This document shows positions 1 to 64,000 of a DNA stretch of 64,000 bases, piece after piece. Source of the DNA: a virus; the IMG/VR virus record IMGVR_UViG_3300009034_000010, positions 24,722 to 88,721 of that record. The stretch is one strand, 5' to 3'. Position 1 is the stretch's first letter. The number at the start of each line of letters is the position of its first letter. The notes under the pieces were generated by a model. The model saw nothing but the letters and a program-made list of their open reading frames with translations. It was not told the origin of the DNA and ran no database searches. A program made the position numbers and the translations under genes.

Positions 1-419
1 CAATCTACACCTTCAATTTTTAAAACTCCATTCACTTTTACAGTTAATGAGTCTACAACAGGAGTATGAATAAGATTTGGAATAATATTCTGAATAATAA
101 CGATAAGATCATATTCAACGTCAACTGGATTTTGAGTCGGGTCAATAGGAGAATAAACCCCTCCTGTACCCCCGACACCAGATTGATGATTATCATAAAC
201 GTAATCCACAGTTACCACTTCACCTACTTCTAAATTATAATCAGCAGCAACAGAATCCCATGTAATAGTCTTACCTGACACTGTATACTCATCGTTAATA
301 ACAGCCGGTGACCCTCCTGCTAAAATCATAGCCTGATTTAAATAAGCATCTTCTGCTAAATCAGGAATGACATTCTGAGTAACGATAGTTAAATTTTCTA
401 TTTTTGGTATTAAAGCCAT
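1..419 (-). CDS. Partial structural protein (cut by window edge)
   Basis: The reading frame opens at an ATG (417-419) preceded by a GGTGAG ribosome site and runs without a stop to the window edge, so the C-terminus is missing. The visible ~139 residues begin MALIPKIENLTIVTQNVIP and are rich in beta-prone, glycine-containing sequence (GGVYSPIDPTQN). I do not recognise the family. Its place at the 3' side of the portal/terminase operon, next to a tail-fibre-like gene, suggests a virion or tail component; that is inference from position only. Confidence 0.6.
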   Translation of the reverse strand, partial: MALIPKIENLTIVTQNVIPDLAEDAYLNQAMILAGGSPAVINDEYTVSGKTITWDSVAADYNLEVGEVVTVDYVYDNHQSGVGGTGGVYSPIDPTQNPVDVEYDLIVIIQNIIPNLIHTPVVDSLTVKVNGVLKIEGVD

Positions 420-431
420 AGTATCTCACCT

Positions 432-959
432 TTATAATGTATCTAATTTTGCTTTATCTGCCGCCGACATAAGACCCGGTGTAGTAGTTGTCGCATCAGG
501 TATCCTATCTTGACCTACTGTCGTATGACGACTTGAATGAGTTGAAAATACGCTCCAAGTTGTAAAAGGGTTTGAAACAGAGGGAAACTGCGAAGTCTCT
601 AACGCTGCTTTCTGATTATCATCAGGCAAATTATCATGACTGTGATCTCCGGCTGCAACCTGATCAGCCCCTGGTCCTATATCCCCGTTTGAAGATAAAT
701 TCTCAAAAGTTGTGCCAGCCACACTCATATAATCCACATAAAACTTATTAGCAGCCTGAGTGTCCTCAATAGGAAAACCAACTGGAACAATAGGAAAATT
801 CTCAAAAGTTTTTATACCATCAATAGTCTGATCAATGTCCATTGTATTAACGGCATAAACATATGAAAAATCCCATAAACCCATGTTATAGGCTAACCTG
901 TGCCTCATCCAAGGATCATGTTCGTCTAAATTACCTCTTTTAACTACTACTCTAGGCAT
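432..959 (-). CDS. Putative tail-fibre or other structural protein
   Basis: About 175 residues. Two elements typical of phage fibre and baseplate proteins are visible: an AAGDHSHDNL stretch near the middle and a C-terminal TTTTPGLMSAADKAKLDTL segment of the kind found where fibre shafts meet their tips. I prefer the ATG at 957-959 over the upstream GTG at 974, because GGGGA sits eight bases before the ATG. This start lies inside the last codons of the neighbouring HNH gene, so the HNH appears to have been inserted just upstream and supplies the leader. Probably part of the late operon. Confidence 0.6.
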   Translation of the reverse strand: MPRVVVKRGNLDEHDPWMRHRLAYNMGLWDFSYVYAVNTMDIDQTIDGIKTFENFPIVPVGFPIEDTQAANKFYVDYMSVAGTTFENLSSNGDIGPGADQVAAGDHSHDNLPDDNQKAALETSQFPSVSNPFTTWSVFSTHSSRHTTVGQDRIPDATTTTPGLMSAADKAKLDTL

Positions 960-1465
960 AATACATGTCCCCACTTTTTATGATTTTTAATATCACTAAG
1001 ATGTGGGATACTAACTTTATAAATATAAGCTAAGTCTTTTAATCTTAACTTACTTTCTCTAATCTGTATCACATCTGCTTCTGTTAATTTAGAATTTCCT
1101 TGAATCTCACCTCGTGGACCAATTCTTCCAAGTTCCTTCATAGCGTGTTCTATATTCTCTTTAGAAGTAGCCCATTCAAGATTAGTAGCTTCATTATGAT
1201 TCTTAATGCCATCTCTATGATTAACTTCAGGTTTATTATCAGGATTTGGTATAAAAGTTTCAGCTACGAGTCTGTGAATTGAAAATTTTTTAACCTGTCC
1301 ATCTTTACATAAATTTACATAAAGATATCCTTTGCCTCTTATACCAAATTTAAGAATACACTCTCTTACAAGACTTTTTACTTTACCTAAATTAGATACT
1401 TGATAGCGACCTTCATAACTCTTTATATCTTTCCAAATCTCCTCTATATAAATCTGATTTAACAT
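947..1465 (-). CDS. HNH homing endonuclease (NUMOD4-HNH-HTH)
   Basis: A 172-residue protein with the classic order: an N-terminal NUMOD4 DNA-contact motif (EIWKDIKSYEGRYQVSNLGKVKSL, about residues 9-32), an HNH nuclease core (IHRLVAETFIPNP, then PEVNHRDGIKNHNEATNLEW, about 63-98) and a C-terminal helix-turn-helix (KLTEADVIQIRES onward). These enzymes cut intronless alleles and copy themselves in. It sits between a small membrane-protein gene and the tail-fibre-like gene, overlaps the latter's start, and belongs to a family of at least seven members in this window. Confidence 0.9.
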   Translation of the reverse strand: MLNQIYIEEIWKDIKSYEGRYQVSNLGKVKSLVRECILKFGIRGKGYLYVNLCKDGQVKKFSIHRLVAETFIPNPDNKPEVNHRDGIKNHNEATNLEWATSKENIEHAMKELGRIGPRGEIQGNSKLTEADVIQIRESKLRLKDLAYIYKVSIPHLSDIKNHKKWGHVLCLE

Positions 1466-1467
1466 AA

Positions 1468-1773
1468 TTAACCAAGTACCTTAGCTAAGACTGAAGGAAT
1501 AACACCACCTTTAACACCTAAGATTAAAACTGTTATTATTACAACCCCAAATACAATTAAACCATATTTAATCGTACCTGCTACAATTCTTCTATTAACA
1601 CGTTCATGCCAAGCTACATGAGTATCTATTGTCAGTTTAGTAGCGGTAAAATTTTTTTCAATACTGGACATTTTATTACAAATGATTGTCTCAGATGCCT
1701 TCAGTTTTTCCTCAAATAGTTCAGCTAACCCTTTAAACTTAAGCTCAAAAAGTCTTTCATCAGCTTCAGTCAT
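1468..1773 (-). CDS. Small single-span membrane protein
   Basis: 101 residues: a charged helical N-terminal part (MTEADERLFELKFKGLAELFEEKLKA), then one hydrophobic segment at about residues 70-92 (GLIVFGVVIITVLILGV) near the C-terminus. One transmembrane helix behind a coiled-coil-like cytoplasmic domain resembles XhlA-type holin accessory proteins, but there is no diagnostic motif. It is the gene immediately after portal in the late operon. A role in lysis or in membrane anchoring is a guess. Confidence 0.6.
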   Translation of the reverse strand: MTEADERLFELKFKGLAELFEEKLKASETIICNKMSSIEKNFTATKLTIDTHVAWHERVNRRIVAGTIKYGLIVFGVVIITVLILGVKGGVIPSVLAKVLG

Positions 1774-1794
1774 AACTTACTCCATTATTTCTTC

Positions 1795-3438
1795 TTAAGC
1801 TTTATTGTTTAAGATCTCGTTCTCAATAAAATCCATATTAAAACGCTTACTCCCGTAAACTCTTTGATTCTTCATCAACTCATTAACATCCTTAACCAAT
1901 GCTTTAACTTCAGGATCAACTAATGCTCTCCGAATCATCTCTTTTTGAGGTCTTCTAACTGGGGCAGAACCTTTTCCTGTCTTATTAAAATTCTTATCCT
2001 TCTTAGCACCTGTTTTATTGTCCCCGTCTTTATTCTGATTAGGATTATCTATCGCATTCTGCCTCTCACGTTCTTCACGTTTCTTACGAGCTTTTTCAAT
2101 CTGTTTAAGAACCTTGGCTGCTCGATCAGGCTCCAAGCGCATAATATCACTAAGAATATACTCATCTGATAATAATTCCATCTCTTTATAATTCTTAGCA
2201 ACAGTTGATTTAATAAGCTCTACACGAGCAGCTATAAGCTCGTCAACAGTTCTTTGCTTAGGTAACGCTATTGTATAATCATTACCCCGTTCTTTTATAT
2301 TTATTCCACGAACAATCAAAGCTAAGTCTGTCACAAAACTCAAACCCTCTACTATAGCCAACTGAACCCTCTGGATACTTGCACTAAAATTACGTCCTTG
2401 ATTACTTGATACAAGTTTATTTGAACTACCGATATCATTTATGTTCAAAAGATGCTTAGGAACTTTAAGAGCAACAAGTAAATTCTCCCTAATATAAAGA
2501 ATATCATCTATATCAATCTCACTTTTACCTTCAAGAAGATCAATACCAGAAAATTTTCCACCATCCTGCGTAACTCCCATATAAATGTCATCGTTCCCAA
2601 ATACCGGGGTCTTATGTTTTTCAATTTTCTGAGTTGAGGGGTTTATCCAAACTCTTTCTTTAAACTGTTTTTTATATACCTCAATTACCTCTGGAACTTG
2701 ATCTATAGTTTTTCCTGTAATATCGACTTTATGCACTCTTATACTTGTCTTCTTTAACCGACCTATTACCAAAGAATTTTCCATAGCAACAATTTGTCTA
2801 TACGGAATACGAGCTGACTTCAACCAACTTGTCCCATAATCGTCTGAAGGTTCCCGTCTCAACATAAAATGAATCATTTGCCAAGGTCTAAACTTAACAA
2901 CTTTAACACCGTCAATCTCTTGCACATAAGGAAATTCTCGATTAATAATTCCTTTATCGTCAACATTCAACTTTATAGTTTTTGCTGAAAGAGCTTTTAA
3001 CCCTACTACATGCGACAACTTCTCATTTCTTCCGTCCAAAGCCCAAATTATCTCTACAAATAAGTCTCCGAATTTACTTAAACTTCTTCCCCACGTCCAA
3101 AGTTGATTACGTATATCAAGAAAAGAATATAAATCTTTTACAAACATGGCTGTTCGCTCAGACTCAGACATTACTTTTATAGGATTTTCAATAGGTTCGT
3201 CCAAGCGCACTGTACTATCTGCAACTGCATCAAGTGAAGATGATATTACTTGTCCATAATTATCGTCCATTAATACATAATCTTTGTACTTAGCTATCCT
3301 ACTATTATCAATAGTAAGAATATCTGCCAACGAATTCTCATGAAATTCCGGATCAATACCAGCTCTTGTAGTTCTTCCACTAACACCTGTAACTAATCCT
3401 TTATATGCCGCACTTAATCTATTTCTAAGGGTTGCCAT
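1795..3438 (-). CDS. Portal protein (T4 gp20-like)
   Basis: Forms the dodecameric ring at the capsid vertex through which DNA is packaged. Sequence signs are the length (547 residues from the chosen start), a DYVLMDDNYGQVISSSLDA opening typical of T4-type portals, a DYGTSWLKSARIPYRQI stretch, and a LKVPKHLLN motif in the clip/stem half. The C-terminus is highly charged (KARKKREERERQN) and asparagine/lysine-rich. The ATG at 3436-3438 is preferred; upstream TTG (3459) and ATG (3450) are alternatives. It overlaps the 3' end of the terminase gene, so the two are translationally coupled. Confidence 0.85.
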   Translation of the reverse strand: MATLRNRLSAAYKGLVTGVSGRTTRAGIDPEFHENSLADILTIDNSRIAKYKDYVLMDDNYGQVISSSLDAVADSTVRLDEPIENPIKVMSESERTAMFVKDLYSFLDIRNQLWTWGRSLSKFGDLFVEIIWALDGRNEKLSHVVGLKALSAKTIKLNVDDKGIINREFPYVQEIDGVKVVKFRPWQMIHFMLRREPSDDYGTSWLKSARIPYRQIVAMENSLVIGRLKKTSIRVHKVDITGKTIDQVPEVIEVYKKQFKERVWINPSTQKIEKHKTPVFGNDDIYMGVTQDGGKFSGIDLLEGKSEIDIDDILYIRENLLVALKVPKHLLNINDIGSSNKLVSSNQGRNFSASIQRVQLAIVEGLSFVTDLALIVRGINIKERGNDYTIALPKQRTVDELIAARVELIKSTVAKNYKEMELLSDEYILSDIMRLEPDRAAKVLKQIEKARKKREERERQNAIDNPNQNKDGDNKTGAKKDKNFNKTGKGSAPVRRPQKEMIRRALVDPEVKALVKDVNELMKNQRVYGSKRFNMDFIENEILNNKA

Positions 3439-5809
3439 ACTCGTTCCCATCCTCCCCAAAATTTGTTATAAAGCTGTCAAAAACTTGATCAGCAGTCCTT
3501 GCTTCTTTTTTTTCTTCTTTTTCTTCAGATTCAACTTTATGTGTGTAATTATTTGACATAATACTTTCAACTCTTACTTTTTCAATCAATGTGTGTACGA
3601 CACCACACACAGAGTCTGATATATCTTTTGAACCTTTAAACGGATGATCAACCTTTTTGTCGTTGATATTCTCTAAAGTTTCTAATTCATATTTCAGAAA
3701 AGAATCAAAAGGACAGTCAACCCTCTCTTCATAAATACCTTGACGAAGATTGATATATGGAGCCATTTGTTTATCGACAGATAAATAGTCAGCCTCGTAA
3801 CCTCTTCTACCAAGAATCTGAAGTGTATCTGTGCTTTGATACCCATCTAATGTCACGTAACTAATATTAAAACCCATTTCTGACAATTGATAAATTATAT
3901 CTCGTACATCTGCTAATATATTAGGATTAGACTGTGAACCTTTTAACCGAATGATACAATCTATCCAAAATTGTTGAAGCCCTTTTTCATATCCATGTAC
4001 ATGACCAAGTGCCAAACCTAATGCGTCATTATTAACGCCAACATCAATATGAACAGCATGAACTCCTTTATTAATTGGTTTAAACCAATCCTCAAACACA
4101 ACTTTTGTTTTATCTACTGCTCTGTTTGTTTCTGATGGTGTATTTTCAGGATGCTCTAATTCTGTAATTTTAATAATTTCTTTTACTGGATTTTTTCTTC
4201 CAGATTGAACAAACATATCTTGAATCTTATCTATATTTGTAAAAAATCTACTGATACTCTCAAGAGAAATACCAGCCAAGTTCCTTACTGATGTCTCAGG
4301 AGCGTTCTTAAAATCATCATAATAAATTATTGGAACTTTTATTACTGGTGTTTTTCCAAATTCAACCTCATCAACCTCTTTCATTTTTAAATAATCAAAG
4401 TAAAACCAGTCACCGTCATAATCCGGCATTCTGGCTTCCCAGATACTACGTTGTTTTACAATATAAATATCTTTGCGATTTTCCGCATCCTTAAGACGAA
4501 ATTCAAGAAAGTCCGAAGTATGATGTGGATTTCCAGCCATGACTATCAGACCAGATTTTGGAAATCTTGAAGAAACACGACCTTTTAAAGTATTGTATAT
4601 TATCTCTGCTTTATCCATCTCATTTTCAATACCATAAGCAGTAGCCTCATCAATAATAGCACAAAGAACATCATAACCAAGAGCAGAATATTGACTACTA
4701 CTTCCGGGTATTACATAAACATTTTTATAAATTTTTTCTGTATCTATTTTTGCTGAATCCGCTGGATCAAAACGTAATTCAAGTTTATTGTTAGGATCGT
4801 AACTATAACCGTGATTCCTAAACCAAGGACAATGATCTATCTTTCCTTTTATCTTTGAAAAAACAACATCCTTCGCTTGTTTCTGTGTTGTTGAAACATT
4901 TATTACGGTTATTTTACTACCGGGCAAAAATCCAAAATATTTACAAGGATTACGAAGACATAATACAAGATACGTAATATACGTAGACATTATAGCTGCA
5001 CGTTCTGACTTTCCTGTACCATAAGCTTCTTTAAAAATAATTTCTTTAAAACGTCTCTTTTCTAACAATTGTCTAGGATTGCCCCAAAATATATTTATAA
5101 TATCTTGTTTAACACAAGGGAATAAACTACCAGAAATTGAACCTAAAAACTTTTCACTTTCAATAAATTCTTCAATATCCACTGGATCAAATTCCCAAAC
5201 ACTATCACCTTTTACTTCAAGAACATCTCCATTACTTTTACCACGAGCTTCTTCTTTCTCTAACCATTTATTTAATTGTTCTAACTGAACTAAAAACGAT
5301 CTGTTAGAACCTGTAACTCCTTTTTGTATATCATTCATAGCCATGAAACTTAATTTACCACGCACTTTACTAAGAGCGGCATCAGTCCCAAGCTCCATTA
5401 ACGAAAGAATCTCGTCTTCTAACTTCCCGTATCTTTGTATACGCTTTGAATATAAAAGAAGACAAGTTCTTAATTGATTAAGAATTGCTTTTACAACTTT
5501 ACCTCTATTAACGTAACTGTTTGTTTCTTTATGATAATCGAATAAAGCAGAATCGTTATCTCTTAGAATAGTCTTGCGGGTGGAAAGTTCTTCTTTCCAT
5601 TTTTTGGACCATTTAGATACGGCTGCTACGGAGGGTTTCTTCATTGAAAATTGTACTGCTAACTCATCACATATTTTCGATAAAGAATATTTTTGTAGAC
5701 TTGTCTTTTCATCTACAATAAGATAAAGCATGCGTGCATAAGCACGCACATCATCACTGTAACCGGGGTTCCCATTTTTCTTTTTTACCGTATTTGTATT
5801 ATCAACCAT
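3425..5809 (-). CDS. terL: Terminase large subunit (ATPase-nuclease)
   Basis: Packaging motor. 794 residues, longer than most TerL. The ATPase half has a Walker A-like loop EAYGTGKS (about 261-268) and Walker B CAIIDEAT with the catalytic D-E pair at about 387-388. The nuclease half has three acidic sites: HIDVGVNNDALG (D near 589), VTLDGYQSTD (D near 655) and KDISDSVCG (D near 729-732). The first ~80 residues hold a helix-turn-helix-like segment (YSLSKICDELAVQFSMKKPSVAAVSKW) like that of small terminase subunits, suggesting a fused recognition domain. A TATAAATA box lies just upstream of the start and there is no clear Shine-Dalgarno site. Confidence 0.93.
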   Translation of the reverse strand: MVDNTNTVKKKNGNPGYSDDVRAYARMLYLIVDEKTSLQKYSLSKICDELAVQFSMKKPSVAAVSKWSKKWKEELSTRKTILRDNDSALFDYHKETNSYVNRGKVVKAILNQLRTCLLLYSKRIQRYGKLEDEILSLMELGTDAALSKVRGKLSFMAMNDIQKGVTGSNRSFLVQLEQLNKWLEKEEARGKSNGDVLEVKGDSVWEFDPVDIEEFIESEKFLGSISGSLFPCVKQDIINIFWGNPRQLLEKRRFKEIIFKEAYGTGKSERAAIMSTYITYLVLCLRNPCKYFGFLPGSKITVINVSTTQKQAKDVVFSKIKGKIDHCPWFRNHGYSYDPNNKLELRFDPADSAKIDTEKIYKNVYVIPGSSSQYSALGYDVLCAIIDEATAYGIENEMDKAEIIYNTLKGRVSSRFPKSGLIVMAGNPHHTSDFLEFRLKDAENRKDIYIVKQRSIWEARMPDYDGDWFYFDYLKMKEVDEVEFGKTPVIKVPIIYYDDFKNAPETSVRNLAGISLESISRFFTNIDKIQDMFVQSGRKNPVKEIIKITELEHPENTPSETNRAVDKTKVVFEDWFKPINKGVHAVHIDVGVNNDALGLALGHVHGYEKGLQQFWIDCIIRLKGSQSNPNILADVRDIIYQLSEMGFNISYVTLDGYQSTDTLQILGRRGYEADYLSVDKQMAPYINLRQGIYEERVDCPFDSFLKYELETLENINDKKVDHPFKGSKDISDSVCGVVHTLIEKVRVESIMSNNYTHKVESEEKEEKKEARTADQVFDSFITNFGEDGNEYGNP

Positions 5810-5815
5810 AGCATC

Positions 5816-5823
5816 TATTTATA
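5816..5823 (-). promoter_or_regulatory. T4-type late promoter box TATAAATA
   Basis: On the minus strand TATAAATA ends six bases before the terminase ATG. In T4 this octamer is the whole recognition element of late promoters read by the gp55 sigma. The octamer is not rare in AT-rich DNA, so its position is the main argument. If used, transcription would start almost at the ATG, giving a nearly leaderless message, which would fit the missing ribosome site. The A+T-rich gap 5824-5944 holds nothing else I can name. Confidence 0.35.
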
Positions 5824-5944
5824 TTTATTAATAAAAGTAGTTATTTTACTGTATTTTAAGAAAAAATATCTTCTTAAATATACCCTTCTATTAATAATAA
5901 TGCCAAAAAGTAGCTAATTTTTTTACGATAAAATTAAAAAATTT

Positions 5945-7660
5945 TTATTTTCCTCGAATAATTTTCTTAAAACGTCTTGCAGTAAGCTTTTTTGAAAAAC
6001 GCTCGTTAGTATTTAATACTAATATAACTGCTTGATCTACAGTATCTTTCTGTTTAATAATAAAAACATAAACATTCCTTAATTGCCCATCACGATAATT
6101 TCGATCTAATGACTGAAGAAAGTGCTCTAAAGAGTAGTCATATGAATAATATATCATATAAGCAGTTTCAACAAGATTCATCCCTTTACCAACTGACTCC
6201 ATAGCCAATAAAACTTTAACAGATTTACTTTTTTGCCATTTCTTTATTTCATCTTTCTTACCGGTCATAAGATATGATTTTATTTTTTTCTTTCCTAAAA
6301 CTTTCTGAAGATTCTCAATATCTTCAGTAAACCGACACCAAATTATAACTTTCTCATTCGGGATAGTTTCCAAAATCTCCAACATAGCAGCCACTTTTGT
6401 TGAAAGAAAAGGAATTATTTTTTTATCATCAATAAATGGCTTATAAAATCCACTTGTAATTTCTTGAAGCTTAGTTACTTTACTAATCGGAAGTGCGTTA
6501 TTTATTGCTTTTACTTCTTTATCATAATCCACTCCGTTATCTTCAAAAAACTTTTTCATCTTTAAATTAGGATTTATAAGGCTAAACCCCTCATCAAAAC
6601 AATCCATGAAATATCTTTGAAATGTCGTAGGAAGAACAACTTCATGTTTAATCGTACGAGAAGGTAAATCAAGACAATCTTCCTTCTTATAAGAAATTGC
6701 CACTGTAAACATAAGTCGTTTAATTATATCAAAGCTATCTTTTTTAAGCACCCATAGTGGAAAATGTTTTCCAACATCAATAAAATACTCCTCAAGAAAA
6801 TCTTGATACCTAAGCCCAAACGTTTGTCCTAACGTCATAACTTTATATTGCGAAAAGACATCCTTCATATTTTTAAGAGTATTTGGAGTTCCTGTCGCCT
6901 CCATCACGTACTTAGCATTCGCCGATACTTGAAAAGCAGCGTCACTTCTCTTAGACTTAGCATTACCTAAAGATCTCGATTCATCAAAAATTACAATATC
7001 ATACAGAGGCAGTTTACCTATATAACGCCACAATGTATCATAAGTCATCACATGCACATAGAACTCTCTCTTTTCATTGAGTAAAGCATCTGTTTTATCT
7101 TCCTTACCTCCCACTATTGGTAAAATAGGGACTTTTAATTTACTATGTTTTTCGAATTCAGGAAGCCAGGTATTAAAAACATTTAATTTTGGACAAACAA
7201 CTAAAACAGTTTTTGCTTGCTTATATGCAAATCTCATTGCAATATTATCTATTGCAACTTTACTTTTTCCAATTCCCATATCAAGAAAAGATCCAAACCG
7301 AGGAATTTGGAAAGAGGCGTATAATGTAACTTTTTGAGCATGACGCATTCCTTTAGCAAAAACAGGAAAATTATCAATAGGTGTTGGTAAGTATTCATTC
7401 TCTCGATAAAATTCACATTCATTCATTATCTTAGCGTAATAATCATCTCGTTGAATACATTGATTCAAAAGACTATTAAGACTACTGTTATTCAAATTAA
7501 AAACTAATCTAAAATTTCGAATAAAACTGGGTTGAAGCGGACAAAGATAAAAGGCTCCTTTCTGAATCCATAGAGGAGACCCGCATGTTTTAAGCATCTT
7601 AGACTGATACGTAGCATGAGTTTTTACTACAATAAATTTATTTCCGATTTTAAATTCCAT
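5945..7660 (-). CDS. SNF2-family DNA helicase/translocase
   Basis: 571 residues with superfamily 2 motifs in order: motif I FLDMGIGKSKVAID (about 126-139), motif II VIFDESRS, motif III ATGTPN, and C-terminal motifs VIIWCRF and SLDRNYRDGQ (motif VI with the arginine finger). SNF2-type phage helicases act in branch migration, fork restart or displacement of proteins from DNA. It lies upstream of terminase in the late-strand operon and is separated by three bases from the preceding ORF, so the two are cotranscribed. Confidence 0.9.
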   Translation of the reverse strand: MEFKIGNKFIVVKTHATYQSKMLKTCGSPLWIQKGAFYLCPLQPSFIRNFRLVFNLNNSSLNSLLNQCIQRDDYYAKIMNECEFYRENEYLPTPIDNFPVFAKGMRHAQKVTLYASFQIPRFGSFLDMGIGKSKVAIDNIAMRFAYKQAKTVLVVCPKLNVFNTWLPEFEKHSKLKVPILPIVGGKEDKTDALLNEKREFYVHVMTYDTLWRYIGKLPLYDIVIFDESRSLGNAKSKRSDAAFQVSANAKYVMEATGTPNTLKNMKDVFSQYKVMTLGQTFGLRYQDFLEEYFIDVGKHFPLWVLKKDSFDIIKRLMFTVAISYKKEDCLDLPSRTIKHEVVLPTTFQRYFMDCFDEGFSLINPNLKMKKFFEDNGVDYDKEVKAINNALPISKVTKLQEITSGFYKPFIDDKKIIPFLSTKVAAMLEILETIPNEKVIIWCRFTEDIENLQKVLGKKKIKSYLMTGKKDEIKKWQKSKSVKVLLAMESVGKGMNLVETAYMIYYSYDYSLEHFLQSLDRNYRDGQLRNVYVFIIKQKDTVDQAVILVLNTNERFSKKLTARRFKKIIRGK

Positions 7661-7663
7661 ACG

Positions 7664-8098
7664 CTACTCCGTCTTCAACGTCTGCCTGATAGATTCAGGT
7701 AAATTATCAAGAATATCGTTGATAATCTGATATAACTTAAACACTTCTTGTTTTTTCGATTCATTAATTTGTTTTAATTTAGGATTAATTATAAACCCGA
7801 AAGAACTAATAATTTCTTTATAATTTCTTAAAGCAAAATTTGCCGGTGTTGATACAATTTGAGTAAAATCCAAAGGATTTATTCTACAAGATGTATAAGA
7901 AAAAGAATGAACTTTATTTTTAAAAATAAAAAGAGATTTAGATATTTCTTTAAAATTTCTTTTATAAGCTAAGAAACCCATAACTTCAATATAATCAAAA
8001 TTATTAAAAATATCAAAATAATTTACAAATGACGAATAAATGTACCTATTCTCAGTTTTAAGTTTGATAGCATGTCGAATCAAGATGCCTAGTTTCAT
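7664..8098 (-). CDS. Hypothetical protein, first gene of the leftward operon
   Basis: 144 residues, basic and rich in Phe, Asn and Ile (FNNFDYIEVMGFLAYKRNFKEI). No recognisable motif. An AAGGAGAAC ribosome site precedes the ATG, and the stop lies three bases before the SNF2 helicase start, so it is the promoter-proximal partner of that helicase. Function unknown. Confidence 0.65.
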   Translation of the reverse strand: MKLGILIRHAIKLKTENRYIYSSFVNYFDIFNNFDYIEVMGFLAYKRNFKEISKSLFIFKNKVHSFSYTSCRINPLDFTQIVSTPANFALRNYKEIISSFGFIINPKLKQINESKKQEVFKLYQIINDILDNLPESIRQTLKTE

Positions 8099-8164
8099 AA
8101 GTTCTCCTTAAAATTAGAAGCTCAAACTATAATAACAAAAAGTCTGAATAAAAACAAGGACTTT

Positions 8165-8172
8165 TATTTATA
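8165..8172 (-). promoter_or_regulatory. Candidate late promoter box TATAAATA for leftward operon
   Basis: TATAAATA on the minus strand, about 65 bases upstream of the first leftward gene (8098). A plus-strand TATAAATA overlaps it at 8169-8176. Supported by position at the head of the virion operon and by the sigma-like gene at 13411; weakened by the high A+T content, which makes the octamer common. Confidence 0.3.
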
Positions 8173-8193
8173 AATATTTATCGAAAAAACATA

Positions 8194-8234
8194 CGTTTTA
8201 GCTATATACTACGTAGTAGTATATAGCTAAAACG
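8194..8234. repeat. Perfect 19-bp palindrome with GTA centre
   Basis: The arm CGTTTTAGCTATATACTAC (8194-8212) is followed by GTA and its exact complement (8216-8234). The A/T flanks are TTTT...AAAA, the wrong polarity for an intrinsic terminator on either strand. It shares the GCTATA-ctac/gtag-TATAGC core with the palindrome at 8309. Likely an operator, cruciform or replication signal in the divergent control region. Confidence 0.8.
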
Positions 8235-8308
8235 ATCATTATTACTATGTAATAATATAATAAAGATCTATAGATTATATTAAAATACAGTATTCGTTCT
8301 AACAAAAA

Positions 8309-8339
8309 AGCTATACTACTACGTAGTAGTAGTATAGCT
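8309..8339. repeat. Second related palindrome (terminator-like)
   Basis: A 14-bp stem (AGCTATACTACTAC / its complement) around GTA, flanked by a run of A on the left and ATTTT on the right, so as RNA it looks like a bidirectional intrinsic terminator with an A+U-rich stem. The TAC/GTA triplet iteration distinguishes it from the copy at 8194. It would insulate the leftward late operon from the rightward early operon. Confidence 0.7.
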
Positions 8340-8391
8340 ATTTTGTATGCACCAGATTTTTGAAATACTGAGAAAATAAAGTATAAGTTTT

Positions 8392-8441
8392 ACTGCCTTC
8401 GGCAGTGGTGAAGACTAGTCGCTTCGCTCCCAATCTTCACC
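8392..8441 (+). other. Two adjacent GC-rich hairpins in the control region
   Basis: ACTGCC-TTC-GGCAGT (8392-8406) is followed directly by GGTGAAGA (8407-8414) pairing with TCTTCACC (8434-8441). They are unusually G+C-rich for this region and lie just upstream of the promoter at 8461. Together with the palindromes they fill the 411-base gap 8099-8509, which has no gene. Confidence 0.55.
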
Positions 8442-8460
8442 AGAAAATAAAGATTTATAA

Positions 8461-8489
8461 TTGACACTGTATAGATTCTGTGTTAGAGT
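8461..8489 (+). promoter_or_regulatory. Sigma70-type early promoter
   Basis: A perfect -35 TTGACA (8461-8466), a 17-bp spacer and -10 TAGAGT (8484-8489). The predicted start, near 8496, precedes an AGGAGG ribosome site (8499-8504) and the ATG at 8510. It overlaps the 5' end of the longer open frame, which is why the internal ATG must be the true start. Confidence 0.7.
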
Positions 8490-8509
8490 CTAAACTCAGG
8501 AGGCTGTAT

Positions 8510-9040
8510 ATGATAATTAATTCTACCTCATTATTTATTAAATTTTATAATGAAAGAGTTCCCAATTGGAAAAAGATAACAGCATCAAATTTAGAAAAAG
8601 ATAAAAATTTAGATAGAGTAATTAAATCTATAGGTCGATTTATTTTAAAGAATAATTTGGATTCAAAAAGATTAGTCGATGCTGTTATAGACTATTATTA
8701 CAAAAAAAATAAGCGATATCCAACAATTTTTTTATTTAGTGATCATGAAGCGCTAAGTCTTTATAAAAACTATGAGTTAGCTCATGATATAGACCTCACT
8801 GAAGAGCAAAAAATTAGACTTTCTGTAAAAAAAACTAAATTACTCGTAAAAAAATTGCAAAAATTTGGCATTATTATAAGTGAGGCTATACGATCACTCG
8901 GCATAACCGGAAAAGGTGATCCATATTTTCTTTTAGCTTATGGAATTCGAGAAGGGATTTCAGAAAAGTACCTTGAACTTTGGGACAAGGATGACAAAAT
9001 TAAAAAAATTGTTTTAGACGAAATTTTTATTGACAAATAA
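8510..9040 (+). CDS. Hypothetical early protein
   Basis: 176 residues from the ATG at 8510, chosen because AGGAGG lies six bases upstream and the more distal codons fall inside the promoter. Lys/Ile-rich and helical, with a central YYKKNKRYPTIF stretch and no known motif. It has its own strong promoter and is followed by another promoter at 9239, so it may be a stand-alone early regulator or host-takeover protein. Function unknown. Confidence 0.7.
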   Translation: MIINSTSLFIKFYNERVPNWKKITASNLEKDKNLDRVIKSIGRFILKNNLDSKRLVDAVIDYYYKKNKRYPTIFLFSDHEALSLYKNYELAHDIDLTEEQKIRLSVKKTKLLVKKLQKFGIIISEAIRSLGITGKGDPYFLLAYGIREGISEKYLELWDKDDKIKKIVLDEIFIDK

Positions 9041-9238
9041 ATCCAATTATATTATATTTATCCTATACGAAAAATTTACGAAGCATTTTGAAGCAATTAT
9101 AAGTCTTCCCAGTAAGTCTTCCAAAAAATAGAATAAAGAACAAAAATAAAAAAATTTTAAAATCAGCAGCGTGATTCTGCAAAAAACTAATCCAATATTA
9201 AAAATGTGAGCTGACGTTTTATATTGAGAAGTATGCCC

Positions 9239-9267
9239 TTAACACATGGTGCGGAAAATTGTATAAT
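9239..9267 (+). promoter_or_regulatory. Strong sigma70-type promoter of the replication block
   Basis: -35 TTAACA (9239-9244), 17-bp spacer and perfect -10 TATAAT (9262-9267). The predicted start, near 9274, gives a ~75-base leader before the ATG at 9350. This is probably the main promoter of the ssDNA-binding protein/reductase operon. The rest of the 9041-9349 gap is A+T-rich with a short AAGTCTTCC repeat (about 9101-9122) and no gene. Confidence 0.7.
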
Positions 9268-9349
9268 TCCTTGGCTCGTACATCTCACAGCGTAATCTGT
9301 CTAAACTAAATATTGTTATTTCTTCAAATAATTAAAAAGGGTCTTGTCT

Positions 9350-9901
9350 ATGGATTTAAGAGAGTTTCTTGAGAAACATGAACTTGATGAAGAGTTAAAG
9401 CATATGCGAGGAGGTAAATTGTGTACAGCTTATCCACGAATAGATTGCAACATTGCTGATACAGTCGATGAAGTGGCAGAGTTACACAAAGTATCCGGCG
9501 CATATTATTTCTATGGTTCTATTTCTTGTATGCTTCTTGAAGCTAAAGAAAAATTAGAAGTAAGCTTAGCCGCTCAGAAAGAAAGGTTAAATGATAGCTT
9601 ATTAGTACGAAAGTCTGCTGTGTACTTGCAAAGACAAATGGAGTTGACGCAAGCGGCTGCTCGATGTACCGATAAAGTTCTTGAAAACCTTGTAAATTCT
9701 GATGAACAGGTGATTTCCATTAAAGGACAATTAAACCAGTTATCAGACTTGAAAGCAAAAATTGTAGAACTCGGAAGTGCGGAAAATAAAGTAAAAGTTA
9801 TACTGAAAGCATTATTGCTAAAACAAGACGATCTTATAGAAATTTCCAGGCGCAAAAAAGAAGAGTTAAAATCAATAGGACATTTACACACAGAAAGGTA
9901 A
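9350..9901 (+). CDS. Hypothetical coiled-coil protein upstream of SSB
   Basis: 183 residues. The C-terminal two thirds (from about residue 60) form long amphipathic helices rich in Lys, Glu, Leu and Gln (LLEAKEKLEVSLAAQKERL, LNQLSDLKAKIVEL), predicting a coiled coil. No catalytic motif. The stop is six bases before the ssDNA-binding protein start, so the pair is likely cotranslated. A role as partner or loader of the ssDNA-binding protein is inferred from position only. Start chosen at the ATG after AAAGGG rather than the TTG six bases earlier. Confidence 0.7.
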   Translation: MDLREFLEKHELDEELKHMRGGKLCTAYPRIDCNIADTVDEVAELHKVSGAYYFYGSISCMLLEAKEKLEVSLAAQKERLNDSLLVRKSAVYLQRQMELTQAAARCTDKVLENLVNSDEQVISIKGQLNQLSDLKAKIVELGSAENKVKVILKALLLKQDDLIEISRRKKEELKSIGHLHTER

Positions 9902-9907
9902 TAACAC

Positions 9908-11311
9908 ATGCAAATATTTGGTCAAGCTTCAAACAACAACTCTGGTGACAGTCAGGGTAAAGTAATAGAATGTGGCGCTCATACTATAAAAGTAAAAAGA
10001 GCTTCTCATCTATCATTGGGCATACATCCGGTAAGATTCTACCCTTTAAGTCCTGAGTTTTATCAGGGCGCAGATTACCCTTATATCGTTCAAAGTTTTC
10101 ATTGGATCAACAGACAGCCCGGTATCTGTCGCCGTACTAGCTACGATTATACAGTGCCTGATACTCATCAAAAGCCTCTTGTGGACACACAATGTCCAAT
10201 CTGTAGAGAGAAGTTTGCTTTATACGCAAAAGCCAAGGAACTCGGTTATACGAAAGATAAAGGGTATACAGGAAGCCCTCCAGCCAGTGTATCATACCAT
10301 AAGGCTGCCAAAGCTCTTAATGAGAGAGTCGGGGCTGCATCTTTAGTTTCTTTCGTAGAAAATGGAATGTTAGCGTTTCCTGTTGTTCTTACTTACGGGA
10401 AAGAATTGCTGGATCAGATTGAGTTCCATGCAAAACGTATTGAAGATAGCTCTGGTGTTAATATTTGTGATCCACAACGTGGATATATGTTTGACATTAT
10501 CATCGGAACTAAAGATAATTCAAAACAAAGAGACTACAGACAGTCGGTTCCTTCAATCAACGGCAATGCTGTTGACATTACCGGAAATGCTTGGAAGTGG
10601 GAAGAGGTTTGTCATGCTATAAAGGCTGAGATAGTACCTATTCCGACACCTGAGCAGGTAATAGAGTTTTATAAGACCAATCAAGCCGGTAATCAACAGA
10701 CTTTTATTCATCCTGCTCTCCAGAGTGAGGCGGTAAATATTGGTCAGCCTGTAAACGCTGGTCTGATTAATAATCCGGTAAATCCGGGTGCAGTTGTCAA
10801 CCCAGGTGCAGTAGTGAATCCGAGCACTGTAGTTAATCCGGGTGCAGTTGTCAACCCAGGTGCAGTAGTGAATCCGAGCACTGTAGTTAATCCGGGTGCA
10901 GTAGTGAATCCAGGTGCAGTTGTCAATCCAGGAAATGCTGGAAATAACGAAGCTATCCCTAAGTTTACTCCGGCTACTACAGTTAGCGAAGTAGACCTAT
11001 GCCATGCTTTTAATGCGAATGCAGTAGGTTATGATGAGCAGGATTCAAACTGTAAAAGATGTCTTAAAGCTCAGTCTTGTTTTGATGCGAAAAGTAAAAG
11101 GGCTGCGAATGTTGTTAATCCTGGGAATAATCATGTTGTTCAACCTGCGAATAACGGTCAGGTGGTCAATAATAGTCCCAATGTAGCGGTAACTCCAGGT
11201 GCAGTAGTGAATCCGGGTTCTGTAGTTATAAATGCAAATCCAGGGAACGGGCAAAATGTTGCCGATGATGTACAGACAAGATTGTCTGTTTTGAACAGTG
11301 AAATGCAATAG
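9908..11311 (+). CDS. ssDNA-binding protein (gp32-like) with VNPGAV repeat linker
   Basis: 467 residues. The N-terminal half resembles T4 gp32: an OB-type core carrying a zinc site with C74, H87, C96 and C99 (DTQCPICREKF) and a QRGYMFDIIIGTKD strand region. Residues 289-342 are hexapeptide repeats of the VNPGAV/VNPSTV type, probably a flexible linker. A second cysteine cluster follows (C365-H366, C382, C385, C391: DLCHAF, NCKRCLKAQSC), then another NPG-rich tail. Expected to coat single-stranded DNA for the recombinase, helicase and polymerase encoded downstream. Confidence is high for the role, lower for the function of the extra zinc cluster. Confidence 0.8.
   Translation: MQIFGQASNNNSGDSQGKVIECGAHTIKVKRASHLSLGIHPVRFYPLSPEFYQGADYPYIVQSFHWINRQPGICRRTSYDYTVPDTHQKPLVDTQCPICREKFALYAKAKELGYTKDKGYTGSPPASVSYHKAAKALNERVGAASLVSFVENGMLAFPVVLTYGKELLDQIEFHAKRIEDSSGVNICDPQRGYMFDIIIGTKDNSKQRDYRQSVPSINGNAVDITGNAWKWEEVCHAIKAEIVPIPTPEQVIEFYKTNQAGNQQTFIHPALQSEAVNIGQPVNAGLINNPVNPGAVVNPGAVVNPSTVVNPGAVVNPGAVVNPSTVVNPGAVVNPGAVVNPGNAGNNEAIPKFTPATTVSEVDLCHAFNANAVGYDEQDSNCKRCLKAQSCFDAKSKRAANVVNPGNNHVVQPANNGQVVNNSPNVAVTPGAVVNPGSVVINANPGNGQNVADDVQTRLSVLNSEMQ
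10781..10935 (+). repeat. 54-bp tandem repeat inside the SSB gene
   Basis: Two perfect 54-bp units (10781-10834 and 10835-10888) are followed by a partial third. Each 54-bp unit consists of three 18-bp subunits coding for VNPGAV, VNPGAV and VNPSTV. Perfect identity between the units indicates recent expansion or slippage, so copy number probably varies between isolates. Confidence 0.9.
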
Positions 11312-11322
11312 TAGGAAACGAT

Positions 11323-11390
11323 GTAAAGGAGTATTGGGTAACAAGACAAAGTAGTATAACAACGACTTGGTTGGCTCAATACTCCTTTAC
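11323..11390 (+). other. Long-range stem-loop between SSB and reductase genes
   Basis: GTAAAGGAGTATTG (11323-11336) pairs exactly with CAATACTCCTTTAC (11377-11390), a 14-bp stem with a 40-base loop that can pair further (AACAAG with CTTGGTT). No U-tract follows, so it is not a standard terminator. It could adjust mRNA stability or expression between the abundant SSB and the downstream reductase. One arm contains AAAGGAGT, a ribosome-site-like sequence that would be hidden. Confidence 0.65.
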
Positions 11391-11413
11391 TCAAAAATAT
11401 TGAAAGATGATAT

Positions 11414-13402
11414 ATGTTTGTTGAAAAAAGATTTAAATTACCAGATGATATTGTAGATATTCAAAAGAAATACCCGGTCAAATTTGGATTTAACGGTTTT
11501 GGTGAAATCGTATATTATACGAACTATAGTCGAAAAAAATCCAATGGAGTTCAAGAAAAATGGGGAGATACTTGTCGTAGAGTGGTAGAAGGATCGATGA
11601 GTATCAGAAAAAATTGGTATTTAACGCATGGTCTCAAATGGGATGATTTTTATTGGACTAAAGAAGCTGTTGACTTATTTTTTTATATTTATGTTTTAAA
11701 GCTTCTTCCTCCAGGAAGAGGTCTTTGGGCGCAAGGTACACAATATGTGTATGAAAGAGGTTCAATGGCTCTTAATAACTGCGGAGCTTCCGCAGTTAAA
11801 AATGGCTCTTTTGCAGAAGATATAGGGTGGATAATGGATGCTCTTATGTGTGGTACTGGAATCGGTCTTAGAGTCTTTACGGATAATACTTTAAGAGATT
11901 CACTGTATATTCCACCTGTTGATAGTGAAATAATGTTTACAGTAGAAGATTCACGAGAAGGATGGATTAAATCTGTCATAGGACTTTTGAAATCTTATAA
12001 TAAAAGTTACAATGAACATAACAGATCTTATATCTTTGATTACAGTAAAGTTAGGAAACTTGGTGAACCTATAAAAGGGTTTGGAGGTACAGCTTCAGGA
12101 CCAGAACCTCTCATACTTCTTCATACCCGCATAAGAGAATTTATGCAATCTTTTATTACTAAGAAAAGTAGTAGCATAAGATTGATCGCTGATATTGCAA
12201 ATAGTGTTGGTGCTTGTATCATTGCTGGAAATGTTAGAAGAAGTGCTGAACAAATTTGTGGTTCTCTTCATGATGAAACATTTTTAAACTTAAAAAATTA
12301 TAAATTGAATCCCGAAAGAGAAGAAATCGGTTGGATGAGTAATAATACTGTTGGATTGGAACATGTTAATGATTTTTTGAAATTAGATAACATTATAGAA
12401 ACTATTTGTGATAATGGGGAGCCAGGATTACTCAATTTATTAAACTTACGTAAGTATGAGAGATATGGACATATTGGAAGACCTGATCCAGCTATTATGT
12501 CTAATCCTTGTGGAGAAGTTGGACAGGAAGATAAAGAACTTTGTAATTTAATGGAACTTTTTCCGGTACGAGCAAAATCTAAAAAAGAGTGGCTTCGAAT
12601 GTGCGAATTAGGCACAATGTATGCCACAAGTGTTTCTTTATTACCTACTCATGATGAGCGTACAAATGCAGTGATAGCTCGTAACAGAAGAATCGGGCTT
12701 TCTATTTGTGGAGTCAGTGATTGGTTTGATAAGTGGGGTGCTTTCAAAATAGTTCGATTCATGAGAGACGGTTACTCTCATATTAAAGAAGCAGCTAAAT
12801 TTTTTAATGAACAAGCCGGGGTTCCAACTCCTATCAGGATTACAACCGTTAAACCTTCCGGTACAGTCAGTCAGTTGGCAGGCGTAAGCCCAGGAATGCA
12901 TTTTCCGACTCATACTTATGCAATAAGACGCATGAGAATAAGCGAAACCAGTCCTGTGTTAAAGGTGCTTGAAGAAGCTGGTATTCCAATAGAGGATGAT
13001 GTTTATGTTAAAGGTACAACTAAAGTAATCGAATATCCAATTTATACAGGAACTACACGCCCAGTATCTCAAGTATCAGCCTGGGAGCAATTTTCACTTC
13101 TTGCTTTACTTCAGAGAGAATGGTCGGATAATATGGTTTCGTGTACAATAAACTTTAAAGATTCAGAGAAACCAGATTTATCAAGAATGTTAGCACATTA
13201 TATTCCACTTATTAAATCTGTTTCTTTATTACCTTTTAAAGATAACGTTTACCCACAAATGCCTTATGAAGGTATTTCAGAAAAAGAATATACAGAGAGA
13301 TTATCATGTTTAAAAAAGATAGATTGGAGTGGTTTTGAAGGATCAGACGGGAAAGAGAACAAATACTGCTCTAACGATTCATGCGAAATTTATTCCCGTT
13401 AG
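11414..13402 (+). CDS. nrdJ: Class II (B12-dependent) ribonucleotide reductase
   Basis: Makes deoxynucleotides using adenosylcobalamin. At 662 residues it matches the monomeric triphosphate reductase type (Lactobacillus leichmannii RTPR) in length and landmarks: LPPGRGLWAQGT and LNNCGA (C123) for the first redox cysteine, the active-site loop NPCGE with C366 and E368, LCNLMELFP with the second redox cysteine, KPSGTVSQLAG in the phosphate-binding region, and a C-terminal shuttle pair C652-x4-C657 five residues from the end. It needs host cobalamin but no oxygen and no second subunit, so it works aerobically or anaerobically. Confidence 0.92.
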   Translation: MFVEKRFKLPDDIVDIQKKYPVKFGFNGFGEIVYYTNYSRKKSNGVQEKWGDTCRRVVEGSMSIRKNWYLTHGLKWDDFYWTKEAVDLFFYIYVLKLLPPGRGLWAQGTQYVYERGSMALNNCGASAVKNGSFAEDIGWIMDALMCGTGIGLRVFTDNTLRDSLYIPPVDSEIMFTVEDSREGWIKSVIGLLKSYNKSYNEHNRSYIFDYSKVRKLGEPIKGFGGTASGPEPLILLHTRIREFMQSFITKKSSSIRLIADIANSVGACIIAGNVRRSAEQICGSLHDETFLNLKNYKLNPEREEIGWMSNNTVGLEHVNDFLKLDNIIETICDNGEPGLLNLLNLRKYERYGHIGRPDPAIMSNPCGEVGQEDKELCNLMELFPVRAKSKKEWLRMCELGTMYATSVSLLPTHDERTNAVIARNRRIGLSICGVSDWFDKWGAFKIVRFMRDGYSHIKEAAKFFNEQAGVPTPIRITTVKPSGTVSQLAGVSPGMHFPTHTYAIRRMRISETSPVLKVLEEAGIPIEDDVYVKGTTKVIEYPIYTGTTRPVSQVSAWEQFSLLALLQREWSDNMVSCTINFKDSEKPDLSRMLAHYIPLIKSVSLLPFKDNVYPQMPYEGISEKEYTERLSCLKKIDWSGFEGSDGKENKYCSNDSCEIYSR

Positions 13403-13410
13403 AGGTAGTT

Positions 13411-14178
13411 ATGAAGAACAGTATTTTAAAATTTTGTGATGTTTATGAACGAGGAGCAGATACAAACGCTCTTTTGGAAAGTCTGGACGATACGATAAAT
13501 AAAATTGTTCGGTCATGTTTTAAAAGATTTTGTGGATCAATTGATGCAGATGATATAGCTCAGGAAGTAAGGATTCATTTATGGGAAGACATATTTGAAC
13601 ATCCTGAGAAAAATTATTTGGAAAATATGGGTGCTGTAGAAGCTTATAAATACTTAACTACCACTATTAAATCTTGGGTTTGGAGAGCAATAGAACGTTC
13701 AAAAAATGAGAATGTACCGACTGCTTATGAAGAAGATGGAATAAGTGTTTCACTTTTTGTTACACTTTCTATGTTCGATATTGAATATACAAATTTTAAT
13801 TCTCATGAGAGTATAAGAGACTATATACAGTTACTTCGGGATAATTGTTCAGATATACCAAGAGGTCAAATAGTTCTGGAATATCTTGCACCTAAAGAAG
13901 ATATAGACGATAGTGCACCTTCTTTTAAATATGCAGGACTTTCATCAAGTACGTTCTATAAAACGATAAAATTACTTAAAGAAAGAGCTAAAAGACTTCT
14001 TAATGACGAACCTTTCTTGCTTCATAAGAGAGGTAAAGGTAACGTAAAATTAACTGAAACTCAGATACTTGAAATCAGGGAGAGTCCGTTAAGATTAGAA
14101 AAATTGTCTAAAATGTACAAGGTGACAGTTTCCACCATAAGTAATATTAGAAATAAAAAATCTTGGAAAAATATTTAA
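13411..14178 (+). CDS. Sigma-like factor with HNH-type C-terminal HTH
   Basis: 255 residues from the ATG at 13411 (GAGG ribosome site). The N-terminal half looks like sigma region 2 (DADDIAQEVRIHLWEDIFE, then YLTTTIKSWVWRAIERSKNE), and SSSTFYKTIKLLKERAKRLL could be region 4. It may be the counterpart of T4 gp55, the late sigma. Oddly, the last ~50 residues (KLTETQILEIRESPLRLEKL...NIRNKKSWKNI) closely match the C-terminal HTH of this phage's HNH endonucleases, as if a homing gene had fused in frame. Distant similarity only, so the role is tentative. Confidence 0.6.
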   Translation: MKNSILKFCDVYERGADTNALLESLDDTINKIVRSCFKRFCGSIDADDIAQEVRIHLWEDIFEHPEKNYLENMGAVEAYKYLTTTIKSWVWRAIERSKNENVPTAYEEDGISVSLFVTLSMFDIEYTNFNSHESIRDYIQLLRDNCSDIPRGQIVLEYLAPKEDIDDSAPSFKYAGLSSSTFYKTIKLLKERAKRLLNDEPFLLHKRGKGNVKLTETQILEIRESPLRLEKLSKMYKVTVSTISNIRNKKSWKNI

Positions 14179-14180
14179 TT

Positions 14181-15209
14181 ATGAGCGAAGATAAAAAGAA
14201 AACGAAAAAGACTGAGAAGAAGAAAGAGCCAACTTTAAAGGAAAGAGTAGATGTTATTCTTATGGGTGCTCTTGGAGAATTTATTCTACCAACCACGATA
14301 ACAGGACAAATAAAATCAAGTTGGATTACATTTAATAAATTTGCTCCAATAGAGTTTGGTACAAGTGTCTTACTTTATGGCGCTTCTCAGTCTGGCAAAT
14401 CTGTTATGATGATGAAATTGGGAGCTGCTATCCAGAAAATGGGTGGACTATTCGTATGCTTCAATACAGAAGCTGCAAACAGAGATATTATATTTCTTGA
14501 AAAAGCAATACCTGAATTAAATTATAAAGATATAGCTTTCTATCAACCAAACACAATCGAACATGTTTTTGATTGTATCAATTTGATAATCGATAATGCT
14601 AAAATAGACGGTCCTCCTATTTTTATAGCTGTTGATTCTATAAGTGCTTGCGCTACAAAACATGAGTTAGGTACATCTATGGAAAAAGCGGCTATGGAAG
14701 GTGCCAGAATAGCAGGACTTATATCAACTGGCTTAAGACAATCTACTTGTCGCTTGAGTAAGAAACCGATTGTACTTTGTTTGGTTTCTCAAGAAAGAGA
14801 AACTGTAGGAATGTTTGAAAAAGAGAAAACGAAACCAACGGGTGGACGTGCTCCTCAATTTCATGCTTCAACCACTCTTTATACTCGTGGACATAATGTT
14901 CTTTACAGAAACGAAGAAAATGGAGAATATAAAGCTAAGGCCGCAACTCCATTTCAACCTGCTGCGGCTAAAGAGTGTTCTTTAGAACTTCAGAAGAGTC
15001 GTTTTTCTGCCGGTGGTAATAGAATGACTTATATCATTGACTATACTACTGGAATCTCTGATAATGATGGTTTATTTGATCTTCTCGTTTATCAAAAGAC
15101 GCTTGTACAAGCGGGGAGTTGGTATGCATTTGGAAAAGAAAAGTTTTATAGAAAAGATTTTAACGAGTTTTTAAAGACTCATCCACAACTTTTAGATATG
15201 GTAAAATGA
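14181..15209 (+). CDS. RecA/UvsX-type recombinase
   Basis: 342 residues from the ATG at 14181. Contains Walker A GASQSGKS (about 67-74), an acidic strand with a glutamate after FNTEAAN, Walker B IFIAVDSISA (D152) and a SQERETVG/PTGGRAPQFHAS segment corresponding to the DNA-binding loop region. A very lysine-rich N-terminal tail (first 25 residues) precedes the core. Catalyses strand invasion for recombination-dependent replication and repair, working with the SSB and the gp46/gp47 pair in the same operon. Confidence 0.88.
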   Translation: MSEDKKKTKKTEKKKEPTLKERVDVILMGALGEFILPTTITGQIKSSWITFNKFAPIEFGTSVLLYGASQSGKSVMMMKLGAAIQKMGGLFVCFNTEAANRDIIFLEKAIPELNYKDIAFYQPNTIEHVFDCINLIIDNAKIDGPPIFIAVDSISACATKHELGTSMEKAAMEGARIAGLISTGLRQSTCRLSKKPIVLCLVSQERETVGMFEKEKTKPTGGRAPQFHASTTLYTRGHNVLYRNEENGEYKAKAATPFQPAAAKECSLELQKSRFSAGGNRMTYIIDYTTGISDNDGLFDLLVYQKTLVQAGSWYAFGKEKFYRKDFNEFLKTHPQLLDMVK

Positions 15210-15216
15210 GTTTATT

Positions 15217-15885
15217 ATGAATTTTATAGCTTTTTCAGACTTACATTTGAATAGGTTTCCTGTCGCTAATATTACCAAAGATGGTGAAAATGAATTATTG
15301 ATGGCTGGCCTAAATATCTTAGACCAAGTTTATGCAAAAGCAATAGAGTATAAAGTTAAATTTATTTTCTTTTGTGGAGACTTATTTCATATAAGAACTA
15401 AATTGGACTCAGATATTTACAGTAACTTAGTCTATAAGAAATTAAAGCATTATTTTGGTCCTAAGACTTCTATTAATTTAATTATGATTCCAGGGAATCA
15501 TGATCAGATTAACAAAACCGGAACTCACGTTCTTTCTCCGTATTCTGAAATTTATAATGTAACAGTTGTTGACAATTTATATAAAAGAGATAATATAGTC
15601 ATATGTCCTCATCAATATGATATTGAAAAGTTATACTCATTCTTGGAAAAGAATTCTAATGAAAATTCGCTCGTCTTCATGCACCAGCTTATATTTAACT
15701 CCCCGGTCATGAGTGGGGCAATTTTTAGAAAAAATGAAGCGGTGGATGTATCCCGTTTCAAATATAAACTTTTATTTTCCGGCCATAATCACAGACCTTT
15801 TGTAAATAAAAGTTCTGACACTTATAATATTGGGTCTCCAATGCATTATGATTTTGGGGATGCGGATGTCAAGAAAGATTTATGA
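15217..15885 (+). CDS. SbcD/gp47-like nuclease, N-terminal part (frame broken)
   Basis: Metallophosphoesterase half of the Mre11/SbcD/gp47 end-processing nuclease: FSDLHLN (D8, H10), FCGDLFH, PGNHDQ and GHNHRP motifs are all present. The frame stops after SPMHYDFGDADVKKDL, where homologues continue. The missing C-terminal strand domain is encoded by the next ORF in the -1 frame, overlapping by ATGA. Adding one G near 15877 would read KKGFMIYCNSGGQ and rejoin them. Either a decayed or mis-assembled gene, or one made as two coupled polypeptides. Confidence 0.85.
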   Translation: MNFIAFSDLHLNRFPVANITKDGENELLMAGLNILDQVYAKAIEYKVKFIFFCGDLFHIRTKLDSDIYSNLVYKKLKHYFGPKTSINLIMIPGNHDQINKTGTHVLSPYSEIYNVTVVDNLYKRDNIVICPHQYDIEKLYSFLEKNSNENSLVFMHQLIFNSPVMSGAIFRKNEAVDVSRFKYKLLFSGHNHRPFVNKSSDTYNIGSPMHYDFGDADVKKDL

Positions 15886-16148
15886 TTTATTGTAACAGTG
15901 GGGGACAAGTTACTTGGATTCCGACTTTCTTTCCTCATTTTGCAAAAGCTGATGCATATAATGTTAAAGAAGCGAAATACGTTAAAAAACAAAATAAGAA
16001 AGTTGTGGAGTTAACAAATCGTATTCAAGTAGAGTGGACGGATAAGACTACAGATGTTCTCGGAACATATATACAGTCTACCAAACCAGTAATAGATAAG
16101 GATGTATTACTGCGTGAAGGGTTGAATTTACTTAGTCCTACAGCTTAA
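15882..16148 (+). CDS. SbcD/gp47-like nuclease, C-terminal part
   Basis: 88 residues beginning MIYCNSGGQVTWIPTFFPHF, the segment that normally follows the phosphoesterase core of gp47 in one chain. It starts on an ATG overlapping the upstream TGA (ATGA), the typical arrangement for termination-reinitiation, so both parts could be made in equal amounts. It ends 12 bases before the gp46-like gene. Confidence 0.75.
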   Translation: MIYCNSGGQVTWIPTFFPHFAKADAYNVKEAKYVKKQNKKVVELTNRIQVEWTDKTTDVLGTYIQSTKPVIDKDVLLREGLNLLSPTA

Positions 16149-16160
16149 AGGTTAAATAAA

Positions 16161-18623
16161 ATGTTTGTTACATTTAAATCAATGGAATTCGTTAATTACA
16201 AGGGAATAAAACACAGTAATCTTGTTCTGGATGATCGAGGTGTGCTTCTTATAAAAGGCGTTAACAATGATAAAACAGGTTCCAATGGTGCAGGAAAGAG
16301 CACAATATCCAGCGGTCTTCTTTGGTGTTTATACGATAGAACTTTGGCCGGAAAAGAAACAGAAGGTGAGATAATCACAGATCCAAAATTTACACCAAAA
16401 AAAGAATTTAAGAAAGAAGGTTGCCGGGTTACTGTTGTTGTTTTACGAGAAGATATCGAGTATCATATTACACGTCATAGGAAGCATCCAGAATTCAAGA
16501 ATAATGTTGTTCTTAAAAAGCGTGTAAAAGATAAGTTCGATAATTTATCTAAGTGTGTTGATAAAGAGACTAACGAACTTATAGTTGATATTATCGGAGC
16601 AGACTTTGATTCATTTGTTCATTCAAATGTTTTTTCTTTTAATAATATTGAGCCTTTCTTAGGTCGGTCAGATAAAGATAAGAAGGAACTCATTCTTCCC
16701 ACTTTCTTCATAGAAAAGTTTCGTGCAGCATATAAAAATACTATTGTTCAGATTAAAGAAGTAGAAGCTGATCTTCAAAATTTGAATAATGATGAAATTG
16801 CTGTGACTGTTGAACGTGTAGAAAAGACTTCGCAAGCTCAAAATGTAAAAAATGATATCATTGCGTATGATGCACAAGTAGAAGTGATCAAAGGTAGAAT
16901 AAAAGAGGAACAGAATAAACAAGAAGAATTATCTTCGCAAGTTGAAGGTAAAAAGAAAATATTAAAAAACATTGAAATAGAATTGGAAACTTTAAAAGAA
17001 AACATTGATAAAAATGCTGATAATATTAGACTTTGCCAAAATAATCAAACTGCATATGATGATTTAATTAGACATAAACTACTTTTGGAAAAAAATCTAA
17101 GTGAATCTCAATTAAAGATGTCAGAATTGAAAAATAATTCGTCTGATTTATCTGTGCATAAGTTGGCAGAATTAAATAATGAAGTTGAAGTAAACACCAA
17201 TAAATTTGCTTATCTTAACGAGAATGAGAAAGAGATATTGGCGGGGGTAAATAAAGAAGAACAATTATTTTCAAGTATTTTAGAAACTAAGAAAAAAATT
17301 GATAATAAAATAAATACACAAATTATAAGTTTAAATGGTGTTGAAAGAAACATAGCTCAGGTAAGTATAACTATAAAACAATTAAATCAGCAAAAAGATG
17401 ATGTGTTAAATAAGTATTTTAGTGAAGAATGTAAAACATGTAAGTACAATAAAATACAAGAGGTTCTGTCTGATATAAAAGTTAACATCGATACTCAAAC
17501 AAAAAGTCTTAAAGAGTCAGAAAGTACTTTAAAACTTATACAAGATGCTATAGAACAATCTAATAATAAGAAAACTGAAGTAGAGGGTTATGAAACTGAA
17601 GTTTGGGCAAAAATAAATAAATTGAAAACAGGAGCTTTAGCCCCTGTTCAAAACGAATTACTTATTGTAAGTAGTAAACTTCATGATCTTAAAGATGCTA
17701 TTATAAAGGTTCAAGGTCAAGTCGATAATGCAAAAACTGTTATTAAAGATATTTCTGATATCCAAGAAGGAATAACAGATTCTGGTAATAGGGTAGAGGC
17801 CGCCAAAAAAGCAATAATAAATTTTGGTGATCGTACTTTAGCTCAAGCTGAACTTAAGAAACAGATGGAACTTAGTAATACACTTAAAAACGATCTACCA
17901 GTCCTTCAGATTAAACAAAGAGAAGCTATCACTGTATTTGGTGAACTTGCTTATGATATAAAAGCGATAGAGCATAAAGTTAAAGAACTAATACCCCAAA
18001 CAGCACCTCCTTCTAACTTACTTTCCAGACAATTAGAGTTAGGTCTTGCTCTTGACGATTTACGTAAAAAGAAAGAAAGTATAGATGATAAAAAGAAATC
18101 TAAAGGAGAAAAATTAGAAATACTAAAATTTTGGAAAGTAGGATTCAGTTCAGCCGGTGTTGAAGGATTTATGCTGGATTCTATTTTAAATAATATGAAT
18201 ACTCTTGTAGCTAAGTATCTTGGTTATTTATCTAATAATACTATCGCTCTTACATTGTTACCGGATAAGTCTCTTAAAAGTGGTGAAACACGGAATAAAA
18301 TTTCAGAACATGTTGATAATGACTCCGGCGGTCCTACTTATAAATCAAGTTCGTCTGGTGAGAGACGAATAATGGATATCGCTGTTTTATTTACTTTAAA
18401 GTATATCTACGAGCAAATTACGAAGACAAAATATAATCTCGTCTTCATGGATGAGGTTTTTGATTCGTTAGATGCGTCTACTTGCAGTTTAGTCATTACT
18501 TTATTACATAGTATGTCTGATATAAATAGTATTTTTGTCGTAAGCCATAGTGAATCAATTGCATTGGAGTTTGATAGTTTTATAACAGCTACTAAAACAA
18601 AAGGTATAACCGAGCTTAGTTAG
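16161..18623 (+). CDS. SbcC/gp46-like SMC-type ATPase
   Basis: 820 residues. Walker A GSNGAGKST (about 40-48), a long heptad coiled coil (about 190-650) interrupted by a CKTC zinc hook (C424, C427), the ABC signature SSSGERRIMDIA, Walker B NLVFMDEVFDSLDAS and an H-loop VVSHSE. Partner of gp47: together they resect DNA ends to load the recombinase and help degrade or process host and phage DNA. It directly follows the split gp47 gene, as in T4-like phages. Confidence 0.92.
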   Translation: MFVTFKSMEFVNYKGIKHSNLVLDDRGVLLIKGVNNDKTGSNGAGKSTISSGLLWCLYDRTLAGKETEGEIITDPKFTPKKEFKKEGCRVTVVVLREDIEYHITRHRKHPEFKNNVVLKKRVKDKFDNLSKCVDKETNELIVDIIGADFDSFVHSNVFSFNNIEPFLGRSDKDKKELILPTFFIEKFRAAYKNTIVQIKEVEADLQNLNNDEIAVTVERVEKTSQAQNVKNDIIAYDAQVEVIKGRIKEEQNKQEELSSQVEGKKKILKNIEIELETLKENIDKNADNIRLCQNNQTAYDDLIRHKLLLEKNLSESQLKMSELKNNSSDLSVHKLAELNNEVEVNTNKFAYLNENEKEILAGVNKEEQLFSSILETKKKIDNKINTQIISLNGVERNIAQVSITIKQLNQQKDDVLNKYFSEECKTCKYNKIQEVLSDIKVNIDTQTKSLKESESTLKLIQDAIEQSNNKKTEVEGYETEVWAKINKLKTGALAPVQNELLIVSSKLHDLKDAIIKVQGQVDNAKTVIKDISDIQEGITDSGNRVEAAKKAIINFGDRTLAQAELKKQMELSNTLKNDLPVLQIKQREAITVFGELAYDIKAIEHKVKELIPQTAPPSNLLSRQLELGLALDDLRKKKESIDDKKKSKGEKLEILKFWKVGFSSAGVEGFMLDSILNNMNTLVAKYLGYLSNNTIALTLLPDKSLKSGETRNKISEHVDNDSGGPTYKSSSSGERRIMDIAVLFTLKYIYEQITKTKYNLVFMDEVFDSLDASTCSLVITLLHSMSDINSIFVVSHSESIALEFDSFITATKTKGITELS

Positions 18624-18624
18624 T

Positions 18625-19194
18625 ATGATAAAAAATAAGAAAAAACGAGATAAAAGAATAAACTCTAAGGATAAAGGTGATCGGTTTGAGCGAACCGTCT
18701 GCAACTTATTCAAGAAACATTGGAAAGTTACCGCTTATCGTACTCCAGGTTCCGGCGCATATACAAGTCGTCAGGTAAGTAAAGCCATGAAGGAAGCTAG
18801 TATAGGTGATGTCGTTATAGAAGAGTTGCCGGAATTTGTTATTGAATGTAAAAATTATTATTCTTTGCATTTTACTGAATGGTTTAAGGATACCTCAAAA
18901 AAGAAAGAGGACATGTCTATATGGGGTTTCTGGAATAAGCTTTTAATTGAAGCTGAAAAATTTAATAAGATTCCATTACTAATATGTAAAGAAGAAAACT
19001 CTCCTGTAGTTGTTATTATGGATGTGGAGCATATTAATATTGTTGAAGATTATAACGGAGGTGTGGCTCCTTTTATGGTAATGGATAAAGAGGATACTCA
19101 AATAGTTGTGTTTGCTTTGAATGAGCTTTTAGTACTTGATTTAGAGACAATAAAGATTATAATAAAAGATATAGTAAATAAGTATAAACGTTAA
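18625..19194 (+). CDS. Holliday-junction-resolvase-like PD-(D/E)XK nuclease
   Basis: 189 residues. The nuclease signature is clear: GDRFERTV (E22), a glycine-rich RTPGSGAYTS loop, IGDVV (D62) and FVIECK (E74, K76), as in archaeal Hjc-like resolvases. It would cut branched recombination intermediates. The ATG immediately follows the gp46 stop, and the basic N-terminus (KKKRDKRINSKDKGD) fits DNA binding. Assignment to resolvase rather than another PD-(D/E)XK branch is moderate. Confidence 0.7.
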   Translation: MIKNKKKRDKRINSKDKGDRFERTVCNLFKKHWKVTAYRTPGSGAYTSRQVSKAMKEASIGDVVIEELPEFVIECKNYYSLHFTEWFKDTSKKKEDMSIWGFWNKLLIEAEKFNKIPLLICKEENSPVVVIMDVEHINIVEDYNGGVAPFMVMDKEDTQIVVFALNELLVLDLETIKIIIKDIVNKYKR

Positions 19195-19217
19195 TTTTTT
19201 ACACGAGGCTTTAAATT

Positions 19218-19688
19218 ATGGCGAATAAGAAACGTACTGAAAGAACTCTTAAGCAAATGAGAGCTAAAAAAGAAATTTCAAAAGTTGCTAAAGCTAAAAA
19301 TACAGTCAAGATTGAAGGTAAAAAACCTGCTTCTCAACTTCAACTCTTTGAAATGCAGAGAACCTTCTCAGCCAGAGTAGATGCTTCTATAATGAGTACT
19401 GCCGCTATTGCGAAACTATTGGTTGATAAAGGGGTAATTACCTGGGACGAGTATAAAGAGTCCTATAGAACAATGAAAGAAAATTTGGTCTTCGTAAGAA
19501 ATACCACATCAGAAGCTATAGCATATTTTGGAGCTAAAGCAAATAACGAAGATATAGGCGCTTTTATTTACGAAAAAGGTATTGCTTTTGGTATGGACCC
19601 TGGCGTACTCGATGGTATATTCGGTGCCAAAAAATCTGAAAGTCGTATCATTAAGCCTAATCAAGTTAAAATTATCCAAGCTAAGTAG
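19218..19688 (+). CDS. Hypothetical basic protein in the recombination operon
   Basis: 156 residues with a strongly basic N-terminus (MANKKRTERTLKQMRAKKEI) and a helical remainder (AKLLVDKGVITWDEYKES). No motif I recognise. Good GAGG ribosome site; lies between the resolvase-like and polymerase genes. A DNA-binding replication accessory role is possible but unsupported. Confidence 0.65.
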   Translation: MANKKRTERTLKQMRAKKEISKVAKAKNTVKIEGKKPASQLQLFEMQRTFSARVDASIMSTAAIAKLLVDKGVITWDEYKESYRTMKENLVFVRNTTSEAIAYFGAKANNEDIGAFIYEKGIAFGMDPGVLDGIFGAKKSESRIIKPNQVKIIQAK

Positions 19689-19705
19689 CCTACCGGAGTA
19701 AATAA

Positions 19706-22402
19706 GTGAAGTACGAATGCCCTGATAATACATGTGAATTTAAAGGTGAAGGTGTATGTCCTTACCCTGTATCTAAAGGTAAGAATTGTATTCACCACAT
19801 AGAATCTCCGTGTGTAAAATGCAAAGTAGAAAAGAATTTGTATCCTGCTTTCGGAAACGCTCAGAGTCGAGTTATGGTTATAGGGGGCTGTAACTTTGAC
19901 TCTGATAAAGATATAGTTATTTCACAATTTAATCAAGCTTCCGCAGAAGCGAATTTACCTGCATCATATTACTACACTACTGCAATTTCTTGTTATGTAA
20001 ATAAAAAACCAACTATTAATCTTATTAAGCGCTGTAATAAATGGCTTAAACAACAAATAGACATAATAAAGCCTAAATACGTTATGTTACTTGGTGAAAC
20101 TGCTTTTAAGGCTGTTCTATGGGATTTTGATCTTATTACAAGAAGAAAACCTGAGATAGATGCATGTGCAGGGGCTCATATAATAAAAGATGGAATAGTT
20201 TACTTTCCTGTCCATAATTTTAAGGATATTGAAACTAATATCTCTAAGCGTCAAGCATTTAGAGAACATCTTATAAAATTTCTTGAATTAATAAATGGAG
20301 TAAGAAAAATAACTCCGACTTATTATAAAGAAGCTGACTCTGAGAAAGATCTTTCATACATAAAAGAGATAGCTGAACAAACTGGACGAGTAGCTGTTGA
20401 TATTGAAACAAATGCTTTTACTCCATTTCTGCCAGATTCAGAGATAACAACTTTGTCATTATCTGTTAACGAAGCTGAGTCTTTCGTTCTTCCTTTATCG
20501 TACCGGCACGGGGCTTATTTCAAAAAATGGAATTATACTCCAAAGGTCAATCCTTTATTAGCTATTACATATATCAATAAATTATTGAAAGATCCTAATA
20601 TTACAAAGATTTTTCATAATGCTGCTTTTGATATAGTTTGGCTGGAAACTATTCTCGGTCTTGAAATTGTTAATTACGATGACACAATGCTCATGAAATT
20701 CTTAATGAATCAGAATGAGCAAGAACGAAAAGCTTTAAAAGTTCTTCTTAAACAACATACTGATATTGGTTTTTATGAGTACGCACTTAAACAATATGTT
20801 GGTGACGGTGAATCCTATATGAATATCCCTCCCAATATTATGGTTGATTATAACGCAGGGGATACAGATGGTACTCTTCGTTTGTGGAACCTTTTCCGAC
20901 CAAAGCTTCGAGATAAAGAACTTTGGGATATTCATTATAATTTTATGGTGCCTCAACTTAGAGGTATTATGGATTTAATAAAGACAGGAATTGCGTTAGA
21001 TGTACCTCATTGTATACGTATGAAAGAGAAAAATGAGGAGCGACTTATTGAATTATTTTCTAAATTACGATCATTACAGGAAGTAGCAAATTTTGAAAGA
21101 CAGACTGGTTTAGAATTCAAGCCTAGTTCCGATAAACATAAATTCGCTGTTGTTTATGGTGGGGAAATTACGACTGAGGAAGAGGTGCCTCGTAGGATAG
21201 TAAACGGTAAAAAACAAGGTAAAAAAGAGTATCAGAAAGTTGTGTTCAATAGTGGTTTTAATTTAAAAGAAATAACTGTTTCTGCAAAAACTAAAACCGG
21301 AAAGAGAGAACAACGAAAGTCCTTTGGGAAAAAGGCTATTCAGCAATATTTAAGGAGTATTTATAAAGATGTTGAACTTTTAGATCCGATAAATACATTT
21401 AATCTTGATCCTTTACCTGATAACACGAATATTATGAAGTTTATTAAGTTATCAACTGAAATTGGATCTATTCAAACGCAATTATCAAATCATATAGAAC
21501 CTTTTATTAACATGTGGGGGAATACTATAGATAAATGTGTTCATACTTCATATGATATTACTGGAACTACTACAGGCCGATTATCGTCTCGGAATCCTAA
21601 TTTACAAAATCTTAAACGTGATGGATTTGTGAAGGAAGCTTTTGTTTCCAGATGGGGCGATGACGGAATTCTTATAGAAGCTGATTATAAGCAGCTTGAA
21701 TTATTTGTCATGGCTATAGTTAGTCAGGACCCGACATTTATTCATGCTTTTGCTAATGGAATTGATCTTCATTTGAAAACGGCAGCTAATATTGTTTTTC
21801 GGTGTGTAGAAGAAGCTGTATCAAAGCAAATGCGCACAATGGCCAAAACGGTAAATTTTGGCATAATTTACGGAAAGACAGCTTATTCCCTTAAAGAAGA
21901 TTTAAATGTCACTGAGGAGGAAGCTGAGGCCATTCTGGAGGGGTATTTTAGAGAATACCCAGGTGTGTACGCATATTGTGAAAGAATAAAAGCTGAGGCT
22001 CGCTCTAAAGGCTTTGTTACTACAGTAATGGGTAGGCGGCGTTACTTAGATTATTCAGACCCGAATGGAGCGGATAGACAAGCGGTGAATACCACTATTC
22101 AGTCTCCGGCTTCCGATGTTTGTGTGACGGCGGTAAATTTATTACAGCAATATTATCGGAAAGTAGCTACAGACCGGGCACTTAAGACAAAAACGAAAAA
22201 TACTAATTGGTTTTTAGATAAAGAAATTAAGAAAAATACTGTAGCTTTAGCTTGCGGAACTGTACACGATAGTATTATAATAGACTGTAAAAGAGCATTT
22301 TTGAATCCGATTGTTAAGGCTACTAAATTAATTATGGAAAATACTGGGTTACCCTGGCTGACTATTCCTCTTAAAGTGGATATAAAATACGTAAAAATTT
22401 AA
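19706..22402 (+). CDS. polA: Uracil-DNA-glycosylase-like domain fused to DNA polymerase I
   Basis: 898 residues from a GTG start (CCGGAG ribosome site). Residues 1-195 look like a family 4 uracil-DNA glycosylase: N-terminal cysteines, SPCVKCKVEKNLYPAFG (C36, C39), IMV-like VMVIGG, AISC...KRCNKWLKQQID and LLGETAFKAVL. A DnaQ-type 3'-5' exonuclease follows (VDIETN with D232 and E234; FHNAAFD, D309; Y382/D386), then a family A polymerase: motif A EADYKQLE (D660), motif B RTMAKTVNFGIIYG (K714) and motif C VHDS (D855). The usual GEAPG water-activating loop of the glycosylase is replaced by GGCNFDSD, so glycosylase activity is doubtful while the polymerase looks intact. Confidence 0.88.
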   Translation: MKYECPDNTCEFKGEGVCPYPVSKGKNCIHHIESPCVKCKVEKNLYPAFGNAQSRVMVIGGCNFDSDKDIVISQFNQASAEANLPASYYYTTAISCYVNKKPTINLIKRCNKWLKQQIDIIKPKYVMLLGETAFKAVLWDFDLITRRKPEIDACAGAHIIKDGIVYFPVHNFKDIETNISKRQAFREHLIKFLELINGVRKITPTYYKEADSEKDLSYIKEIAEQTGRVAVDIETNAFTPFLPDSEITTLSLSVNEAESFVLPLSYRHGAYFKKWNYTPKVNPLLAITYINKLLKDPNITKIFHNAAFDIVWLETILGLEIVNYDDTMLMKFLMNQNEQERKALKVLLKQHTDIGFYEYALKQYVGDGESYMNIPPNIMVDYNAGDTDGTLRLWNLFRPKLRDKELWDIHYNFMVPQLRGIMDLIKTGIALDVPHCIRMKEKNEERLIELFSKLRSLQEVANFERQTGLEFKPSSDKHKFAVVYGGEITTEEEVPRRIVNGKKQGKKEYQKVVFNSGFNLKEITVSAKTKTGKREQRKSFGKKAIQQYLRSIYKDVELLDPINTFNLDPLPDNTNIMKFIKLSTEIGSIQTQLSNHIEPFINMWGNTIDKCVHTSYDITGTTTGRLSSRNPNLQNLKRDGFVKEAFVSRWGDDGILIEADYKQLELFVMAIVSQDPTFIHAFANGIDLHLKTAANIVFRCVEEAVSKQMRTMAKTVNFGIIYGKTAYSLKEDLNVTEEEAEAILEGYFREYPGVYAYCERIKAEARSKGFVTTVMGRRRYLDYSDPNGADRQAVNTTIQSPASDVCVTAVNLLQQYYRKVATDRALKTKTKNTNWFLDKEIKKNTVALACGTVHDSIIIDCKRAFLNPIVKATKLIMENTGLPWLTIPLKVDIKYVKI

Positions 22403-22457
22403 GAAATATGAAAGAGTGGGATGAGAAGTCCGAAATAATATTGGACAAGGCGACGTA

Positions 22458-22799
22458 ATGTATAAAATATTAAATTATGCAGACAGATCCAGAACTCTTG
22501 AGGAGGTGGCTCGTATTCTTAAAGCATCTTTAGGTATACGAATGCTTAAAGGCCGAGAAGATATGTGGCAGGTAAAATTAGAAAAAGTTGAAATACTTGA
22601 CAGCAGCAATCCTTTAAAAACCAAATATGCTTTTGTTAGAAATAATAATCCGAATGCTGCTTTAAATCTTTTATGTGTTAAACTTTCTTATGCACTTGTA
22701 CGTATAGACGATACTAAGTACCGTTTAGGCGAAATTAAACGTGGTCCAATGTATCTCAGATTATACGAAGAAAATTGGAGTACTGATAGAAAAATATGA
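22458..22799 (+). CDS. Hypothetical protein downstream of polymerase
   Basis: 113 residues (MYKILNYADRSRTLEEVARI), mixed alpha/beta, no recognised motif. Preceded by an AAGGCG ribosome site. A tiny ORF (22408-22458, 16 codons) lies between it and the polymerase gene and is probably not meaningful. Confidence 0.6.
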   Translation: MYKILNYADRSRTLEEVARILKASLGIRMLKGREDMWQVKLEKVEILDSSNPLKTKYAFVRNNNPNAALNLLCVKLSYALVRIDDTKYRLGEIKRGPMYLRLYEENWSTDRKI

Positions 22800-22862
22800 A
22801 TGAATTATTTAATATATTATTGATAAAGTTATATACAAAAATTGAGGGGATCGATGTCTAAG
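22797..22862 (+). CDS. Possible 21-residue hydrophobic peptide
   Basis: MNELFNILLIKLYTKIEGIDV starts on an ATGA overlap with the previous stop and ends overlapping the start of the next gene at 22854. The coupled start and stop suggest it is at least translated as a link between neighbours; a function cannot be claimed. Confidence 0.3.
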
Positions 22863-23282
22863 TATAATTTAACTGAACCAAGTGTTGCAATAAGACTAGG
22901 CAAAGCTGGTGAGCACTTTGTATGTTTTGATTTATTAATGCAAGGTTACAGTGCATTTTTAGCTGATAAAGATAGTTCTTATGATATAGTTGTAGAAGTA
23001 GAAAATACGCTAAAAAGAGTTCAAGTCAAAACTACTGCTAATATTAAAAGTTACTCGCATTCTAAAGATACTTACAGATACAGTACAAGAAGAGCTAAAG
23101 GTGCTAGGAAAAGATTTGATATAGACGAAGTAGATGTATTTGCTTTTGTAGCTACAGATATTCAGAAAATATGTTATATTTCTATAAAAAACATGATTAG
23201 TGCTTCAGGTGGGGTAAAACAAGCTATATGTTTGAAACGAGGACAATTCAGTATAAATAGTAGGTTAGTAAGTGCATTATGA
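22854..23282 (+). CDS. PD-(D/E)XK endonuclease, possibly homing type
   Basis: 142 residues from the ATG after GAGGGG. Pattern: GKAGEHFVCFDLLMQGY (conserved glutamate), DSSYDIVVEV (catalytic D) and KRVQVKTT (Q-x-K). This resembles the PD-(D/E)XK homing or group I intron-associated endonucleases such as I-Ssp6803I. It lies between the polymerase region and a methylase gene; no intron is recognisable around it, so it may be free-standing or a nuclease paired with the adjacent methylase. Confidence 0.65.
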   Translation: MSKYNLTEPSVAIRLGKAGEHFVCFDLLMQGYSAFLADKDSSYDIVVEVENTLKRVQVKTTANIKSYSHSKDTYRYSTRRAKGARKRFDIDEVDVFAFVATDIQKICYISIKNMISASGGVKQAICLKRGQFSINSRLVSAL

Positions 23283-23860
23283 AAAAATTTAAGATTATTC
23301 TGTGTGACCCTCCATGGACATATAATGACAAACTTACTTACGGTAATGCTAAAAAAGGTGTTCATTATAAGTATAAAACCTTGTCTATAAAAGATATTAA
23401 AGATTTGCCTATACAAAATATTGCAGCCGAAGATTGTACTTTATTTTTATGGGGTACTTGGCCTTTATTAAAAGAGTGTATAGCGACCATGGAAACATGG
23501 GGTTTTGAGTATAAAACAGGTGGGTTTGTATGGGTTAAAGTTACAAAAACAAAGCCTACAAGAGCTGTTACGGCGTTAGGTAGGTATACTCGTGGTAATA
23601 CTGAATATATCTTAATTGGAAGAAGAGGAAAATTTTTAGAAAGACATAATAAAAATATTTCACAACTTATCATGACTCCAAGAGGTGAAAAGAATAGCGA
23701 AAAACCTGTATTGGTCAATACACAAATAGATAAGTTGTATGGGTCACAATATCGTAAAATAGAGTTATTTGCTCGAAGATGTCATCCCGGATGGACAGCT
23801 ACCGGATTAGAGTACGATAAAACAGATATTCGGGACTTCTTAAAGAGGTACGAAAAATGA
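23279..23860 (+). CDS. MT-A70-like adenine methyltransferase
   Basis: 193 residues with the family hallmark DPPW (CDPPWTYND at about 9-17), followed by LFLWGTWPLLKECI and a C-terminal HPGWTATGLEYD region. Such phage enzymes make N6-methyladenine in DNA, which can protect against host restriction. It overlaps the PD-(D/E)XK endonuclease gene by four bases, an arrangement reminiscent of a restriction-modification or self/non-self pair, though the nuclease looks more like a homing type. Confidence 0.8.
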   Translation: MKKFKIILCDPPWTYNDKLTYGNAKKGVHYKYKTLSIKDIKDLPIQNIAAEDCTLFLWGTWPLLKECIATMETWGFEYKTGGFVWVKVTKTKPTRAVTALGRYTRGNTEYILIGRRGKFLERHNKNISQLIMTPRGEKNSEKPVLVNTQIDKLYGSQYRKIELFARRCHPGWTATGLEYDKTDIRDFLKRYEK

Positions 23861-24855
23861 GCGATAATCACATATTACTTTATCATGCTTTATTTGGTGG
23901 TAAGATACAAGATTTAGCAACTAAATTCGATGTATCTACTTCGAAGATACATCGAATTTTAGATAAAGCAAAAAAAGAGCATTCTTACTATTGGAAATTT
24001 AATAGAAATAAAGAATTAACTGAAGCTTATATAAACGAATTTGGAAAAGAAATTTTTAAGGATATTCTTTCACTTGAAAAAATAGGTTTGGGCGAGGAGT
24101 TCAAAGTTCCATTAAATAAGCCAAAAAAAGTAGTAGCAATAGCAGACGTTCATTATCCGTTTAATATACCATTTACGGGTTTTGAAAAGTTTCTCGCAGA
24201 TTACAGTCCAGATGTTCTTATTTATTTAGGAGATTTTATAGATGTTCCTTATTTGTCTAAGTATGATAAAAACAATAAATTAGTACTTGGAAATAAACTT
24301 AGACAAGAGTATGATGACGTTATGGAAATAATGGATCGTCAGATTAAAATTTCTAAAGCTAACGAAGTCTACTATGTGGAGGGTAACCACGAATTCAGAG
24401 TTCGAAAATTTCTTGAAGAATATCCTGCCGGAGAGGGTTTTATAGAAATACCTATTGCAATGAAACTTGAGGATCGTGGTATAACATGGATTGAATTAAA
24501 TGATTGGATTAGACTTGGCAATCTCTTTTTTACTCACGGTATGTACCATAATAAATATCATGCGAGACAACATTTAGACACACATCAACGAAATATTATA
24601 TACGGACACCTTCACACACATCAAGTGCATAGTGGATATCACCCGTTTGATAAGTCGCTACCTTATGTAGCGAAATCTATTCCGTGTTTTTGTCATCTTA
24701 ATCCAACATATATGAAGAATAGGCCGAATCAATGGTTGAACGGGCTTTATCAATGCGAGATTGAAACTAATGGTACTTTTTATGATAATATATTGGTTGT
24801 TATCAATGGCGTAATTCGTATTGTAGGAACAGGCAAGAGGTATACAAATGAGTGA
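23857..24855 (+). CDS. Calcineurin-like phosphoesterase with N-terminal HTH
   Basis: 332 residues. The metallophosphoesterase motifs are complete: IADVHYP, YLGDFIDV, VEGNHEFR, FTHG and GHLHTHQ (about 95-255). The first ~55 residues contain an HTH-like segment (IQDLATKFDVSTSKIHRILDKA) that should bind DNA. Overlaps the methylase stop by four bases. Related phage proteins are annotated as DNA repair or SbcD-like exonucleases; substrate unknown. Confidence 0.8.
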   Translation: MSDNHILLYHALFGGKIQDLATKFDVSTSKIHRILDKAKKEHSYYWKFNRNKELTEAYINEFGKEIFKDILSLEKIGLGEEFKVPLNKPKKVVAIADVHYPFNIPFTGFEKFLADYSPDVLIYLGDFIDVPYLSKYDKNNKLVLGNKLRQEYDDVMEIMDRQIKISKANEVYYVEGNHEFRVRKFLEEYPAGEGFIEIPIAMKLEDRGITWIELNDWIRLGNLFFTHGMYHNKYHARQHLDTHQRNIIYGHLHTHQVHSGYHPFDKSLPYVAKSIPCFCHLNPTYMKNRPNQWLNGLYQCEIETNGTFYDNILVVINGVIRIVGTGKRYTNE

Positions 24856-25072
24856 ACTTAAGAAGTTTGTCGTAGCAACTATTAAAGCTACTTTTCGTAA
24901 TAAACCTAAAACACATGCTTTGAAAGGAAGTGGAAGAAGAAAGATGGCTTGGTGCGGTTGTGTTTTTAAACGTACTCAAATAGTTGAAACTAAAGAACAA
25001 ACTATTGAGCATATTACATGTCAAAAATGTATAAATACTATTAATGCAAATTTAAAGAATATTTTAACATAG
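24848..25072 (+). CDS. Small zinc-ribbon-like protein
   Basis: 74 residues, basic N-terminal half and two cysteine pairs (WCGCVF and TCQKC), spaced for one zinc-binding knuckle. Overlaps the phosphoesterase stop by eight bases. Probably nucleic-acid binding; function unknown. Confidence 0.6.
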   Translation: MSELKKFVVATIKATFRNKPKTHALKGSGRRKMAWCGCVFKRTQIVETKEQTIEHITCQKCINTINANLKNILT

Positions 25073-25073
25073 T

Positions 25074-25157
25074 ATGTCTGTTCTAAATCAGTTAATAGAT
25101 TCATTTCCAGATCATAAACCACCTGGTAAACAATGTCTTATAAAGGTAGTGATATAA
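25074..25157 (+). pseudogene. Remnant of a primase N-terminus (27 codons)
   Basis: ATG-TAA frame reading MSVLNQLIDSFPDHKPPGKQ... It aligns with the first residues of the primase gene 583 bases downstream (MNSILSQLQQVFPDGKIGKR): S-x-L-x-Q-L, F-P-D-x-K and G-K are shared. The HNH gene begins on the next base. I infer that the HNH gene inserted near the primase start and that a new start was rebuilt on its far side, leaving this fragment. Confidence 0.55.
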
Positions 25158-25655
25158 ATGAAAGAAAATTGGAAAGATATAAAGGATTTTGAAGGTTATT
25201 ATCAGGTTTCTAATTTAGGAAGAGTAAAAAGTTTAAGAAGAAAAAGAATAACAGGAGGTTATCTAAAAGAACGTATTCTTAAGTTTAATTTACAAACTGT
25301 TGGATATTACACAGTTACTTTATATAAAAATGGAGTTATATCTCAACGTAGAGTTCATAGACTTGTAACAGAAGCTTTTATTCTTAATGTATTTAATAAG
25401 CCATGTGTTAATCATAAAAGTGGTATTAAGATAGATAATGAAGTTGAGAATCTCGAATGGTGTACTTATTCTGAAAATGAAAAACATGCTTATTCTTCTT
25501 TAGGAAAGACGAGACATCGTGGTTATAAGAAATTATGCGATACTGATATAAAACAAATTAAAGAACTTAAAGCTAAAGGTCTTTCCAAAAGATCAATAGC
25601 TAAAATGTTTAATGTTGTTCATTCTACAATTGGTTATTATACAAAGAATGATTAA
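25158..25655 (+). CDS. HNH homing endonuclease upstream of primase
   Basis: 165 residues: NUMOD4 (NWKDIKDFEGYYQVSNLGRVKSL, 4-26), HNH core (VHRLVTEAFILN, then PCVNHKSGIKIDNEVENLEW) and C-terminal HTH (LSKRSIAKMFNVVHSTIGYY). The nuclease histidine pair is intact. Ends one base before the primase ATG, so primase translation probably depends on readthrough coupling from it. Confidence 0.88.
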   Translation: MKENWKDIKDFEGYYQVSNLGRVKSLRRKRITGGYLKERILKFNLQTVGYYTVTLYKNGVISQRRVHRLVTEAFILNVFNKPCVNHKSGIKIDNEVENLEWCTYSENEKHAYSSLGKTRHRGYKKLCDTDIKQIKELKAKGLSKRSIAKMFNVVHSTIGYYTKND

Positions 25656-25656
25656 C

Positions 25657-26556
25657 ATGAATAGTATATTATCGCAACTACAGCAAGTATTTCCAGATGG
25701 AAAAATAGGTAAAAGATGGTATAACATTTGTTGTCCTTTTTGTGAACAGGCTGGTCTTAGACCGGATAGAAAATACCATTTAGGAATAAATTATAAGAAA
25801 GGTTATATACATTGTTGGAGATGTTTAAGAGTTCACAAACTCAATTATTTTTTAAAACTTGTTGATGTTCAAATTGACTTAACTGAGTTAGAGGATGGAG
25901 ATTCCGAACCTGCAACTTATTTTATTCATAAAAAAATTGGAATAAAGTTTCCGTCCGAGTATATTAATATTCTTGATTTGTATGATCCACAATATCCAGC
26001 ATATATTCAAGCTTTAAAGTATATCGATAAACGAATTGGTATTGATTTGGCAGTGAAATTGAATGTTGGATTTTGTAATATAGGAGACTACGCTAATAGA
26101 ATTGTTGTTCCTGTGTTTGATCTAAATGATGAAATTATTTATTTTGCAGCCAGAGCTGTATATCCTTTTATTGAGCCTAAAATTAAAAATCCGGTAGGCC
26201 CACGTAGAGATATTTTATTTAATTGGAATGTGGCACAAAGATTCTCTGAAATATTCATAATGGAAGGTATTTTTGGTGCATTAACTGTTTATCCTTACGG
26301 TATTGCTACTTTAGGGAAAGAGATAACAGATGAACAGATCTTAAAAATAATACGAACAAATGTTAAAATTATTAATATAGTTCTTGATAACGATGCAATA
26401 AAAGAAGCGTATGTTATTGCCGAACGTATACGAGGACTTACTCATCGAGTTAAAATAAGAGTTCTTGAATTGAGCGCCGGACAGCCTGATGATTTCTCAT
26501 TTGATCATTTGTTAATGTTGAAAAGTAATACGCAGTTTTATACAAGGTTATTTTAA
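25657..26556 (+). CDS. DNA primase (zinc finger + Toprim)
   Basis: 299 residues. N-terminal zinc-binding domain with C26-x2-C29 and H52/C53-x2-C56 (NICCPFCE, IHCWRC), a middle RNA polymerase domain, and a Toprim fold with FIMEGIFGALTVY (E) and NIVLDNDA (DxD). Shorter than bacterial DnaG and lacking an obvious helicase-binding C-terminus. The start at 25657 is preferred over the earlier ATG, which lies inside the HNH gene. Overlaps the helicase start (TAATG). Confidence 0.85.
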   Translation: MNSILSQLQQVFPDGKIGKRWYNICCPFCEQAGLRPDRKYHLGINYKKGYIHCWRCLRVHKLNYFLKLVDVQIDLTELEDGDSEPATYFIHKKIGIKFPSEYINILDLYDPQYPAYIQALKYIDKRIGIDLAVKLNVGFCNIGDYANRIVVPVFDLNDEIIYFAARAVYPFIEPKIKNPVGPRRDILFNWNVAQRFSEIFIMEGIFGALTVYPYGIATLGKEITDEQILKIIRTNVKIINIVLDNDAIKEAYVIAERIRGLTHRVKIRVLELSAGQPDDFSFDHLLMLKSNTQFYTRLF

Positions 26557-27908
26557 TGGAAGAAGTTCGAGAGACGTTTAATTTTACGCCAGCATTTCAA
26601 GTGTCTGTACTTTCATATTTATTTAATGATGCCAATTTATTTAGAAGATTCACAAAGTATATTCAAGTATCCTATTTTACAGAATTTCAATTTAGGGATA
26701 TTTTGGAAATTGCGATAAATTTTTTTGCAAAGTATGAAGAAGTACCAAATAAAACTTCTTTATTAAATGAGTTAAATACACTTTGTATAAGAACAAACGG
26801 TCGGACAACTATTCAAGATTATCAGGACTATATAAATGAAATTTATAGTTTTAAATTTAATGAAGAATACGTAAAAGAAGAGATAATACGTTTTATACAA
26901 GTTCAAGCAGTATATACTGCTTTAAAAGAATGTACTAATTTCATGCATTTAGAAAATAAAGTGGTTGATACTGTAGTAAAAGCCGCTAGTGTAAAAAATA
27001 AGTTACTCTTTGATGGAGGCTATGACTATAAAAAAGAAATTAAAAATCGTGTTGAACTATTAAAAAAAGGAGTTAGGACTCCGAATCAAGTTCCTATTGG
27101 TATGAATGATATAGATGCAGTAACTGGCGAAGGTTTAGGAAGCGGAGAGTTAGGTGTAGTTATAGGGCAAACAGGAATAGGTAAATCTATTTTCTTGTGT
27201 AATGTTGCTATCGGATCTTGCATGATAGGTAAAAAAGTTTTTTACGGTACAATGGAATCTGGGGTAACACCTCTGGCCGGTCGTATAGATGGACATGTTT
27301 CAACGTATACGGCAGAAGAAATGAAATCAAGAACCGATAAGTTAATAACATCTGTTATGCGTCTTCGTGGGGAATTAAAAATGAAAGAGTTCCCTCAAGC
27401 TGCGACTACACCATCAGATATTTCAAATTATGTTAATGATCTTATTGCAAATGGATATAAACCTGATATAATAATATTAGATTACATTGGTATTATGGCT
27501 GCGGAGAGACGGTTTAAAGATGTACGTCATGCAATACAAAATATTTGCCAAAATATTGTAGGAAAAATAGCTAAAAGATATGAAGTACCTGTGTGGTCAG
27601 CGCATCAATCGAGTGAGGTAGTTCAAGAAACGGATATTGGAAAATTAGCTCAACCGAAAAAAACAAGTAGAAAAGTTATTGGAATATCTGGAATTGCTGA
27701 AGCTAAAGTAGCACTAGCTTCAGAATGTGACTTTTTGATTTCTTTGAACCAAGATGCAATAGAGAAATCATTGATTCCAGAAGAAATGAGAATTCATGTA
27801 ATGAAAAATCGCTTAGGACCTACCGGTGATACTTTTCGTATGAGCATTGATAGAAAACGTTTTGTAATAACAGAAATCGGAAAATTAAACATACCACGGG
27901 GTGTATAG
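26556..27908 (+). CDS. Replicative DnaB-type DNA helicase
   Basis: 450 residues. The RecA-type motor begins near 178 with Walker A GQTGIGKS (204-211), followed by GTMESGVTPLAGRIDG (motif 1a), Walker B IIILDYIGIMA (D309) and SAHQSSEVV (motif 3). The N-terminal 150 residues are helical and less conserved, as in T4 gp41. Forms the hexameric fork helicase with the adjacent primase. Confidence 0.88.
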   Translation: MEEVRETFNFTPAFQVSVLSYLFNDANLFRRFTKYIQVSYFTEFQFRDILEIAINFFAKYEEVPNKTSLLNELNTLCIRTNGRTTIQDYQDYINEIYSFKFNEEYVKEEIIRFIQVQAVYTALKECTNFMHLENKVVDTVVKAASVKNKLLFDGGYDYKKEIKNRVELLKKGVRTPNQVPIGMNDIDAVTGEGLGSGELGVVIGQTGIGKSIFLCNVAIGSCMIGKKVFYGTMESGVTPLAGRIDGHVSTYTAEEMKSRTDKLITSVMRLRGELKMKEFPQAATTPSDISNYVNDLIANGYKPDIIILDYIGIMAAERRFKDVRHAIQNICQNIVGKIAKRYEVPVWSAHQSSEVVQETDIGKLAQPKKTSRKVIGISGIAEAKVALASECDFLISLNQDAIEKSLIPEEMRIHVMKNRLGPTGDTFRMSIDRKRFVITEIGKLNIPRGV

Positions 27909-27909
27909 T

Positions 27910-28353
27910 ATGAGCATTCTGGAAGATTTAGCAGGACGTTTTGATAATAAAGGGGACTTTATACAGAGTATTGCATTCTTATCTAAACAAGAATACGCTC
28001 AATTACTTACTCTTTTTAAAGGTTCAACAGACGCTCTTAATGAACTTATTATGTTTGTTATAGAAACTTTGACCTATAAACTTGGCGTAAAATTTGATAA
28101 TATGAAATTAGGTCGAGAAGCTTATCCTTATTTGAACAAAGAAACTAATGAGCGTGAAATGATTTACCCTCTTGTTTTAACTTTGTTTAATCGTGGACAA
28201 AAAGTTTTAATAATGGAAGGTGGAGAGACTAAAGTAGTGACACAGGATTTGATATTATTATTTGATAAATTATTAACTATGAATATGATACACTCTTCCA
28301 GTAAACCGATGGTTGATTTTTCATTATTAGTTAACGTAGGTATAGAGTGTTGA
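27910..28353 (+). CDS. Hypothetical protein following the helicase
   Basis: 147 residues from the ATG at 27910 (MSILEDLAGRFDNKGDF), which follows the helicase stop. Helical, acidic/hydrophobic, no cysteine motif. Position after primase-helicase would suit a helicase loader or accessory factor, but no family is recognised. Confidence 0.6.
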   Translation: MSILEDLAGRFDNKGDFIQSIAFLSKQEYAQLLTLFKGSTDALNELIMFVIETLTYKLGVKFDNMKLGREAYPYLNKETNEREMIYPLVLTLFNRGQKVLIMEGGETKVVTQDLILLFDKLLTMNMIHSSSKPMVDFSLLVNVGIEC

Positions 28354-28354
28354 C

Positions 28355-28884
28355 ATGATTGAAATTTGGAAAGATATAAAAGGTTATGAAGGTACTTATC
28401 AAATAAGTAACAAAGGAAGAATAAAGAGATTAGCCAGAAAAGATTTAACAGGACGCATTCTTCATGAACGAATATTAAAAACTTCTATAGGATCAAAGGG
28501 GTATCTTCAATTTGGCTTATGAGAAAAAATGAAAAAAGAAAAATTAAAGATGTTCATAGAATAGTTGCAGAAACATTTATTCCTAATTATGATAATAAGC
28601 CTCAAGTTAATCATAAAGATGGGATTAAAATTAATGTTGAAGCTAATAATCTTGAATGGGTTACTGTGAAAGAAAATGCTGAACATAGAGATAATGTATT
28701 AGGTAAACATTTTAGAGGGGAACGATGTGGTAAAGCTAAATTGACTACTAAAGATGTTCTCGTTATAAAAGAGTTATTAAAAAATAAAAAATTAACACAA
28801 AAAGATATTGGAGAAATGTACGGCGTAAGTAATGTTTGTATTAATTATATCAACACAGGTAAACGTTGGTCTCATTTATGTTAG
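28355..28884 (+). pseudogene. HNH endonuclease gene broken by a frame change
   Basis: The first part (28355-28522, 55 codons) encodes an intact NUMOD4 (IEIWKDIKGYEGTYQISNKG) and stops at TGA. The rest (28519-28884, 121 codons) encodes the HNH core (VHRIVAETFIPN, QVNHKDGIK) and HTH in the -1 frame, overlapping by ATGA. Restoring one base, giving TTA TGG AGA AAA, would read GLWRKNEK as in related proteins here. Either recent decay, a base-calling error, or two coupled polypeptides. Confidence 0.8.
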
Positions 28885-29120
28885 AAAAAGATAAGGTCAG
28901 TATATGTAAAATTATAAAAGGGATTTATACCACTGAAGCATTATTATTTAACAATACTTTAGAAGGGTTACAAGCTTATAATGAAGCTTATATAAAAATA
29001 GCTGGCTTGTTAGATGGTTTTAATGCTACTACTTCTGAAATATGTCGCTATCTTGGAGATGAGTTCTTTGAATGGTATTCTAGTGGTTATGATGAAGTAA
29101 TAGCGAAATTCTTAGATTAG
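28878..29120 (+). CDS. Hypothetical acidic protein
   Basis: 80 residues from an ATG overlapping the HNH stop (MLEKDKVSICKIIKGIYTTE). Helical with several Tyr and Phe, no motif. Start placed by the overlap; a few extra N-terminal residues are possible. Confidence 0.55.
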   Translation: MLEKDKVSICKIIKGIYTTEALLFNNTLEGLQAYNEAYIKIAGLLDGFNATTSEICRYLGDEFFEWYSSGYDEVIAKFLD

Positions 29121-29128
29121 AGGGTATC

Positions 29129-29263
29129 ATGTTTGAATTAGCTGTTATAGAACAATATATAGTTCCAGGAATATGTATAATTTTTTGTATTGTGTGCTTA
29201 ATTAAATTCAGTATAAGCGCAAATAGAGATATTGACGAACCTGAGAAGAGACAGGAGGAGTAA
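29129..29263 (+). CDS. 44-residue single-span membrane protein
   Basis: GAGGG ribosome site, ATG at 29129. Residues 8-30 (EQYIVPGICIIFCIVCLIKF) form one hydrophobic span; the tail (RDIDEPEKRQEE) is charged. Its stop is inside the AGGAGGAGTAA that serves as ribosome site for the next gene, so the pair is coupled. Confidence 0.6.
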   Translation: MFELAVIEQYIVPGICIIFCIVCLIKFSISANRDIDEPEKRQEE

Positions 29264-29485
29264 ATGCCACTTTATGATTACCGTTGTCCGGTATGTGGAG
29301 CGATTATTGAAAGTTTTGGTAGTTATGATGAAGACATAAAAATGAGACAATGCTGCTCTTCCTTGTGTAATGGAGAGCAGCAAAATTTTTATAGAATAAT
29401 ATCCGGTAAACCACCGGTTATAATATTTAAAGGAGATGGTTGGGCAAAAGATAATTATACTGGAAAATCAAATAATGAAAAATGA
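29264..29485 (+). CDS. FmdB-type zinc-ribbon protein
   Basis: 73 residues opening MPLYDYRCPVCGAIIESFGS, the FmdB/CxxC_CxxC_SSSS putative regulatory domain, with a second pair C..C at CCSSLC and the typical ending KGDGWAKDNYTGK. In phages these small ribbons are common and of unknown function. Its 3' end overlaps the start of the following HNH gene, which begins in ATGAAAAATGA. Confidence 0.75.
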   Translation: MPLYDYRCPVCGAIIESFGSYDEDIKMRQCCSSLCNGEQQNFYRIISGKPPVIIFKGDGWAKDNYTGKSNNEK

Positions 29486-29996
29486 AGAGATTTGGACGAA
29501 TATAAAAGACTATGAAGGATTATACCAAATTTCTTCATACGGACGAGTTAAAAGTCTTAGAAGGAAAAGATCAGATAATATCTGGACAAAAACTCGTATC
29601 CTTAAAAATAGAACAGATAAATATGGGTATTCACATGTAACTTTAGTTAAAAATAAGATATATAAAACATGTTTAGTTCATAGACTAGTAGCTAAAGCGT
29701 TTATACCTAATCTAAATAACAAACCTCAAGTTAATCATGAAGATGGTATTAAAAACCATAATTATGATTATAATTTAAAATGGTGTACTATATCTGAGAA
29801 TAATCAACATGCTTATGATATGCATTTAAAAGAAAGTCTTAAAGGAGAAGAGAATGGGACTTCAAAATTGAAAGATGGAGATGTTCTACAAATTAGAAAA
29901 AGTTCATTAACTCAAAAAGAGTTAGCAAGAATATTTGGTGTAACTCAAACACATATAAGTCGTATTAAACGAAATGTAAGTTGGAGACATATCTAA
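29475..29996 (+). CDS. HNH homing endonuclease
   Basis: 173 residues from the ATG at 29475. NUMOD4 (EIWTNIKDYEGLYQISSYGRVKSL), HNH core (VHRLVAKAFIPNLNNKPQVNHEDGIK) and C-terminal HTH (LTQKELARIFGVTQTHISRIK). All catalytic His/Asn positions look intact. Starts inside the end of the FmdB-like gene and ends one base before the next. Confidence 0.88.
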   Translation: MKNEEIWTNIKDYEGLYQISSYGRVKSLRRKRSDNIWTKTRILKNRTDKYGYSHVTLVKNKIYKTCLVHRLVAKAFIPNLNNKPQVNHEDGIKNHNYDYNLKWCTISENNQHAYDMHLKESLKGEENGTSKLKDGDVLQIRKSSLTQKELARIFGVTQTHISRIKRNVSWRHI

Positions 29997-29997
29997 G

Positions 29998-30335
29998 ATG
30001 GCTATAACGGAGATTCAAACAAGAAAAAGGACCCAGAACTTTAAATCATGTAAAGAGTGTGCAGAACATTTTGGAGAGAAAAATATCCCAGATTGGATGC
30101 TTGAAACAGAACTTTGTATTCTTTGTATTTGTGTAGTTAATAAATTTTCGAAAGAAGTTATTCAGGCTGTTGATACTTTAAAGAAAGTAAAGTTACTCCT
30201 GAATTATTTGAACTTATGGATACGGAATTTGCAGAAGCTTTGCTTTTATTGAAAAAGCGAAAAGTATCAGGAGAAACTTACAATTCAATTAAAGTATCAT
30301 GTAAACTAACTCATAAAGTAGGAGAAATTAAATGA
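29998..30335 (+). CDS. Zinc protein needing a -1 frameshift at T TTA AAG
   Basis: Frame 1 runs 29998-30252 and contains two cysteine pairs (SCKECAEHF, LCILCIC). After residue 62 its sequence becomes hydrophobic and unlike the first part, whereas the -1 frame continues smoothly as ESKVTPELFELMDTEFAEALLLLKKRK to a TGA at 30333-30335 that overlaps the next start. The switch point lies exactly at a canonical slippery heptamer. The fused product would be 112 residues. Function unknown, probably nucleic-acid binding. Confidence 0.6.
30177..30183 (+). promoter_or_regulatory. Candidate -1 ribosomal frameshift site T TTA AAG
   Basis: Heptamer TTTAAAG in the correct register (X XXY YYZ; zero-frame codons TTA at 30178 and AAG at 30181). 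Slippage would put the ribosome into the frame that encodes the plausible C-terminal half. I do not see a strong downstream stem-loop, which weakens the case. Confidence 0.4.
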
Positions 30336-31111
30336 ATATGATTGTTGTAGCAGCGACTACAATATCTGACGCTTTTCATCAAATGTTGTACAAATTTTTT
30401 GAAAAAGATAGTGACAAGAACTATGTTAATGCATATGTCACTGACATTGATTCTGGTAGTTTCGGTAAAGATAAAATGGGGGAAGAGAGTGGTGCTCAAC
30501 AAAGATTACAAGCCAGTTTAGCTGTAGCTGAAATAACTCATCCTGAAGCTCGACCTTTATCGGTAACGTTTCCTGAGCAGTTGAATATTCCTCCAGTCTG
30601 TACTCAAGACAGCATTGAGGATTATTTTGCAAACTATCTTATGAATGCTGAATTGTCAATAAATGAAACATACACCTATGGTAGTAGAATGTTGGCATTT
30701 CCTAGGATTGTAACTGATAAATTTCCTTACAGCCCTGATGGTAAGTTATTAACGTATCCTATTAAGAAATTCAATCAGATTGACTGGATTATAGATCACC
30801 TTAAAGCAGCCCCCGGTAATAATCATTGTTGTGTTGAAATAAGCAAAGGGGATGATCTTCTTCTTAAGCACGCCCCTTGCCTCAGATTGATTTCATTTAA
30901 AATCGTTAATGGAAAGTTAAACGTCACTGTCTTTTTTCGTAGTTGGGACTTCTGGAGCGGATTCCCTACGAATCTCGGTGGTATTCAATTATTAAATGAG
31001 TATGTGGCTTCAGAGATTGGGATAGAAACCGGTACAATGTTCGTTCTGTCAGACGGTCTTCATGTTTATACTCATAATGTGAAATTCGCTCTTGAGAGGT
31101 TGGGAAGATGA
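30332..31111 (+). CDS. Divergent thymidylate-synthase-like protein
   Basis: 259 residues. The C-terminal half carries thymidylate synthase landmarks: HAPCLRLISFKI where the synthases have the catalytic PCH-x-Q loop (Cys kept, His changed to Leu), RSWDFWSGFPTNLGG matching the RSxD...G-P-x-N nucleotide-binding segment with the base-selecting Asn kept, and SDGLHVYTHN near the end (D-x-H-x-Y). It could make dTMP or a modified pyrimidine such as hydroxymethyl-dUMP; the sequence alone does not decide. Start overlaps the upstream TGA (ATGA). Confidence 0.6.
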   Translation: MNMIVVAATTISDAFHQMLYKFFEKDSDKNYVNAYVTDIDSGSFGKDKMGEESGAQQRLQASLAVAEITHPEARPLSVTFPEQLNIPPVCTQDSIEDYFANYLMNAELSINETYTYGSRMLAFPRIVTDKFPYSPDGKLLTYPIKKFNQIDWIIDHLKAAPGNNHCCVEISKGDDLLLKHAPCLRLISFKIVNGKLNVTVFFRSWDFWSGFPTNLGGIQLLNEYVASEIGIETGTMFVLSDGLHVYTHNVKFALERLGR

Positions 31112-32076
31112 TGCAAATAAAAAGTTTAGTATTTGAAGGAGGTGGAGTAGCAGGCATTGCTTATGGAGGAGCCTTAACTTTCATGGATACTCATCATTTG
31201 CTTGATGATGTAGTGAGAGTTGGAGGAACAAGTGCTGGAGCTATAACAGCCTGTTTAATGGCTATAGGATGTGAAGCGGACGAGATTCAAGAAATTATCA
31301 AAGAAACAAAATTTTCCTCTTTTCAGGATGATAGTTTTGGTGTTATTCGTGATAGTGTCCGACTTATGAGAGATTATGGTTGGCATAAAGGTGAGACATT
31401 CAAGACATGGCTTAAGGGTCATATTACAGATAAATTTGGTTATGATGGTGTTACTTTTGCTGATTTAGATCGAAATAATAGTTGGTACATACGGTATGAA
31501 ACATCTTTATGTAGTTGGGACAAATCTAACCAAACAACAGTCAGAAATTTATTCTCATGAAACTAACCGAATATGTTGATCGCAGACGCTGTAAGAATTT
31601 CTATGGGAATCCCTTTTTTCTTTCAATGTGTTGAGAATAAAGACGGAGACATTTTAGTAGATGGTGGGGTAGCAAATAACTATCCTGTGAAGATGTTTGA
31701 TAAGAGAAAGTATTATAATCAACATGCAAAGACTCCTAATTCTGAAGAAAAATTGTTTAATCCTGAAACAATTGGATTCCGGTTAGATACTCAAGAAGAA
31801 ATTAATGCAAATAAAGATTGGGGAAATACTTCGGTTGAAATAAACAGCTTGAGTGACTATATTGGTGCTGTGTTGTCTTATTTTATGGAAACAGCGAATA
31901 AAAAGCATCTTACTGAAGCTGACCGGCGCAGAACCATTTTCATAGATAAAGCTCATATCAAAGCAACTGACTTTAGTCTTACTGATGAAGATGTAGATTT
32001 ACTTATAAAGAATGGAGAAAAAGCTGTTAAAAAATTTTATGAACTTGAACTTGAACTTGAACTTGACAGCGTGTAG
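31108..32076 (+). pseudogene. Patatin-like phospholipase, frame interrupted
   Basis: Two same-frame ORFs (31108-31560 and 31573-32076) are separated by in-frame TGA and TAA. The first has the oxyanion GGGVAG motif and nucleophile GTSAG; the second has the catalytic DGG (VDGGVANNYPV) after IADAVRISMGIPFFF. Between them the +1 frame reads SHETNR, matching the FSHE...P block usual before IADAV, so two compensating indels are likely. An intact enzyme would hydrolyse phospholipids, perhaps for lysis or takeover. The C-terminus ends in a glutamate-leucine repeat. Confidence 0.8.
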
Positions 32077-32091
32077 GATGCCTGTTATACT
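32063..32091 (+). promoter_or_regulatory. Sigma70-type promoter at the patatin 3' end
   Basis: CTTGACA with TTGACA at 32063-32068, 17-bp spacer and -10 TATACT at 32086-32091. The -35 lies inside the last patatin codons. It drives the gene at 32152, which has an AAAGGG ribosome site and ends in a strong terminator, so this is a self-contained unit. Confidence 0.75.
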
Positions 32092-32151
32092 ATAATAGAG
32101 TGCATCAGTTTTTAGCGTAAATTATTTTCTAACTATTTTGAAAGGGATTTT

Positions 32152-32475
32152 ATGGACGATGAAGAAAAAGGCGAGTTGAGTTTTAGTCTGCAATCAGTGA
32201 GCGCCCTTATTGAGGCAAAGAAAGCTTTTATAGATAATAAAGGCAATGTTGATATGGGGGACGTAAAAGAAGTTACTCTTGGAACGGAGGGGATTCTTAA
32301 AGTAAAAATCAAAGGTTCGAGGACGGCCACAGTCACAATGGCGCAGGTTTTCGATAAAGCGGAAGATGCTTATGAAGTTGCGATAAAGTTGAAAGCAGAA
32401 CAAAAGCAAAACCTTTCCAGCGATATTAACGCTATGAGGGGCAGAATAGAAAATATCCGAAATCCCCAGGACTAA
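32152..32475 (+). CDS. Hypothetical acidic protein, monocistronic
   Basis: 107 residues (MDDEEKGELSFSLQSVSALI). A beta-rich middle (GILKVKIKGSRTATVTMAQVFD) and a helical, lysine-rich C-terminus. No known motif. Own promoter (32063) and terminator (32493) suggest high, independent expression; codon use has more G/C-ending codons than its neighbours. Confidence 0.7.
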   Translation: MDDEEKGELSFSLQSVSALIEAKKAFIDNKGNVDMGDVKEVTLGTEGILKVKIKGSRTATVTMAQVFDKAEDAYEVAIKLKAEQKQNLSSDINAMRGRIENIRNPQD

Positions 32476-32492
32476 AAGCAGGCTTTAACATA

Positions 32493-32512
32493 GGGGGCGA
32501 AAGCCCCCTTAT
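32493..32512 (+). terminator. Intrinsic terminator with GAAA tetraloop
   Basis: GGGGGC-GAAA-GCCCCC (32493-32508) followed by TTATATAAAATTT. Very stable stem capped by a GNRA loop, directly after the 32152 gene. Confidence 0.85.
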
Positions 32513-32543
32513 ATAAAATTTAATTAAGAGGTTAAATAGTCAA

Positions 32544-32732
32544 ATGAATGAGCAACCAGGTTGGTGCGATAGTTGTAATACGCAAAGAGAGTTATTTGAA
32601 TTTTCTTGTCCGGTATGTAGAGATCGAGTCATGTACTGTAAAACCTGTCTTTCTGTAGCTATTAAAGAACATAAATGTATTGAATGTTTTGAAGAAGGGA
32701 CTAAACATGAATACGGCCACAGAGCCAATTAA
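32544..32732 (+). CDS. Small zinc-binding protein A
   Basis: 62 residues with four CxxC-like pairs (WCDSC, SCPVC, YCKTC, KCIEC): two zinc sites in B-box/RING-like spacing. Its C-terminus overlaps the start of a paralogue (32707). Hairpin-forming CCCCCT...AGGGGG (32743-32762) lies just past its stop. Confidence 0.65.
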   Translation: MNEQPGWCDSCNTQRELFEFSCPVCRDRVMYCKTCLSVAIKEHKCIECFEEGTKHEYGHRAN

Positions 32733-32952
32733 AGATAAAAATCCCCCTATAGATAAGGGGGGTTCACATAAGTTATTTGAATTCAGATGTTACTTATGTG
32801 GTGATACTGCGGATCATACATGTTTATCTTGTGGAAAACATGTATGTATGAGTTGTTGGAATGAAGAACAATTCGGTTGCATTGAATGCTTTCCTCAATT
32901 TACGGACGAAGCGTATGCACCCACTTTTCAGTCACATTTTCTTGATAATTAG
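32707..32952 (+). CDS. Small zinc-binding protein B (paralogue of A)
   Basis: 81 residues from the ATG after GAAGGGAC. Cysteine pairs RCYLC, TCLSC, VCMSC and GCIEC repeat the plan of the preceding protein, including the CIECF ending, so the two arose by duplication. Codons 13-19 contain a C5/G6 hairpin that could slow or attenuate expression. Confidence 0.65.
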   Translation: MNTATEPIKDKNPPIDKGGSHKLFEFRCYLCGDTADHTCLSCGKHVCMSCWNEEQFGCIECFPQFTDEAYAPTFQSHFLDN

Positions 32953-32960
32953 AGGCTGTT

Positions 32961-33086
32961 ATGAAATATTTTAAATGGGTTTTCATATTCTATCTTTTTT
33001 GGTGTTGTTTTCTCCAGATAATACTTGGACCAATCCTTTGTCCATACGAAGTTATGACTTATGCAGCTATATTTCAATCTATCTAA
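32961..33086 (+). CDS. 41-residue hydrophobic membrane protein
   Basis: MKYFKWVFIFYLFWCCFLQI... with a hydrophobic run at residues 5-27 after two lysines. AGAGG ribosome site. Could be a signal-anchor peptide or small holin-like protein; no family recognised. Confidence 0.5.
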   Translation: MKYFKWVFIFYLFWCCFLQIILGPILCPYEVMTYAAIFQSI

Positions 33087-33133
33087 GTAACTTATAATAA
33101 GAATACCCTTATTTCAATTTAAAGGTTTTTATA

Positions 33134-33547
33134 ATGGACGATTTGTATAAAAGTACACGTAACGCTCGTAAGAATCTTTCAGACGATATGAACGCTAAAA
33201 TAAAACTTGTGGAGGATATTTTTAATCAGCTATTTAAAATATATCACATTACTTATGGGGAATTTAATAAACGTTTTCCTCTTGAAAAATACGGTTGTGA
33301 TGAGCAAGCATTACTGGCTTTAGAAAAAAAGCATTATGAATTAGGATTGGCCGGTAAAGATACTAAAGATTTTGGCGTATCTGTACTTTCTCTAATGGCA
33401 ACTATTACGGATGTTTTTACAGGCGGGTTTAGATTTTCAGTTCTTTTACAAAGTGTTTCTGATAATTCTAAATACACGACAAATTATTTTGAAAATAGGC
33501 GTATTGAAAGTGTAGAATTAATTTATTATCCGCCGCCAAAAAAATAA
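33134..33547 (+). CDS. Hypothetical protein
   Basis: 137 residues (MDDLYKSTRNARKNLSDDMNAKIKL). A charged helical N-terminus, then mixed alpha/beta with two glycine turns, ending PPPKK. AAAGG ribosome site. Not recognised. Confidence 0.6.
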   Translation: MDDLYKSTRNARKNLSDDMNAKIKLVEDIFNQLFKIYHITYGEFNKRFPLEKYGCDEQALLALEKKHYELGLAGKDTKDFGVSVLSLMATITDVFTGGFRFSVLLQSVSDNSKYTTNYFENRRIESVELIYYPPPKK

Positions 33548-33559
33548 AGGTACTTTAAC

Positions 33560-33775
33560 GTGACTGAAATAGGATTAGATAAATGTTATCGTCATAGAGA
33601 TACAGGATGTGAATATCATATCTTGACTTATCTTCGTACAAAAACATTCGGTATGACTTTGTTAACAGAATACTATGACGGAATATGCGTAAATATTATT
33701 CCGATAGATAAAGAAAATTTTGATGATCATATTTCTGATTACGAAGAAATAGCTGAAGACGAATTCGCAGAATAG
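33560..33775 (+). CDS. Hypothetical protein ending at the tRNA cluster
   Basis: 71 residues from a GTG start (MTEIGLDKCYRHRDTGCEYHILTYL). Compact beta-rich sequence with an acidic tail (DYEEIAEDEFAE). Its stop codon shares one base with the first tRNA, so mRNA and tRNA are cut from a common transcript. Confidence 0.6.
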   Translation: MTEIGLDKCYRHRDTGCEYHILTYLRTKTFGMTLLTEYYDGICVNIIPIDKENFDDHISDYEEIAEDEFAE

Positions 33776-33859
33776 CGAGAGTGGTGGAATCTGGCGTACA
33801 CACAGGGTTTAAGCCCCTGCACCTTCGGGTTGAGGGTTCGAATCCCTCCTCTCGCACCA
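33775..33859 (+). tRNA. tRNA-Leu (UAA)
   Basis: Acceptor GCGAGAG pairs with CTCTCGC and CCA is encoded. Anticodon stem CAGGG/CCCTG with loop TTTAAGC (anticodon TAA); a long variable arm, as expected for leucine. Reads UUA/UUG, frequent in this A+T-rich genome. Confidence 0.93.
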
Positions 33860-33882
33860 ATAAAACGTAAATAAAATTTTAA

Positions 33883-33959
33883 GCGGGTGTGACGGAATTG
33901 GCAGACGTGCGGGATTTAGACTCCCGTTTTTAGAGGTTCGAGCCCTCTCACCCGTACCA
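33883..33959 (+). tRNA. tRNA-Leu (UAG)
   Basis: Acceptor GCGGGTG/CACCCGT with encoded CCA; anticodon stem CGGGA/TCCCG and loop TTTAGAC (anticodon TAG). The variable arm is short for a leucine tRNA, which is slightly unusual. Confidence 0.85.
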
Positions 33960-33962
33960 ATT

Positions 33963-34037
33963 TGGAGCGTGGCTTAGGGGCAAAGCACACGGCTGATAAC
34001 CGTGGGATCGGAGGTTCGATTCCTTCCGCTCCAACCA
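33963..34037 (+). tRNA. tRNA-Ile (GAU)
   Basis: Acceptor TGGAGCG/CGCTCCA, encoded CCA; anticodon stem CACGG/CCGTG with loop CTGATAA (anticodon GAT). The T arm GGAGGTTCGATTCCTTC is normal. Confidence 0.92.
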
Positions 34038-34041
34038 ATAA

Positions 34042-34132
34042 GGGGGAGTGTCTGAGTGGTTGAAAGAGCCGGACTGTAAATCCGGTCCCGTTGTGGTAAA
34101 CATCGTAGGTTCAAAACCTACCTCCCCCACCA
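34042..34132 (+). tRNA. tRNA-Tyr (GUA)
   Basis: Acceptor GGGGGAG/CTCCCCC, encoded CCA; anticodon stem CCGGA/TCCGG, loop CTGTAAA (anticodon GTA); long variable arm typical of bacterial tRNA-Tyr. The PurN gene starts 15 bases downstream. Confidence 0.93.
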
Positions 34133-34146
34133 ATTTAGAGGTTATA

Positions 34147-34764
34147 ATGATAAATATAGGTATTTTAGTTTCGGGAAATGGTACAAATATGGAAGCTATT
34201 TTAAAAGCTTCCGAGAATGGTATTTTAGAAAATAGAATTAATCCTGTAGTTATTATCTCTAATAATAGAGAAGCAAAAGCTATAGAAAAAGCCCGGAAAT
34301 ATAAGTCTATAGTAGAGTTTATAATAGAAAGAGAAACATATAAAAGTGCTCAAACTTACGATAAAGCTGTTTGTGATACTCTTAAACTTTATGAAGTTGA
34401 TCTTGTAGTATTAGCCGGTTATAATAGATTAATAAAAAATTATAGTCATCCTGACTGTATTCTTCGCTCTTTTTCAAAAAGAATAGTAAACATTCACCCA
34501 TCACTTCTTCCAGCATTTCCTGGTATGGGAGCTATAAAACAGGCTCTTGACTATGGTGTTAAGATCACAGGTTGCACGATTCACTGGGTAGATGCCGGGA
34601 TGGATACCGGAAAAATTATTAAACAGAAAAGTTGTATAATAGAGCCTGAAGATACGTTAGAAACATTAACAAATCGTGTTCATAAAAGTGAGCATTCTCT
34701 TTATGTAGAAGCATTAAGAAATGTTTACTTTTTGATGAAAAGACCAAAATATGACAAATACTAA
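34147..34764 (+). CDS. purN: Phosphoribosylglycinamide formyltransferase
   Basis: 205 residues from the ATG after TAGAGG; longer frames upstream are tRNA sequence. Motifs: LVSGNGTNMEAIL (phosphate loop), VLAGYNRLI, NIHPSLLPAFPG (catalytic N, H) and VDAGMDTGKII (catalytic D). Transfers a formyl group in purine synthesis, boosting the purine supply for phage DNA. It is the only purine-pathway gene visible here and stands right after the tRNA cluster. Confidence 0.88.
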   Translation: MINIGILVSGNGTNMEAILKASENGILENRINPVVIISNNREAKAIEKARKYKSIVEFIIERETYKSAQTYDKAVCDTLKLYEVDLVVLAGYNRLIKNYSHPDCILRSFSKRIVNIHPSLLPAFPGMGAIKQALDYGVKITGCTIHWVDAGMDTGKIIKQKSCIIEPEDTLETLTNRVHKSEHSLYVEALRNVYFLMKRPKYDKY

Positions 34765-35362
34765 TGTGATACGAATATTGAATGCACTTTACGCCGGTTT
34801 TCCTATCAAAATAGATGGGTATGACTATTATCTTGGCTCTAATAACATGCTTGGCATTAAGGCTGATAGGTATATCGATAATGTAAAGCAGCCAGATGAC
34901 GGAACTATACAAGGAGTAGACTGGTCTCTTAAAGATTTTTTAACTGTTTGTGAACAAATGTCAGAACAAGAAATTGAGATGCAATGTTCTGAAGCAGAAC
35001 GAAAAATAGCTGCCGTAGAATCCGATACTAAAAAGATTACTAAAAGTTACGCTTCGAATGATGAGCGAAAATATAAAATAAAGAGTAATCAGTATTTATT
35101 TAAATATCCTAATTTTCTGAACAGTCAAATTAATAGACTCAATAATATTGTTCAAAATGATAATGTAATTCCACTTAGTGATCTTAAGCAATGGCTTAAG
35201 GATCTTACAAGAATTATTTATAAATTGTTGGACTATGCAGAAAATATAGTTTATTATATAAAATATAATCAGGAACCTAAAATAGACCCTGATGCCTCTG
35301 GTTTACTCGATGATACATTGATACTGGATTCACTATGGCCGGACGATGATATACTTTTTTAG
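34751..35362 (+). CDS. Hypothetical protein after purN
   Basis: 203 residues (MTNTNVIRILNALYAGFPIKIDGYDYYLG). The N-terminal ~60 residues look like a small beta domain; the middle is charged and helical; the end is very acidic (DDTLILDSLWPDDDILF). Overlaps the purN stop by 14 bases. Not recognised. Confidence 0.6.
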   Translation: MTNTNVIRILNALYAGFPIKIDGYDYYLGSNNMLGIKADRYIDNVKQPDDGTIQGVDWSLKDFLTVCEQMSEQEIEMQCSEAERKIAAVESDTKKITKSYASNDERKYKIKSNQYLFKYPNFLNSQINRLNNIVQNDNVIPLSDLKQWLKDLTRIIYKLLDYAENIVYYIKYNQEPKIDPDASGLLDDTLILDSLWPDDDILF

Positions 35363-35370
35363 GAGAAATT

Positions 35371-35601
35371 ATGACTAGATTAGAATGGTTAACTTGGGTT
35401 TTTTGGAGTAGGTCTCCTCTCTTTTGGTATTGGGTTCATCAACAAGGTGGTAAAATATGGCATGTACTTATTGGAGTACATGATATATCTGATCCTTTTA
35501 TAGATTGGATTCCTTGTGTTGGATATGGTAGTTATCACAAAACTTTAAGAAGAATGGTGGCTAAAACAGGCCGAAATATTTATGGAGATAAATTGAATTA
35601 A
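35371..35601 (+). CDS. Hypothetical Trp-rich small protein
   Basis: 76 residues with seven tryptophans concentrated in the first 50 (LTWVFWSRSPLFWYWVHQ). Could sit in the membrane interface. AGGAG ribosome site; the stop is immediately followed by tRNA-Gln. Confidence 0.6.
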   Translation: MTRLEWLTWVFWSRSPLFWYWVHQQGGKIWHVLIGVHDISDPFIDWIPCVGYGSYHKTLRRMVAKTGRNIYGDKLN

Positions 35602-35676
35602 TCAGGAGTCGTCTAGTCGGTAGGATACCGGACTTTGAATCCGACAACACAGGTTCGACCCCTGTCTCCTGAACCA
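35602..35676 (+). tRNA. tRNA-Gln (UUG)
   Basis: Acceptor TCAGGAG/CTCCTGA with encoded CCA; anticodon stem CGGA/TCCG (outer pair mismatched) and loop CTTTGAA (anticodon TTG). Separated from the other four tRNAs by three protein genes. Confidence 0.88.
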
Positions 35677-35688
35677 ATTGAGGTAAAG

Positions 35689-35880
35689 ATGTTAGTATCA
35701 AAAAGAGCGATTAAAGTAGATAAGATTACAATTTCTGGCGAGGACATTGAACGGTTAAGGAATCTTTGCGAATTTATGGAAGATTCAGCGAAAAATATAA
35801 TTGAGGATTATCCAAATGACACAACAAAAATTCAAAACATGATAACTTTTTGTAGAAATGTCTTAAAGGAATTTGAATGA
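35689..35880 (+). CDS. Hypothetical 63-residue protein
   Basis: MLVSKRAIKVDKITISGED..., from the ATG after GAGG; the longer frame upstream is tRNA-Gln. Helical with an acidic middle. Overlaps the deaminase start by four bases, so coupled to it. Confidence 0.55.
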   Translation: MLVSKRAIKVDKITISGEDIERLRNLCEFMEDSAKNIIEDYPNDTTKIQNMITFCRNVLKEFE

Positions 35881-36416
35881 TGAAGCGTCCTTCTTGGGAA
35901 CAGTATTTTATGATGTTGGCTAAATTAGCAGCGACTCGATCCACATGTATATCAAGGCCGGTAGGGGCTGTTCTCGTAAAAAATAATCATGTACTGGCTA
36001 CAGGATATAACGGGTCTGTCTCAGGTGCTCCGCATTGTATTGAACAAGAACGTTGTTATAGAAGACAACAAAATGTTTCAGATGATGTTAAGCATTTGTA
36101 TTGCAGGTCAAGTCACGCTGAAGCTAATATAGTGGCTCAGGCTGCCAAATATGCTATAGATTCTTTTAATAGCAACCTCTTCATCACTTTATACCCATGC
36201 TATACTTGCTATAAGCTCCTTTGCACTGCCGGTATTAGAACTATTTATTATGAAAGTAAGTATGAGTCCGTCAATGTTAATGCTAACTTCAATAAACTTT
36301 TCGTAGAAAACGGTCCTATACAATTTTTTAAGTTGACAATTGATCCCGATACTTTACAATATATTATGAATCGTATTATAGGACCAACATCTGTTAGAAA
36401 TTTGAAATCGGAGTAA
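35877..36416 (+). CDS. dCMP deaminase
   Basis: 179 residues of the ComEB/dCMP deaminase family: RPVGAVLVKNNHVLATGYNG, the zinc/catalytic motif SSHAEANIV (H, E) and PCYTCYKLL (C-x2-C). Converts dCMP to dUMP, feeding the thymidylate-synthase-like enzyme at 30332. The CIEQERCYRR segment is the additional zinc site of the phage enzymes. Confidence 0.88.
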   Translation: MMKRPSWEQYFMMLAKLAATRSTCISRPVGAVLVKNNHVLATGYNGSVSGAPHCIEQERCYRRQQNVSDDVKHLYCRSSHAEANIVAQAAKYAIDSFNSNLFITLYPCYTCYKLLCTAGIRTIYYESKYESVNVNANFNKLFVENGPIQFFKLTIDPDTLQYIMNRIIGPTSVRNLKSE

Positions 36417-36419
36417 ATT

Positions 36420-36932
36420 ATGGATTATGGCGGATATCAACCAAAAGAACAAGTACCAAGTATAATAGATCCTAAATTTTTAGATTGGTCTAAGACTAAA
36501 CTTTTCAATATAGGAGAATATGTCCAAGGAATTTATAAAGAAGAAGTTACTTTTGAAGAAACTATTAAGGGTGTTAACGATATTCTTTATAATATGTGTA
36601 AACATTGCAGTCCTATTAAAATGAAACCTTTTACCTTCAATAAATCTTGTTTAGAAGGTGGAAACTGGTTTTTAGGAAAGTATCGTTGGTATCCTGGTCT
36701 TGTAAGAGTTCAAGGAACAGGGGAGTCAGTTCCTGATTATTTGGCTTTAGGTGTTATAATATATGACGTTACCTGTATTAAAGGTAGAATAACACGTAAA
36801 GATGATTTCTTTTTGGCATATGAATACATGAATCATTCCCTTGAAACTATTGAGGCGTATAAAAAATGCGTGAAGATTTTGCCAGAACTAATAGTGGCTT
36901 ACGTAAAGTATATTATAGAGACCGTGAAATAA
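36420..36932 (+). CDS. Hypothetical protein
   Basis: 170 residues (MDYGGYQPKEQVPSIIDPKFLD). Aromatic and glycine-rich middle (GGNWFLGKYRWYPGLVRVQGTGES), then helical. GGAG ribosome site. The last 67 bases overlap the next gene in another frame, so the C-terminal ~20 residues may not be under strong selection. Confidence 0.55.
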   Translation: MDYGGYQPKEQVPSIIDPKFLDWSKTKLFNIGEYVQGIYKEEVTFEETIKGVNDILYNMCKHCSPIKMKPFTFNKSCLEGGNWFLGKYRWYPGLVRVQGTGESVPDYLALGVIIYDVTCIKGRITRKDDFFLAYEYMNHSLETIEAYKKCVKILPELIVAYVKYIIETVK

Positions 36933-37498
36933 TAGGTCATAATTGTTTTACAGAAGAACAAGTAGAAGCTGAATTTGAAAATTATCTTATTAATCCTATG
37001 GCTTCTTATCTCAGATATGCTTTTCCTTTAGTTAAACGAATTTGGGCAAGTTCGGAAAACAAATATCATAGAGGTTTAAGGCACACACCTATACCAAATC
37101 TTAATTATGAGGGACCAGATGACGGACAAGCCGTGCGGGATATATTGAGAAAAAGGCTCCTTCGAGACGTAAGACCGGTTTCCAGTTATGGGACATTGTG
37201 CTCGATTAAGGAGTTAGAAAAGTCTCAACGGTGTCCTGAGTTTTTCAAATTGATGAATAACCGAATGGTTATGGGTGCTTTCCGCTATGGAAAATTATCA
37301 GCACAGAAGAACTCTGACGTAAAATACGATAATATTGCCTCAATACGTAAGAGACTAACCCTTTATGAAGAAACAGGCAATTTAGAGCATCTGGTGGACT
37401 GTGGGAACCTTTGTATGATAGAATATATGATTGGAAATCATCCTAAAAAGCATTTTAGTTCTATTGATGATGGAGATCATCATGCAGAACTTAAATGA
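36866..37498 (+). CDS. Conserved phage hypothetical protein (GNLEHLVD motif)
   Basis: 210 residues. The C-terminal block RKRLTLYEETGNLEHLVDCGNLCMIEYMIGNHPKKHFSSIDD recalls a segment I recall from other phage proteins (roughly YxxTGNxEHLVDxxNxxxLEF..HP..HF). No catalytic role is known. The last 17 bases overlap the next HNH gene. Confidence 0.6.
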   Translation: MREDFARTNSGLRKVYYRDREIIGHNCFTEEQVEAEFENYLINPMASYLRYAFPLVKRIWASSENKYHRGLRHTPIPNLNYEGPDDGQAVRDILRKRLLRDVRPVSSYGTLCSIKELEKSQRCPEFFKLMNNRMVMGAFRYGKLSAQKNSDVKYDNIASIRKRLTLYEETGNLEHLVDCGNLCMIEYMIGNHPKKHFSSIDDGDHHAELK

Positions 37499-38006
37499 CG
37501 AAAAATGGCAAAATATAAAAGACTATGAAGGCTTGTATCAAGTTAGTACATTAGGAAGAGTCAAAAGTTTAGGAAGAAGAACACGGTGGGGCTTTATTCA
37601 TAGAGACTTAATCTTAAAACCTAATCTTGATAATTACGGTTATGCTTATGTTAATCTATACAATGGCACAAAAAGAAAATCAATAAAAGTACATAGGCTT
37701 GTTGCAATAACTTTTATAGCTAACCCTCATAATAAACCACAAGTTAATCATAAAGATGGGATTAAAATTAAAAATGAGGTAACTAATCTTGAATGGGCTA
37801 CTCAAATTGAGAATATAACACATAGACAAACAGTATTAAATATTCATTATAGAGGTGACGATGTCAATACAGCTAAATTAATTGAGAAATCTGTTCTTCA
37901 TATACGGAACAGTAAGAAATCGTTATGTCAGTTGGCAGAGAAGTATCATGTTTGTAAGTCTACAATACATAGGATAAAAAATAGAGAGACTTGGAAGCAT
38001 ATTTAG
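37482..38006 (+). CDS. HNH homing endonuclease
   Basis: 174 residues from the ATG after GGAGATCATC. NUMOD4 (KWQNIKDYEGLYQVSTLGRVKSL), HNH core (VHRLVAITFIANPHNKPQVNHKDGIK) and HTH (LCQLAEKYHVCKSTIHRIKN). Intact. It starts within the end of the preceding gene, like the other HNH copies here. Confidence 0.88.
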   Translation: MQNLNDEKWQNIKDYEGLYQVSTLGRVKSLGRRTRWGFIHRDLILKPNLDNYGYAYVNLYNGTKRKSIKVHRLVAITFIANPHNKPQVNHKDGIKIKNEVTNLEWATQIENITHRQTVLNIHYRGDDVNTAKLIEKSVLHIRNSKKSLCQLAEKYHVCKSTIHRIKNRETWKHI

Positions 38007-38033
38007 AGCTACTGTGAAGAAATAAGTGGAATT

Positions 38034-38345
38034 ATGAATCATATAAACCCTTTTATCATGTTCGAATGCTATGCTAAATGTTATTCAGAATTTATTGAAA
38101 AATATCTGAAGTTTCTTAAAGAATTTGTGCACGATGACGGAGTTCACGATACAGACAAAGTAGAGTACCCAATTTGTCCATGGTGTGACAGGGAATATAA
38201 GAATTACGAAGATTTTATGTTGGATAATTTTCAAGTTTTATGTTGTAGAAAAAATATGAATAAAGAATTCACTGTAGTTCGACATACTGTAATGTCTTAT
38301 AGTACCCATAGAATAGATAAAAGTAAGTATAGGAGAAGAAAGTGA
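38034..38345 (+). CDS. Hypothetical protein with zinc knuckle
   Basis: 103 residues (MNHINPFIMFECYAKCYSEFIEKYL). CPWCDREY and a later VLCCRK give one potential zinc site. Basic end (DKSKYRRRK). Overlaps the next GTG start. Confidence 0.55.
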   Translation: MNHINPFIMFECYAKCYSEFIEKYLKFLKEFVHDDGVHDTDKVEYPICPWCDREYKNYEDFMLDNFQVLCCRKNMNKEFTVVRHTVMSYSTHRIDKSKYRRRK

Positions 38346-38560
38346 ATAATATTGAACCTTTAAGGTTTTATCAACTTGAAGGAAAAGTAAGAGATCTTGG
38401 AGAAGAAGTCGAGAGACTTAAAAATCAAATTATAGCTGGTCTTAAATTACCAGATGACGTAGTTTTGGCAGAATCTAAAAGAACCTCTAAAGCAGCAATT
38501 GAAGAGGTTCAACTTCAAGGGCTTAAAAATAAAATATCAAAAATGAATCATACAGTATAA
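38342..38560 (+). CDS. Hypothetical coiled-coil protein (GTG start)
   Basis: 72 residues; residues 8-30 (FYQLEGKVRDLGEEVERLKNQI) are a clear heptad coil. The GTG overlaps the stop of the preceding gene (AAGTGAAT). Function unknown. Confidence 0.5.
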   Translation: MNNIEPLRFYQLEGKVRDLGEEVERLKNQIIAGLKLPDDVVLAESKRTSKAAIEEVQLQGLKNKISKMNHTV

Positions 38561-38599
38561 GTTAAATCCCATCCCTCTCACGAATATGGCAGTATTAGT

Positions 38600-38690
38600 A
38601 GTGACGGCCTCGTAAAGTCGAGTGATATGTACCTCTTGACCCGTAGGTACTTAAAGGGTTTAAATAAACGGGTCCAACCGCTGTTTAGGA
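38600..38690 (+). ncRNA. Candidate pseudoknotted leader RNA
   Basis: In the 137-base gap before 38698, GTACCT (38629-38634) pairs with AGGTAC (38645-38650), and its loop (TTGACCCGT, 38636-38644) pairs with ACGGGTCCAA (38668-38677, one bulge), forming an H-type pseudoknot. A smaller hairpin CTCG/CGAG (38609-38622) lies upstream. It ends a few bases before the AGGAG ribosome site, the usual place for a translational switch. It matches no riboswitch consensus I can recall. Confidence 0.45.
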
Positions 38691-38697
38691 GATTAAT

Positions 38698-38895
38698 ATG
38701 GCTAATGTTAGAACTTTTGTAAAGAATGTAAAACCTTACTGTAGGGAACACGGACTTATGGAAGGTTGGGATCCTGATAATTTTACTTTCTATTGTAAAA
38801 CATGCGAAGTTGCTACAGGTACCGAGGAAATACAGAAAAATTGTTATGCTCCTCATTTCTATGAACAAAAGAATCCTTTTATAGAGTTTAAATGA
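38698..38895 (+). CDS. Small zinc-ribbon-like protein
   Basis: 65 residues: PYCREHGLMEGWD...FYCKTCEVATG gives a C-x2-H / C-x2-C zinc site. AGGAG ribosome site following the structured leader. Overlaps the RNase H start by four bases. Confidence 0.6.
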   Translation: MANVRTFVKNVKPYCREHGLMEGWDPDNFTFYCKTCEVATGTEEIQKNCYAPHFYEQKNPFIEFK

Positions 38896-39380
38896 AGCTT
38901 ATCGAGATTTATACTGACGGAGCTTGTAGCGGAAATCCGGGTCCTGGTGGTTGGGGTGCGATTCTACTTTATAAGCAAACTGAAGAACGATGGAGAAAAT
39001 TAGAGATATCGTGTGGGTATCGACATACTACAAATAATCGTATGGAACTTACAGCGGCAATAGAAGCGCTAAAACGGTTAAAACCTTCTGATTGTAACGT
39101 TAAATTGTATAGTGATAGTCAGTACATGGTAAGTGCTTTTAATAGTTGCTGGATTCATAAATGGGTAAAGAATGGTTGGATGAATACCAAATTTCAACCA
39201 ATAGTAAATAAAGATTTGTGGGAAGAACTTCTTTTCCTTCATAATCGACATGATATTGAGTGGATAAAAATAAAAGGACATTCTAGTAATAAGTATAATG
39301 AAGAATGTGATAAATTGGCTGTAACCGCTAAAAGAAATTTTTATTACCAATCAAATTATTCATGGTTAAAATGTAAATAA
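38892..39380 (+). CDS. rnhA: Ribonuclease HI
   Basis: 162 residues. The full catalytic set is visible: YTDGACSGNPGPGGWG (D9), NRMELTAAIEAL (E52), YSDSQYMV (D75), KIKGHSSN (H130) and D140. Removes RNA primers and R-loops in replication; works with the primase and polymerase encoded upstream. A basic WIHKWVKNGWMNTKF handle loop is present, as in bacterial RNase HI. Confidence 0.92.
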   Translation: MKLIEIYTDGACSGNPGPGGWGAILLYKQTEERWRKLEISCGYRHTTNNRMELTAAIEALKRLKPSDCNVKLYSDSQYMVSAFNSCWIHKWVKNGWMNTKFQPIVNKDLWEELLFLHNRHDIEWIKIKGHSSNKYNEECDKLAVTAKRNFYYQSNYSWLKCK

Positions 39381-39383
39381 TAC

Positions 39384-39411
39384 TTGACAAATTTTTAAAT
39401 GAGGTTATACT
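39384..39411 (+). promoter_or_regulatory. ACTTGACAA-type promoter, possibly leaderless
   Basis: TTGACA (39384-39389), 16-bp spacer, TATACT (39406-39411). The predicted start coincides with the ATG at 39418 six bases later, so the message may have no leader. Confidence 0.7.
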
Positions 39412-39417
39412 AATAAT

Positions 39418-39594
39418 ATGAATGAAGTTACTAAACTTATAATCGAAATAGGAAAGGATGCTAAGCTTTATAAAGCGGCATTTAAGAAAGTTTGTCAAGA
39501 ATTTTTTAACACCGCAGGGGGAGGGTTTGAAAATGTAGACGACATGGAAACATGTTATTTGGAAGAGGTGAAAGAAACTAAACACTACGATTGA
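39418..39594 (+). CDS. 58-residue acidic hypothetical protein
   Basis: MNEVTKLIIEIGKDAKLYKAAF... with one Gly-rich turn (NTAGGGFENVDDM). No ribosome site precedes the ATG, consistent with leaderless translation from the promoter just upstream. The stop overlaps the GAGGAG ribosome site of the next gene. Confidence 0.6.
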   Translation: MNEVTKLIIEIGKDAKLYKAAFKKVCQEFFNTAGGGFENVDDMETCYLEEVKETKHYD

Positions 39595-39601
39595 GGAGAT
39601 T

Positions 39602-40558
39602 ATGTCTTATAAGATCAATAAACGATATCAAGAACTTCCACAATATAAAGGACTTTTAGAACTTGTAAAGCAGGGATTAGTTCATGGTCTCGTAGTAAAA
39701 TTTCAACATATTGGTTCGGGTGCCTCTTTTATTGATGAATACGGGGCAATATGGCAAAAGTTAGATTCTAAAAATTGGTTCGCTATCAACCGTGGTATGA
39801 ATGCCAAAACTCAAGGTGAAGGAGGACAAAAGTATACACAATTTAATCCAAAGACACAGGTACGGGAGATGCTATTTGTTAAAGCAAAACCTGTGTATTC
39901 AGAATCTTCTCTTGATTTTGATTTTCCTATTACAAAAATGTATAGGTATGATAAACTAGATAGAGAGTTTTGTGATTTACATAATGGTGATTATTTCACG
40001 GCTAGAAAGTTCGATGGTATTTGGAAAAAGATCCCTACAACCTTCAAGTATGGTCGGAATTGTAACGCAATAGCAGAAGGACGTGTAGGACTTCGTTTTA
40101 TTTGGTTTGATTGGAAAGATCAGGTAAAGTATTTCAAAGAAAGGGAACAAATGACAGACGAAGATTATAGAAAAATGAGAGAGACTGAAGCGGATTTATC
40201 GCTCTTTAAGGTCTCTGTAAAAGTCAAATCGCAAATTCCAGAACATGTAAGACTTGGTACTTTAGAAATCTCGTGTGTTGAGTTTAACGTTAATTCCACT
40301 CTGGACGAAGACGGTAAAAAAGTTCAGACTATTCAGGCCGGTATTAAAGTGGAAGACGGCAAAAGACGAATGGTTAAGCTGACGGACAGACTCGAAATCG
40401 GGTACAAAGGCGCACCTGTTCACGTAGTACCTTTAAAAGCTATCGATAACGGTTTTCTCGTAACAGTAATAGCCGGTGATGCAGATTGTCAGCTTATCAC
40501 GCTTCGACTCGGTGATACCGTAAAAATTGATGTTATAAAGGCTGTATTCGAAGAATAA
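39602..40558 (+). CDS. Hypothetical protein, 318 residues
   Basis: Well-formed gene with GAGGAG ribosome site, followed by a hairpin terminator. Beta-rich C-terminal half (SVKVKSQIPEHVRLGTLEISCVEF...). No cysteine motif, no Walker box; not recognised. Size and terminator suggest a substantial product, perhaps structural or inhibitory. Confidence 0.65.
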   Translation: MSYKINKRYQELPQYKGLLELVKQGLVHGLVVKFQHIGSGASFIDEYGAIWQKLDSKNWFAINRGMNAKTQGEGGQKYTQFNPKTQVREMLFVKAKPVYSESSLDFDFPITKMYRYDKLDREFCDLHNGDYFTARKFDGIWKKIPTTFKYGRNCNAIAEGRVGLRFIWFDWKDQVKYFKEREQMTDEDYRKMRETEADLSLFKVSVKVKSQIPEHVRLGTLEISCVEFNVNSTLDEDGKKVQTIQAGIKVEDGKRRMVKLTDRLEIGYKGAPVHVVPLKAIDNGFLVTVIAGDADCQLITLRLGDTVKIDVIKAVFEE

Positions 40559-40595
40559 ACCCGGCAGCACCATATGTGCCCTATATGACGAATAT

Positions 40596-40622
40596 AAAGC
40601 CCAAGCGAACCTGGGCTTTATC
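40596..40622 (+). terminator. Hairpin terminator
   Basis: AAAGCCCA (40596-40603) and TGGGCTTT (40612-40619) with an 8-base loop; the flanking A and T runs make it plausible in both directions. Follows the 39602 gene; the next ATG is 12 bases on. Confidence 0.65.
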
Positions 40623-40633
40623 ATAGGTATAAT

Positions 40634-40897
40634 ATGTTTTTAACTATTGATGAAATTAGAGGTCAGATAAGTGCCTCAATAAGTATTTATAGTCAACCGC
40701 CTGGAGATTATGAAAATATGGATAAACTTCATGCTATGTTGATTAAAAGTACAAAGGACATAGAAAAAGCTATTAAAGCTAAAGATGAGGAACGGTTGTC
40801 TGTTCTATTAGAGATGATAAAGTATCAAATTGGAAGAATCGATAAATTAAAAGAAGATAAAAAGTATAAAAGATATAAAACTCGTTTTCATAAATAA
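40634..40897 (+). CDS. Hypothetical helical protein
   Basis: 87 residues, lysine-rich and helical (KSTKDIEKAIKAKDEERLSVLLEMIKYQI). No motif. Its promoter is unclear; readthrough of the preceding terminator is possible. Confidence 0.55.
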   Translation: MFLTIDEIRGQISASISIYSQPPGDYENMDKLHAMLIKSTKDIEKAIKAKDEERLSVLLEMIKYQIGRIDKLKEDKKYKRYKTRFHK

Positions 40898-40914
40898 AAA
40901 GTAACGGTGGCTAA

Positions 40915-41373
40915 ATGAAAGAACCGGATTCGGCATCTCCTTGGATTACAAAGAGATGCACAAAAGTAGATTATAAAGCTATGTGCCCTTATTGTAAACT
41001 TCCTCTGGATATTTATGTCGTATTTCAAGTTAGAGATGTTTATCGTAAAGGAGGATGGGTTAAGGAAGAGAAGAGAAAAAGGATGCTTATTCGTTGTGAA
41101 CAGTTCCGATACAAAAGATTTGAACTTCCTCCAAGAGACCTCTTCAAGGCAAAACGATATTATAAGGATGGAGATATTCCTGAGCTTGAATCATGTTGTA
41201 CATTAATACATTCTTGCGGAAAAGTTTCTTTGTTATCTGTTTTAGACATGATGGGGCAATCTTTATTGATGCACATGCTGGTATTTTCACCTGTTATACT
41301 TTTTAGAGAAGAAATTCTAAAAATTTGTGAAGGGCTGAAAAATGAAGTTGACATACCTTCAGAAAATATATAA
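40915..41373 (+). CDS. Hypothetical protein with zinc knuckle
   Basis: 152 residues. MCPYCKLPL and later CC/C-G-K cysteines may bind zinc. The C-terminal third is hydrophobic (LLSVLDMMGQSLLMHMLVFSPVILF), possibly membrane-associated. Overlaps the next gene by 32 bases. Confidence 0.55.
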   Translation: MKEPDSASPWITKRCTKVDYKAMCPYCKLPLDIYVVFQVRDVYRKGGWVKEEKRKRMLIRCEQFRYKRFELPPRDLFKAKRYYKDGDIPELESCCTLIHSCGKVSLLSVLDMMGQSLLMHMLVFSPVILFREEILKICEGLKNEVDIPSENI

Positions 41374-41995
41374 TTTTATCAAGCCGTATAAAATATCTGT
41401 TTATATGTTGATATCATATGATAAATATGGATGGAGAAGTGATAAGCGTTTCTTTTTTTGGCAACGTATAAAAGCTGAACATTATTGTTATCAAAGATTT
41501 TGCGGGCATCCTTTCTTTATGGAAGTTATGCTTAGAAATTTGCGAACCGGTTTCGAACAGTTACATTTAAATAAGGACTCTTTCTTTCGTGAAGCAGGAC
41601 TTACAGCTTTCCGGGGTGCAAATGGTGATCCTATATTGGATAAGAATGATAAGGAAGTTCACTTGGGTGATGTTGTTCGATGTTATGGTGGAGCAGATTG
41701 TGCTGGAGCTTATGAATTTGATATTGAAATCACAGTTTGTTTTAATGGTGAAACCTTCTATAATCTTGAAAACAGTGAATATATCGAGATACAACCGCCC
41801 CCTTCACCTCTATCAGACAAAATTGAAATTGGTAATAATAGAATCTATTCTCGTAAAGCTTTGAGAAAGGATTTAGAAAGAGTACATAGAAGATTCAAGA
41901 AAAAGAAAGATAACGTGCCTATAGTTATAAGCCGGTCAGTTATTTCAATTAAAGATATGGATGTTACTGATGTTGAAAAGAAGCTTGACGATTGA
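41342..41995 (+). CDS. Hypothetical protein, 217 residues
   Basis: MKLTYLQKIYNFIKPYKISVYM... Contains a small beta domain (GDVVRCYGGADCAGAYEFDIEITV) of the kind seen in phage YopX-like proteins, and a basic helix RKDLERVHRRFKKKKD. No definite family. Confidence 0.55.
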   Translation: MKLTYLQKIYNFIKPYKISVYMLISYDKYGWRSDKRFFFWQRIKAEHYCYQRFCGHPFFMEVMLRNLRTGFEQLHLNKDSFFREAGLTAFRGANGDPILDKNDKEVHLGDVVRCYGGADCAGAYEFDIEITVCFNGETFYNLENSEYIEIQPPPSPLSDKIEIGNNRIYSRKALRKDLERVHRRFKKKKDNVPIVISRSVISIKDMDVTDVEKKLDD

Positions 41996-42059
41996 AAGTG
42001 GGTATGTTTATGCCCCGTATATTCCATTACTAAGAATAAATGAGGACTTATTAATAATT

Positions 42060-42614
42060 ATGTCAACGTCAGAAATGAAAAATCAAGATTTAGTGCATTA
42101 TTCCAATGTAGTTGATTATCTTAACGAAAAATATATGAATGAAGAACCCGGCACCATGCGGTATCCTTTTTCAGTTTCATATTCAACACATACTACACAA
42201 ATACTTTTATTCGGTTCAGTTCCTTTATGGGATGTTGATGAAGGATTTTCCGACCATGAGAAAGAACCAGAAGGGGAAGAACTGGAAAAAGCTATCATAG
42301 CTATCTGTGAAGAAGAATACGGAGAAATTATTAATAATCTTTACGGGGGATACGCTATAGCTCATAATCGTAATTTTGGTCCAAATAATACAGTAGAAGC
42401 TGAAGTGCCTTATAATGGCGGAGACGATAATATAGTTCTTACCCATTATCGAAAAGCAGGACAATTTGTAAATGAGGACCCTAAAGGAGCACGAGTATAT
42501 CACACCGAGCATAAATTATACGCTTCTTGTCATGAACATGATAGTCGATTCAAGAATAAGCTTGCAGCTATGGCGGAATTAAATGAAATGCTTAAAGAAA
42601 GAAAAAATGAATAA
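42060..42614 (+). CDS. Peptide-release-factor-like protein (degenerate GGQ)
   Basis: 184 residues from the ATG at 42060; an upstream ATG (41961) overlaps the previous gene and is less likely. The C-terminal block HYRKAGQFVNEDPKGARVYH...RFKNKLAAMAELNEML follows the class I release factor/ArfB pattern (GGQ-x-VN, V-R-x-H, x-x-NK-x-x-A), but the catalytic GGQ is KAGQ. It could act in ribosome rescue or have lost hydrolysis. The N-terminal half is acidic and unassigned. Confidence 0.45.
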   Translation: MSTSEMKNQDLVHYSNVVDYLNEKYMNEEPGTMRYPFSVSYSTHTTQILLFGSVPLWDVDEGFSDHEKEPEGEELEKAIIAICEEEYGEIINNLYGGYAIAHNRNFGPNNTVEAEVPYNGGDDNIVLTHYRKAGQFVNEDPKGARVYHTEHKLYASCHEHDSRFKNKLAAMAELNEMLKERKNE

Positions 42615-42789
42615 ACTTTACGAAGAATGGAATCCACCGATAACTGATGAAGAAAAGGTTATAACCAAATTTACCAGATGCGGTGGTCCGGCTATGACAA
42701 AAGAAGCTATTTTAGCTGCCAACCAACCTTTAGGTGGTCCAGTATTAACTTGGGAGCAATTCGTAGTTCGTCACACTCCAATAGGTTAG
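42607..42789 (+). CDS. 60-residue hypothetical protein
   Basis: MNKLYEEWNPPITDEEK... starts within ATGAATAA overlapping the previous stop. Contains RCGGPAMTKEAILAANQPLGGPVLTWEQF, possibly an ATP-independent binding motif; not recognised. Confidence 0.5.
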   Translation: MNKLYEEWNPPITDEEKVITKFTRCGGPAMTKEAILAANQPLGGPVLTWEQFVVRHTPIG

Positions 42790-42818
42790 TTATGAGTTGT
42801 GATAAAAGGTAAAAGTAC

Positions 42819-43043
42819 ATGTTAGATCTTATAATAATTTTCGGTTATATTTCAGTTATTATAGCTATTATTTTTGTTGCTGTTGTTCATATAGCTACTT
42901 GGAAAAGGGCTGGTGAAATGAGGAACGAAGCTTTACGAAAAGAAATTCAATCTTATAAAGTTTTGGATTCTGAAAAACCTACAAAATTTGCGCATACTTT
43001 AAGTACAATTTACGATAGACCGGGAGTGAAAAGTCGAACATGA
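42819..43043 (+). CDS. Single-span membrane protein
   Basis: 74 residues. Residues 3-27 (DLIIIFGYISVIIAIIFVAVVHI) form one transmembrane helix, followed by a basic cytoplasmic tail. Overlaps the next start (ATGA type). Confidence 0.6.
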   Translation: MLDLIIIFGYISVIIAIIFVAVVHIATWKRAGEMRNEALRKEIQSYKVLDSEKPTKFAHTLSTIYDRPGVKSRT

Positions 43044-43525
43044 AAGAACATACATGGCATAAATGTACATGCTATGAAGTAACCTGTCCTTATTGTGAAG
43101 GTGGTCTTGGCTTCTGTACAGTATGTAATGGTTTTGAAGGTACATTAACTACTGAATGTTGCGGCAGGCGTATTACCAAGGAGGAAGAGCGTAAAATTTA
43201 TGAGGAACATTCTCTTGATTTTAAGAACGGAGAATGGATAACATACACATATCCCACTACAGTAGAAGAAGCAGCCGCAATAGTATTCAAACCTTTAAGC
43301 GATGAGTTTAAAAAAGAATTTATTAAAGAAGGAAAGGAAGAAACTTTACCTCAGTATCACCATACTATGGGAAGACATATAAGAAACAAATTTAGAATAT
43401 GGTTTACAGGAAACCCTTTATATAAAGCAACAGGTCAAGATCACGCAGATGACGTTTCTGGAATTATTATGGGTGCCGTATACGATAAATGTGTTAAAGA
43501 ATTAAAAGGAAAAAACAATGAGTGA
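43040..43525 (+). CDS. Zinc-finger protein of a common phage family
   Basis: 161 residues. N-terminal cysteine-rich domain (CTCYEVTCPYCEGGLGFCTVCNGFEGTLTTECCG), then a C-terminal domain YHHTMGRHIRNKFRIWFTGNPLY...HADDVSGIIMGAVYD that I recall from many phages as a domain of unknown function. Probably binds nucleic acid or a host factor. Confidence 0.6.
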   Translation: MKEHTWHKCTCYEVTCPYCEGGLGFCTVCNGFEGTLTTECCGRRITKEEERKIYEEHSLDFKNGEWITYTYPTTVEEAAAIVFKPLSDEFKKEFIKEGKEETLPQYHHTMGRHIRNKFRIWFTGNPLYKATGQDHADDVSGIIMGAVYDKCVKELKGKNNE

Positions 43526-43805
43526 AAACGTAGATAAATGGGAACACCTCACTCCAACTGAACAAGCTGCTGTAAAAAGTGCTGAGCGGACTTTTGATGT
43601 GGAGACTCTCCAAGACATTATAAACGACAGAGATAACTTTCGAAGTAACTGTTGTGAAGGAGATTCAGATTCAGTAAAAGAGTATCTTCTTTTAGAATGG
43701 AAAGAGTATTTGAATAGACCGGGTTATGTAGATGACTCTGACTGTATCCGTCTTCTCATCTTAGGTAGTGACAGTTTTCTTGAAATAGCGACATTTTGTA
43801 CATAG
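43518..43805 (+). CDS. Hypothetical acidic protein
   Basis: 95 residues, acidic and helical (EHLTPTEQAAVKSAERTFDVETLQDII). Overlaps the previous stop by eight bases; last gene before a hairpin and a new promoter. Confidence 0.55.
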   Translation: MSENVDKWEHLTPTEQAAVKSAERTFDVETLQDIINDRDNFRSNCCEGDSDSVKEYLLLEWKEYLNRPGYVDDSDCIRLLILGSDSFLEIATFCT

Positions 43806-43844
43806 GACTGAATATTTACCACTTTACAACATATCCAGAAAGAT

Positions 43845-43867
43845 TGGGACCCGGTTCTTGGTTCCCA
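43845..43867 (+). terminator. Imperfect hairpin terminator
   Basis: TGGGA-c-CC pairs with GG-t-TCCCA around a GGTTCTT loop, followed by ATTTCGTG and a T-rich tract. Stem contains one mismatch, so efficiency is uncertain. Lies between two transcription units. Confidence 0.5.
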
Positions 43868-43889
43868 TTTCGTGTTTAATATATTTTTC

Positions 43890-43917
43890 TTGACAAATCT
43901 TTCACAATAGTTATAAT
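43890..43917 (+). promoter_or_regulatory. CTTGACAA-type promoter, near-consensus
   Basis: TTGACA (43890-43895), 16-bp spacer and perfect TATAAT (43912-43917), followed by an AGGAGGT ribosome site and the ATG at 43937. One of the strongest promoters in the window. Confidence 0.8.
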
Positions 43918-43936
43918 TAAAATAAGGAGGTAACTT

Positions 43937-44119
43937 ATGTTAGGAGAAGGGAAGGAAGTGTATGTAAACGGTAAACACGGAAAGTGGATAATAGTGGCAG
44001 CCTGGGAATTAGATTCTTTTCAAAAAGAGAAGGTTAAAGCAGCTTATGGTTATGAAGTACATAATGATAGCGGACAAATTCATGTAGTTTACAATACTGA
44101 TGTAACAGAGGTGCCTTAA
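43937..44119 (+). CDS. 60-residue hypothetical protein
   Basis: MLGEGKEVYVNGKHGKWIIV..., beta-rich, no motif. First gene behind a strong promoter with a near-perfect ribosome site, so probably made in quantity early in infection. Confidence 0.6.
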   Translation: MLGEGKEVYVNGKHGKWIIVAAWELDSFQKEKVKAAYGYEVHNDSGQIHVVYNTDVTEVP

Positions 44120-44120
44120 T

Positions 44121-44348
44121 ATGAAAATAAATGTCGAACTGGATACAGTAAAACATAAATTGGCGGTTGGTTTAGCAGTCATATTAAAGCATGAACCTGA
44201 TGCATCAATAGAGTTTGATACTGATTGGGATGAGATTTGGCTTGGAAATATAATTTTGACAAAAGAGAAAATGACTGCCGAGGAATGCCATGCTTTAATA
44301 GAGGCCGAATGGCAAGAGAAGGACAATCAGTGGTATACTGAATTTTAA
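44121..44348 (+). CDS. 75-residue acidic hypothetical protein
   Basis: MKINVELDTVKHKLAVGLAVIL... with strongly acidic middle (DASIEFDTDWDEIW). One base after the previous stop. Could be a nucleic-acid-mimicking inhibitor by charge, but that is speculation. Confidence 0.55.
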   Translation: MKINVELDTVKHKLAVGLAVILKHEPDASIEFDTDWDEIWLGNIILTKEKMTAEECHALIEAEWQEKDNQWYTEF

Positions 44349-44365
44349 CAAGAAAGGTAAAACAG

Positions 44366-44575
44366 ATGACAGAAAAAAAATTAGCTCAAAAAAGAAAGTA
44401 TGTATCAGGATATATCGGGCATTTAGAGAACCAGATAAAAGAATACGGAAAGAATACTGCCGGGCTTAAGGAGAAGGCTGAGAAGCAGATAAAAGCTTTT
44501 AAGAACTGCTTCAACTCTTCTTCCTGCGCTGGCTATATGATGAGTAAAACTTGCGGGTATGCCAATCAGAGGTAA
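44366..44575 (+). CDS. 69-residue basic hypothetical protein
   Basis: Lysine-rich helices (KKLAQKRKYVSGYIGHLENQIKEYGKN) and three cysteines near the C-terminus (NCFNSSSCAGYMMSKTC). AAAGG ribosome site. The following 91 bases hold only an 11-codon frame. Confidence 0.55.
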   Translation: MTEKKLAQKRKYVSGYIGHLENQIKEYGKNTAGLKEKAEKQIKAFKNCFNSSSCAGYMMSKTCGYANQR

Positions 44576-44666
44576 AGAAATAATGAGCACTAAGATTAAA
44601 GAAAAGAGTGTAGATTAGATAACTAAGAATAGAGTAGACAGACATAAGACAAAGAGGAAAACAGAC

Positions 44667-45017
44667 ATGATACTACAATTTACAAAAGGTCATACAAAAA
44701 AAGAAACTGTGATACTAGACAACGTAAGTTTCTTAGAATATTTTTCAGAGCTACAACGTGCTCCTATAGTAGAAGCGAAACCTAAAGAAGACTTAAAGGA
44801 ATATATTAACATAAGTAGAGAGTTAATACCCAAAGGAACTGTAAGGCATATCTACTTAGGATTAGAAATAACATCCGCAAGGCGACAGAACAAGGAAGTA
44901 TTTTTCCGAACCCTAACATACATAGACCGAGTTACTAAAGAGAAAGTATTTATAGCTCATGACGAGTACACGTGTTACGTTTGTAACGATATGGGTAAAA
45001 CTATAAGCAGGATATAA
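44667..45017 (+). CDS. Hypothetical protein, last gene before terminator
   Basis: 116 residues (MILQFTKGHTKKETVILDNV), mixed alpha/beta, ending with a YTCYVCND cysteine pair. GAGG ribosome site. Followed by the terminator at 45125. Confidence 0.6.
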   Translation: MILQFTKGHTKKETVILDNVSFLEYFSELQRAPIVEAKPKEDLKEYINISRELIPKGTVRHIYLGLEITSARRQNKEVFFRTLTYIDRVTKEKVFIAHDEYTCYVCNDMGKTISRI

Positions 45018-45124
45018 CTTAACAATAGATGTCTACTCTATCTTAGTTGTCCCTTTAGGCACACTCTCCTTTTCCAAAATTCCACCATATTTTTTTACAG
45101 ACGTTAACTTTCCTATAACATTTA

Positions 45125-45151
45125 GGGACCCAGAATCCACGGGTCCCTTTT
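45125..45151 (+). terminator. Intrinsic terminator
   Basis: GGGACCC (45125-45131), 9-base loop, GGGTCCC (45141-45147), then TTTTCT. A textbook terminator closing the 43937-45017 unit, 33 bases before the next promoter. Confidence 0.88.
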
Positions 45152-45180
45152 CTGATCGTACTACTCTAAAAATAATGTAC

Positions 45181-45209
45181 TTGACAACGAGACTTAAATA
45201 GGTTATCCT
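45181..45209 (+). promoter_or_regulatory. ACTTGACAA-type promoter of the repair/methylase unit
   Basis: TTGACA (45181-45186), 17-bp spacer, TATCCT (45204-45209), then an AGGAGG ribosome site before the ATG at 45231. Confidence 0.75.
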
Positions 45210-45230
45210 AAGTATAGGAGGTATATTATT

Positions 45231-45584
45231 ATGCGAGTATGGGATATTCATCCAGATTATTTATCAAGACAATCCCTTCTTGGCGAACACCGAGAAATTC
45301 ATGCTATATGGAATATTATAACTCAAAATAAGAAAGGATATAGTAAACATCCAGAAACACTTCGGTGGCAGAATAGACTCTATGCTCTTTGGGTAAGACA
45401 TAATCAAGTTGTTAATGAAATGCTATTAAGAGGTTATAATCATAATAGTATTTTAAATATGATAGGACATTTCCAAGGAAACTTTAAAGACCAGAATAAA
45501 TTTATTAATACTCATCGAGAACAAAGACAAATATTATTAAAGAAATATCAAGGTAAAAATTTAGGGAGGTTAAATCTGGTATGA
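45231..45584 (+). CDS. Pyrimidine-dimer DNA glycosylase
   Basis: 117 residues matching the family of T4 endonuclease V-like glycosylases: MRVWDIHPDYLSRQSLLGEHREIHAIWNII at the start, NKKGYSKHPETLRW, then VVNEMLLRGYNHNSIL. The glutamate in EHRE corresponds to the catalytic glutamate of the T4 enzyme. Excises UV-induced dimers. The first gene of a three-gene unit with its own promoter. Confidence 0.8.
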   Translation: MRVWDIHPDYLSRQSLLGEHREIHAIWNIITQNKKGYSKHPETLRWQNRLYALWVRHNQVVNEMLLRGYNHNSILNMIGHFQGNFKDQNKFINTHREQRQILLKKYQGKNLGRLNLV

Positions 45585-45925
45585 AAACAAACCTATTTGA
45601 AGTTGGAGATAGAGTGCTTGTAAAATATACTGAGAACAATCAATTAATTACCACAATAACAGAAATAACTAAAGCAGGAAATTATAAAACCTTTATAGGT
45701 TTTATAATTGATAATAATGGTCGTATTCGTGGTTATGGTTATACCCATATAAAGAAATTATCTATAGAAGACGCTAATACTTTGGTAAAAGAATGGGAAA
45801 CAGAGAAAGAATATAGAAAGAAGTTAAATAGAATACGTAAATTTTATGACTGGGCTAAACTTTCTCGTGAACATATTGATACAATTGTAACTTTAATAGA
45901 AGACTTTGAATGTACAAAAAATTAG
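45581..45925 (+). CDS. Hypothetical protein between repair and methylase genes
   Basis: 114 residues. An N-terminal beta barrel-like segment (FEVGDRVLVKYTENNQLITTITEIT), then a helical half (WETEKEYRKKLNRIRKFYDWAKL). Overlaps the glycosylase stop by four bases. Not recognised. Confidence 0.6.
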   Translation: MKTNLFEVGDRVLVKYTENNQLITTITEITKAGNYKTFIGFIIDNNGRIRGYGYTHIKKLSIEDANTLVKEWETEKEYRKKLNRIRKFYDWAKLSREHIDTIVTLIEDFECTKN

Positions 45926-45954
45926 TTCTAATTTAAAAGTACAGAAAGATATTT

Positions 45955-46890
45955 ATGCGAGTTTTAAGTTTATTCGATGGTCTTGGTGGTGCCCGACAAG
46001 CTTTAAAAGATTTAGATATTTGTCCAGTAAGATATATTGCTTCAGAAGTGGATAAGTATGCCATAAAGATAGCTAAGAAAAATCATCCAGACATTATACA
46101 TACTGGCGATATAAAAGAGTTAGGGTATAAAATATTACAGTTATATGGGCCTTTTGACCTAATAATAGGCGGGTCCCCATGTCAAGACCTGTCTATAGCA
46201 AAGAATAATAGAAAAGGTCTCTCAGGAAGCCGTAGCTGCCTTTTCTGGAAGATGGCTAACCTTATCGAATGTTTCAAACCGAAATACTTTCTAATAGAGA
46301 ACGTAGCGTCAATGTCTAAAGAGAATAAACAAATCATAACCGATGTGCTTGGTGTTGAACCTATCCTTATAAATTCAGCTTTATTAACGGCGCAGAACCG
46401 GAGAAGATTGTACTGGACTAATATTCCAGGAATTGTGCAGCCGGAAGATAAAAGTATAGTCCTGTCTGATATTATAGAGTTAGACGTAGAGGAGAAATAT
46501 TTTTATTCTGAAAAAGCAATATCTTATTTAGATAGAAATAAGATAAATAAGAGGTTTACAGTATTTAAAGATAACACTAAAGCTAATTGTGTTACTGCTA
46601 ATTATACAAAGGCTTTACCCTATAATGTGTATGTAGATAGAGAGAAGGCCCATTGTATAACAAGTACCTATATGAATCGAGCTTGTGTGAACTATAATAA
46701 GTCTCAAGGACAAATAGTTTTCCATAATGACTCTATCAGGAGGTTAACTCCTACTGAGTGTGAGAGGCTACAGGGTCTTCCTATCAATTATACAGAAGGG
46801 GTTTCAAATACTCAGAGGTATAAAATGATTGGTAATGGGTTTACTATTCCTGTTATCGCCCACATTTTAAGTTTCTTACCTGTGCCTTAA
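45955..46890 (+). CDS. DNA (cytosine-5) methyltransferase
   Basis: 311 residues. Motif I LSLFDGLGGARQAL, motif IV GGSPCQDLS with the catalytic cysteine, motif VI FLIENV, motif VIII QNRRRLYWT, and C-terminal motifs IX/X (RRLTPTECERLQGLP, YKMIGNGFTIPV). Arrangement is like Dnmt3/type II enzymes with a short recognition domain. Probably protects phage DNA from restriction. A strong terminator follows. Confidence 0.92.
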   Translation: MRVLSLFDGLGGARQALKDLDICPVRYIASEVDKYAIKIAKKNHPDIIHTGDIKELGYKILQLYGPFDLIIGGSPCQDLSIAKNNRKGLSGSRSCLFWKMANLIECFKPKYFLIENVASMSKENKQIITDVLGVEPILINSALLTAQNRRRLYWTNIPGIVQPEDKSIVLSDIIELDVEEKYFYSEKAISYLDRNKINKRFTVFKDNTKANCVTANYTKALPYNVYVDREKAHCITSTYMNRACVNYNKSQGQIVFHNDSIRRLTPTECERLQGLPINYTEGVSNTQRYKMIGNGFTIPVIAHILSFLPVP

Positions 46891-46940
46891 AGCACATCTC
46901 TCTATTTTTAAAATTTCATACAATTTTTTCTGACCTTTGA

Positions 46941-46980
46941 TTCCAGGATATTAAAAACGTATCCTGGAATTTCTATTTTT
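46941..46980 (+). terminator. Strong terminator after the methylase
   Basis: TTCCAGGATA (46941-46950), 9-base loop, TATCCTGGAA (46960-46969), then TTTCTATTTTT. Ends the rightward transcription of the left and middle blocks. Confidence 0.88.
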
Positions 46981-47054
46981 ACACACAATTTTTTCGTAAT
47001 TATAAATACCCACATTTCTGCCGGTCGCGGTAGTCCTACCTGTACGTGGTTACC

Positions 47055-47070
47055 TGCAAGGATCGTGCCA
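47055..47070 (-). promoter_or_regulatory. Perfect sigma54 (RpoN) promoter core, leftward
   Basis: Minus strand TGGCACGATCCTTGCA, a full match to TGGCACG-N4-TTGCW with the correct GG/GC spacing. Points left toward the methylase terminator; divergent from the site at 47086. Confidence 0.6.
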
Positions 47071-47085
47071 CGATTGGAGACCTTA

Positions 47086-47101
47086 TGGCATAACTCTTGC
47101 T
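47086..47101 (+). promoter_or_regulatory. Sigma54-like promoter, rightward
   Basis: TGGCATAACTCTTGCT: consensus GG and GC dinucleotides at -24/-12 with TTGCT. Predicted start near 47112; a perfect 15-bp hairpin (47186-47216) ~100 bases on could end a short RNA. A weaker overlapping match TGGTATACTTATTGCA lies at 47134-47149. Confidence 0.55.
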
Positions 47102-47185
47102 ATAGCATGAATCATACCAGAGAATCATACACATGGTATACTTATTGCATAATGCAAGAATTAGGTACATGATCTTTATCATATT

Positions 47186-47216
47186 GAATGATTATTGCAT
47201 GATGCAATAATCATTC
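47186..47216 (+). repeat. Perfect 15-bp palindrome with TTGCAT-N-ATGCAA core
   Basis: GAATGATTATTGCAT (47186-47200), one central G, then its complement (47202-47216). The TTGCAT-N-ATGCAA core also occurs at 47146-47158. Either an activator-binding site or the 3' hairpin of a small RNA. Confidence 0.7.
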
Positions 47217-47896
47217 TTAGTATATGGTAGTAGGATAGGGGCACTATCCCCTATACCATGCCCATACATACAGTACATATACAGTCAACTCCATATCACG
47301 CCCATAGCGTACCCATACAGGCCATATGTACTCCAGGCAATAGCAAGGCCTAGGCTTATCCTATATCTCTTTAGTATGGGGCTCTGAGAGGGTCGATTAT
47401 TAAGGCTTACTATAGCAGCGTTCAGCATAGAGGGTACTGTGTATATGGGTACTGCATACGTGCGTATGGTGTGTATATAGGGTGTACTGTGGTAGGTAGC
47501 AGGCGCTATACGGCGTATATGGTAGGGATACGCCTTAATAACGAGCATATGAGTTATTTACTACAGATCAATAGTGGATATAGCGTACTGGAGAGACTCG
47601 ATATTAACACATTGATATTGCTCACTATTGCCTTTCGCTTTTTTAAAATAGCCTTAATTCCCATAATCGGGTTATATCACCTTAAACCGGGGTATATGGC
47701 AATCCGTTTGATACAGCACTCCCTTTCCCTTGCCCTAACCCTCTCCTTTACCCCTACCCATTTCGAAATCGTAGGGTACATTCATTGCATATTCATAAGC
47801 GTGCCATGGTACAGGTGAGTGTGGCACGGACAATGATCATGCCATAATAAAAAGGCTTTGGCATAGACAATGATCGTGCCAGCCCTATTAGGGTCT

Positions 47897-47912
47897 TGGC
47901 ATAATTCCTGCA
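47897..47912 (+). promoter_or_regulatory. Sigma54-like promoter, rightward
   Basis: TGGCATAATTCCTGCA (-24 GG, -12 GC correctly spaced), predicted start near 47923. Downstream sequence folds into GC-rich hairpins (GCGGCTATCCAGCCG at about 47936; GGGTAAGGGAGTACCC at about 47954) and reaches a hairpin with pyrimidine-rich tail at 48077-48117. Confidence 0.5.
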
Positions 47913-48076
47913 TTATAGCAAGATGTGTGCCGGGCGCGGCTATCCAGCCGTAGGGTAAGGGAGTACCCTTATATGGCTTTATTGTATTACGTGTATATGG
48001 CCTTTGCTCTGTGTCTTATAGGGATTAGTAGATATATGGGCTTATATAGGAGGGGTTTATTGAGGGTATTTACAGA

Positions 48077-48117
48077 AAGGTGTTTTTTCGTTAACTTACA
48101 CCTTCCTTTTCCTTTAG
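48077..48117 (+). terminator. Hairpin with pyrimidine-rich tail
   Basis: AAGGTGT (48077-48083) pairs with ACACCTT (48098-48104), followed by CCTTTTCCTTT. A plausible end for an RNA started at 47923. Confidence 0.4.
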
Positions 48118-48123
48118 GTTAAG

Positions 48124-48176
48124 TTAAGGTATGAGTATAAGTGTCTGATAATAAAGGCTATAGCTCATACCCTTAA
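48124..48176. terminator. Imperfect hairpin between convergent regions
   Basis: TTAAGGTATGAG (48124-48135) pairs with CTCATACCCTTAA (48164-48176) with one bulged base; TTTATTAGC follows on the plus strand. May stop leftward transcription from the small-gene operon and rightward RNA. The remaining bases to 48261 hold no gene. Confidence 0.45.
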
Positions 48177-48261
48177 TTTATTAGCTGTTTTTCCTTCTAA
48201 TTTTTCATCTTTTAACTGCTTTGTTTGGGATTTTAACTTGTTTTAACCAATCGTTAACTTA

Positions 48262-48453
48262 TTAACTTACCTTTTTTACTTTGATATGTTTTCCTATACT
48301 TTTCCGAAGGTTGAATTTACCTTGTATACAAGAATGGTTACAATTTACTTGTCTGTTAAAGAATGGGCTATCCTCATTATAACAAAGTACCTGTCTCACT
48401 CCTGCCTTTATTATAACTTGTGCTGTATCCTTCCTATGTAGCACGTGCCGCAA
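48262..48453 (-). pseudogene. Cys-rich ORF, likely out-of-frame tail of the upstream gene
   Basis: 63 residues from a TTG (or GTG at 48444) with LCYNEDSPFFNRQVNCNHSC, like the second half of a zinc finger. The preceding gene ends in VCGTC just where this frame begins, so a one-base indel near 48440 may have split one zinc-finger protein. No good ribosome site of its own. Confidence 0.4.
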
Positions 48454-48728
48454 ACATACCCTTGCTTTTTATTGTCTTGTTCTTCCTTCCACCTTCCAAG
48501 ACTTTCTAAAGCGTCCGCTTGAGTAATAACTTTAATCTCTTCCTTATCAACCCTGTTTTTCTCAAAAGGTGTATTTGCTCTTGCTTTCTTCGCCCGGTTT
48601 ATCCTTCCGGCTATCTCTTCAGCGTCTATTCTCAATAACTCTTTTTGCTCTTCATCCAATAAGGAAAAGTCAACGTTAAATTCATTCTCCAGTATATCAA
48701 TTACCGTATCTTCATTTACTTTTGTCAA
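48411..48728 (-). CDS. Hypothetical protein (TTG start)
   Basis: 105 residues from TTG at 48728 after AAAGGAAAAAAACG. Helical and acidic (NVDFSLLDEEQKELLRIDAEEIAGRI), ending with a GYVCGTC cysteine pair; see the following ORF for a possible frameshift. Overlaps the previous gene's stop. Confidence 0.6.
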   Translation of the reverse strand: MTKVNEDTVIDILENEFNVDFSLLDEEQKELLRIDAEEIAGRINRAKKARANTPFEKNRVDKEEIKVITQADALESLGRWKEEQDNKKQGYVCGTCYIGRIQHKL

Positions 48729-48828
48729 CGTTTTTTTCCTTTAATTTCAGAACTCTTTCTATACTTCTTTTAACGTCTCTTTCTGATACCTCTAAAGTGA
48801 GAAAGAAGCGTTTAACATATCTTCTCAT
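48712..48828 (-). CDS. 38-residue basic protein
   Basis: MRRYVKRFFLTLEVSERDVKRSI... strongly basic and helical. The ribosome site (AAGGAG) is rather far upstream, and both ends overlap neighbouring genes. Probably a linker ORF; modest support. Confidence 0.45.
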   Translation of the reverse strand: MRRYVKRFFLTLEVSERDVKRSIERVLKLKEKNVDKSK

Positions 48829-48841
48829 ATAAATGTTATTT

Positions 48842-49006
48842 TTACTCCTTACTGACCTGACTATTTGCTGCGTCTAATACCAATCTTGTAGCATTATCAA
48901 TGATAGCTTGTTGTCTTGCTTCCGGTAGATTATCAAAGTCAAGATCTGGCATTTCTTTCTTAAGAATTTTTATTAATGTCTCTTCCTTGACATAATATAA
49001 CTTCAA
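48842..49006 (-). CDS. 54-residue hypothetical protein (TTG start)
   Basis: MKLYYVKEETLIKILKKEMP... from TTG at 49006 with AAGGAGTAAAAGACG upstream. It shares the helical FDNLPEARQQAIIDNATRLV pattern with its acidic neighbours (compare DEEQKELLRIDAEEIAGRI in the next gene), suggesting a family of short helical proteins. Ends in -SKE at the next gene's AAGGAGTAA. Confidence 0.6.
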   Translation of the reverse strand: MKLYYVKEETLIKILKKEMPDLDFDNLPEARQQAIIDNATRLVLDAANSQVSKE

Positions 49007-49011
49007 CGTCT

Positions 49012-49062
49012 TTTACTCCTTTATAAGTTATGGCGTATTCTAAGCGGCTTTATTTTAACCTT
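49012..49062 (-). repeat. ~50-bp direct repeat, copy 1
   Basis: Nearly identical (two mismatches in 51) to 49966-50016. In copy 2 it encodes the last residues of a basic protein (KIKPLRVRHNL) plus the downstream ribosome site. Here the same tail KIKPLRIRHNL is open from a weak GTG (about 49081), so this copy is the remnant of a duplicated gene end. Confidence 0.7.
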
Positions 49063-49106
49063 TTTAGGGGGTTTGGGAAACGATTTAACCACTTTTTAAC
49101 TTACTT

Positions 49107-49307
49107 TCAACGTCTTTTCTTTTTTTTTAAACAGTCTTTACATGTAAAGACTGCAAAGAAACGAGAACATCCTAATGAAAAACCAGCCTCTTTATTGCAT
49201 ACATGACAGTAAAGTATCTCAAATTCTCTTAATACATCTTTAGAAGGAAAACTACATTTATCACATTGATCGGTAATTGCATTCTTCCCTTCTTTCATTT
49301 CTGCCAA
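49107..49307 (-). CDS. Small zinc-binding protein (TTG start)
   Basis: 66 residues: QCDKC, YCHVC, and CxxDC pairs (FTCKDC) form two zinc knuckles; C-terminus KKKKRR. TTG start after AAGGAATAAAAGACT. An internal ATG three codons later is an alternative. Confidence 0.6.
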   Translation of the reverse strand: MAEMKEGKNAITDQCDKCSFPSKDVLREFEILYCHVCNKEAGFSLGCSRFFAVFTCKDCLKKKKRR

Positions 49308-49313
49308 AGTCTT

Positions 49314-49484
49314 TTATTCCTTTTTTAAAGTTTTCATCATAGATTGCACTTTTTCGATAAGGTCTCCTATCTCTTCCGCTCTATCAATTAACCTTCTTCT
49401 ATCATCCTTTTCTAACGTAGAGAAAGTAATATTAAAAGTGTCCTCTATTATATGGATAATTCTATCTCTACTAGGTATGTCCAC
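49314..49484 (-). CDS. 56-residue hypothetical protein (GTG start)
   Basis: MDIPSRDRIIHIIEDTFNITFSTLEKDD... from GTG at 49484 after AAGGAGTAAAAGACG. Helical; resembles its neighbours (short helices with ED-T-F/LEKDD pattern). Ends in -KKE at the next ribosome site. Confidence 0.6.
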   Translation of the reverse strand: MDIPSRDRIIHIIEDTFNITFSTLEKDDRRRLIDRAEEIGDLIEKVQSMMKTLKKE

Positions 49485-49490
49485 CGTCTT

Positions 49491-49799
49491 TTACTCCTTC
49501 AATTCTTTTATTTCTATATTTTTAACCTTCTTTCCTAAACATCCTATTTTCGGCCTTGAAGAAAAAGGAGGTAAAGTATTTATTCCTCCCTTCTTCACAC
49601 CTTCCGTTATCGGTATTATATCCTTGCAGCCTGTATGACGTTCAATTATCTCCAAAGCTAACCTTAAGCCTATGAGTACCCCAATATCAAGAGAGGTTTT
49701 GGAAGGATTCTTTACCTTCTCTGATGCATCATAGGCTTTTTGTTTGTCTTTTGTTGCTTGATCTATTGCTTGATAAATTTCTAAAAGGCTTTTTGTCAA
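49491..49799 (-). CDS. Hypothetical protein (TTG start)
   Basis: 102 residues from TTG at 49799, spaced correctly after AAGGAGTAAAAGACA. Helical N-terminal part (LLEIYQAIDQATKDKQKAYDASEKV), glycine/proline-rich end. Ends -LKE. Not recognised. Confidence 0.6.
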   Translation of the reverse strand: MTKSLLEIYQAIDQATKDKQKAYDASEKVKNPSKTSLDIGVLIGLRLALEIIERHTGCKDIIPITEGVKKGGINTLPPFSSRPKIGCLGKKVKNIEIKELKE

Positions 49800-49805
49800 T
49801 GTCTT

Positions 49806-49961
49806 TTACTCCTTTTTTGAACAAAGATAAGATAGAAGCCCTATTATATTCCCTACAATATAAGATACAATAGTTATTATATGAGGGTAACTAATTAAAG
49901 GTGACTGTATGAGGGCATATAATACACAAGTATTAATTCCCCAAAGAATTAAAAATAACAA
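49806..49961 (-). CDS. 51-residue membrane protein (TTG start)
   Basis: MLFLILWGINTCVLYALIQS...YIVGNIIGLLSYLCSKKE, almost entirely hydrophobic, two likely spans. TTG start after AAGGAGTAAAATATT. Ends -KKE. Possibly a small toxin-like or holin-like protein. Confidence 0.55.
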   Translation of the reverse strand: MLFLILWGINTCVLYALIQSPLISYPHIITIVSYIVGNIIGLLSYLCSKKE

Positions 49962-49965
49962 AATA

Positions 49966-50016
49966 TTTTACTCCTTTATAAGTTATGGCGTACCCTAAGC
50001 GGCTTTATTTTAACCC
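49966..50016 (-). repeat. ~50-bp direct repeat, copy 2
   Basis: Second copy of the repeat at 49012-49062; covers the 3' end of the 49976 gene and the ribosome site behind it. Confidence 0.7.
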
Positions 50017-50173
50017 TGGAAAAGCCTTTCATAGCTCTTTTCAATACCTTGTTACGCTCTTCCCTTTTCCGGTTTATATCCAACCTCTTAAAGCCGTCAA
50101 ACATGTTTTTCATATGGTAATTAATGGCTTCAAGCGCTTCCGGCCTTATCCTTATTATTCTTACTGTGTGCAT
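49976..50173 (-). CDS. 65-residue highly basic protein
   Basis: MHTVRIIRIRPEALEAINYHMKNMF...RVKIKPLRVRHNL, with many Arg/Lys. Probably nucleic-acid binding. Its 3' end is duplicated at 49012. Ribosome site weak, start overlapping the previous gene's end. Confidence 0.55.
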   Translation of the reverse strand: MHTVRIIRIRPEALEAINYHMKNMFDGFKRLDINRKREERNKVLKRAMKGFSRVKIKPLRVRHNL

Positions 50174-50520
50174 CTTTTAACGTTTATACCTTCTAACTTA
50201 TGGCCTACGAAACAATTCCTTGTATCAAAATTCTTGCATACAGATAATCCTACATTTAAAGTGACATAATCTTTGCTATACTCGATACCTGTTACCTCTC
50301 TCCATTTGTTAGGCATATAATAGCTATCATGATAAATTAGATCGCCTTCTTTCACTTCATTAAAAGCTATGCTTTCCGGTTTAGCGTCATGGCGGCAAGT
50401 GATACAATAAGGAGAAATGACCTTAATTAAAGGCTTTGTGATATCATTCATGACGTGTTGAGTAAAGAGAATTTTATGCGAAAACTTACCGCATTTCTTA
50501 CACTTAAGTTTATTTTTCAA
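50161..50520 (-). CDS. Zinc-finger protein (TTG start)
   Basis: 119 residues from TTG at 50520 with GGAGTAAAAGACC upstream. N-terminal KCKKCGKFS and YCITCRHD form a zinc ribbon; the rest is a beta domain (EGDLIYHDSYYMPNKWREVTGIEY). Overlaps the previous stop. Confidence 0.65.
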   Translation of the reverse strand: MKNKLKCKKCGKFSHKILFTQHVMNDITKPLIKVISPYCITCRHDAKPESIAFNEVKEGDLIYHDSYYMPNKWREVTGIEYSKDYVTLNVGLSVCKNFDTRNCFVGHKLEGINVKRCTQ

Positions 50521-50782
50521 GGTCTTTTACTCCTTTCTTACCTTCGAACATAGGAGTATTATAAGCCTTCCAAAAATCCCACTTCTCGTATAAGCAATAT
50601 TTATACCAAACAGTATCATCTAACAAGTTATCGTAGGGTTTTTGCTCTTTATAGGAAAGCCAGACATACTCGCCCCTCTTCCAAAATTGAATAAGTGCGA
50701 CCTTACCCCTATAGTTAGTTATTACTTTACCCCCTAAGAAAAGGGCTATAAATAATAACCGTGTTGATACAATGTTTTTCAT
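50510..50782 (-). CDS. Hypothetical protein with N-terminal hydrophobic segment
   Basis: 90 residues. MKNIVSTRLLFIALFLGGKVITN looks like a signal peptide or anchor; the remainder is aromatic (FWKRGEYVWLSYKEQKPY). AAAGG ribosome site. May be exported or inner-membrane. Confidence 0.6.
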   Translation of the reverse strand: MKNIVSTRLLFIALFLGGKVITNYRGKVALIQFWKRGEYVWLSYKEQKPYDNLLDDTVWYKYCLYEKWDFWKAYNTPMFEGKKGVKDLEK

Positions 50783-50794
50783 ATTTTACCTTTC

Positions 50795-50851
50795 TTAATT
50801 GAACGAGCGAGCGAACAAAACTCTTATTTGCTCTTTTAAATTCGGTGACAT
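50795..50851 (-). CDS. Possible 18-residue peptide
   Basis: MSPNLKEQIRVLFARSFN, with AAGGA nine bases upstream. Too short to be sure; listed because the 94-base gap between its neighbours is otherwise empty. Confidence 0.25.
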   Translation of the reverse strand: MSPNLKEQIRVLFARSFN

Positions 50852-50875
50852 GCTTTTTAATCCTTCGATTTGCTC

Positions 50876-51022
50876 TTAGTTAAGAAGGTCTGAACTTATG
50901 AAGTACTCTAAACCGTCCTCTCTTTTTGCATAAACTCCGTTTGTTGTGTAAGCTTTTTTGTAGCTATGAGCTTTTTTAGTTTCTGTTTTTGCAAATCCGA
51001 AAAAGTTTAAAAGTGCTTTCAT
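50876..51022 (-). CDS. 48-residue basic protein
   Basis: MKALLNFFGFAKTETKKAHSYKK... from the ATG after AAGGAGTAAGAAA; the longer frame upstream runs through the promoter. First gene behind the promoter at 51085. Confidence 0.6.
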   Translation of the reverse strand: MKALLNFFGFAKTETKKAHSYKKAYTTNGVYAKREDGLEYFISSDLLN

Positions 51023-51056
51023 TTTCTTACTCCTTGTGTTATCCCCTATTATCTTA

Positions 51057-51085
51057 AGTATACCAAAATTAGAGGGATTTGTCAA
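51057..51085 (-). promoter_or_regulatory. ACTTGACAA-type promoter, leftward
   Basis: Minus strand TTGACA (51085-51080), 17-bp spacer, TATACT (51062-51057), within TTACTTGACAAAT. Drives the 51022-48262 gene string. Confidence 0.78.
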
Positions 51086-51117
51086 GTAAAAAATGCACTT
51101 TTTCTTAACTTTTTTAC

Positions 51118-51426
51118 TTATTTCTTTACGTGAAAAGCCTTTCTTGTTTGGTCACAATTCAAGAACCATGGATCAATATTGGTTTGCTCTTGACTCCATA
51201 ACCGCTCTTCATTTGTACAACAATGGTCTATACCGGGAGTTTTCGCCTCTCCTTTTAGTTGGGCTTTAGTAAGGTAATTAAAGCCGTTATACGCTCCATG
51301 GTCGTGTAAAATGCTTTCGACAAGAAAGGCTATCCCCTCCCTTTCTTTTTTAATTTCGTCCACACTTGCAGCAAGTATATGATTTGCTTTTGCTATTAAA
51401 TCAACGATTCTGACTGTCTTTCTCAT
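51118..51426 (-). CDS. Hypothetical protein
   Basis: 102 residues (MRKTVRIVDLIAKANHILAAS). Helical first half, then HCCTNEERLW and NCDQTRKAF. Not recognised. Lies just before the promoter at 51085. Confidence 0.6.
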   Translation of the reverse strand: MRKTVRIVDLIAKANHILAASVDEIKKEREGIAFLVESILHDHGAYNGFNYLTKAQLKGEAKTPGIDHCCTNEERLWSQEQTNIDPWFLNCDQTRKAFHVKK

Positions 51427-51429
51427 AAT

Positions 51430-51771
51430 TCATTCACTCCTTTTCCGTTCCTTTAACATAACTAAAAGCTCTTTATGCGTAGGAGCAAGTAAAAAGCTCG
51501 TCACTTGCTCAAAACCGCACTCATAAACCAAACTAGGAATGCTATAATACTGGAATAAATGCTTAACATTTTGCAGATATCTACCCCATGATCTATTGTT
51601 AACACTCATTCTTTCATTAGTAAGGTTGATAATTACGCATATAAAAGCATGTTCCATATTAGACTTTTTATAATTAAGACGTGGTGTAAGGCTATTTTCA
51701 CTCATTATCATAGCCTGACTAAATGAGTTCATATAAAGCCTACACCATGAAAACGGGCGTTTCGTTAACAT
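51430..51771 (-). CDS. Hypothetical protein
   Basis: 113 residues (MLTKRPFSWCRLYMNSFSQAMI). Basic/aromatic with an even charge pattern; AAGGAG ribosome site. Not recognised. Confidence 0.6.
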   Translation of the reverse strand: MLTKRPFSWCRLYMNSFSQAMIMSENSLTPRLNYKKSNMEHAFICVIINLTNERMSVNNRSWGRYLQNVKHLFQYYSIPSLVYECGFEQVTSFLLAPTHKELLVMLKERKRSE

Positions 51772-51792
51772 AGCTCATTTACTCCTTTTTAA

Positions 51793-51936
51793 TCATGTGA
51801 TAAATTCACTGCAATTGCTGCACGGTTTTGTCTCATCCTCACAAACGAGCCTAAAGCAAGTATGGTGCTGGTAGAACTCAGATACAACTCTCTCCTTTTC
51901 AATATCCGGCAATAACTTGAACGTCTTTACTGCCAT
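51793..51936 (-). CDS. 47-residue protein with cysteine pair
   Basis: MAVKTFKLLPDIEKERVVSEF...HHTCFRLVCEDETKPCSNCSEFIT: H/C-rich, one zinc site likely. AAGGAGTAAAAGACC then ATG, the commonest initiation module of this region. Confidence 0.58.
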   Translation of the reverse strand: MAVKTFKLLPDIEKERVVSEFYQHHTCFRLVCEDETKPCSNCSEFIT

Positions 51937-51942
51937 GGTCTT

Positions 51943-52095
51943 TTACTCCTTATCGAATAAAGCTCTTATTCTCGCTATACATAAACGTTTTTCAGTACGC
52001 ACTGTAGAAGAGTTTTCAAGCTCTCCGTTTTCAATTGAAATTATTCCGTTTATGAATTTATCTAACTCCCTGCTTAGTGTCTTATTTATATCCAC
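51943..52095 (-). CDS. 50-residue hypothetical protein (GTG start)
   Basis: MDINKTLSRELDKFINGIIS... from GTG at 52095 after AAAGGAGTAAAGATC. Helical. Ends -DKE exactly on the next gene's AAGGAGTAA. Confidence 0.58.
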   Translation of the reverse strand: MDINKTLSRELDKFINGIISIENGELENSSTVRTEKRLCIARIRALFDKE

Positions 52096-52111
52096 GATCT
52101 TTACTCCTTTT

Positions 52112-52303
52112 TTAGTATAAACGAGACTCTTTAAACTCCTTTAAATTCGGTTTTGCTTGCCTTGCTTTACAGCTTAAAACATAATTGTTTACGATAACTT
52201 TCACCGATTCAGTATCATGAGTCATTAACTCTAATTCTTCTTTTTCATCCTCCGTAAGCTGATTTAGAATAACTCTCACCTCTTTGAGGTCTTGCGTTGT
52301 CAT
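52112..52303 (-). CDS. 63-residue helical protein
   Basis: MTTQDLKEVRVILNQLTEDEKEELELMT... Start chosen at 52303 because AAGGAGCAAAAGCC precedes it; an upstream in-frame ATG at 52360 (AAAGGAACTGG) would add 19 basic residues. Not recognised. Confidence 0.58.
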   Translation of the reverse strand: MTTQDLKEVRVILNQLTEDEKEELELMTHDTESVKVIVNNYVLSCKARQAKPNLKEFKESRLY

Positions 52304-52346
52304 GGCTTTTGCTCCTTGTGTTTTGGCGGCTTTAAGTTCCTTAACC

Positions 52347-52487
52347 TTAGAAGTTTTCATCCAGTTCCTTTAAGAGTTCGTCTGCTTCTTTTTCTGTAAG
52401 GTCATTCTCGTTGAATTTTGCGTAATCAGTGTGGAAGAAGGTGTACTCTGTAGTGAGGGTTTTTAGTATTTTGGTTAAGGTTTTCAT
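52347..52487 (-). CDS. 46-residue protein, first gene behind a sigma54-like promoter
   Basis: MKTLTKILKTLTTEYTFFHTDY..., acidic C-terminus (DLTEKEADELLKELDENF). AAGGAG ribosome site 32 bases into the predicted transcript from 52519. Function unknown. Confidence 0.6.
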   Translation of the reverse strand: MKTLTKILKTLTTEYTFFHTDYAKFNENDLTEKEADELLKELDENF

Positions 52488-52529
52488 TGTTTTCTAGCTC
52501 CTTGTTTTTGTGTTCTTACTCTTATATAT

Positions 52530-52545
52530 AGCAAGTCCCGTGCCA
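52530..52545 (-). promoter_or_regulatory. Perfect sigma54 (RpoN) promoter
   Basis: Minus strand TGGCACGGGACTTGCT: identical to the TGGCACG-N4-TTGCW consensus, preceded by the favoured T and followed by A/T. Predicted start near 52519, 32 bases before the first ATG. Inverted TGACA repeats lie 87-153 bp upstream of the -12 element. Confidence 0.72.
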
Positions 52546-52617
52546 AACAAAAAGCTAATAAAAACAATGAGTTAGAATTGAGGAGGGATAGAAAGTGACA
52601 CAATACGTCATAACTAG

Positions 52618-52684
52618 TGACAATTATTGACACTACCCGTCCCTTTATTTATGCAGGTTTACAAAGAGGTGTCAATAATTGTCA
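52618..52684 (-). promoter_or_regulatory. Candidate enhancer: 16-bp inverted repeat with TGACA half-sites
   Basis: TGACAATTATTGACAC (52618-52633) and its exact complement (52669-52684) lie 35 bp apart; a further TTGACA-N5-TGTCAA palindrome is at 52691-52707. Position and symmetry fit binding sites of a sigma54 activator. Confidence 0.6.
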
Positions 52685-52703
52685 AAGATGTTGACAAAAT
52701 ATG

Positions 52704-53030
52704 TCAATTTTTAGCATGGAGGAAGGCAAGAGTGTAACACCATATAACGGCGTAACGAGTGTCGGAAACAACTTCATACAATCTTTGCACAAAATTTTCA
52801 GTTTTTAAAAGTGGGTTATAGTCTGCTTTATACCAGTCAAGCATACGATTATAAACCGTTTCATTTATCATGCTTTTTGCTTCTTCAGTCTCCCTTTTGA
52901 CTATTCCGCCCACTTTTAAACGATCAAGCTCTTGCTTATATTCATTATAATGAGCAGCTAAATAATGAGCCTGATTAACGTCTCGTTTAATCTCTTGCTC
53001 AAATTTGACATGATAACGGTAAGCGTCCAT
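52704..53030 (-). CDS. Hypothetical protein
   Basis: 108 residues (MDAYRYHVKFEQEIKRDVNQAHY), highly helical, aromatic end (VIWCYTLAFLHAKN). GAGGAG ribosome site. Its 3' end overlaps the outermost TTGACA-N5-TGTCAA palindrome of the enhancer region. Confidence 0.6.
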   Translation of the reverse strand: MDAYRYHVKFEQEIKRDVNQAHYLAAHYNEYKQELDRLKVGGIVKRETEEAKSMINETVYNRMLDWYKADYNPLLKTENFVQRLYEVVSDTRYAVIWCYTLAFLHAKN

Positions 53031-53053
53031 AATAGGTTTACTCCTCTGTTACA

Positions 53054-53233
53054 TTAAGCAGTCGGCAAACTGCTATAAAAGCTCTGTATTTGCTTGCTCG
53101 CTCTTAAGATATTCTTGTCAATTTTCTTAAGACGATCCTTATTTTTAGTTTGCTGTCTCAATTTATATAGGTTATCTTCTGCCGCTTCAAGGTCGGCAAT
53201 GCAGACAGGCGTAAAAACATGTATTTCATCCAT
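53054..53233 (-). CDS. 59-residue hypothetical protein
   Basis: MDEIHVFTPVCIADLEAAEDN...QQTKNKDRLKKIDKNILRAS: N-terminal strand, then basic helix. AAGGAGTAAACAAGTT ribosome site. Not recognised. Confidence 0.58.
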   Translation of the reverse strand: MDEIHVFTPVCIADLEAAEDNLYKLRQQTKNKDRLKKIDKNILRASKQIQSFYSSLPTA

Positions 53234-53247
53234 AACTTGTTTACTCC

Positions 53248-53472
53248 TTAAACTAATTTGTCAAGCTCATAATGGTTATATGGCACCTCTTGAAAATGCC
53301 CGTACATTTCGTTAACTTCTCCGTCTATCAATTCAACAAAAAGTAAACCATACTCATTATTATCAATTTCAAACATATCATTTAAATAGGCGGCAATGTC
53401 TTGAGAGTTAGTTATTAAAATAAACTCTCTCCCCTCTCTTTCTTCAATCTCTGCTAGTTCTGCAATAGTCAC
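53248..53472 (-). CDS. Acidic hypothetical protein
   Basis: 74 residues, strongly acidic (LAEIEEREGREFILITN...MFEIDNNEYGLLFVELIDGEVNEM). Resembles ArdA-like or other DNA-mimic antirestriction proteins in composition and in the EIEEREGREF and ELIDGEVNEM style, but it is too short for a firm call. Confidence 0.5.
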   Translation of the reverse strand: MTIAELAEIEEREGREFILITNSQDIAAYLNDMFEIDNNEYGLLFVELIDGEVNEMYGHFQEVPYNHYELDKLV

Positions 53473-53475
53473 TTT

Positions 53476-53766
53476 TTACTCCTCTTCTATCTGGTATCCG
53501 ATCTCTTTGCTACAATGGGCACAACTAGCATTTTCAACTTGACAATCGGTTATTATTCCAACTATCTCCCATTGTTGATCGCCTCCATTTTTTGCGGCAG
53601 AAAACATTTCCTTGTAATTTTCTTTTACACAATCTGAACATATCAAACCACCGTCTTGAGTCATGGCGCAGTGCTCGTATAGTCCAGGAAAGGAAAGCGG
53701 ATACATTACAATGAAACGTAACATATCAAGCGGTTTTCTTGTGTCAAGCTTTCTTTCTTTATGCAT
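53476..53766 (-). CDS. Zinc-binding protein
   Basis: 96 residues: HCAMTQDGGLICSDCVKENY and SCAHCSKEIGY carry two CxxC pairs with a typical treble-clef spacing. N-terminus basic. GGAG ribosome site. Function unknown. Confidence 0.6.
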   Translation of the reverse strand: MHKERKLDTRKPLDMLRFIVMYPLSFPGLYEHCAMTQDGGLICSDCVKENYKEMFSAAKNGGDQQWEIVGIITDCQVENASCAHCSKEIGYQIEEE

Positions 53767-53796
53767 AATTTTACTCCTTTACTCCTAAAAATTGAG

Positions 53797-53907
53797 GGGA
53801 GCGGATAAACATACAAAAACCGCTCCCTCTCATGTGGGGAAACGAGCCCGGAGTAAAAGCCGTTTCCCCTCTTTTGCGGAAAGGGAAGGAGTAACAAACC
53901 TTTCCGC
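53797..53907 (-). other. Array of three GC-rich hairpins
   Basis: GGGAGCGG/CCGCTCCC (53797-53827), GGGGAAACG/CGTTTCCCC (53836-53869) and GCGGAAAGG/CCTTTCCGC (53876-53907) follow one another. On the minus strand the last one is followed by CTCAATTTTT, a terminator-like tail. Overlapping small frames (to 62 codons) seem secondary. Confidence 0.6.
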
Positions 53908-53921
53908 CGCCATTAGTATTA

Positions 53922-54416
53922 TTAAAGATGTTTCCAAGTTTTATAAGTCTTAATATCACTTACAGTTGCTTGAGATATCTCAAATATCTTCATTAATTCT
54001 TTACAAGATAAATCACTATTTCTTATTTGTAATACATTTTCCTTAGTCAACTTTGCTTTTCCGTTTTTTTCTCCGTTGTTACTCCTATTTAAGCCAATAT
54101 CAAAAGCATGCTTATTATTTTCTGAATAGGTACACCATTCAAGATTATTAACACAGTTATCTATTTTAACCCCGTTCTTATGATTTACACAAGATTTATT
54201 ATATTCATTTAGTATAAAATGATCTGCTACAAGTCTATGAATTCTGAACGTTTTTCCCTTATTATCTTTCCACAAACTTACAATAAGATAACCTCTACCG
54301 TTCAGCCCATGTTTAAGAATTTTAACTTTTTGTTTCGCAATATTTATTACTCTTCCAAAACTACTTATTTTATATAAACCTTCGTAGTTTCTTATACTTT
54401 TCCAAATTTCTTGCAT
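53922..54416 (-). CDS. HNH homing endonuclease
   Basis: 164 residues: NUMOD4 (EIWKSIRNYEGLYKISSFGRV), HNH core (IHRLVADHFILNEYNKSCVNHKNGVK) and HTH (LSCKELMKIFEISQATVSDIKT). Intact. Inserted amid the small-gene region, followed by the three-hairpin array. Confidence 0.88.
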   Translation of the reverse strand: MQEIWKSIRNYEGLYKISSFGRVINIAKQKVKILKHGLNGRGYLIVSLWKDNKGKTFRIHRLVADHFILNEYNKSCVNHKNGVKIDNCVNNLEWCTYSENNKHAFDIGLNRSNNGEKNGKAKLTKENVLQIRNSDLSCKELMKIFEISQATVSDIKTYKTWKHL

Positions 54417-54468
54417 AATTTATGCCGTTCGTTAATCCTCTTTTATGGTGCCGTCTGGTTGTACCTTT

Positions 54469-54648
54469 TCAAATCCACAAAAGGGGAGTATACCAGTCAA
54501 TACCGTTTTCTAAGCACTTTCTGGCAAGTCTTATAATATCGTCTTGTTTATCCTCCGATAATGCGTCAAAATCGATATCTTTTTCTTGCTTAAGTACCAT
54601 TTTAACATCGTCAACACAAATACTGTAAAGTATCTTATTTCCATCCAT
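54469..54648 (-). CDS. 59-residue hypothetical protein, possibly truncated
   Basis: MDGNKILYSICVDDVKMVLKQEKDIDFDAL... AAGGAG ribosome site. The frame ends ...TPLLWI, but removing one C from the CCCC run near 54488 would continue TPFCGFEKVQPDGTIKED, a more natural ending, so a one-base indel is possible. Confidence 0.55.
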   Translation of the reverse strand: MDGNKILYSICVDDVKMVLKQEKDIDFDALSEDKQDDIIRLARKCLENGIDWYTPLLWI

Positions 54649-54661
54649 AAGTTTTTACTCC

Positions 54662-54778
54662 TTATCTTCTATATTTCCAAATAAAAACACCTCTTAGCAA
54701 TCCTACGCCTACAGGAACGCATACTAAAACTGATAATGCTATCATTATGCAATTACTTAAGAGGTTTACTTGATACAT
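54662..54778 (-). CDS. 38-residue membrane protein
   Basis: MYQVNLLSNCIMIALSVLVCVPVGVGLLRGV... one or two short hydrophobic spans. AAGGAGTAAAGAC ribosome site; first gene behind the promoter at 54845. Confidence 0.55.
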   Translation of the reverse strand: MYQVNLLSNCIMIALSVLVCVPVGVGLLRGVFIWKYRR

Positions 54779-54817
54779 GTCTTTACTCCTTGATTGTTTA
54801 CTCCCTAACTATTTTAA

Positions 54818-54845
54818 AGTATAGCGTGAATTCAAGATTTGTCAA
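54818..54845 (-). promoter_or_regulatory. ACTTGACAA-type promoter overlapping a stop codon
   Basis: Minus strand TTGACA (54845-54840), 16-bp spacer, TATACT (54823-54818). The TGA of the KTSC gene (54844-54842) lies inside TTGACA. Confidence 0.78.
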
Positions 54846-55285
54846 GTAGTTTTTTCACTTTTTTTAATAAATTTTTTAAGTCGAAAAGTACCCTCTTTTT
54901 TATATGAAAAACCCGGTTTACGAATAAAGAAATTAAAGTATCTCCCTTTACTCTTGGCTCTGAGAAAGTTAACCGCTATTTGTTGAGGTACTCCCTCATA
55001 GCTGTAAACGTCATTTGTGTTGAAAGCAACATAGAGAAGTCCACCCCGAAAACCAACGGCTTTTATATTGCTTGATTTTACGCTTAAAAGCGGTATACTC
55101 CCCGTTTTAATATTTAAAGCTGAAATATTTTCAGTTACTATAAAAGACTTTTTTTGTTTCATAAGTTTTATAGTCCTTTCCTTACTGCAATAACGCTTAG
55201 TAAAAGTTTCCAAGTCAGATAATAACCTTTTTGTCTCTTCCTTTTCACGTTCTTTGATTTCGGGAAAGAACCAATTTATTAACAT
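54842..55285 (-). CDS. KTSC-domain protein
   Basis: 147 residues. The C-terminal half is a KTSC domain: SSNIKAVGFRGGLLYVAFNTNDVYSYEGVPQQ...KSKGRYFNFFIRKPG, where homologues have SSNIxxVGYD...LxVxFxxGxxYxYxxVP and SKGxYFNxxIR. The domain is widespread in phages and bacteria with no proven activity. The N-terminal 70 residues are basic and helical. Confidence 0.78.
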   Translation of the reverse strand: MLINWFFPEIKEREKEETKRLLSDLETFTKRYCSKERTIKLMKQKKSFIVTENISALNIKTGSIPLLSVKSSNIKAVGFRGGLLYVAFNTNDVYSYEGVPQQIAVNFLRAKSKGRYFNFFIRKPGFSYKKEGTFRLKKFIKKSEKTT

Positions 55286-55323
55286 GACTCACTCCAATAC
55301 TTTAGTTTCACTCTTTAATTATA

Positions 55324-55351
55324 AGTATATCGTGATATCTGAGTTTGTCAA
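55324..55351 (-). promoter_or_regulatory. ACTTGACAA-type promoter of the KTSC gene
   Basis: Minus strand TTGACA (55351-55346), 16-bp spacer, TATACT (55329-55324); seven bases after the preceding gene's stop. GGAGTGAGTC ribosome site before the ATG at 55285. Confidence 0.78.
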
Positions 55352-55357
55352 GTAATT

Positions 55358-55606
55358 TTATAAATAATCCTTAAAATTAACGGTATTTTCTTCTGTTATA
55401 GAATACTCGTAATATTCGCTCGTTGTGACAGCATACCGATATTTTTTATTCTCAAGCACTCTCACAGGCTTGAAAGTAAAGCCTTCTTTCTCCTTCTGTT
55501 TTACTCTTAAAAGCGTAGATAACGAGCGGATTAATATCTCCTTATCAAAAGAATAATCCATTAAATTATAACGATCATCAAGTCCCTTTTCCATCAAAAA
55601 ATACAT
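55358..55606 (-). CDS. Hypothetical protein
   Basis: 82 residues (MYFLMEKGLDDRYNLMDYSFDKE), mixed charge, aromatic C-terminus (YRYAVTTSEYYEYSITEEN). AAGGAG lies 13 bases before the ATG, a little far; an internal start is possible. Confidence 0.55.
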   Translation of the reverse strand: MYFLMEKGLDDRYNLMDYSFDKEILIRSLSTLLRVKQKEKEGFTFKPVRVLENKKYRYAVTTSEYYEYSITEENTVNFKDYL

Positions 55607-55623
55607 TATTCTGCTTTTACTCC

Positions 55624-55770
55624 TTAATAATTATTTTCGTATTCCTCCCCAAATGTTTCTTGATACAATCTTTTAAACTCAAGATGGTATATAACCTCTG
55701 AATTTGAAACATAATCTTTGATATAGCTCTTATGCCGCCCTGTGGTAACACTCCATTTATGATCGCTTAT
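55624..55770 (-). CDS. 48-residue protein apparently starting on ATA
   Basis: In-frame sequence SDHKWSVTTGRHKSYIKDYVSNSEVIYHLEFKRLYQETFGEEYENNY looks coding. No ATG, GTG or TTG is available at its 5' end; AAGGAG followed seven bases later by ATA (55770-55768) overlaps the upstream TAA like the usual ATGA junctions. Either a rare ATA start or a base error (ATA for ATG). Confidence 0.45.
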   Translation of the reverse strand: MSDHKWSVTTGRHKSYIKDYVSNSEVIYHLEFKRLYQETFGEEYENNY

Positions 55771-55898
55771 AACTTCACTCCTTCATGGTCAAAGGCTATA
55801 ACGGTATTATAGCTCATATAACGAGTGCCTTTAGTATCTGAGACAACCTGACATGGGGCGGCCTTACCAGACGGACTACAATTTTCTACGTTTAACAT
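55767..55898 (-). CDS. 43-residue hypothetical protein
   Basis: MLNVENCSPSGKAAPCQVVSD...MSYNTVIAFDHEGVKL; AAGGAAGTGTTAAC ribosome module shared with the next upstream gene. Not recognised. Confidence 0.55.
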   Translation of the reverse strand: MLNVENCSPSGKAAPCQVVSDTKGTRYMSYNTVIAFDHEGVKL

Positions 55899-55937
55899 GT
55901 TAACACTTCCTTTTGTTTAATGTTTGATGTTATTGGT

Positions 55938-56213
55938 TTATTCTTCTTCCTCTTGACAACATTCCTCTGCTTCCTCTTTATAGCAGTGCATACTATCGCA
56001 CGCCCCACATTTAAAACTGCCTTGATCCCGTTCTTCTGCATCGATATGATTATTGTAAGACTCCCGGAAGGCGATATTATCCATTTCAAAGAGAATATCG
56101 CCTTGATTCATTGTCATACCGCAAATATCAACGGTAGGGTAATTATCATTTAAAAACTCCTTATAGTCCTCTTCTGTTATCTCTTCTAACCAATCAATTT
56201 CTATTGCATCCAT
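55938..56213 (-). CDS. Acidic Cys-rich protein
   Basis: 91 residues from the ATG at 56213 (AAGGAAGTGTTAAAC). Very acidic (MDAIEIDWLEEITEEDYKEFLND), with KCGACDSMHCYKEEAEECCQEEEE at the end, a possible zinc site. The acidic profile would suit a DNA mimic; not proven. Confidence 0.58.
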   Translation of the reverse strand: MDAIEIDWLEEITEEDYKEFLNDNYPTVDICGMTMNQGDILFEMDNIAFRESYNNHIDAEERDQGSFKCGACDSMHCYKEEAEECCQEEEE

Positions 56214-56239
56214 GTTTAACACTTCCTTATGTTTAGTGT

Positions 56240-56446
56240 TTAATGATGGTTTGGGCAATGACGCGAGTCATAATCTTGTAGATTGTCTCCTACGTCCTCC
56301 CATTCGCCCGCTAAGCGATCATCTTGCCAATTTGTTTGTATATGATCGGCTTTAGCATAACATATTGTCCGTAAATTGTCGATAACATCGCATAAGCAAT
56401 ACTTATCAATTAACCCTTCCAACAACTCCTTATCTTGTTCATTCAT
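56240..56446 (-). CDS. 68-residue acidic protein
   Basis: MNEQDKELLEGLIDKYCLCDVIDNLRTICYAKADHIQTNWQDDRLAGEWEDVGDNLQDYDSRHCPNHH. AAGGAG ribosome site. Has the compact pattern of a phage protein family with an N-terminal helix-rich acidic domain; no assignment. Confidence 0.58.
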   Translation of the reverse strand: MNEQDKELLEGLIDKYCLCDVIDNLRTICYAKADHIQTNWQDDRLAGEWEDVGDNLQDYDSRHCPNHH

Positions 56447-56459
56447 GATTTTTTACTCC

Positions 56460-56633
56460 TTAAGCTTCATTCCAGCCAAAAGGATTAAAGAATTTTCTGT
56501 TACCGTCTGGGCACTCTCCATAACCACACTTTGTACTCTTATAAGCATATACAGAACAATTACCGCAATTTTTTAATTTATCTCTTATATCCTTTTTGCA
56601 ATAATTACACTGGCAACCTGCACACTTTTTCAC
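56460..56633 (-). CDS. 57-residue Cys-rich protein (GTG start)
   Basis: Nine cysteines: KKCAGCQCNYCKK, NCGNCSVYAYK and CGYGECPDG. Likely binds two metal ions. GTG start after AAGGAGTAAAATC; first gene behind the sigma54-like promoter at 56682. Confidence 0.6.
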   Translation of the reverse strand: MKKCAGCQCNYCKKDIRDKLKNCGNCSVYAYKSTKCGYGECPDGNRKFFNPFGWNEA

Positions 56634-56681
56634 GATTTTACTCCTTAAACTCTTTTATTTGTTCAGCTTGCTCTTGTATAT

Positions 56682-56697
56682 AGCAATGCTCATGCCA
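56682..56697 (-). promoter_or_regulatory. Sigma54-like promoter, leftward
   Basis: Minus strand TGGCATGAGCATTGCT, one mismatch from the consensus (C to T at the sixth base). Predicted start near 56671, about 38 bases before the GTG at 56633. TGACAGTTATTGACAC, one base different from the arm at 52618, lies at 56842-56857. Confidence 0.65.
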
Positions 56698-56841
56698 AAA
56701 CATAAGAGTTAATAAAAACAAGTAGTTATAATCCGGAGGAAGTTTGGGAAATTAACAAATTTTGTCACCCTATTTAACAAAAGCTTGCTTAACTGATTGA
56801 TTGTGTTATAATAATAGTAAAGTGACATTTAACGGCATGTA

Positions 56842-56857
56842 TGACAGTTATTGACAC
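56842..56857. promoter_or_regulatory. TGACAGTTATTGACAC element
   Basis: Fifteen of sixteen bases are identical to the inverted-repeat arm at 52618-52633, and both lie upstream of a leftward sigma54-like promoter (here ~160 bp). Neighbouring copies GTGACATTTAAC (56822) and GTTATTGACATT (56877). Confidence 0.6.
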
Positions 56858-56907
56858 TTAGTTAACTGTTAAGAGAGTTATTGACATTTTCTATTAATAA
56901 TGTAAAT

Positions 56908-56923
56908 AGCAAGAATTATGCCA
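56908..56923 (-). promoter_or_regulatory. Sigma54-like promoter, leftward (second)
   Basis: Minus strand TGGCATAATTCTTGCT. Followed leftwards by the TGACA elements and no gene until 56633, so it may produce a long leader or a small RNA. Confidence 0.5.
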
Positions 56924-56936
56924 AAATCTTTTGGTA

Positions 56937-56952
56937 TGGCATGAAGATCGCA
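56937..56952 (+). promoter_or_regulatory. Weak sigma54-like match, rightward
   Basis: TGGCATGAAGATCGCA: GG/GC spacing correct, TCGCA instead of TTGCA. Back to back with the site at 56908. Confidence 0.35.
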
Positions 56953-57297
56953 ATTATAATAAAGCATGTTCTTTGAAAATATATTGATTATATGAGTACG
57001 AAAATGTAATTTATCAGTTGGTTACATTTTCGTACTCTGTGACATTTTGTCAGTATGACAAATTCTGTCAGTGTCAATTTTCGTCAGTACGACAAAATGT
57101 CACAAAAATAAAAAATCCAAAAAAGCCCTTATAGAAGAAAGCTTAGCAGCTTGAAATTTTTTAGGTTTATGCACTTAACCTTAGCAGGCAAATTTTCTAA
57201 ATCGACTCTATATAGGCGGGCGGGATAGTCAATTAGTCAGATTGACTATCCCTGTACAAACAAGACAATGTTGAGGAGGTCACGTTTGTACATTAAA

Positions 57298-57815
57298 TCA
57301 AATATGTTTCCAATTCTTTCTATTTTTAATATTACTTATATATTTCGGGGTCACGTTAAATATTTCAGCAAGTTTTCTTCTTGGTAAAAGGCTATCTCGT
57401 ATTTGTAGTATATCTGCTCTTATTAATTTTGACCGGCCATTATGCTCACCTTTAGTATGCTTCTTCAAAATGGTATCTCTATGTATCACATTTTCTTTAT
57501 TAGTAACCCATTCCAGATTAGTAACTTCATTACAAGTTTTAATGCCGCTCTTATGATTAACTTCAGGCTTACTTTCAGGATTAGGAATGAAAGCTAAAGC
57601 TATAATCTATGAACTTTAACATCAGATACACGTCCTTTAATAGACAAACCTAAGTGGTAATAACCATATCTATCAAGTCTTGGCTTAAAAATACGTTCTT
57701 TCAACCAACGTCTGCCTGAACTATCCTTTCGTCTTAAGCTTTTAACATCTCCAAACGAACTAATTTGATAAGCCCCTTCATACCTCTCAATATCTTTCCA
57801 AATTTCGTCTTCCAT
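57298..57815 (-). pseudogene. HNH endonuclease gene broken by a frame change
   Basis: 5' part (57815 to ~57600): NUMOD4 (EIWKDIERYEGAYQISSFG) up to VHRL, then TAG. The 3' part in another frame continues ALAFIPNPESKPEVNHKSGIKTCNEVTNLEW and the HTH to 57298. Adding one G (TTA GTA GCT instead of TTA TAG CT) restores VHRLVALAFIPN. Decay or an indel error, as in the copy at 28355. Confidence 0.8.
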
Positions 57816-57876
57816 GAACTCATTACCTACACACCCCCTCCCCATTATTTTTAAAAACGCATTTTCAAAACTTTTG

Positions 57877-57906
57877 GGAACCCTCTCCCCACAAAAAGAG
57901 GGTTCC
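57877..57906. terminator. Bidirectional hairpin terminator
   Basis: GGAACCCTC (57877-57885) and GAGGGTTCC (57898-57906), T-rich on the right (TTATTT) and AAAAC/TTTTG on the left. Ends the ligase/small-gene unit before the HNH gene. Confidence 0.75.
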
Positions 57907-57932
57907 TTATTTCAAATTAAAAGTGGGTCCCG

Positions 57933-58373
57933 TTAAAAAGTTACCGGTTTGTCTTCTTTCTCTTCTTTTTTTTCATCCGACTCAATACCGGGACAACCTG
58001 CGGCTACCCAATTTTCTACGACATCTTCGTCCGGTAATCCCCTTACAAGTTTTACTTTTCTAACTTTACCGGTAACTGGATGACGGTCTACATGAGGTAC
58101 TTCCCTGACATATTTATTCAGCGCACCGTTCTCTACATTAACAGCCAATGAGTTTTCGTTCTCAAAACAAGGAAGAGTGACAGCTATCTCCTCCGGTACA
58201 GTGAAGCTGAAATCACTGCGTATACTTTCTATAAGTGATTCCACACACTCCAATGGTACATCACCGTCTATAACTTTCCTGAGTATCTCAAGATCTTTCG
58301 TCCCAAGACTACGATAACCAAGATCTACAGCGTGTTCTCTTAAAGGTCCGTTAAATGTTACGTCATACTTCAT
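57933..58373 (-). CDS. Hypothetical protein, 146 residues
   Basis: MKYDVTFNGPLREHAVDLGYRSLGTKD... An N-terminal strand-helix part, then a proline-containing acidic end (GIESDEKKEEKEDKPVTF). GAGG ribosome site. More G+C-rich than its small neighbours. Not recognised. Confidence 0.6.
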   Translation of the reverse strand: MKYDVTFNGPLREHAVDLGYRSLGTKDLEILRKVIDGDVPLECVESLIESIRSDFSFTVPEEIAVTLPCFENENSLAVNVENGALNKYVREVPHVDRHPVTGKVRKVKLVRGLPDEDVVENWVAAGCPGIESDEKKEEKEDKPVTF

Positions 58374-58414
58374 TCTGTTAAAAACCTCATTTAAAAAATT
58401 GACACTACAAAAAG

Positions 58415-58537
58415 TTACTTCTTCGACCTATCCTTTTTCTTAGAATTATCTCTTACGAACTGACCGTTATCGTCCGGCCTAATTATCTGGACATCTTTAT
58501 CAGGGTCCCCGATAATCGAAAAAACTGGGCTGTTCAA
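58415..58537 (-). CDS. 40-residue protein (TTG start)
   Basis: MNSPVFSIIGDPDKDVQIIRPDDNGQFVRDNSKKKDRSKK, from TTG at 58537 after GGAGG. Short strand region and a basic tail. Good ribosome spacing is the main support. Confidence 0.5.
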   Translation of the reverse strand: MNSPVFSIIGDPDKDVQIIRPDDNGQFVRDNSKKKDRSKK

Positions 58538-58550
58538 AACTGTATACCTC

Positions 58551-58817
58551 CTAGTCAAAAGCATGTGTCCAATCATAGGTACACTTAAAAAGTCTGATGC
58601 TGCCTACTGTACAAAAGAAACCATATACGAGCTTGAAAGCAAGTACACCACCGTACTTCAAAGCCAGTAACTCGTATATCCATGTTGCTCCATACCAAAT
58701 GCCTATAACGAAAGCTGTGACAAAGAAGAAAGCAAAAAATGATATATCTTTCTTCTTTTCATAGTCGTGAACACAAGAGTTACAAACAATAGCTGATTTC
58801 AAAATATTCTCCCTCAT
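58551..58817 (-). CDS. Membrane protein, two spans
   Basis: 88 residues; hydrophobic stretches at about 26-50 (SFFAFFFVTAFVIGIWYGATWIYEL) and 55-73 (GVLAFKLVYGFFCTVGSI). CNSCVHDYEKKK at the N-terminus could bind metal. Start overlaps the previous ORF. Confidence 0.6.
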   Translation of the reverse strand: MRENILKSAIVCNSCVHDYEKKKDISFFAFFFVTAFVIGIWYGATWIYELLALKYGGVLAFKLVYGFFCTVGSIRLFKCTYDWTHAFD

Positions 58818-58893
58818 TAAGTTTTGCTTCTTTAAAAAGAATAAACATTTGAATACCTGTTAACGAAAAAATAAAAAGCATACCCGTTAACAT
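58780..58893 (-). CDS. 37-residue hydrophobic peptide
   Basis: MLTGMLFIFSLTGIQMFILFKEAKLNEGEYF... one membrane span. GGAGTCAGTTA ribosome site, first ORF behind the promoter at 58940; overlaps the two-span membrane protein by 38 bases. Confidence 0.5.
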   Translation of the reverse strand: MLTGMLFIFSLTGIQMFILFKEAKLNEGEYFEISYCL

Positions 58894-58912
58894 TAACTGA
58901 CTCCTATTATTA

Positions 58913-58940
58913 AGTATAATCACTGATATTTATTTGTCAA
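58913..58940 (-). promoter_or_regulatory. ACTTGACAA-type promoter overlapping a stop codon
   Basis: Minus strand TTGACA (58940-58935), 16-bp spacer, TATACT (58918-58913). The TGA of the 58937 gene lies within TTGACA. Confidence 0.78.
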
Positions 58941-59176
58941 GTAATATTTGTGACTTTTATTAATTCTTTTATAAAAGCTCCACTATCCAAAGTCTTATAA
59001 TTACCTGAAAATACTCGTTGTTCCCCGTCTTTTATCCAAAAGCTACCCTTTATAAAATAAACCACTTCTATTTCATTCCCAGGTAAAAGCTTCTGACTAT
59101 AGATCCATACCCCGATAACTTTTCCTCTTTCAAAACCCAATTCGTTTAGGATATTTTTAGACTCCTGAATCGTCAT
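58937..59176 (-). CDS. Hypothetical protein
   Basis: 79 residues (MTIQESKNILNELGFERGKVIGV), alpha/beta, ending ...VTNIT directly on the promoter -35. Overlaps the preceding gene by 20 bases. Not recognised. Confidence 0.58.
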   Translation of the reverse strand: MTIQESKNILNELGFERGKVIGVWIYSQKLLPGNEIEVVYFIKGSFWIKDGEQRVFSGNYKTLDSGAFIKELIKVTNIT

Positions 59177-59606
59177 CTTTACTCTCTTTCGGTGGAGGTA
59201 AACACTTTACACCCTCTCCCACTGAAACTTCACCGCATGGTTTCTGCATATGCTTGTTCAACCACTCATTAAGCTCAGGGTAGTCTTTATAAAATTTCTC
59301 AAGCATCTTTATAGACTCTTCATCAGATATACCACAATTGAGAATCTCACTCAAATTTTTACTGTACATCTCACAAGAATATCTCATTAATTCAGCCGAT
59401 GTTAAAGATTTTCCGGATCGATACCCACTTCTATAAACTTCTTTTAAGTATACATTACCTTCTTCGTCTTGTGTACCTAAAGCAGCCACAGTTTCCTCTA
59501 GCAGTCCATAATCAATATCAATAAATAAATCATGAACTGGATTAACTTCCAAAACTTCCGCCCCTGCTTTCTTCAAGGCTTCAATTACTTGTTTTATTCC
59601 TTTCAT
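59157..59606 (-). CDS. Hypothetical protein, 149 residues
   Basis: MKGIKQVIEALKKAGAEVLEVNPVHDLFIDIDYG... from the ATG overlapping the previous TGA. Acidic and helical with a Ser/Pro/acidic tail (LPPPKESKDDDSGV). Not recognised. Confidence 0.6.
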   Translation of the reverse strand: MKGIKQVIEALKKAGAEVLEVNPVHDLFIDIDYGLLEETVAALGTQDEEGNVYLKEVYRSGYRSGKSLTSAELMRYSCEMYSKNLSEILNCGISDEESIKMLEKFYKDYPELNEWLNKHMQKPCGEVSVGEGVKCLPPPKESKDDDSGV

Positions 59607-59878
59607 GCATGTGCCCACCTTGTTTTTGCTTTTTTACAATGCTTTGTGAAATCACTTTTCTGATAAGGCATTCCATTATTTGGCATTATCCATAGTCTGA
59701 AACACCGACAACAAAGAAGGTGTGCCCTCCAGTTATCTCGTTTTAAGACTAAAGATTTTCCTGTACACCAACACCTCAGTTCATTAGCCGGATGATTTAA
59801 TTTATAGATCCAAGGAACTAAGCTGAGGAAGAAATAAATCACCTCATCATACGGTATTTTAAGTCTTACTATCTTCAT
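59603..59878 (-). CDS. Zinc-binding protein
   Basis: 91 residues from the ATG after GGAGATTGAAG. RCWCTGKSLVLKRDNWRAHLLCCRCF provides a C-x-C ... C-C-x-C metal site; rich in Trp. Probably nucleic-acid binding. Confidence 0.55.
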   Translation of the reverse strand: MKIVRLKIPYDEVIYFFLSLVPWIYKLNHPANELRCWCTGKSLVLKRDNWRAHLLCCRCFRLWIMPNNGMPYQKSDFTKHCKKAKTRWAHA

Positions 59879-60092
59879 CTTCAATCTCCAATTCTCTTGT
59901 ATAATAAGCGATTGACCCAAAATGCTCGTGCCCTCCAGTATTTGACCTAGTTATTACTTTCGAATTTTTGAACACAGAATACGTATGGTCAACGTATTTT
60001 ATTCTTGAACTATCCAAGAATCCGTTCATCTTTTCAGTTATCACATTAGGGTTAATATCTGGACCGAATGCTCTGATTCTTACTCTTGACAT
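59859..60092 (-). CDS. Hypothetical protein
   Basis: 77 residues (MSRVRIRAFGPDINPNVITEKM), beta-rich, with an acidic C-terminus (ELEIEDEDSKT). Overlaps the next gene. Not recognised. Confidence 0.58.
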   Translation of the reverse strand: MSRVRIRAFGPDINPNVITEKMNGFLDSSRIKYVDHTYSVFKNSKVITRSNTGGHEHFGSIAYYTRELEIEDEDSKT

Positions 60093-60117
60093 AAGATAAA
60101 TCCTCTAATTTTTCATA

Positions 60118-61464
60118 TTATTCCTTATCGTCCCTTAAATCATCAAATACAGGAAACCTCAAACTACCGTCCGGGGTAATCTCATTATATTGCAGCCTTA
60201 TCCATCTCCCTATTAAAAAGTCTTTTTCTTTCCAAAATTGGATTCTCTCCAATTCTTTAAAGCCAGAACCTACCTCAACCTCTTTACCACTCTCAAGCTC
60301 TGTAACAAATCCTCCGAGCATTTTCGGAAGATTGTTCGGATCAAGTTCACCTTCTTGAATTCTTTTCTGAAAATATTGTACATAATCCCCTCTCCACTCA
60401 AAATAGTCCACAATCTTTGCGTCAATATGATCCATTGGTTTCAATTTAGTAATCGTTTTCGACTTTGCAGTGCACCGCTTCCAGGCATAAACAAAATTTG
60501 TAGCCCGAACTATTGCCCCTTCATATCCCTCTGCCAGGAAAGAGTCATACAAAGCTTTTAAGTCTTCAGGATTTTTACAGAGATAAGTATCGATGGGAAT
60601 AGTTTTTGAATTTTGTATAGTCAAAAGAAGTTGAAACAATTGAAGCTGATCTGTATACGTACCGGAAACTATTTGAGCATGCCACTCTTGTACCGGAATA
60701 ATATTGAAAACATTGTACTTTAGCTCCGGTGGTATAGGTTTATTCTCACTAGAAAGAATACTGGAAATTTCATTGAATGAGTGAGCATGAGAGTATAACT
60801 CCCCGTCAAAAACAGAATTCAATTCATTAAGCATATTCCGGCCTACCGAAACCACCTTCCCCATTTGTAAATAAGTTGGAAGATTAACATTTGCTACAAT
60901 TATTCCACTCCGGCCAACGAAACCAACATTTGGAATGTAAGTGCAGCGGTATCCATCAAGTTTTCTTTGAACATATACCGGAAATTCAAACTTACTATAA
61001 GCCTCTTTCCAAGAACTCATAAGAAGAACATTATATTCCGGCACAATTTTTTCATCATAAGCTTTGTTTACTGTCTTCACCGATACGCCAGCAATAGGCT
61101 TCTTAAGAATAGCTTTACCTGCCCATTTTTTCTGCAACTCAGTAAACAGCCCGTCAAAATAATGGTAAATAACATCCCGATCTTCATTCTTAAGAGCTTT
61201 CTTCTTTCCGAGATATTTTGCCAGTCCACCGAGACTATAAATATCTTTCAGCGTAGCCATGTTAAGTGACTTATCGCTCACGGGCTTCGTAGGAAGTTTT
61301 TTAACGTGGTACACTCGATAAGGATTGAGTGCCACATCAAAATAAGCTTTAAGTGCCTCATTTTCGCTGTGCTTTGCAATGAGAGCTATCTTATCTTTAG
61401 TGCCGGTAGTCCGCTCCAGTTCTTCAAGAATTCCTTCTACATCTCCATTACCAAAAAGTATCAT
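60118..61464 (-). CDS. ATP-dependent DNA ligase
   Basis: 448 residues, in the range of T4/T7-like ligases. Nucleotidyltransferase motifs: YVQRKLDGYRCTY with the adenylated lysine (motif I), VFDGELY (motif III), YEGAIVR (IV) and TITKLKP (V), followed by an OB-fold domain ending LIGRWIRLQYNEITPDGSLRFPVFDDLRDDK. Seals nicks and Okazaki fragments. It is isolated from the other replication genes, on the opposite strand. Confidence 0.92.
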   Translation of the reverse strand: MILFGNGDVEGILEELERTTGTKDKIALIAKHSENEALKAYFDVALNPYRVYHVKKLPTKPVSDKSLNMATLKDIYSLGGLAKYLGKKKALKNEDRDVIYHYFDGLFTELQKKWAGKAILKKPIAGVSVKTVNKAYDEKIVPEYNVLLMSSWKEAYSKFEFPVYVQRKLDGYRCTYIPNVGFVGRSGIIVANVNLPTYLQMGKVVSVGRNMLNELNSVFDGELYSHAHSFNEISSILSSENKPIPPELKYNVFNIIPVQEWHAQIVSGTYTDQLQLFQLLLTIQNSKTIPIDTYLCKNPEDLKALYDSFLAEGYEGAIVRATNFVYAWKRCTAKSKTITKLKPMDHIDAKIVDYFEWRGDYVQYFQKRIQEGELDPNNLPKMLGGFVTELESGKEVEVGSGFKELERIQFWKEKDFLIGRWIRLQYNEITPDGSLRFPVFDDLRDDKE

Positions 61465-61790
61465 AATCCAAGTACCTTTTCTATTTTCTCTTGCTGACAG
61501 TTCACTCTATAATTAAGAGAGGCTAAATCTTTACCATATTTGATATGTGCGTACCTGGCCTGATTTAACTCTATATTGAGTTGTTTGCCCCTTTTTATAG
61601 CAGCTTCAAGTTTAGTAGACACCTTTGAAAATTCGTTGAATTTGTCGGATAACTCCCTAATTTTTTCTTCCCTTTTCTCAACCTTATATTCAAGTCTCCT
61701 CATATCAACAAGAAGACTTTCAATAGTGTCTTTTTTTGACGCAACTATCCCTTCCAAAATCTCAATCTTTCTTGCTTTACTTCCAAACAT
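61461..61790 (-). CDS. Coiled-coil protein
   Basis: 109 residues, heptad-patterned throughout (KIEILEGIVASKKDTIESLLVDMRRLEYKVEKREEKIRELSDK). Four-base overlap with the ligase start, so coupled to it. Structural partner or scaffold; unknown. Confidence 0.6.
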   Translation of the reverse strand: MFGSKARKIEILEGIVASKKDTIESLLVDMRRLEYKVEKREEKIRELSDKFNEFSKVSTKLEAAIKRGKQLNIELNQARYAHIKYGKDLASLNYRVNCQQEKIEKVLGL

Positions 61791-61807
61791 AATATATTTA
61801 CCTTATT

Positions 61808-61999
61808 CTATAAAGGACACCACCCTGGTATCTTATCTACATTTCTAATAATCCGTCTAAAACAATCATAACCTCTACTCTTACACACTAAATCGTGATC
61901 ACAACATATTTTCGAACCACCTTTAATAAAAGCTCCGGTATGACTTGAGTGGAGACATTCGCTACATTTATTAATAGTTGTGATGATAGTTTTAGCCAC
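61808..61999 (-). CDS. Zinc protein ending in IPGWCPL (GTG start)
   Basis: 63 residues: KCSECLHSSHTGAF, CCDHDLVCKSRGYDCF and the ending IPGWCPL form the pattern of a small phage protein family I recall, with conserved Cys and a terminal WCPL. GTG start after TAGGAAG. First gene behind the promoter at 62050. Confidence 0.62.
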   Translation of the reverse strand: MAKTIITTINKCSECLHSSHTGAFIKGGSKICCDHDLVCKSRGYDCFRRIIRNVDKIPGWCPL

Positions 62000-62022
62000 G
62001 ATAATAATCTTCCTATATTTTT

Positions 62023-62050
62023 ATTATACCTTATCAAAAAATATTGTCAA
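62023..62050 (-). promoter_or_regulatory. ACTTGACAA-type promoter overlapping a stop codon
   Basis: Minus strand TTGACA (62050-62045), 16-bp spacer, perfect TATAAT (62028-62023). The TGA of the GGDEF gene (62049-62047) is inside TTGACA. Confidence 0.8.
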
Positions 62051-62595
62051 GTAACAACGCTCCAGTCTTTTCCTTTTTCTTTGGCAGCATAAAGATTTTT
62101 ATCAGCTAAACCTATAAGTTTTTCAACATTTATTTCATCCCCTTTAATAAACATTGCACCACCTACCGATACTGTATGTTCAGTGTTACCTTTAACCGCA
62201 AATCTGAAGTCATTACATATATTGGAGAATTCCTGTGCATAAGTATTTGAAATTAATACCATAAGCTCGTCACCACCATAACGAATTAAGACCCCCTTCT
62301 TTTTTAAAACTTTATTAATCAAATTAACTATACTGAGAATAACTTGGTCCCCATACGGATGACCCTTTTTATCGTTAATACTTTTAAAATCATCAAAGTC
62401 GATAATTGCAAGACCAAAAGGTACGCCTTTCTTATCGGTACGTTTCATCATTCTGGCTAATTTGCTATTCCTTCTAGTGATAGCCCAATCTTTTGTATAA
62501 CAACCAGTAAATAAGTCTCTTTCGCTTCGCCACTTATAAGTGTATGTGGTTATACTCAATATAACAATTATAACTGACAATATTGCATAAATCAT
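62047..62595 (-). CDS. Membrane-anchored diguanylate cyclase (GGDEF)
   Basis: 182 residues from the ATG after TGGAG. One N-terminal transmembrane helix (residues 1-20), then a complete GGDEF domain: DLFTGCYTKDW, IDFDDFKSINDKKGHPYGDQV (metal D and substrate N/D), and the signature RYGGDEL (107-111). The RxxD inhibitory site that normally precedes the signature is absent (KKKGVLIRY), so product inhibition should be weak. It would make cyclic di-GMP in the infected cell and could alter host motility or biofilm state. Rare in phages. Confidence 0.88.
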   Translation of the reverse strand: MIYAILSVIIVILSITTYTYKWRSERDLFTGCYTKDWAITRRNSKLARMMKRTDKKGVPFGLAIIDFDDFKSINDKKGHPYGDQVILSIVNLINKVLKKKGVLIRYGGDELMVLISNTYAQEFSNICNDFRFAVKGNTEHTVSVGGAMFIKGDEINVEKLIGLADKNLYAAKEKGKDWSVVT

Positions 62596-62597
62596 GA

Positions 62598-62765
62598 TTA
62601 ACTCCAATGTTTAATGACTTTAAGTCTTATTCCTTCTTTATTTGGTAAAGGCTTTAAAGGTTTTATAGGTAACTGTACCCCCGTTATTATTGTGACATTG
62701 AATAACTTTGCAATAAAAGCTAAAAATCTACACTTTAAAGAAGGTAAAAAATATTTATACCTCAT
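62598..62765 (-). CDS. 55-residue basic protein
   Basis: MRYKYFLPSLKCRFLAFIAKLFNV...GVQLPIKPLKPLPNKEGIRLK, basic with one hydrophobic patch. TTTAGGAGGTGTAAC ribosome site; start overlaps the preceding TGA. Confidence 0.55.
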   Translation of the reverse strand: MRYKYFLPSLKCRFLAFIAKLFNVTIITGVQLPIKPLKPLPNKEGIRLKVIKHWS

Positions 62766-63025
62766 GTTACACCTCCTAAAGAAATGTTACTGTTCTTTAC
62801 ACCTATAAGTGTCAGTGTTATAGCCCATCTACCCATACCTCTGCACACTGCACCGAATACTGTATTCTTACTCACTAAAGACCATACAATAGCTTCTTTA
62901 GTACCTTTGGTATGTTTAATTTCTAAAGCTTTCTTAGCATTTTCCAACACAGTCTTTGCACTAAAGGAAGTGCAGGGAATTAATTCTGTTGACTCCTCTT
63001 TCTCATCGCATACTAATAAAAACAT
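62762..63025 (-). CDS. Hypothetical protein
   Basis: 87 residues (MFLLVCDEKEESTELIPCTSF), a strand-helix-strand outline with WSLVSKNTVFGAVCRGMGRWAITLTL. No motif. Overlaps the next gene by four bases. Confidence 0.58.
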   Translation of the reverse strand: MFLLVCDEKEESTELIPCTSFSAKTVLENAKKALEIKHTKGTKEAIVWSLVSKNTVFGAVCRGMGRWAITLTLIGVKNSNISLGGVT

Positions 63026-63026
63026 C

Positions 63027-63359
63027 TTAGAACTCCTTACTTATCAAACATTTCTCAACGAATTTTTTAGCCACTTCAAGAGAATTGAAATCAAGATCAA
63101 AAACCTCACCTTTAGAACTTCTGATATACCCGAAATTAACCTTAAAATCATTATACATCCACATCATAGGTTTGAACTTACCTTTTATCTCCACAACAGC
63201 CCCGATAGGAATCTTACCATAAGTATAATTATAGTATAGTCTATAAGAACGACCGTTGGCTAGACTGTCTTCCTCTTCCCAAGTATGAGCGACATCATTA
63301 TCCGCAAAACCTCGATTAAGATTTTCTCTATTATCTGGAAATTTTTTGCTCACCTTCAT
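63027..63359 (-). CDS. Hypothetical protein, 110 residues
   Basis: MKVSKKFPDNRENLNRGFADND... aromatic, beta-rich (YRLYYNYTYGKIPIGAVVEIKGKF). Start lies inside the preceding gene, using AAGGAAA as ribosome site. Not recognised. Confidence 0.58.
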   Translation of the reverse strand: MKVSKKFPDNRENLNRGFADNDVAHTWEEEDSLANGRSYRLYYNYTYGKIPIGAVVEIKGKFKPMMWMYNDFKVNFGYIRSSKGEVFDLDFNSLEVAKKFVEKCLISKEF

Positions 63360-63480
63360 TTTCCTTTTCTTGTGTTATTTTTACGTAATCTTCTAAACAT
63401 TTAACTCTTTTCTCAAGTTGCCAATTATTCCAAGCTAAAAGAACTATAAAAAGACCCGCTATAAATAATATAAGCTTCAT
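63331..63480 (-). CDS. 49-residue single-span membrane protein, possibly leaderless
   Basis: MKLILFIAGLFIVLLAWNNWQLEKRVKCLEDYVKI...: one N-terminal span and a coiled tail, like a small Rz1- or spanin-type anchor. The promoter's -10 ends five bases before the ATG and there is no ribosome site, so translation may begin at the transcript's 5' end. Confidence 0.55.
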   Translation of the reverse strand: MKLILFIAGLFIVLLAWNNWQLEKRVKCLEDYVKITQEKENEGEQKISR

Positions 63481-63485
63481 TTTTA

Positions 63486-63513
63486 ATATTACCTCGTTAA
63501 TTTAATTTGTCAA
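63486..63513 (-). promoter_or_regulatory. ACTTGACAA-type promoter, leaderless layout
   Basis: Minus strand TTGACA (63513-63508), 16-bp spacer, TAATAT (63491-63486), ATG at 63480. Confidence 0.7.
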
Positions 63514-63533
63514 GTAATTTTTTTTACTTTTAT

Positions 63534-63616
63534 CAAAAAAAAAGAGCCAAGTTCAAAAAGAAGTATTACAGGAACACGTGTAATGCACAATACTTAACTT
63601 AATGAACTTGACTCTT
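63534..63616 (-). terminator. Large branched terminator, leftward
   Basis: Minus strand AAGAGTCAAGTTC (63616-63604) pairs with GAACTTGGCTCTT (63554-63542, one mismatch) and is followed by a ten-base T run; an inner AAGTATT/AATACTT stem makes a branched structure. Closes the tRNA-Pro transcript. Confidence 0.75.
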
Positions 63617-63911
63617 GCTTGCAGGTACATAGCGGAACGTCCGATAGTACCCCCGTAGTAGGACATACTGACCGTCAGCTAAGTCAGATAGTACCCCTAC
63701 ACATCAATTGTGCTGGTTGCAACTTAACTTCTCGCCTCTAAGATTACCATCTGTCAATCAATTAACTGATATCGGCTCTCCGCATCTCGAAGTTCAGCAC
63801 TTTATTTTGCCGATTTTCTCCCAAATTACTCTTTTACCGGTGGGGCACGGTATTCGGCAACCGTTTGGTAATCCGTTGATTTGCTACACTGGATCAACGG
63901 ATAAATCAATC
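63617..63911 (-). other. Non-coding transcript region between tRNA-Pro and terminator
   Basis: About 295 bases without a convincing gene. On the minus strand two GGGGTACTATC repeats (near 63691 and 63654), ACGGT-N8-ACCGT, and a 10-bp hairpin ATCCGTTGAT/ATCAACGGAT (63871-63902) just after the tRNA. Enough symmetry for a structured RNA, but no known class is recognised. Confidence 0.4.
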
Positions 63912-63989
63912 TGGTCAGGGTGACAAGATTCGAACTTGTGTGATCCCGCTTCCAGGGCGGGAGACTCTTGACCGCTAGCCTACACCCTG
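63912..63989 (-). tRNA. tRNA-Pro (UGG)
   Basis: Minus strand acceptor CAGGGTG/CACCCTG with encoded CCA; anticodon stem CCCGC/GCGGG and loop CCTGGAA (anticodon TGG); T arm AAGTTCGAATCTT. Separate from the plus-strand tRNA cluster and on the other strand. Confidence 0.92.
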
Positions 63990-64000
63990 ACATTTATAAA

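Follow-up and report, generated by a model that had tools for sequence, protein, structure and literature searches.

Putative sigma54-type promoters and upstream half-site arrays ahead of small-gene operons in a phage genome

The window analysed here, 64,000 nucleotides long, comprises bases 24722-88721 of a virus record of 88,722 bases. Its minus strand carries an island of small genes, within which lies an element, P1, that the original prediction had described as a full match to the RpoN consensus. The element indeed has 12 of the 12 defined bases of the sigma54 -24/-12 consensus TGGCACG-N4-TTGCW. That prediction had left out a pair of paralogous modules, which lie at 56682 and 56908. The features of the locus are as follows:

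52530-52545 (-): P1, TGGCACGGGACTTGCT
52347-52487 (-): gene heading the P1 operon, product of 46 aa, SD AAGGAG
52589-52713 (no strand): putative P1 enhancer, an inverted repeat in which seven half-sites are exact (TGACA/TGTCA) and an additional one reads CGTCA
56682-56697 (-): P2, TGGCATGAGCATTGCT, paralogue of P1 identified by repeat search and alignment
56460-56633 (-): gene heading the P2 operon, product of 57 aa, SD AAGGAGT
56763-56886 (no strand): putative P2 enhancer with five TGACA/TGTCA half-sites
56908-56923 (-): P3, TGGCATAATTCTTGCT, third copy of the core, in tandem upstream of P2
57038-57104 (no strand): palindromic array upstream of P3 with six TGACA/TGTCA half-sites
50593-50608 (-): exact TGGYAYR-N4-TTGCW within gene 50510-50782, from the consensus search
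47055 (-), 47086 (+), 47104 (-) and 47134 (+), spanning 47055-47149: sigma54-like sites in a structured non-coding junction
47897-47932 (no strand): inverted pair of sigma54-like sites with one mismatch each, in the same convergent junction

P1 lies in an intergenic region of 216 bp. Sigma54 transcripts start about 11-12 bp downstream of the element, and the predicted start of P1 falls at about 52519. The distance of 32 bp to the genes that had been claimed holds from this start; from the end of the site, the same ATG (52487) is 42 bp away. On the minus strand of the P1 region (52488-52703), no pair of -35 and -10 hexamers 15-19 bp apart reaches 9 of the 12 sigma70 consensus bases. P2 is placed similarly, 48 bp ahead of a co-directional unit, with a predicted start at about 56671, so that the "one gene set" of the original prediction becomes at least two operons. 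No gene follows P3 directly, and transcription from it would run on into P2. A family search gave no informative match for the first gene of the P1 operon, which is followed by more small genes down to about 48.4 kb, and no family match for the first gene of the P2 operon. The genes of both operons are small, and a single one of those tested (55938-56213) matches a family, itself of unknown function. P1 and P2 agree at 70% over 57 nt and at 83% over a second block of 29 nt just upstream. When the three copies are aligned, TTTGGCAYR and TTGCTAT-TA are kept (TTTGGCA-N6-TTGCTAT-TA) and the intervening bases vary; the GG and GC of TGGCAYR-N4-TTGCW lie 10 bp apart, as in the sigma54 class.

The frequency of these sites was compared with simulated sequences and with altered patterns. 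The window holds two 12/12 matches to TGGCACG-N4-TTGCW, the second one in non-coding DNA at 47055-47070 (-), against 0.017 per 64 kb in first-order Markov copies. The looser TGGYAYR-N4-TTGCW has seven exact matches in the whole record (the second-order Markov mean for the window is 0.11), and the same two blocks never occur there with spacers of 0-3 or 5-12. With one mismatch allowed, 16 sites are found for the forward pattern and two for the reversed one. The form TTGGCAYN5TTGCT occurs three times (P1, P2 and P3) and in none of 100 simulated windows. Many equally good matches inside genes would have spoken against the original prediction; just one of the seven exact sites, that at 50593, lies in a gene, and it is probably a chance match.

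The 16-bp inverted repeat of TGACA half-sites that had been noticed upstream of P1 is real and forms part of a larger structure, with 45-nt arms (52589-52633 and 52669-52713) that are 73% complementary and 35 nt apart. Its inner arms are GTGACAATTATTGACAC and GTGTCAATAATTGTC, its half-sites are mostly spaced by 10 or 12 bp, and the array of P2 contains TGACAGTTATTGACA, the same element as in P1. TGACA/TGTCA half-sites are found upstream of each of P1, P2 and P3, at about 80-190 bp in the modules, and all five TG[AT]CA-N5-TG[AT]CA pairs that the 88.7-kb record contains (0.24 expected per distance) fall in these modules. Dyad half-sites that recur 80-250 bp ahead of a promoter are of the enhancer type, and those described here would belong to it; in a survey of Clostridiales, enhancer sites mostly lie 100-250 bp upstream of sigma54 promoters (PMC6615313). 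A frequent form of bEBP site in the same survey, TGT-N10-12-ACA (PMC6615313), has one exact match at P1 (TGTCAAAGATGTTGACA at 52680-52696, which is TGT-N11-ACA) and one near match, and was not seen at P2 by reading. A Pho box was also considered for the TGACA repeats and rejected: PhoB repeats are 11 bp apart and the spacing here is 10.

A search for TGTCA-N5-TGTCA-N60-90-TTGGCAYN5TTGCW returned seven viral matches, versus none when the enhancer half-sites were reversed. Among these, three other phages (G003, G004 and G005) carry the element GTGTCA-N5-TGTCAC, or one close to it, together with a sigma54-type site 46-64 bp ahead of a co-directional, SD-led small gene; the proteins of G003 and G004 have distant cultured relatives only. 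The exact P1/P2 promoter with TATATANAAGAG gave no match in other viruses. Close relatives spanning 47-57 kb were not found, and the sole kin of the phage (L003, 82% in the terminase) is devoid of sigma54-type sites. The activator domain PF00158 is absent from the record and from 32 others, and the RpoN domain PF04552 from the record and from 27 others, whereas control genomes matched in both cases; in particular, the records with the enhancer-plus-promoter module have no bEBP domain. A phage-coded activator or RpoN was accordingly discarded as the reader. Since the examined phages encode no activator, nor RpoN where tested, the sites are probably read by RpoN and an activator of the host. As a separate observation, the 255-aa protein encoded at 13411-14178 (+) has a weak Sigma70_r2 match (E 0.0055, under the curated cut-off) and may be a divergent phage sigma factor.

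To our knowledge, no bacterial sigma class other than sigma54 depends on an ATP-driven activator to start transcription. We favor, with reasonable though not full confidence, the interpretation that P1, P2 and probably P3 drive small-gene operons as sigma54-dependent promoters read by host RpoN and a host enhancer-binding protein. The sigma54 reading of the original prediction thereby gains partial support from the position of the promoters, the half-sites, the three copies, the occurrence of this module in three other phages as well as the lack of phage RpoN or bEBP genes. The RpoN-containing RNA polymerase of the host would settle on the -24/-12 element of P1-P3 and wait there as a closed complex, which a host enhancer-binding protein seated on the upstream TGACA/TGTCA array would open by ATP hydrolysis; because the closed complex needs that activator, the genes would fire only when it is active. 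What the sequence shows directly is the elements, the fact that they are repeated and lie ahead of SD-led operons, the lack of a sigma70 alternative at P1 and their recurrence in other phages; that RpoN binds them, which activator acts, the transcript and its timing are inferred. The Clostridiales sigma54 consensus TTGGCATNNNNNTTGCT (PMC6615313) agrees with the sites.

The reader of the TGACA/TGTCA arrays could be something other than a host activator, or the arrays could be operators. One possibility, which we regard as doubtful, is that they serve a phage repressor as operators, or a replication or partition protein as binding sites, with no relation to any sigma54 activator, in which case the promoters may still be of the sigma54 class. 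Their large dyad symmetry and irregular half-site spacing also resemble a stem-loop or an operator, the DNA stem-loop scores z = -5.1, and the TGTCA-N5 pair is not general in the sigma54-type arrays described below. Yet, every such pair in the genome is upstream of sigma54-like sites, and the same coupling is found in three other phages against none in the reversed control.

A wider survey suggests that sigma54-type usage is common in uncultivated phages. Tandem pairs, defined as two sites 5-35 bp apart, occur in at least 120 viral stretches, where about 0.05 would be expected by chance in the collection according to our own estimate. Among the array loci listed (at least 120, 967 kb), 456 sites have the N4 spacer versus a total of 11 for nine other spacers, and the reversed pattern has no match in 27 whole array records. 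Neither a bEBP nor RpoN is encoded in any of 27 such records. The GG and TGC almost never change in the variants, C can become T and the first T mostly becomes C, as in YTGGCA, a pattern of substitution that looks like the tolerance known for sigma54. By DNA similarity, 122 listed loci fall into 51 groups, one of which comprises 61 loci. The array is about 1.3 kb upstream of a terminase gene in 61 loci; cultured relatives are distant. In the loci that were read, the array sits between the structural operon and a divergent small-gene operon. Among the loci listed, 196 of the 237 sites near terL point away from it and 41 towards it, and a TTGACT-N17-TATACT of its own is present on the terminase side in L074 and L065; therefore the sites of these uncultivated phages also point at small genes. 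Elsewhere, array sites are at a median of about 295 bp from gene starts. Upstream of the arrays of other phages, TGT-N10-12-ACA is not clearly enriched, so the idea that the arrays generally come with a UAS is unsupported. In L079 (2054-4550) and L099 (4705-5819), sigma54-type pairs are located upstream of sigma70-like promoters, point away from them and adjoin CTGCCATTTTGGCAG hairpins, a layout repeated about every kb.

Not every sigma54-type match looks like a promoter. The junction at 47000-48250 of the window is non-coding, convergent (the plus genes stop at 46890 and the minus genes at 48411) and strongly structured (z from -3.5 to -4). A search for known RNA families gave no match. Its sites are on both strands and partly in inverted pairs, and they do not precede any co-directional unit; because no gene follows them, they are not obviously promoters. 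A comparable arrangement appears in phages with cultured members. A 53-nt array query mainly matched non-coding DNA of Vibrio T5-like phages, and in VPT02, KIT04 and Thalassa the sites are beside DnaA boxes in the non-coding parts of the pre-early segment. For the first two of these phages, this includes the junction after the rightward genes, which matches the annotated T5 injection stop region. The sigma54-type sites beside DnaA boxes in these phages are the following:

L155: 761-963 and 3074-3330
L156: 3717-6347
L157: 500-577 and 3145-3561

The T5 injection stop contains repeats, palindromes and DnaA boxes and may bind host components (PMC13250531). Like it, the junction of the window is convergent and non-coding, with repeats and palindromes, but it differs in having no DnaA-type TTATCCACA, a box that is absent from the whole window. 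A tblastn search of the window with A1/A2 of T5, KIT04 and Thalassa gave no match, so that the combination of A1/A2 with DnaA boxes beside a junction, which characterizes the T5-like injection stop, is not found there; the phage of the window shows no sign of being T5-like. The array phages were likewise rejected as T5-like, as A1/A2 were not found in the array loci examined and only a distant TerL is common with Thalassa.

These sites without a gene ahead raise an unlikely alternative: the sites would bind RpoN holoenzyme mainly as silent parked complexes, decoys or roadblocks that hold back DNA entry, forks or polymerase, or that titrate RpoN. It would account for the dense tandem and inverted arrays, for the sites of the window junction and of the injection-stop-like junction of the Vibrio phages, and for the fact that, among the array loci listed, 38 of the 39 TTATCCACA boxes are at most 500 bp from a site, a zone that covers 17% of the sequence. 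Nevertheless, P1 and P2 are placed like promoters, the sites near terL are oriented 196 to 41 away from it, a DnaA box is nearby in only 14 of 83 loci, and phage T5 has the boxes and no sigma54-type site. A broader version, to which we give hardly more credit, is that many phages load their non-coding DNA with host-factor sites (RpoN elements, and DnaA boxes in the T5-like phages), and that parked, silent RpoN holoenzyme would serve as gated promoters at operon heads, as a roadblock pausing DNA entry or polymerases at convergent junctions, or as an RpoN sink. For the T5-type injection stop, a parked RpoN holoenzyme may be a new candidate. Since the cultured Vibrio relatives (KIT04, VPT02 and Thalassa) carry the sites, a concrete and cheap test of this unexplained stop is available.

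It seems still less probable that P1 and P2 work as plain sigma70 promoters of the extended -10 kind (TGCTATATA), with the sigma54 match as a by-product. A TGC-TATATA does overlap the -12 element in both, but this -10 is missing its last T and a matching -35 at 15-19 bp was not found, a lack that rules out an extended -10 at P1 on the minus strand; moreover, it is the sigma54 bases that P1-P3 and the other phages conserve, with the exact N4. Strong sigma70 promoters (TTGACA-N16/17-TATACT, 11/12) are present in the same small-gene island, at 54845, 55351 and 51085 (-); the island would therefore mix sigma70 and sigma54 promoters. Finally, lone 12/12 matches do arise by chance in large collections, but a chance origin of P1 in AT-rich phage DNA is refuted by the Markov expectation, the spacer controls and the paralogous copies.

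If P1-P3 are sigma54 promoters, they resemble the bacterial sigma54 and bEBP systems of Clostridiales (PMC6615313) in their -24/-12 element, the GG-N10-GC, the half-sites 80-200 bp upstream and the lack of sigma70 elements at P1. They differ from them in being phage-borne, in three modules per genome and with no activator gene nearby, and their half-sites fit TGT-N10-12-ACA only in part. Phages such as SPO1, phiEco32 and T4 rely on a sigma70-family factor that is encoded by the host or by the phage. As in these phages, a class of phage genes would be given to one holoenzyme; contrary to them, the class here would be sigma54, with its requirement for an ATP-driven activator. The phage shock response (PspF, sigma54) also shifts sigma54 activity on infection, but it concerns a host operon, and here the promoters are on the phage. 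Sigma54 promoters are well known, but phages relying on them have apparently not been described: no phage promoter of this class was found in the openly accessible literature searched on phages and sigma54, in agreement with the original prediction. The phage resistance of Salmonella rpoN mutants was discarded as a sign of such promoters, as glutamine and RpoS account for it (PMC8744999). If phages use sigma54, a host signal, and not the strength of the promoter, would gate expression, and host range and burst size would come to depend on RpoN and its activators.

Other genes of the window and its relatives deserve a mention. A phosphoribosylglycinamide formyltransferase-like protein is encoded at 34144-34764 (+), with at most 44% identity to the bacterial relatives found; neither this comparison nor that of the terminase points to a host. 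The frame of a patatin-like phospholipase at 31108-32076 (+) is apparently split in two, as judged by eye from its translation. Glycosyltransferase-like and methyltransferase-like genes are found by eye within the structural cassette of G000 (16700-24300, L005), and the relative L003/L006 likewise has such genes in its structural cassette.
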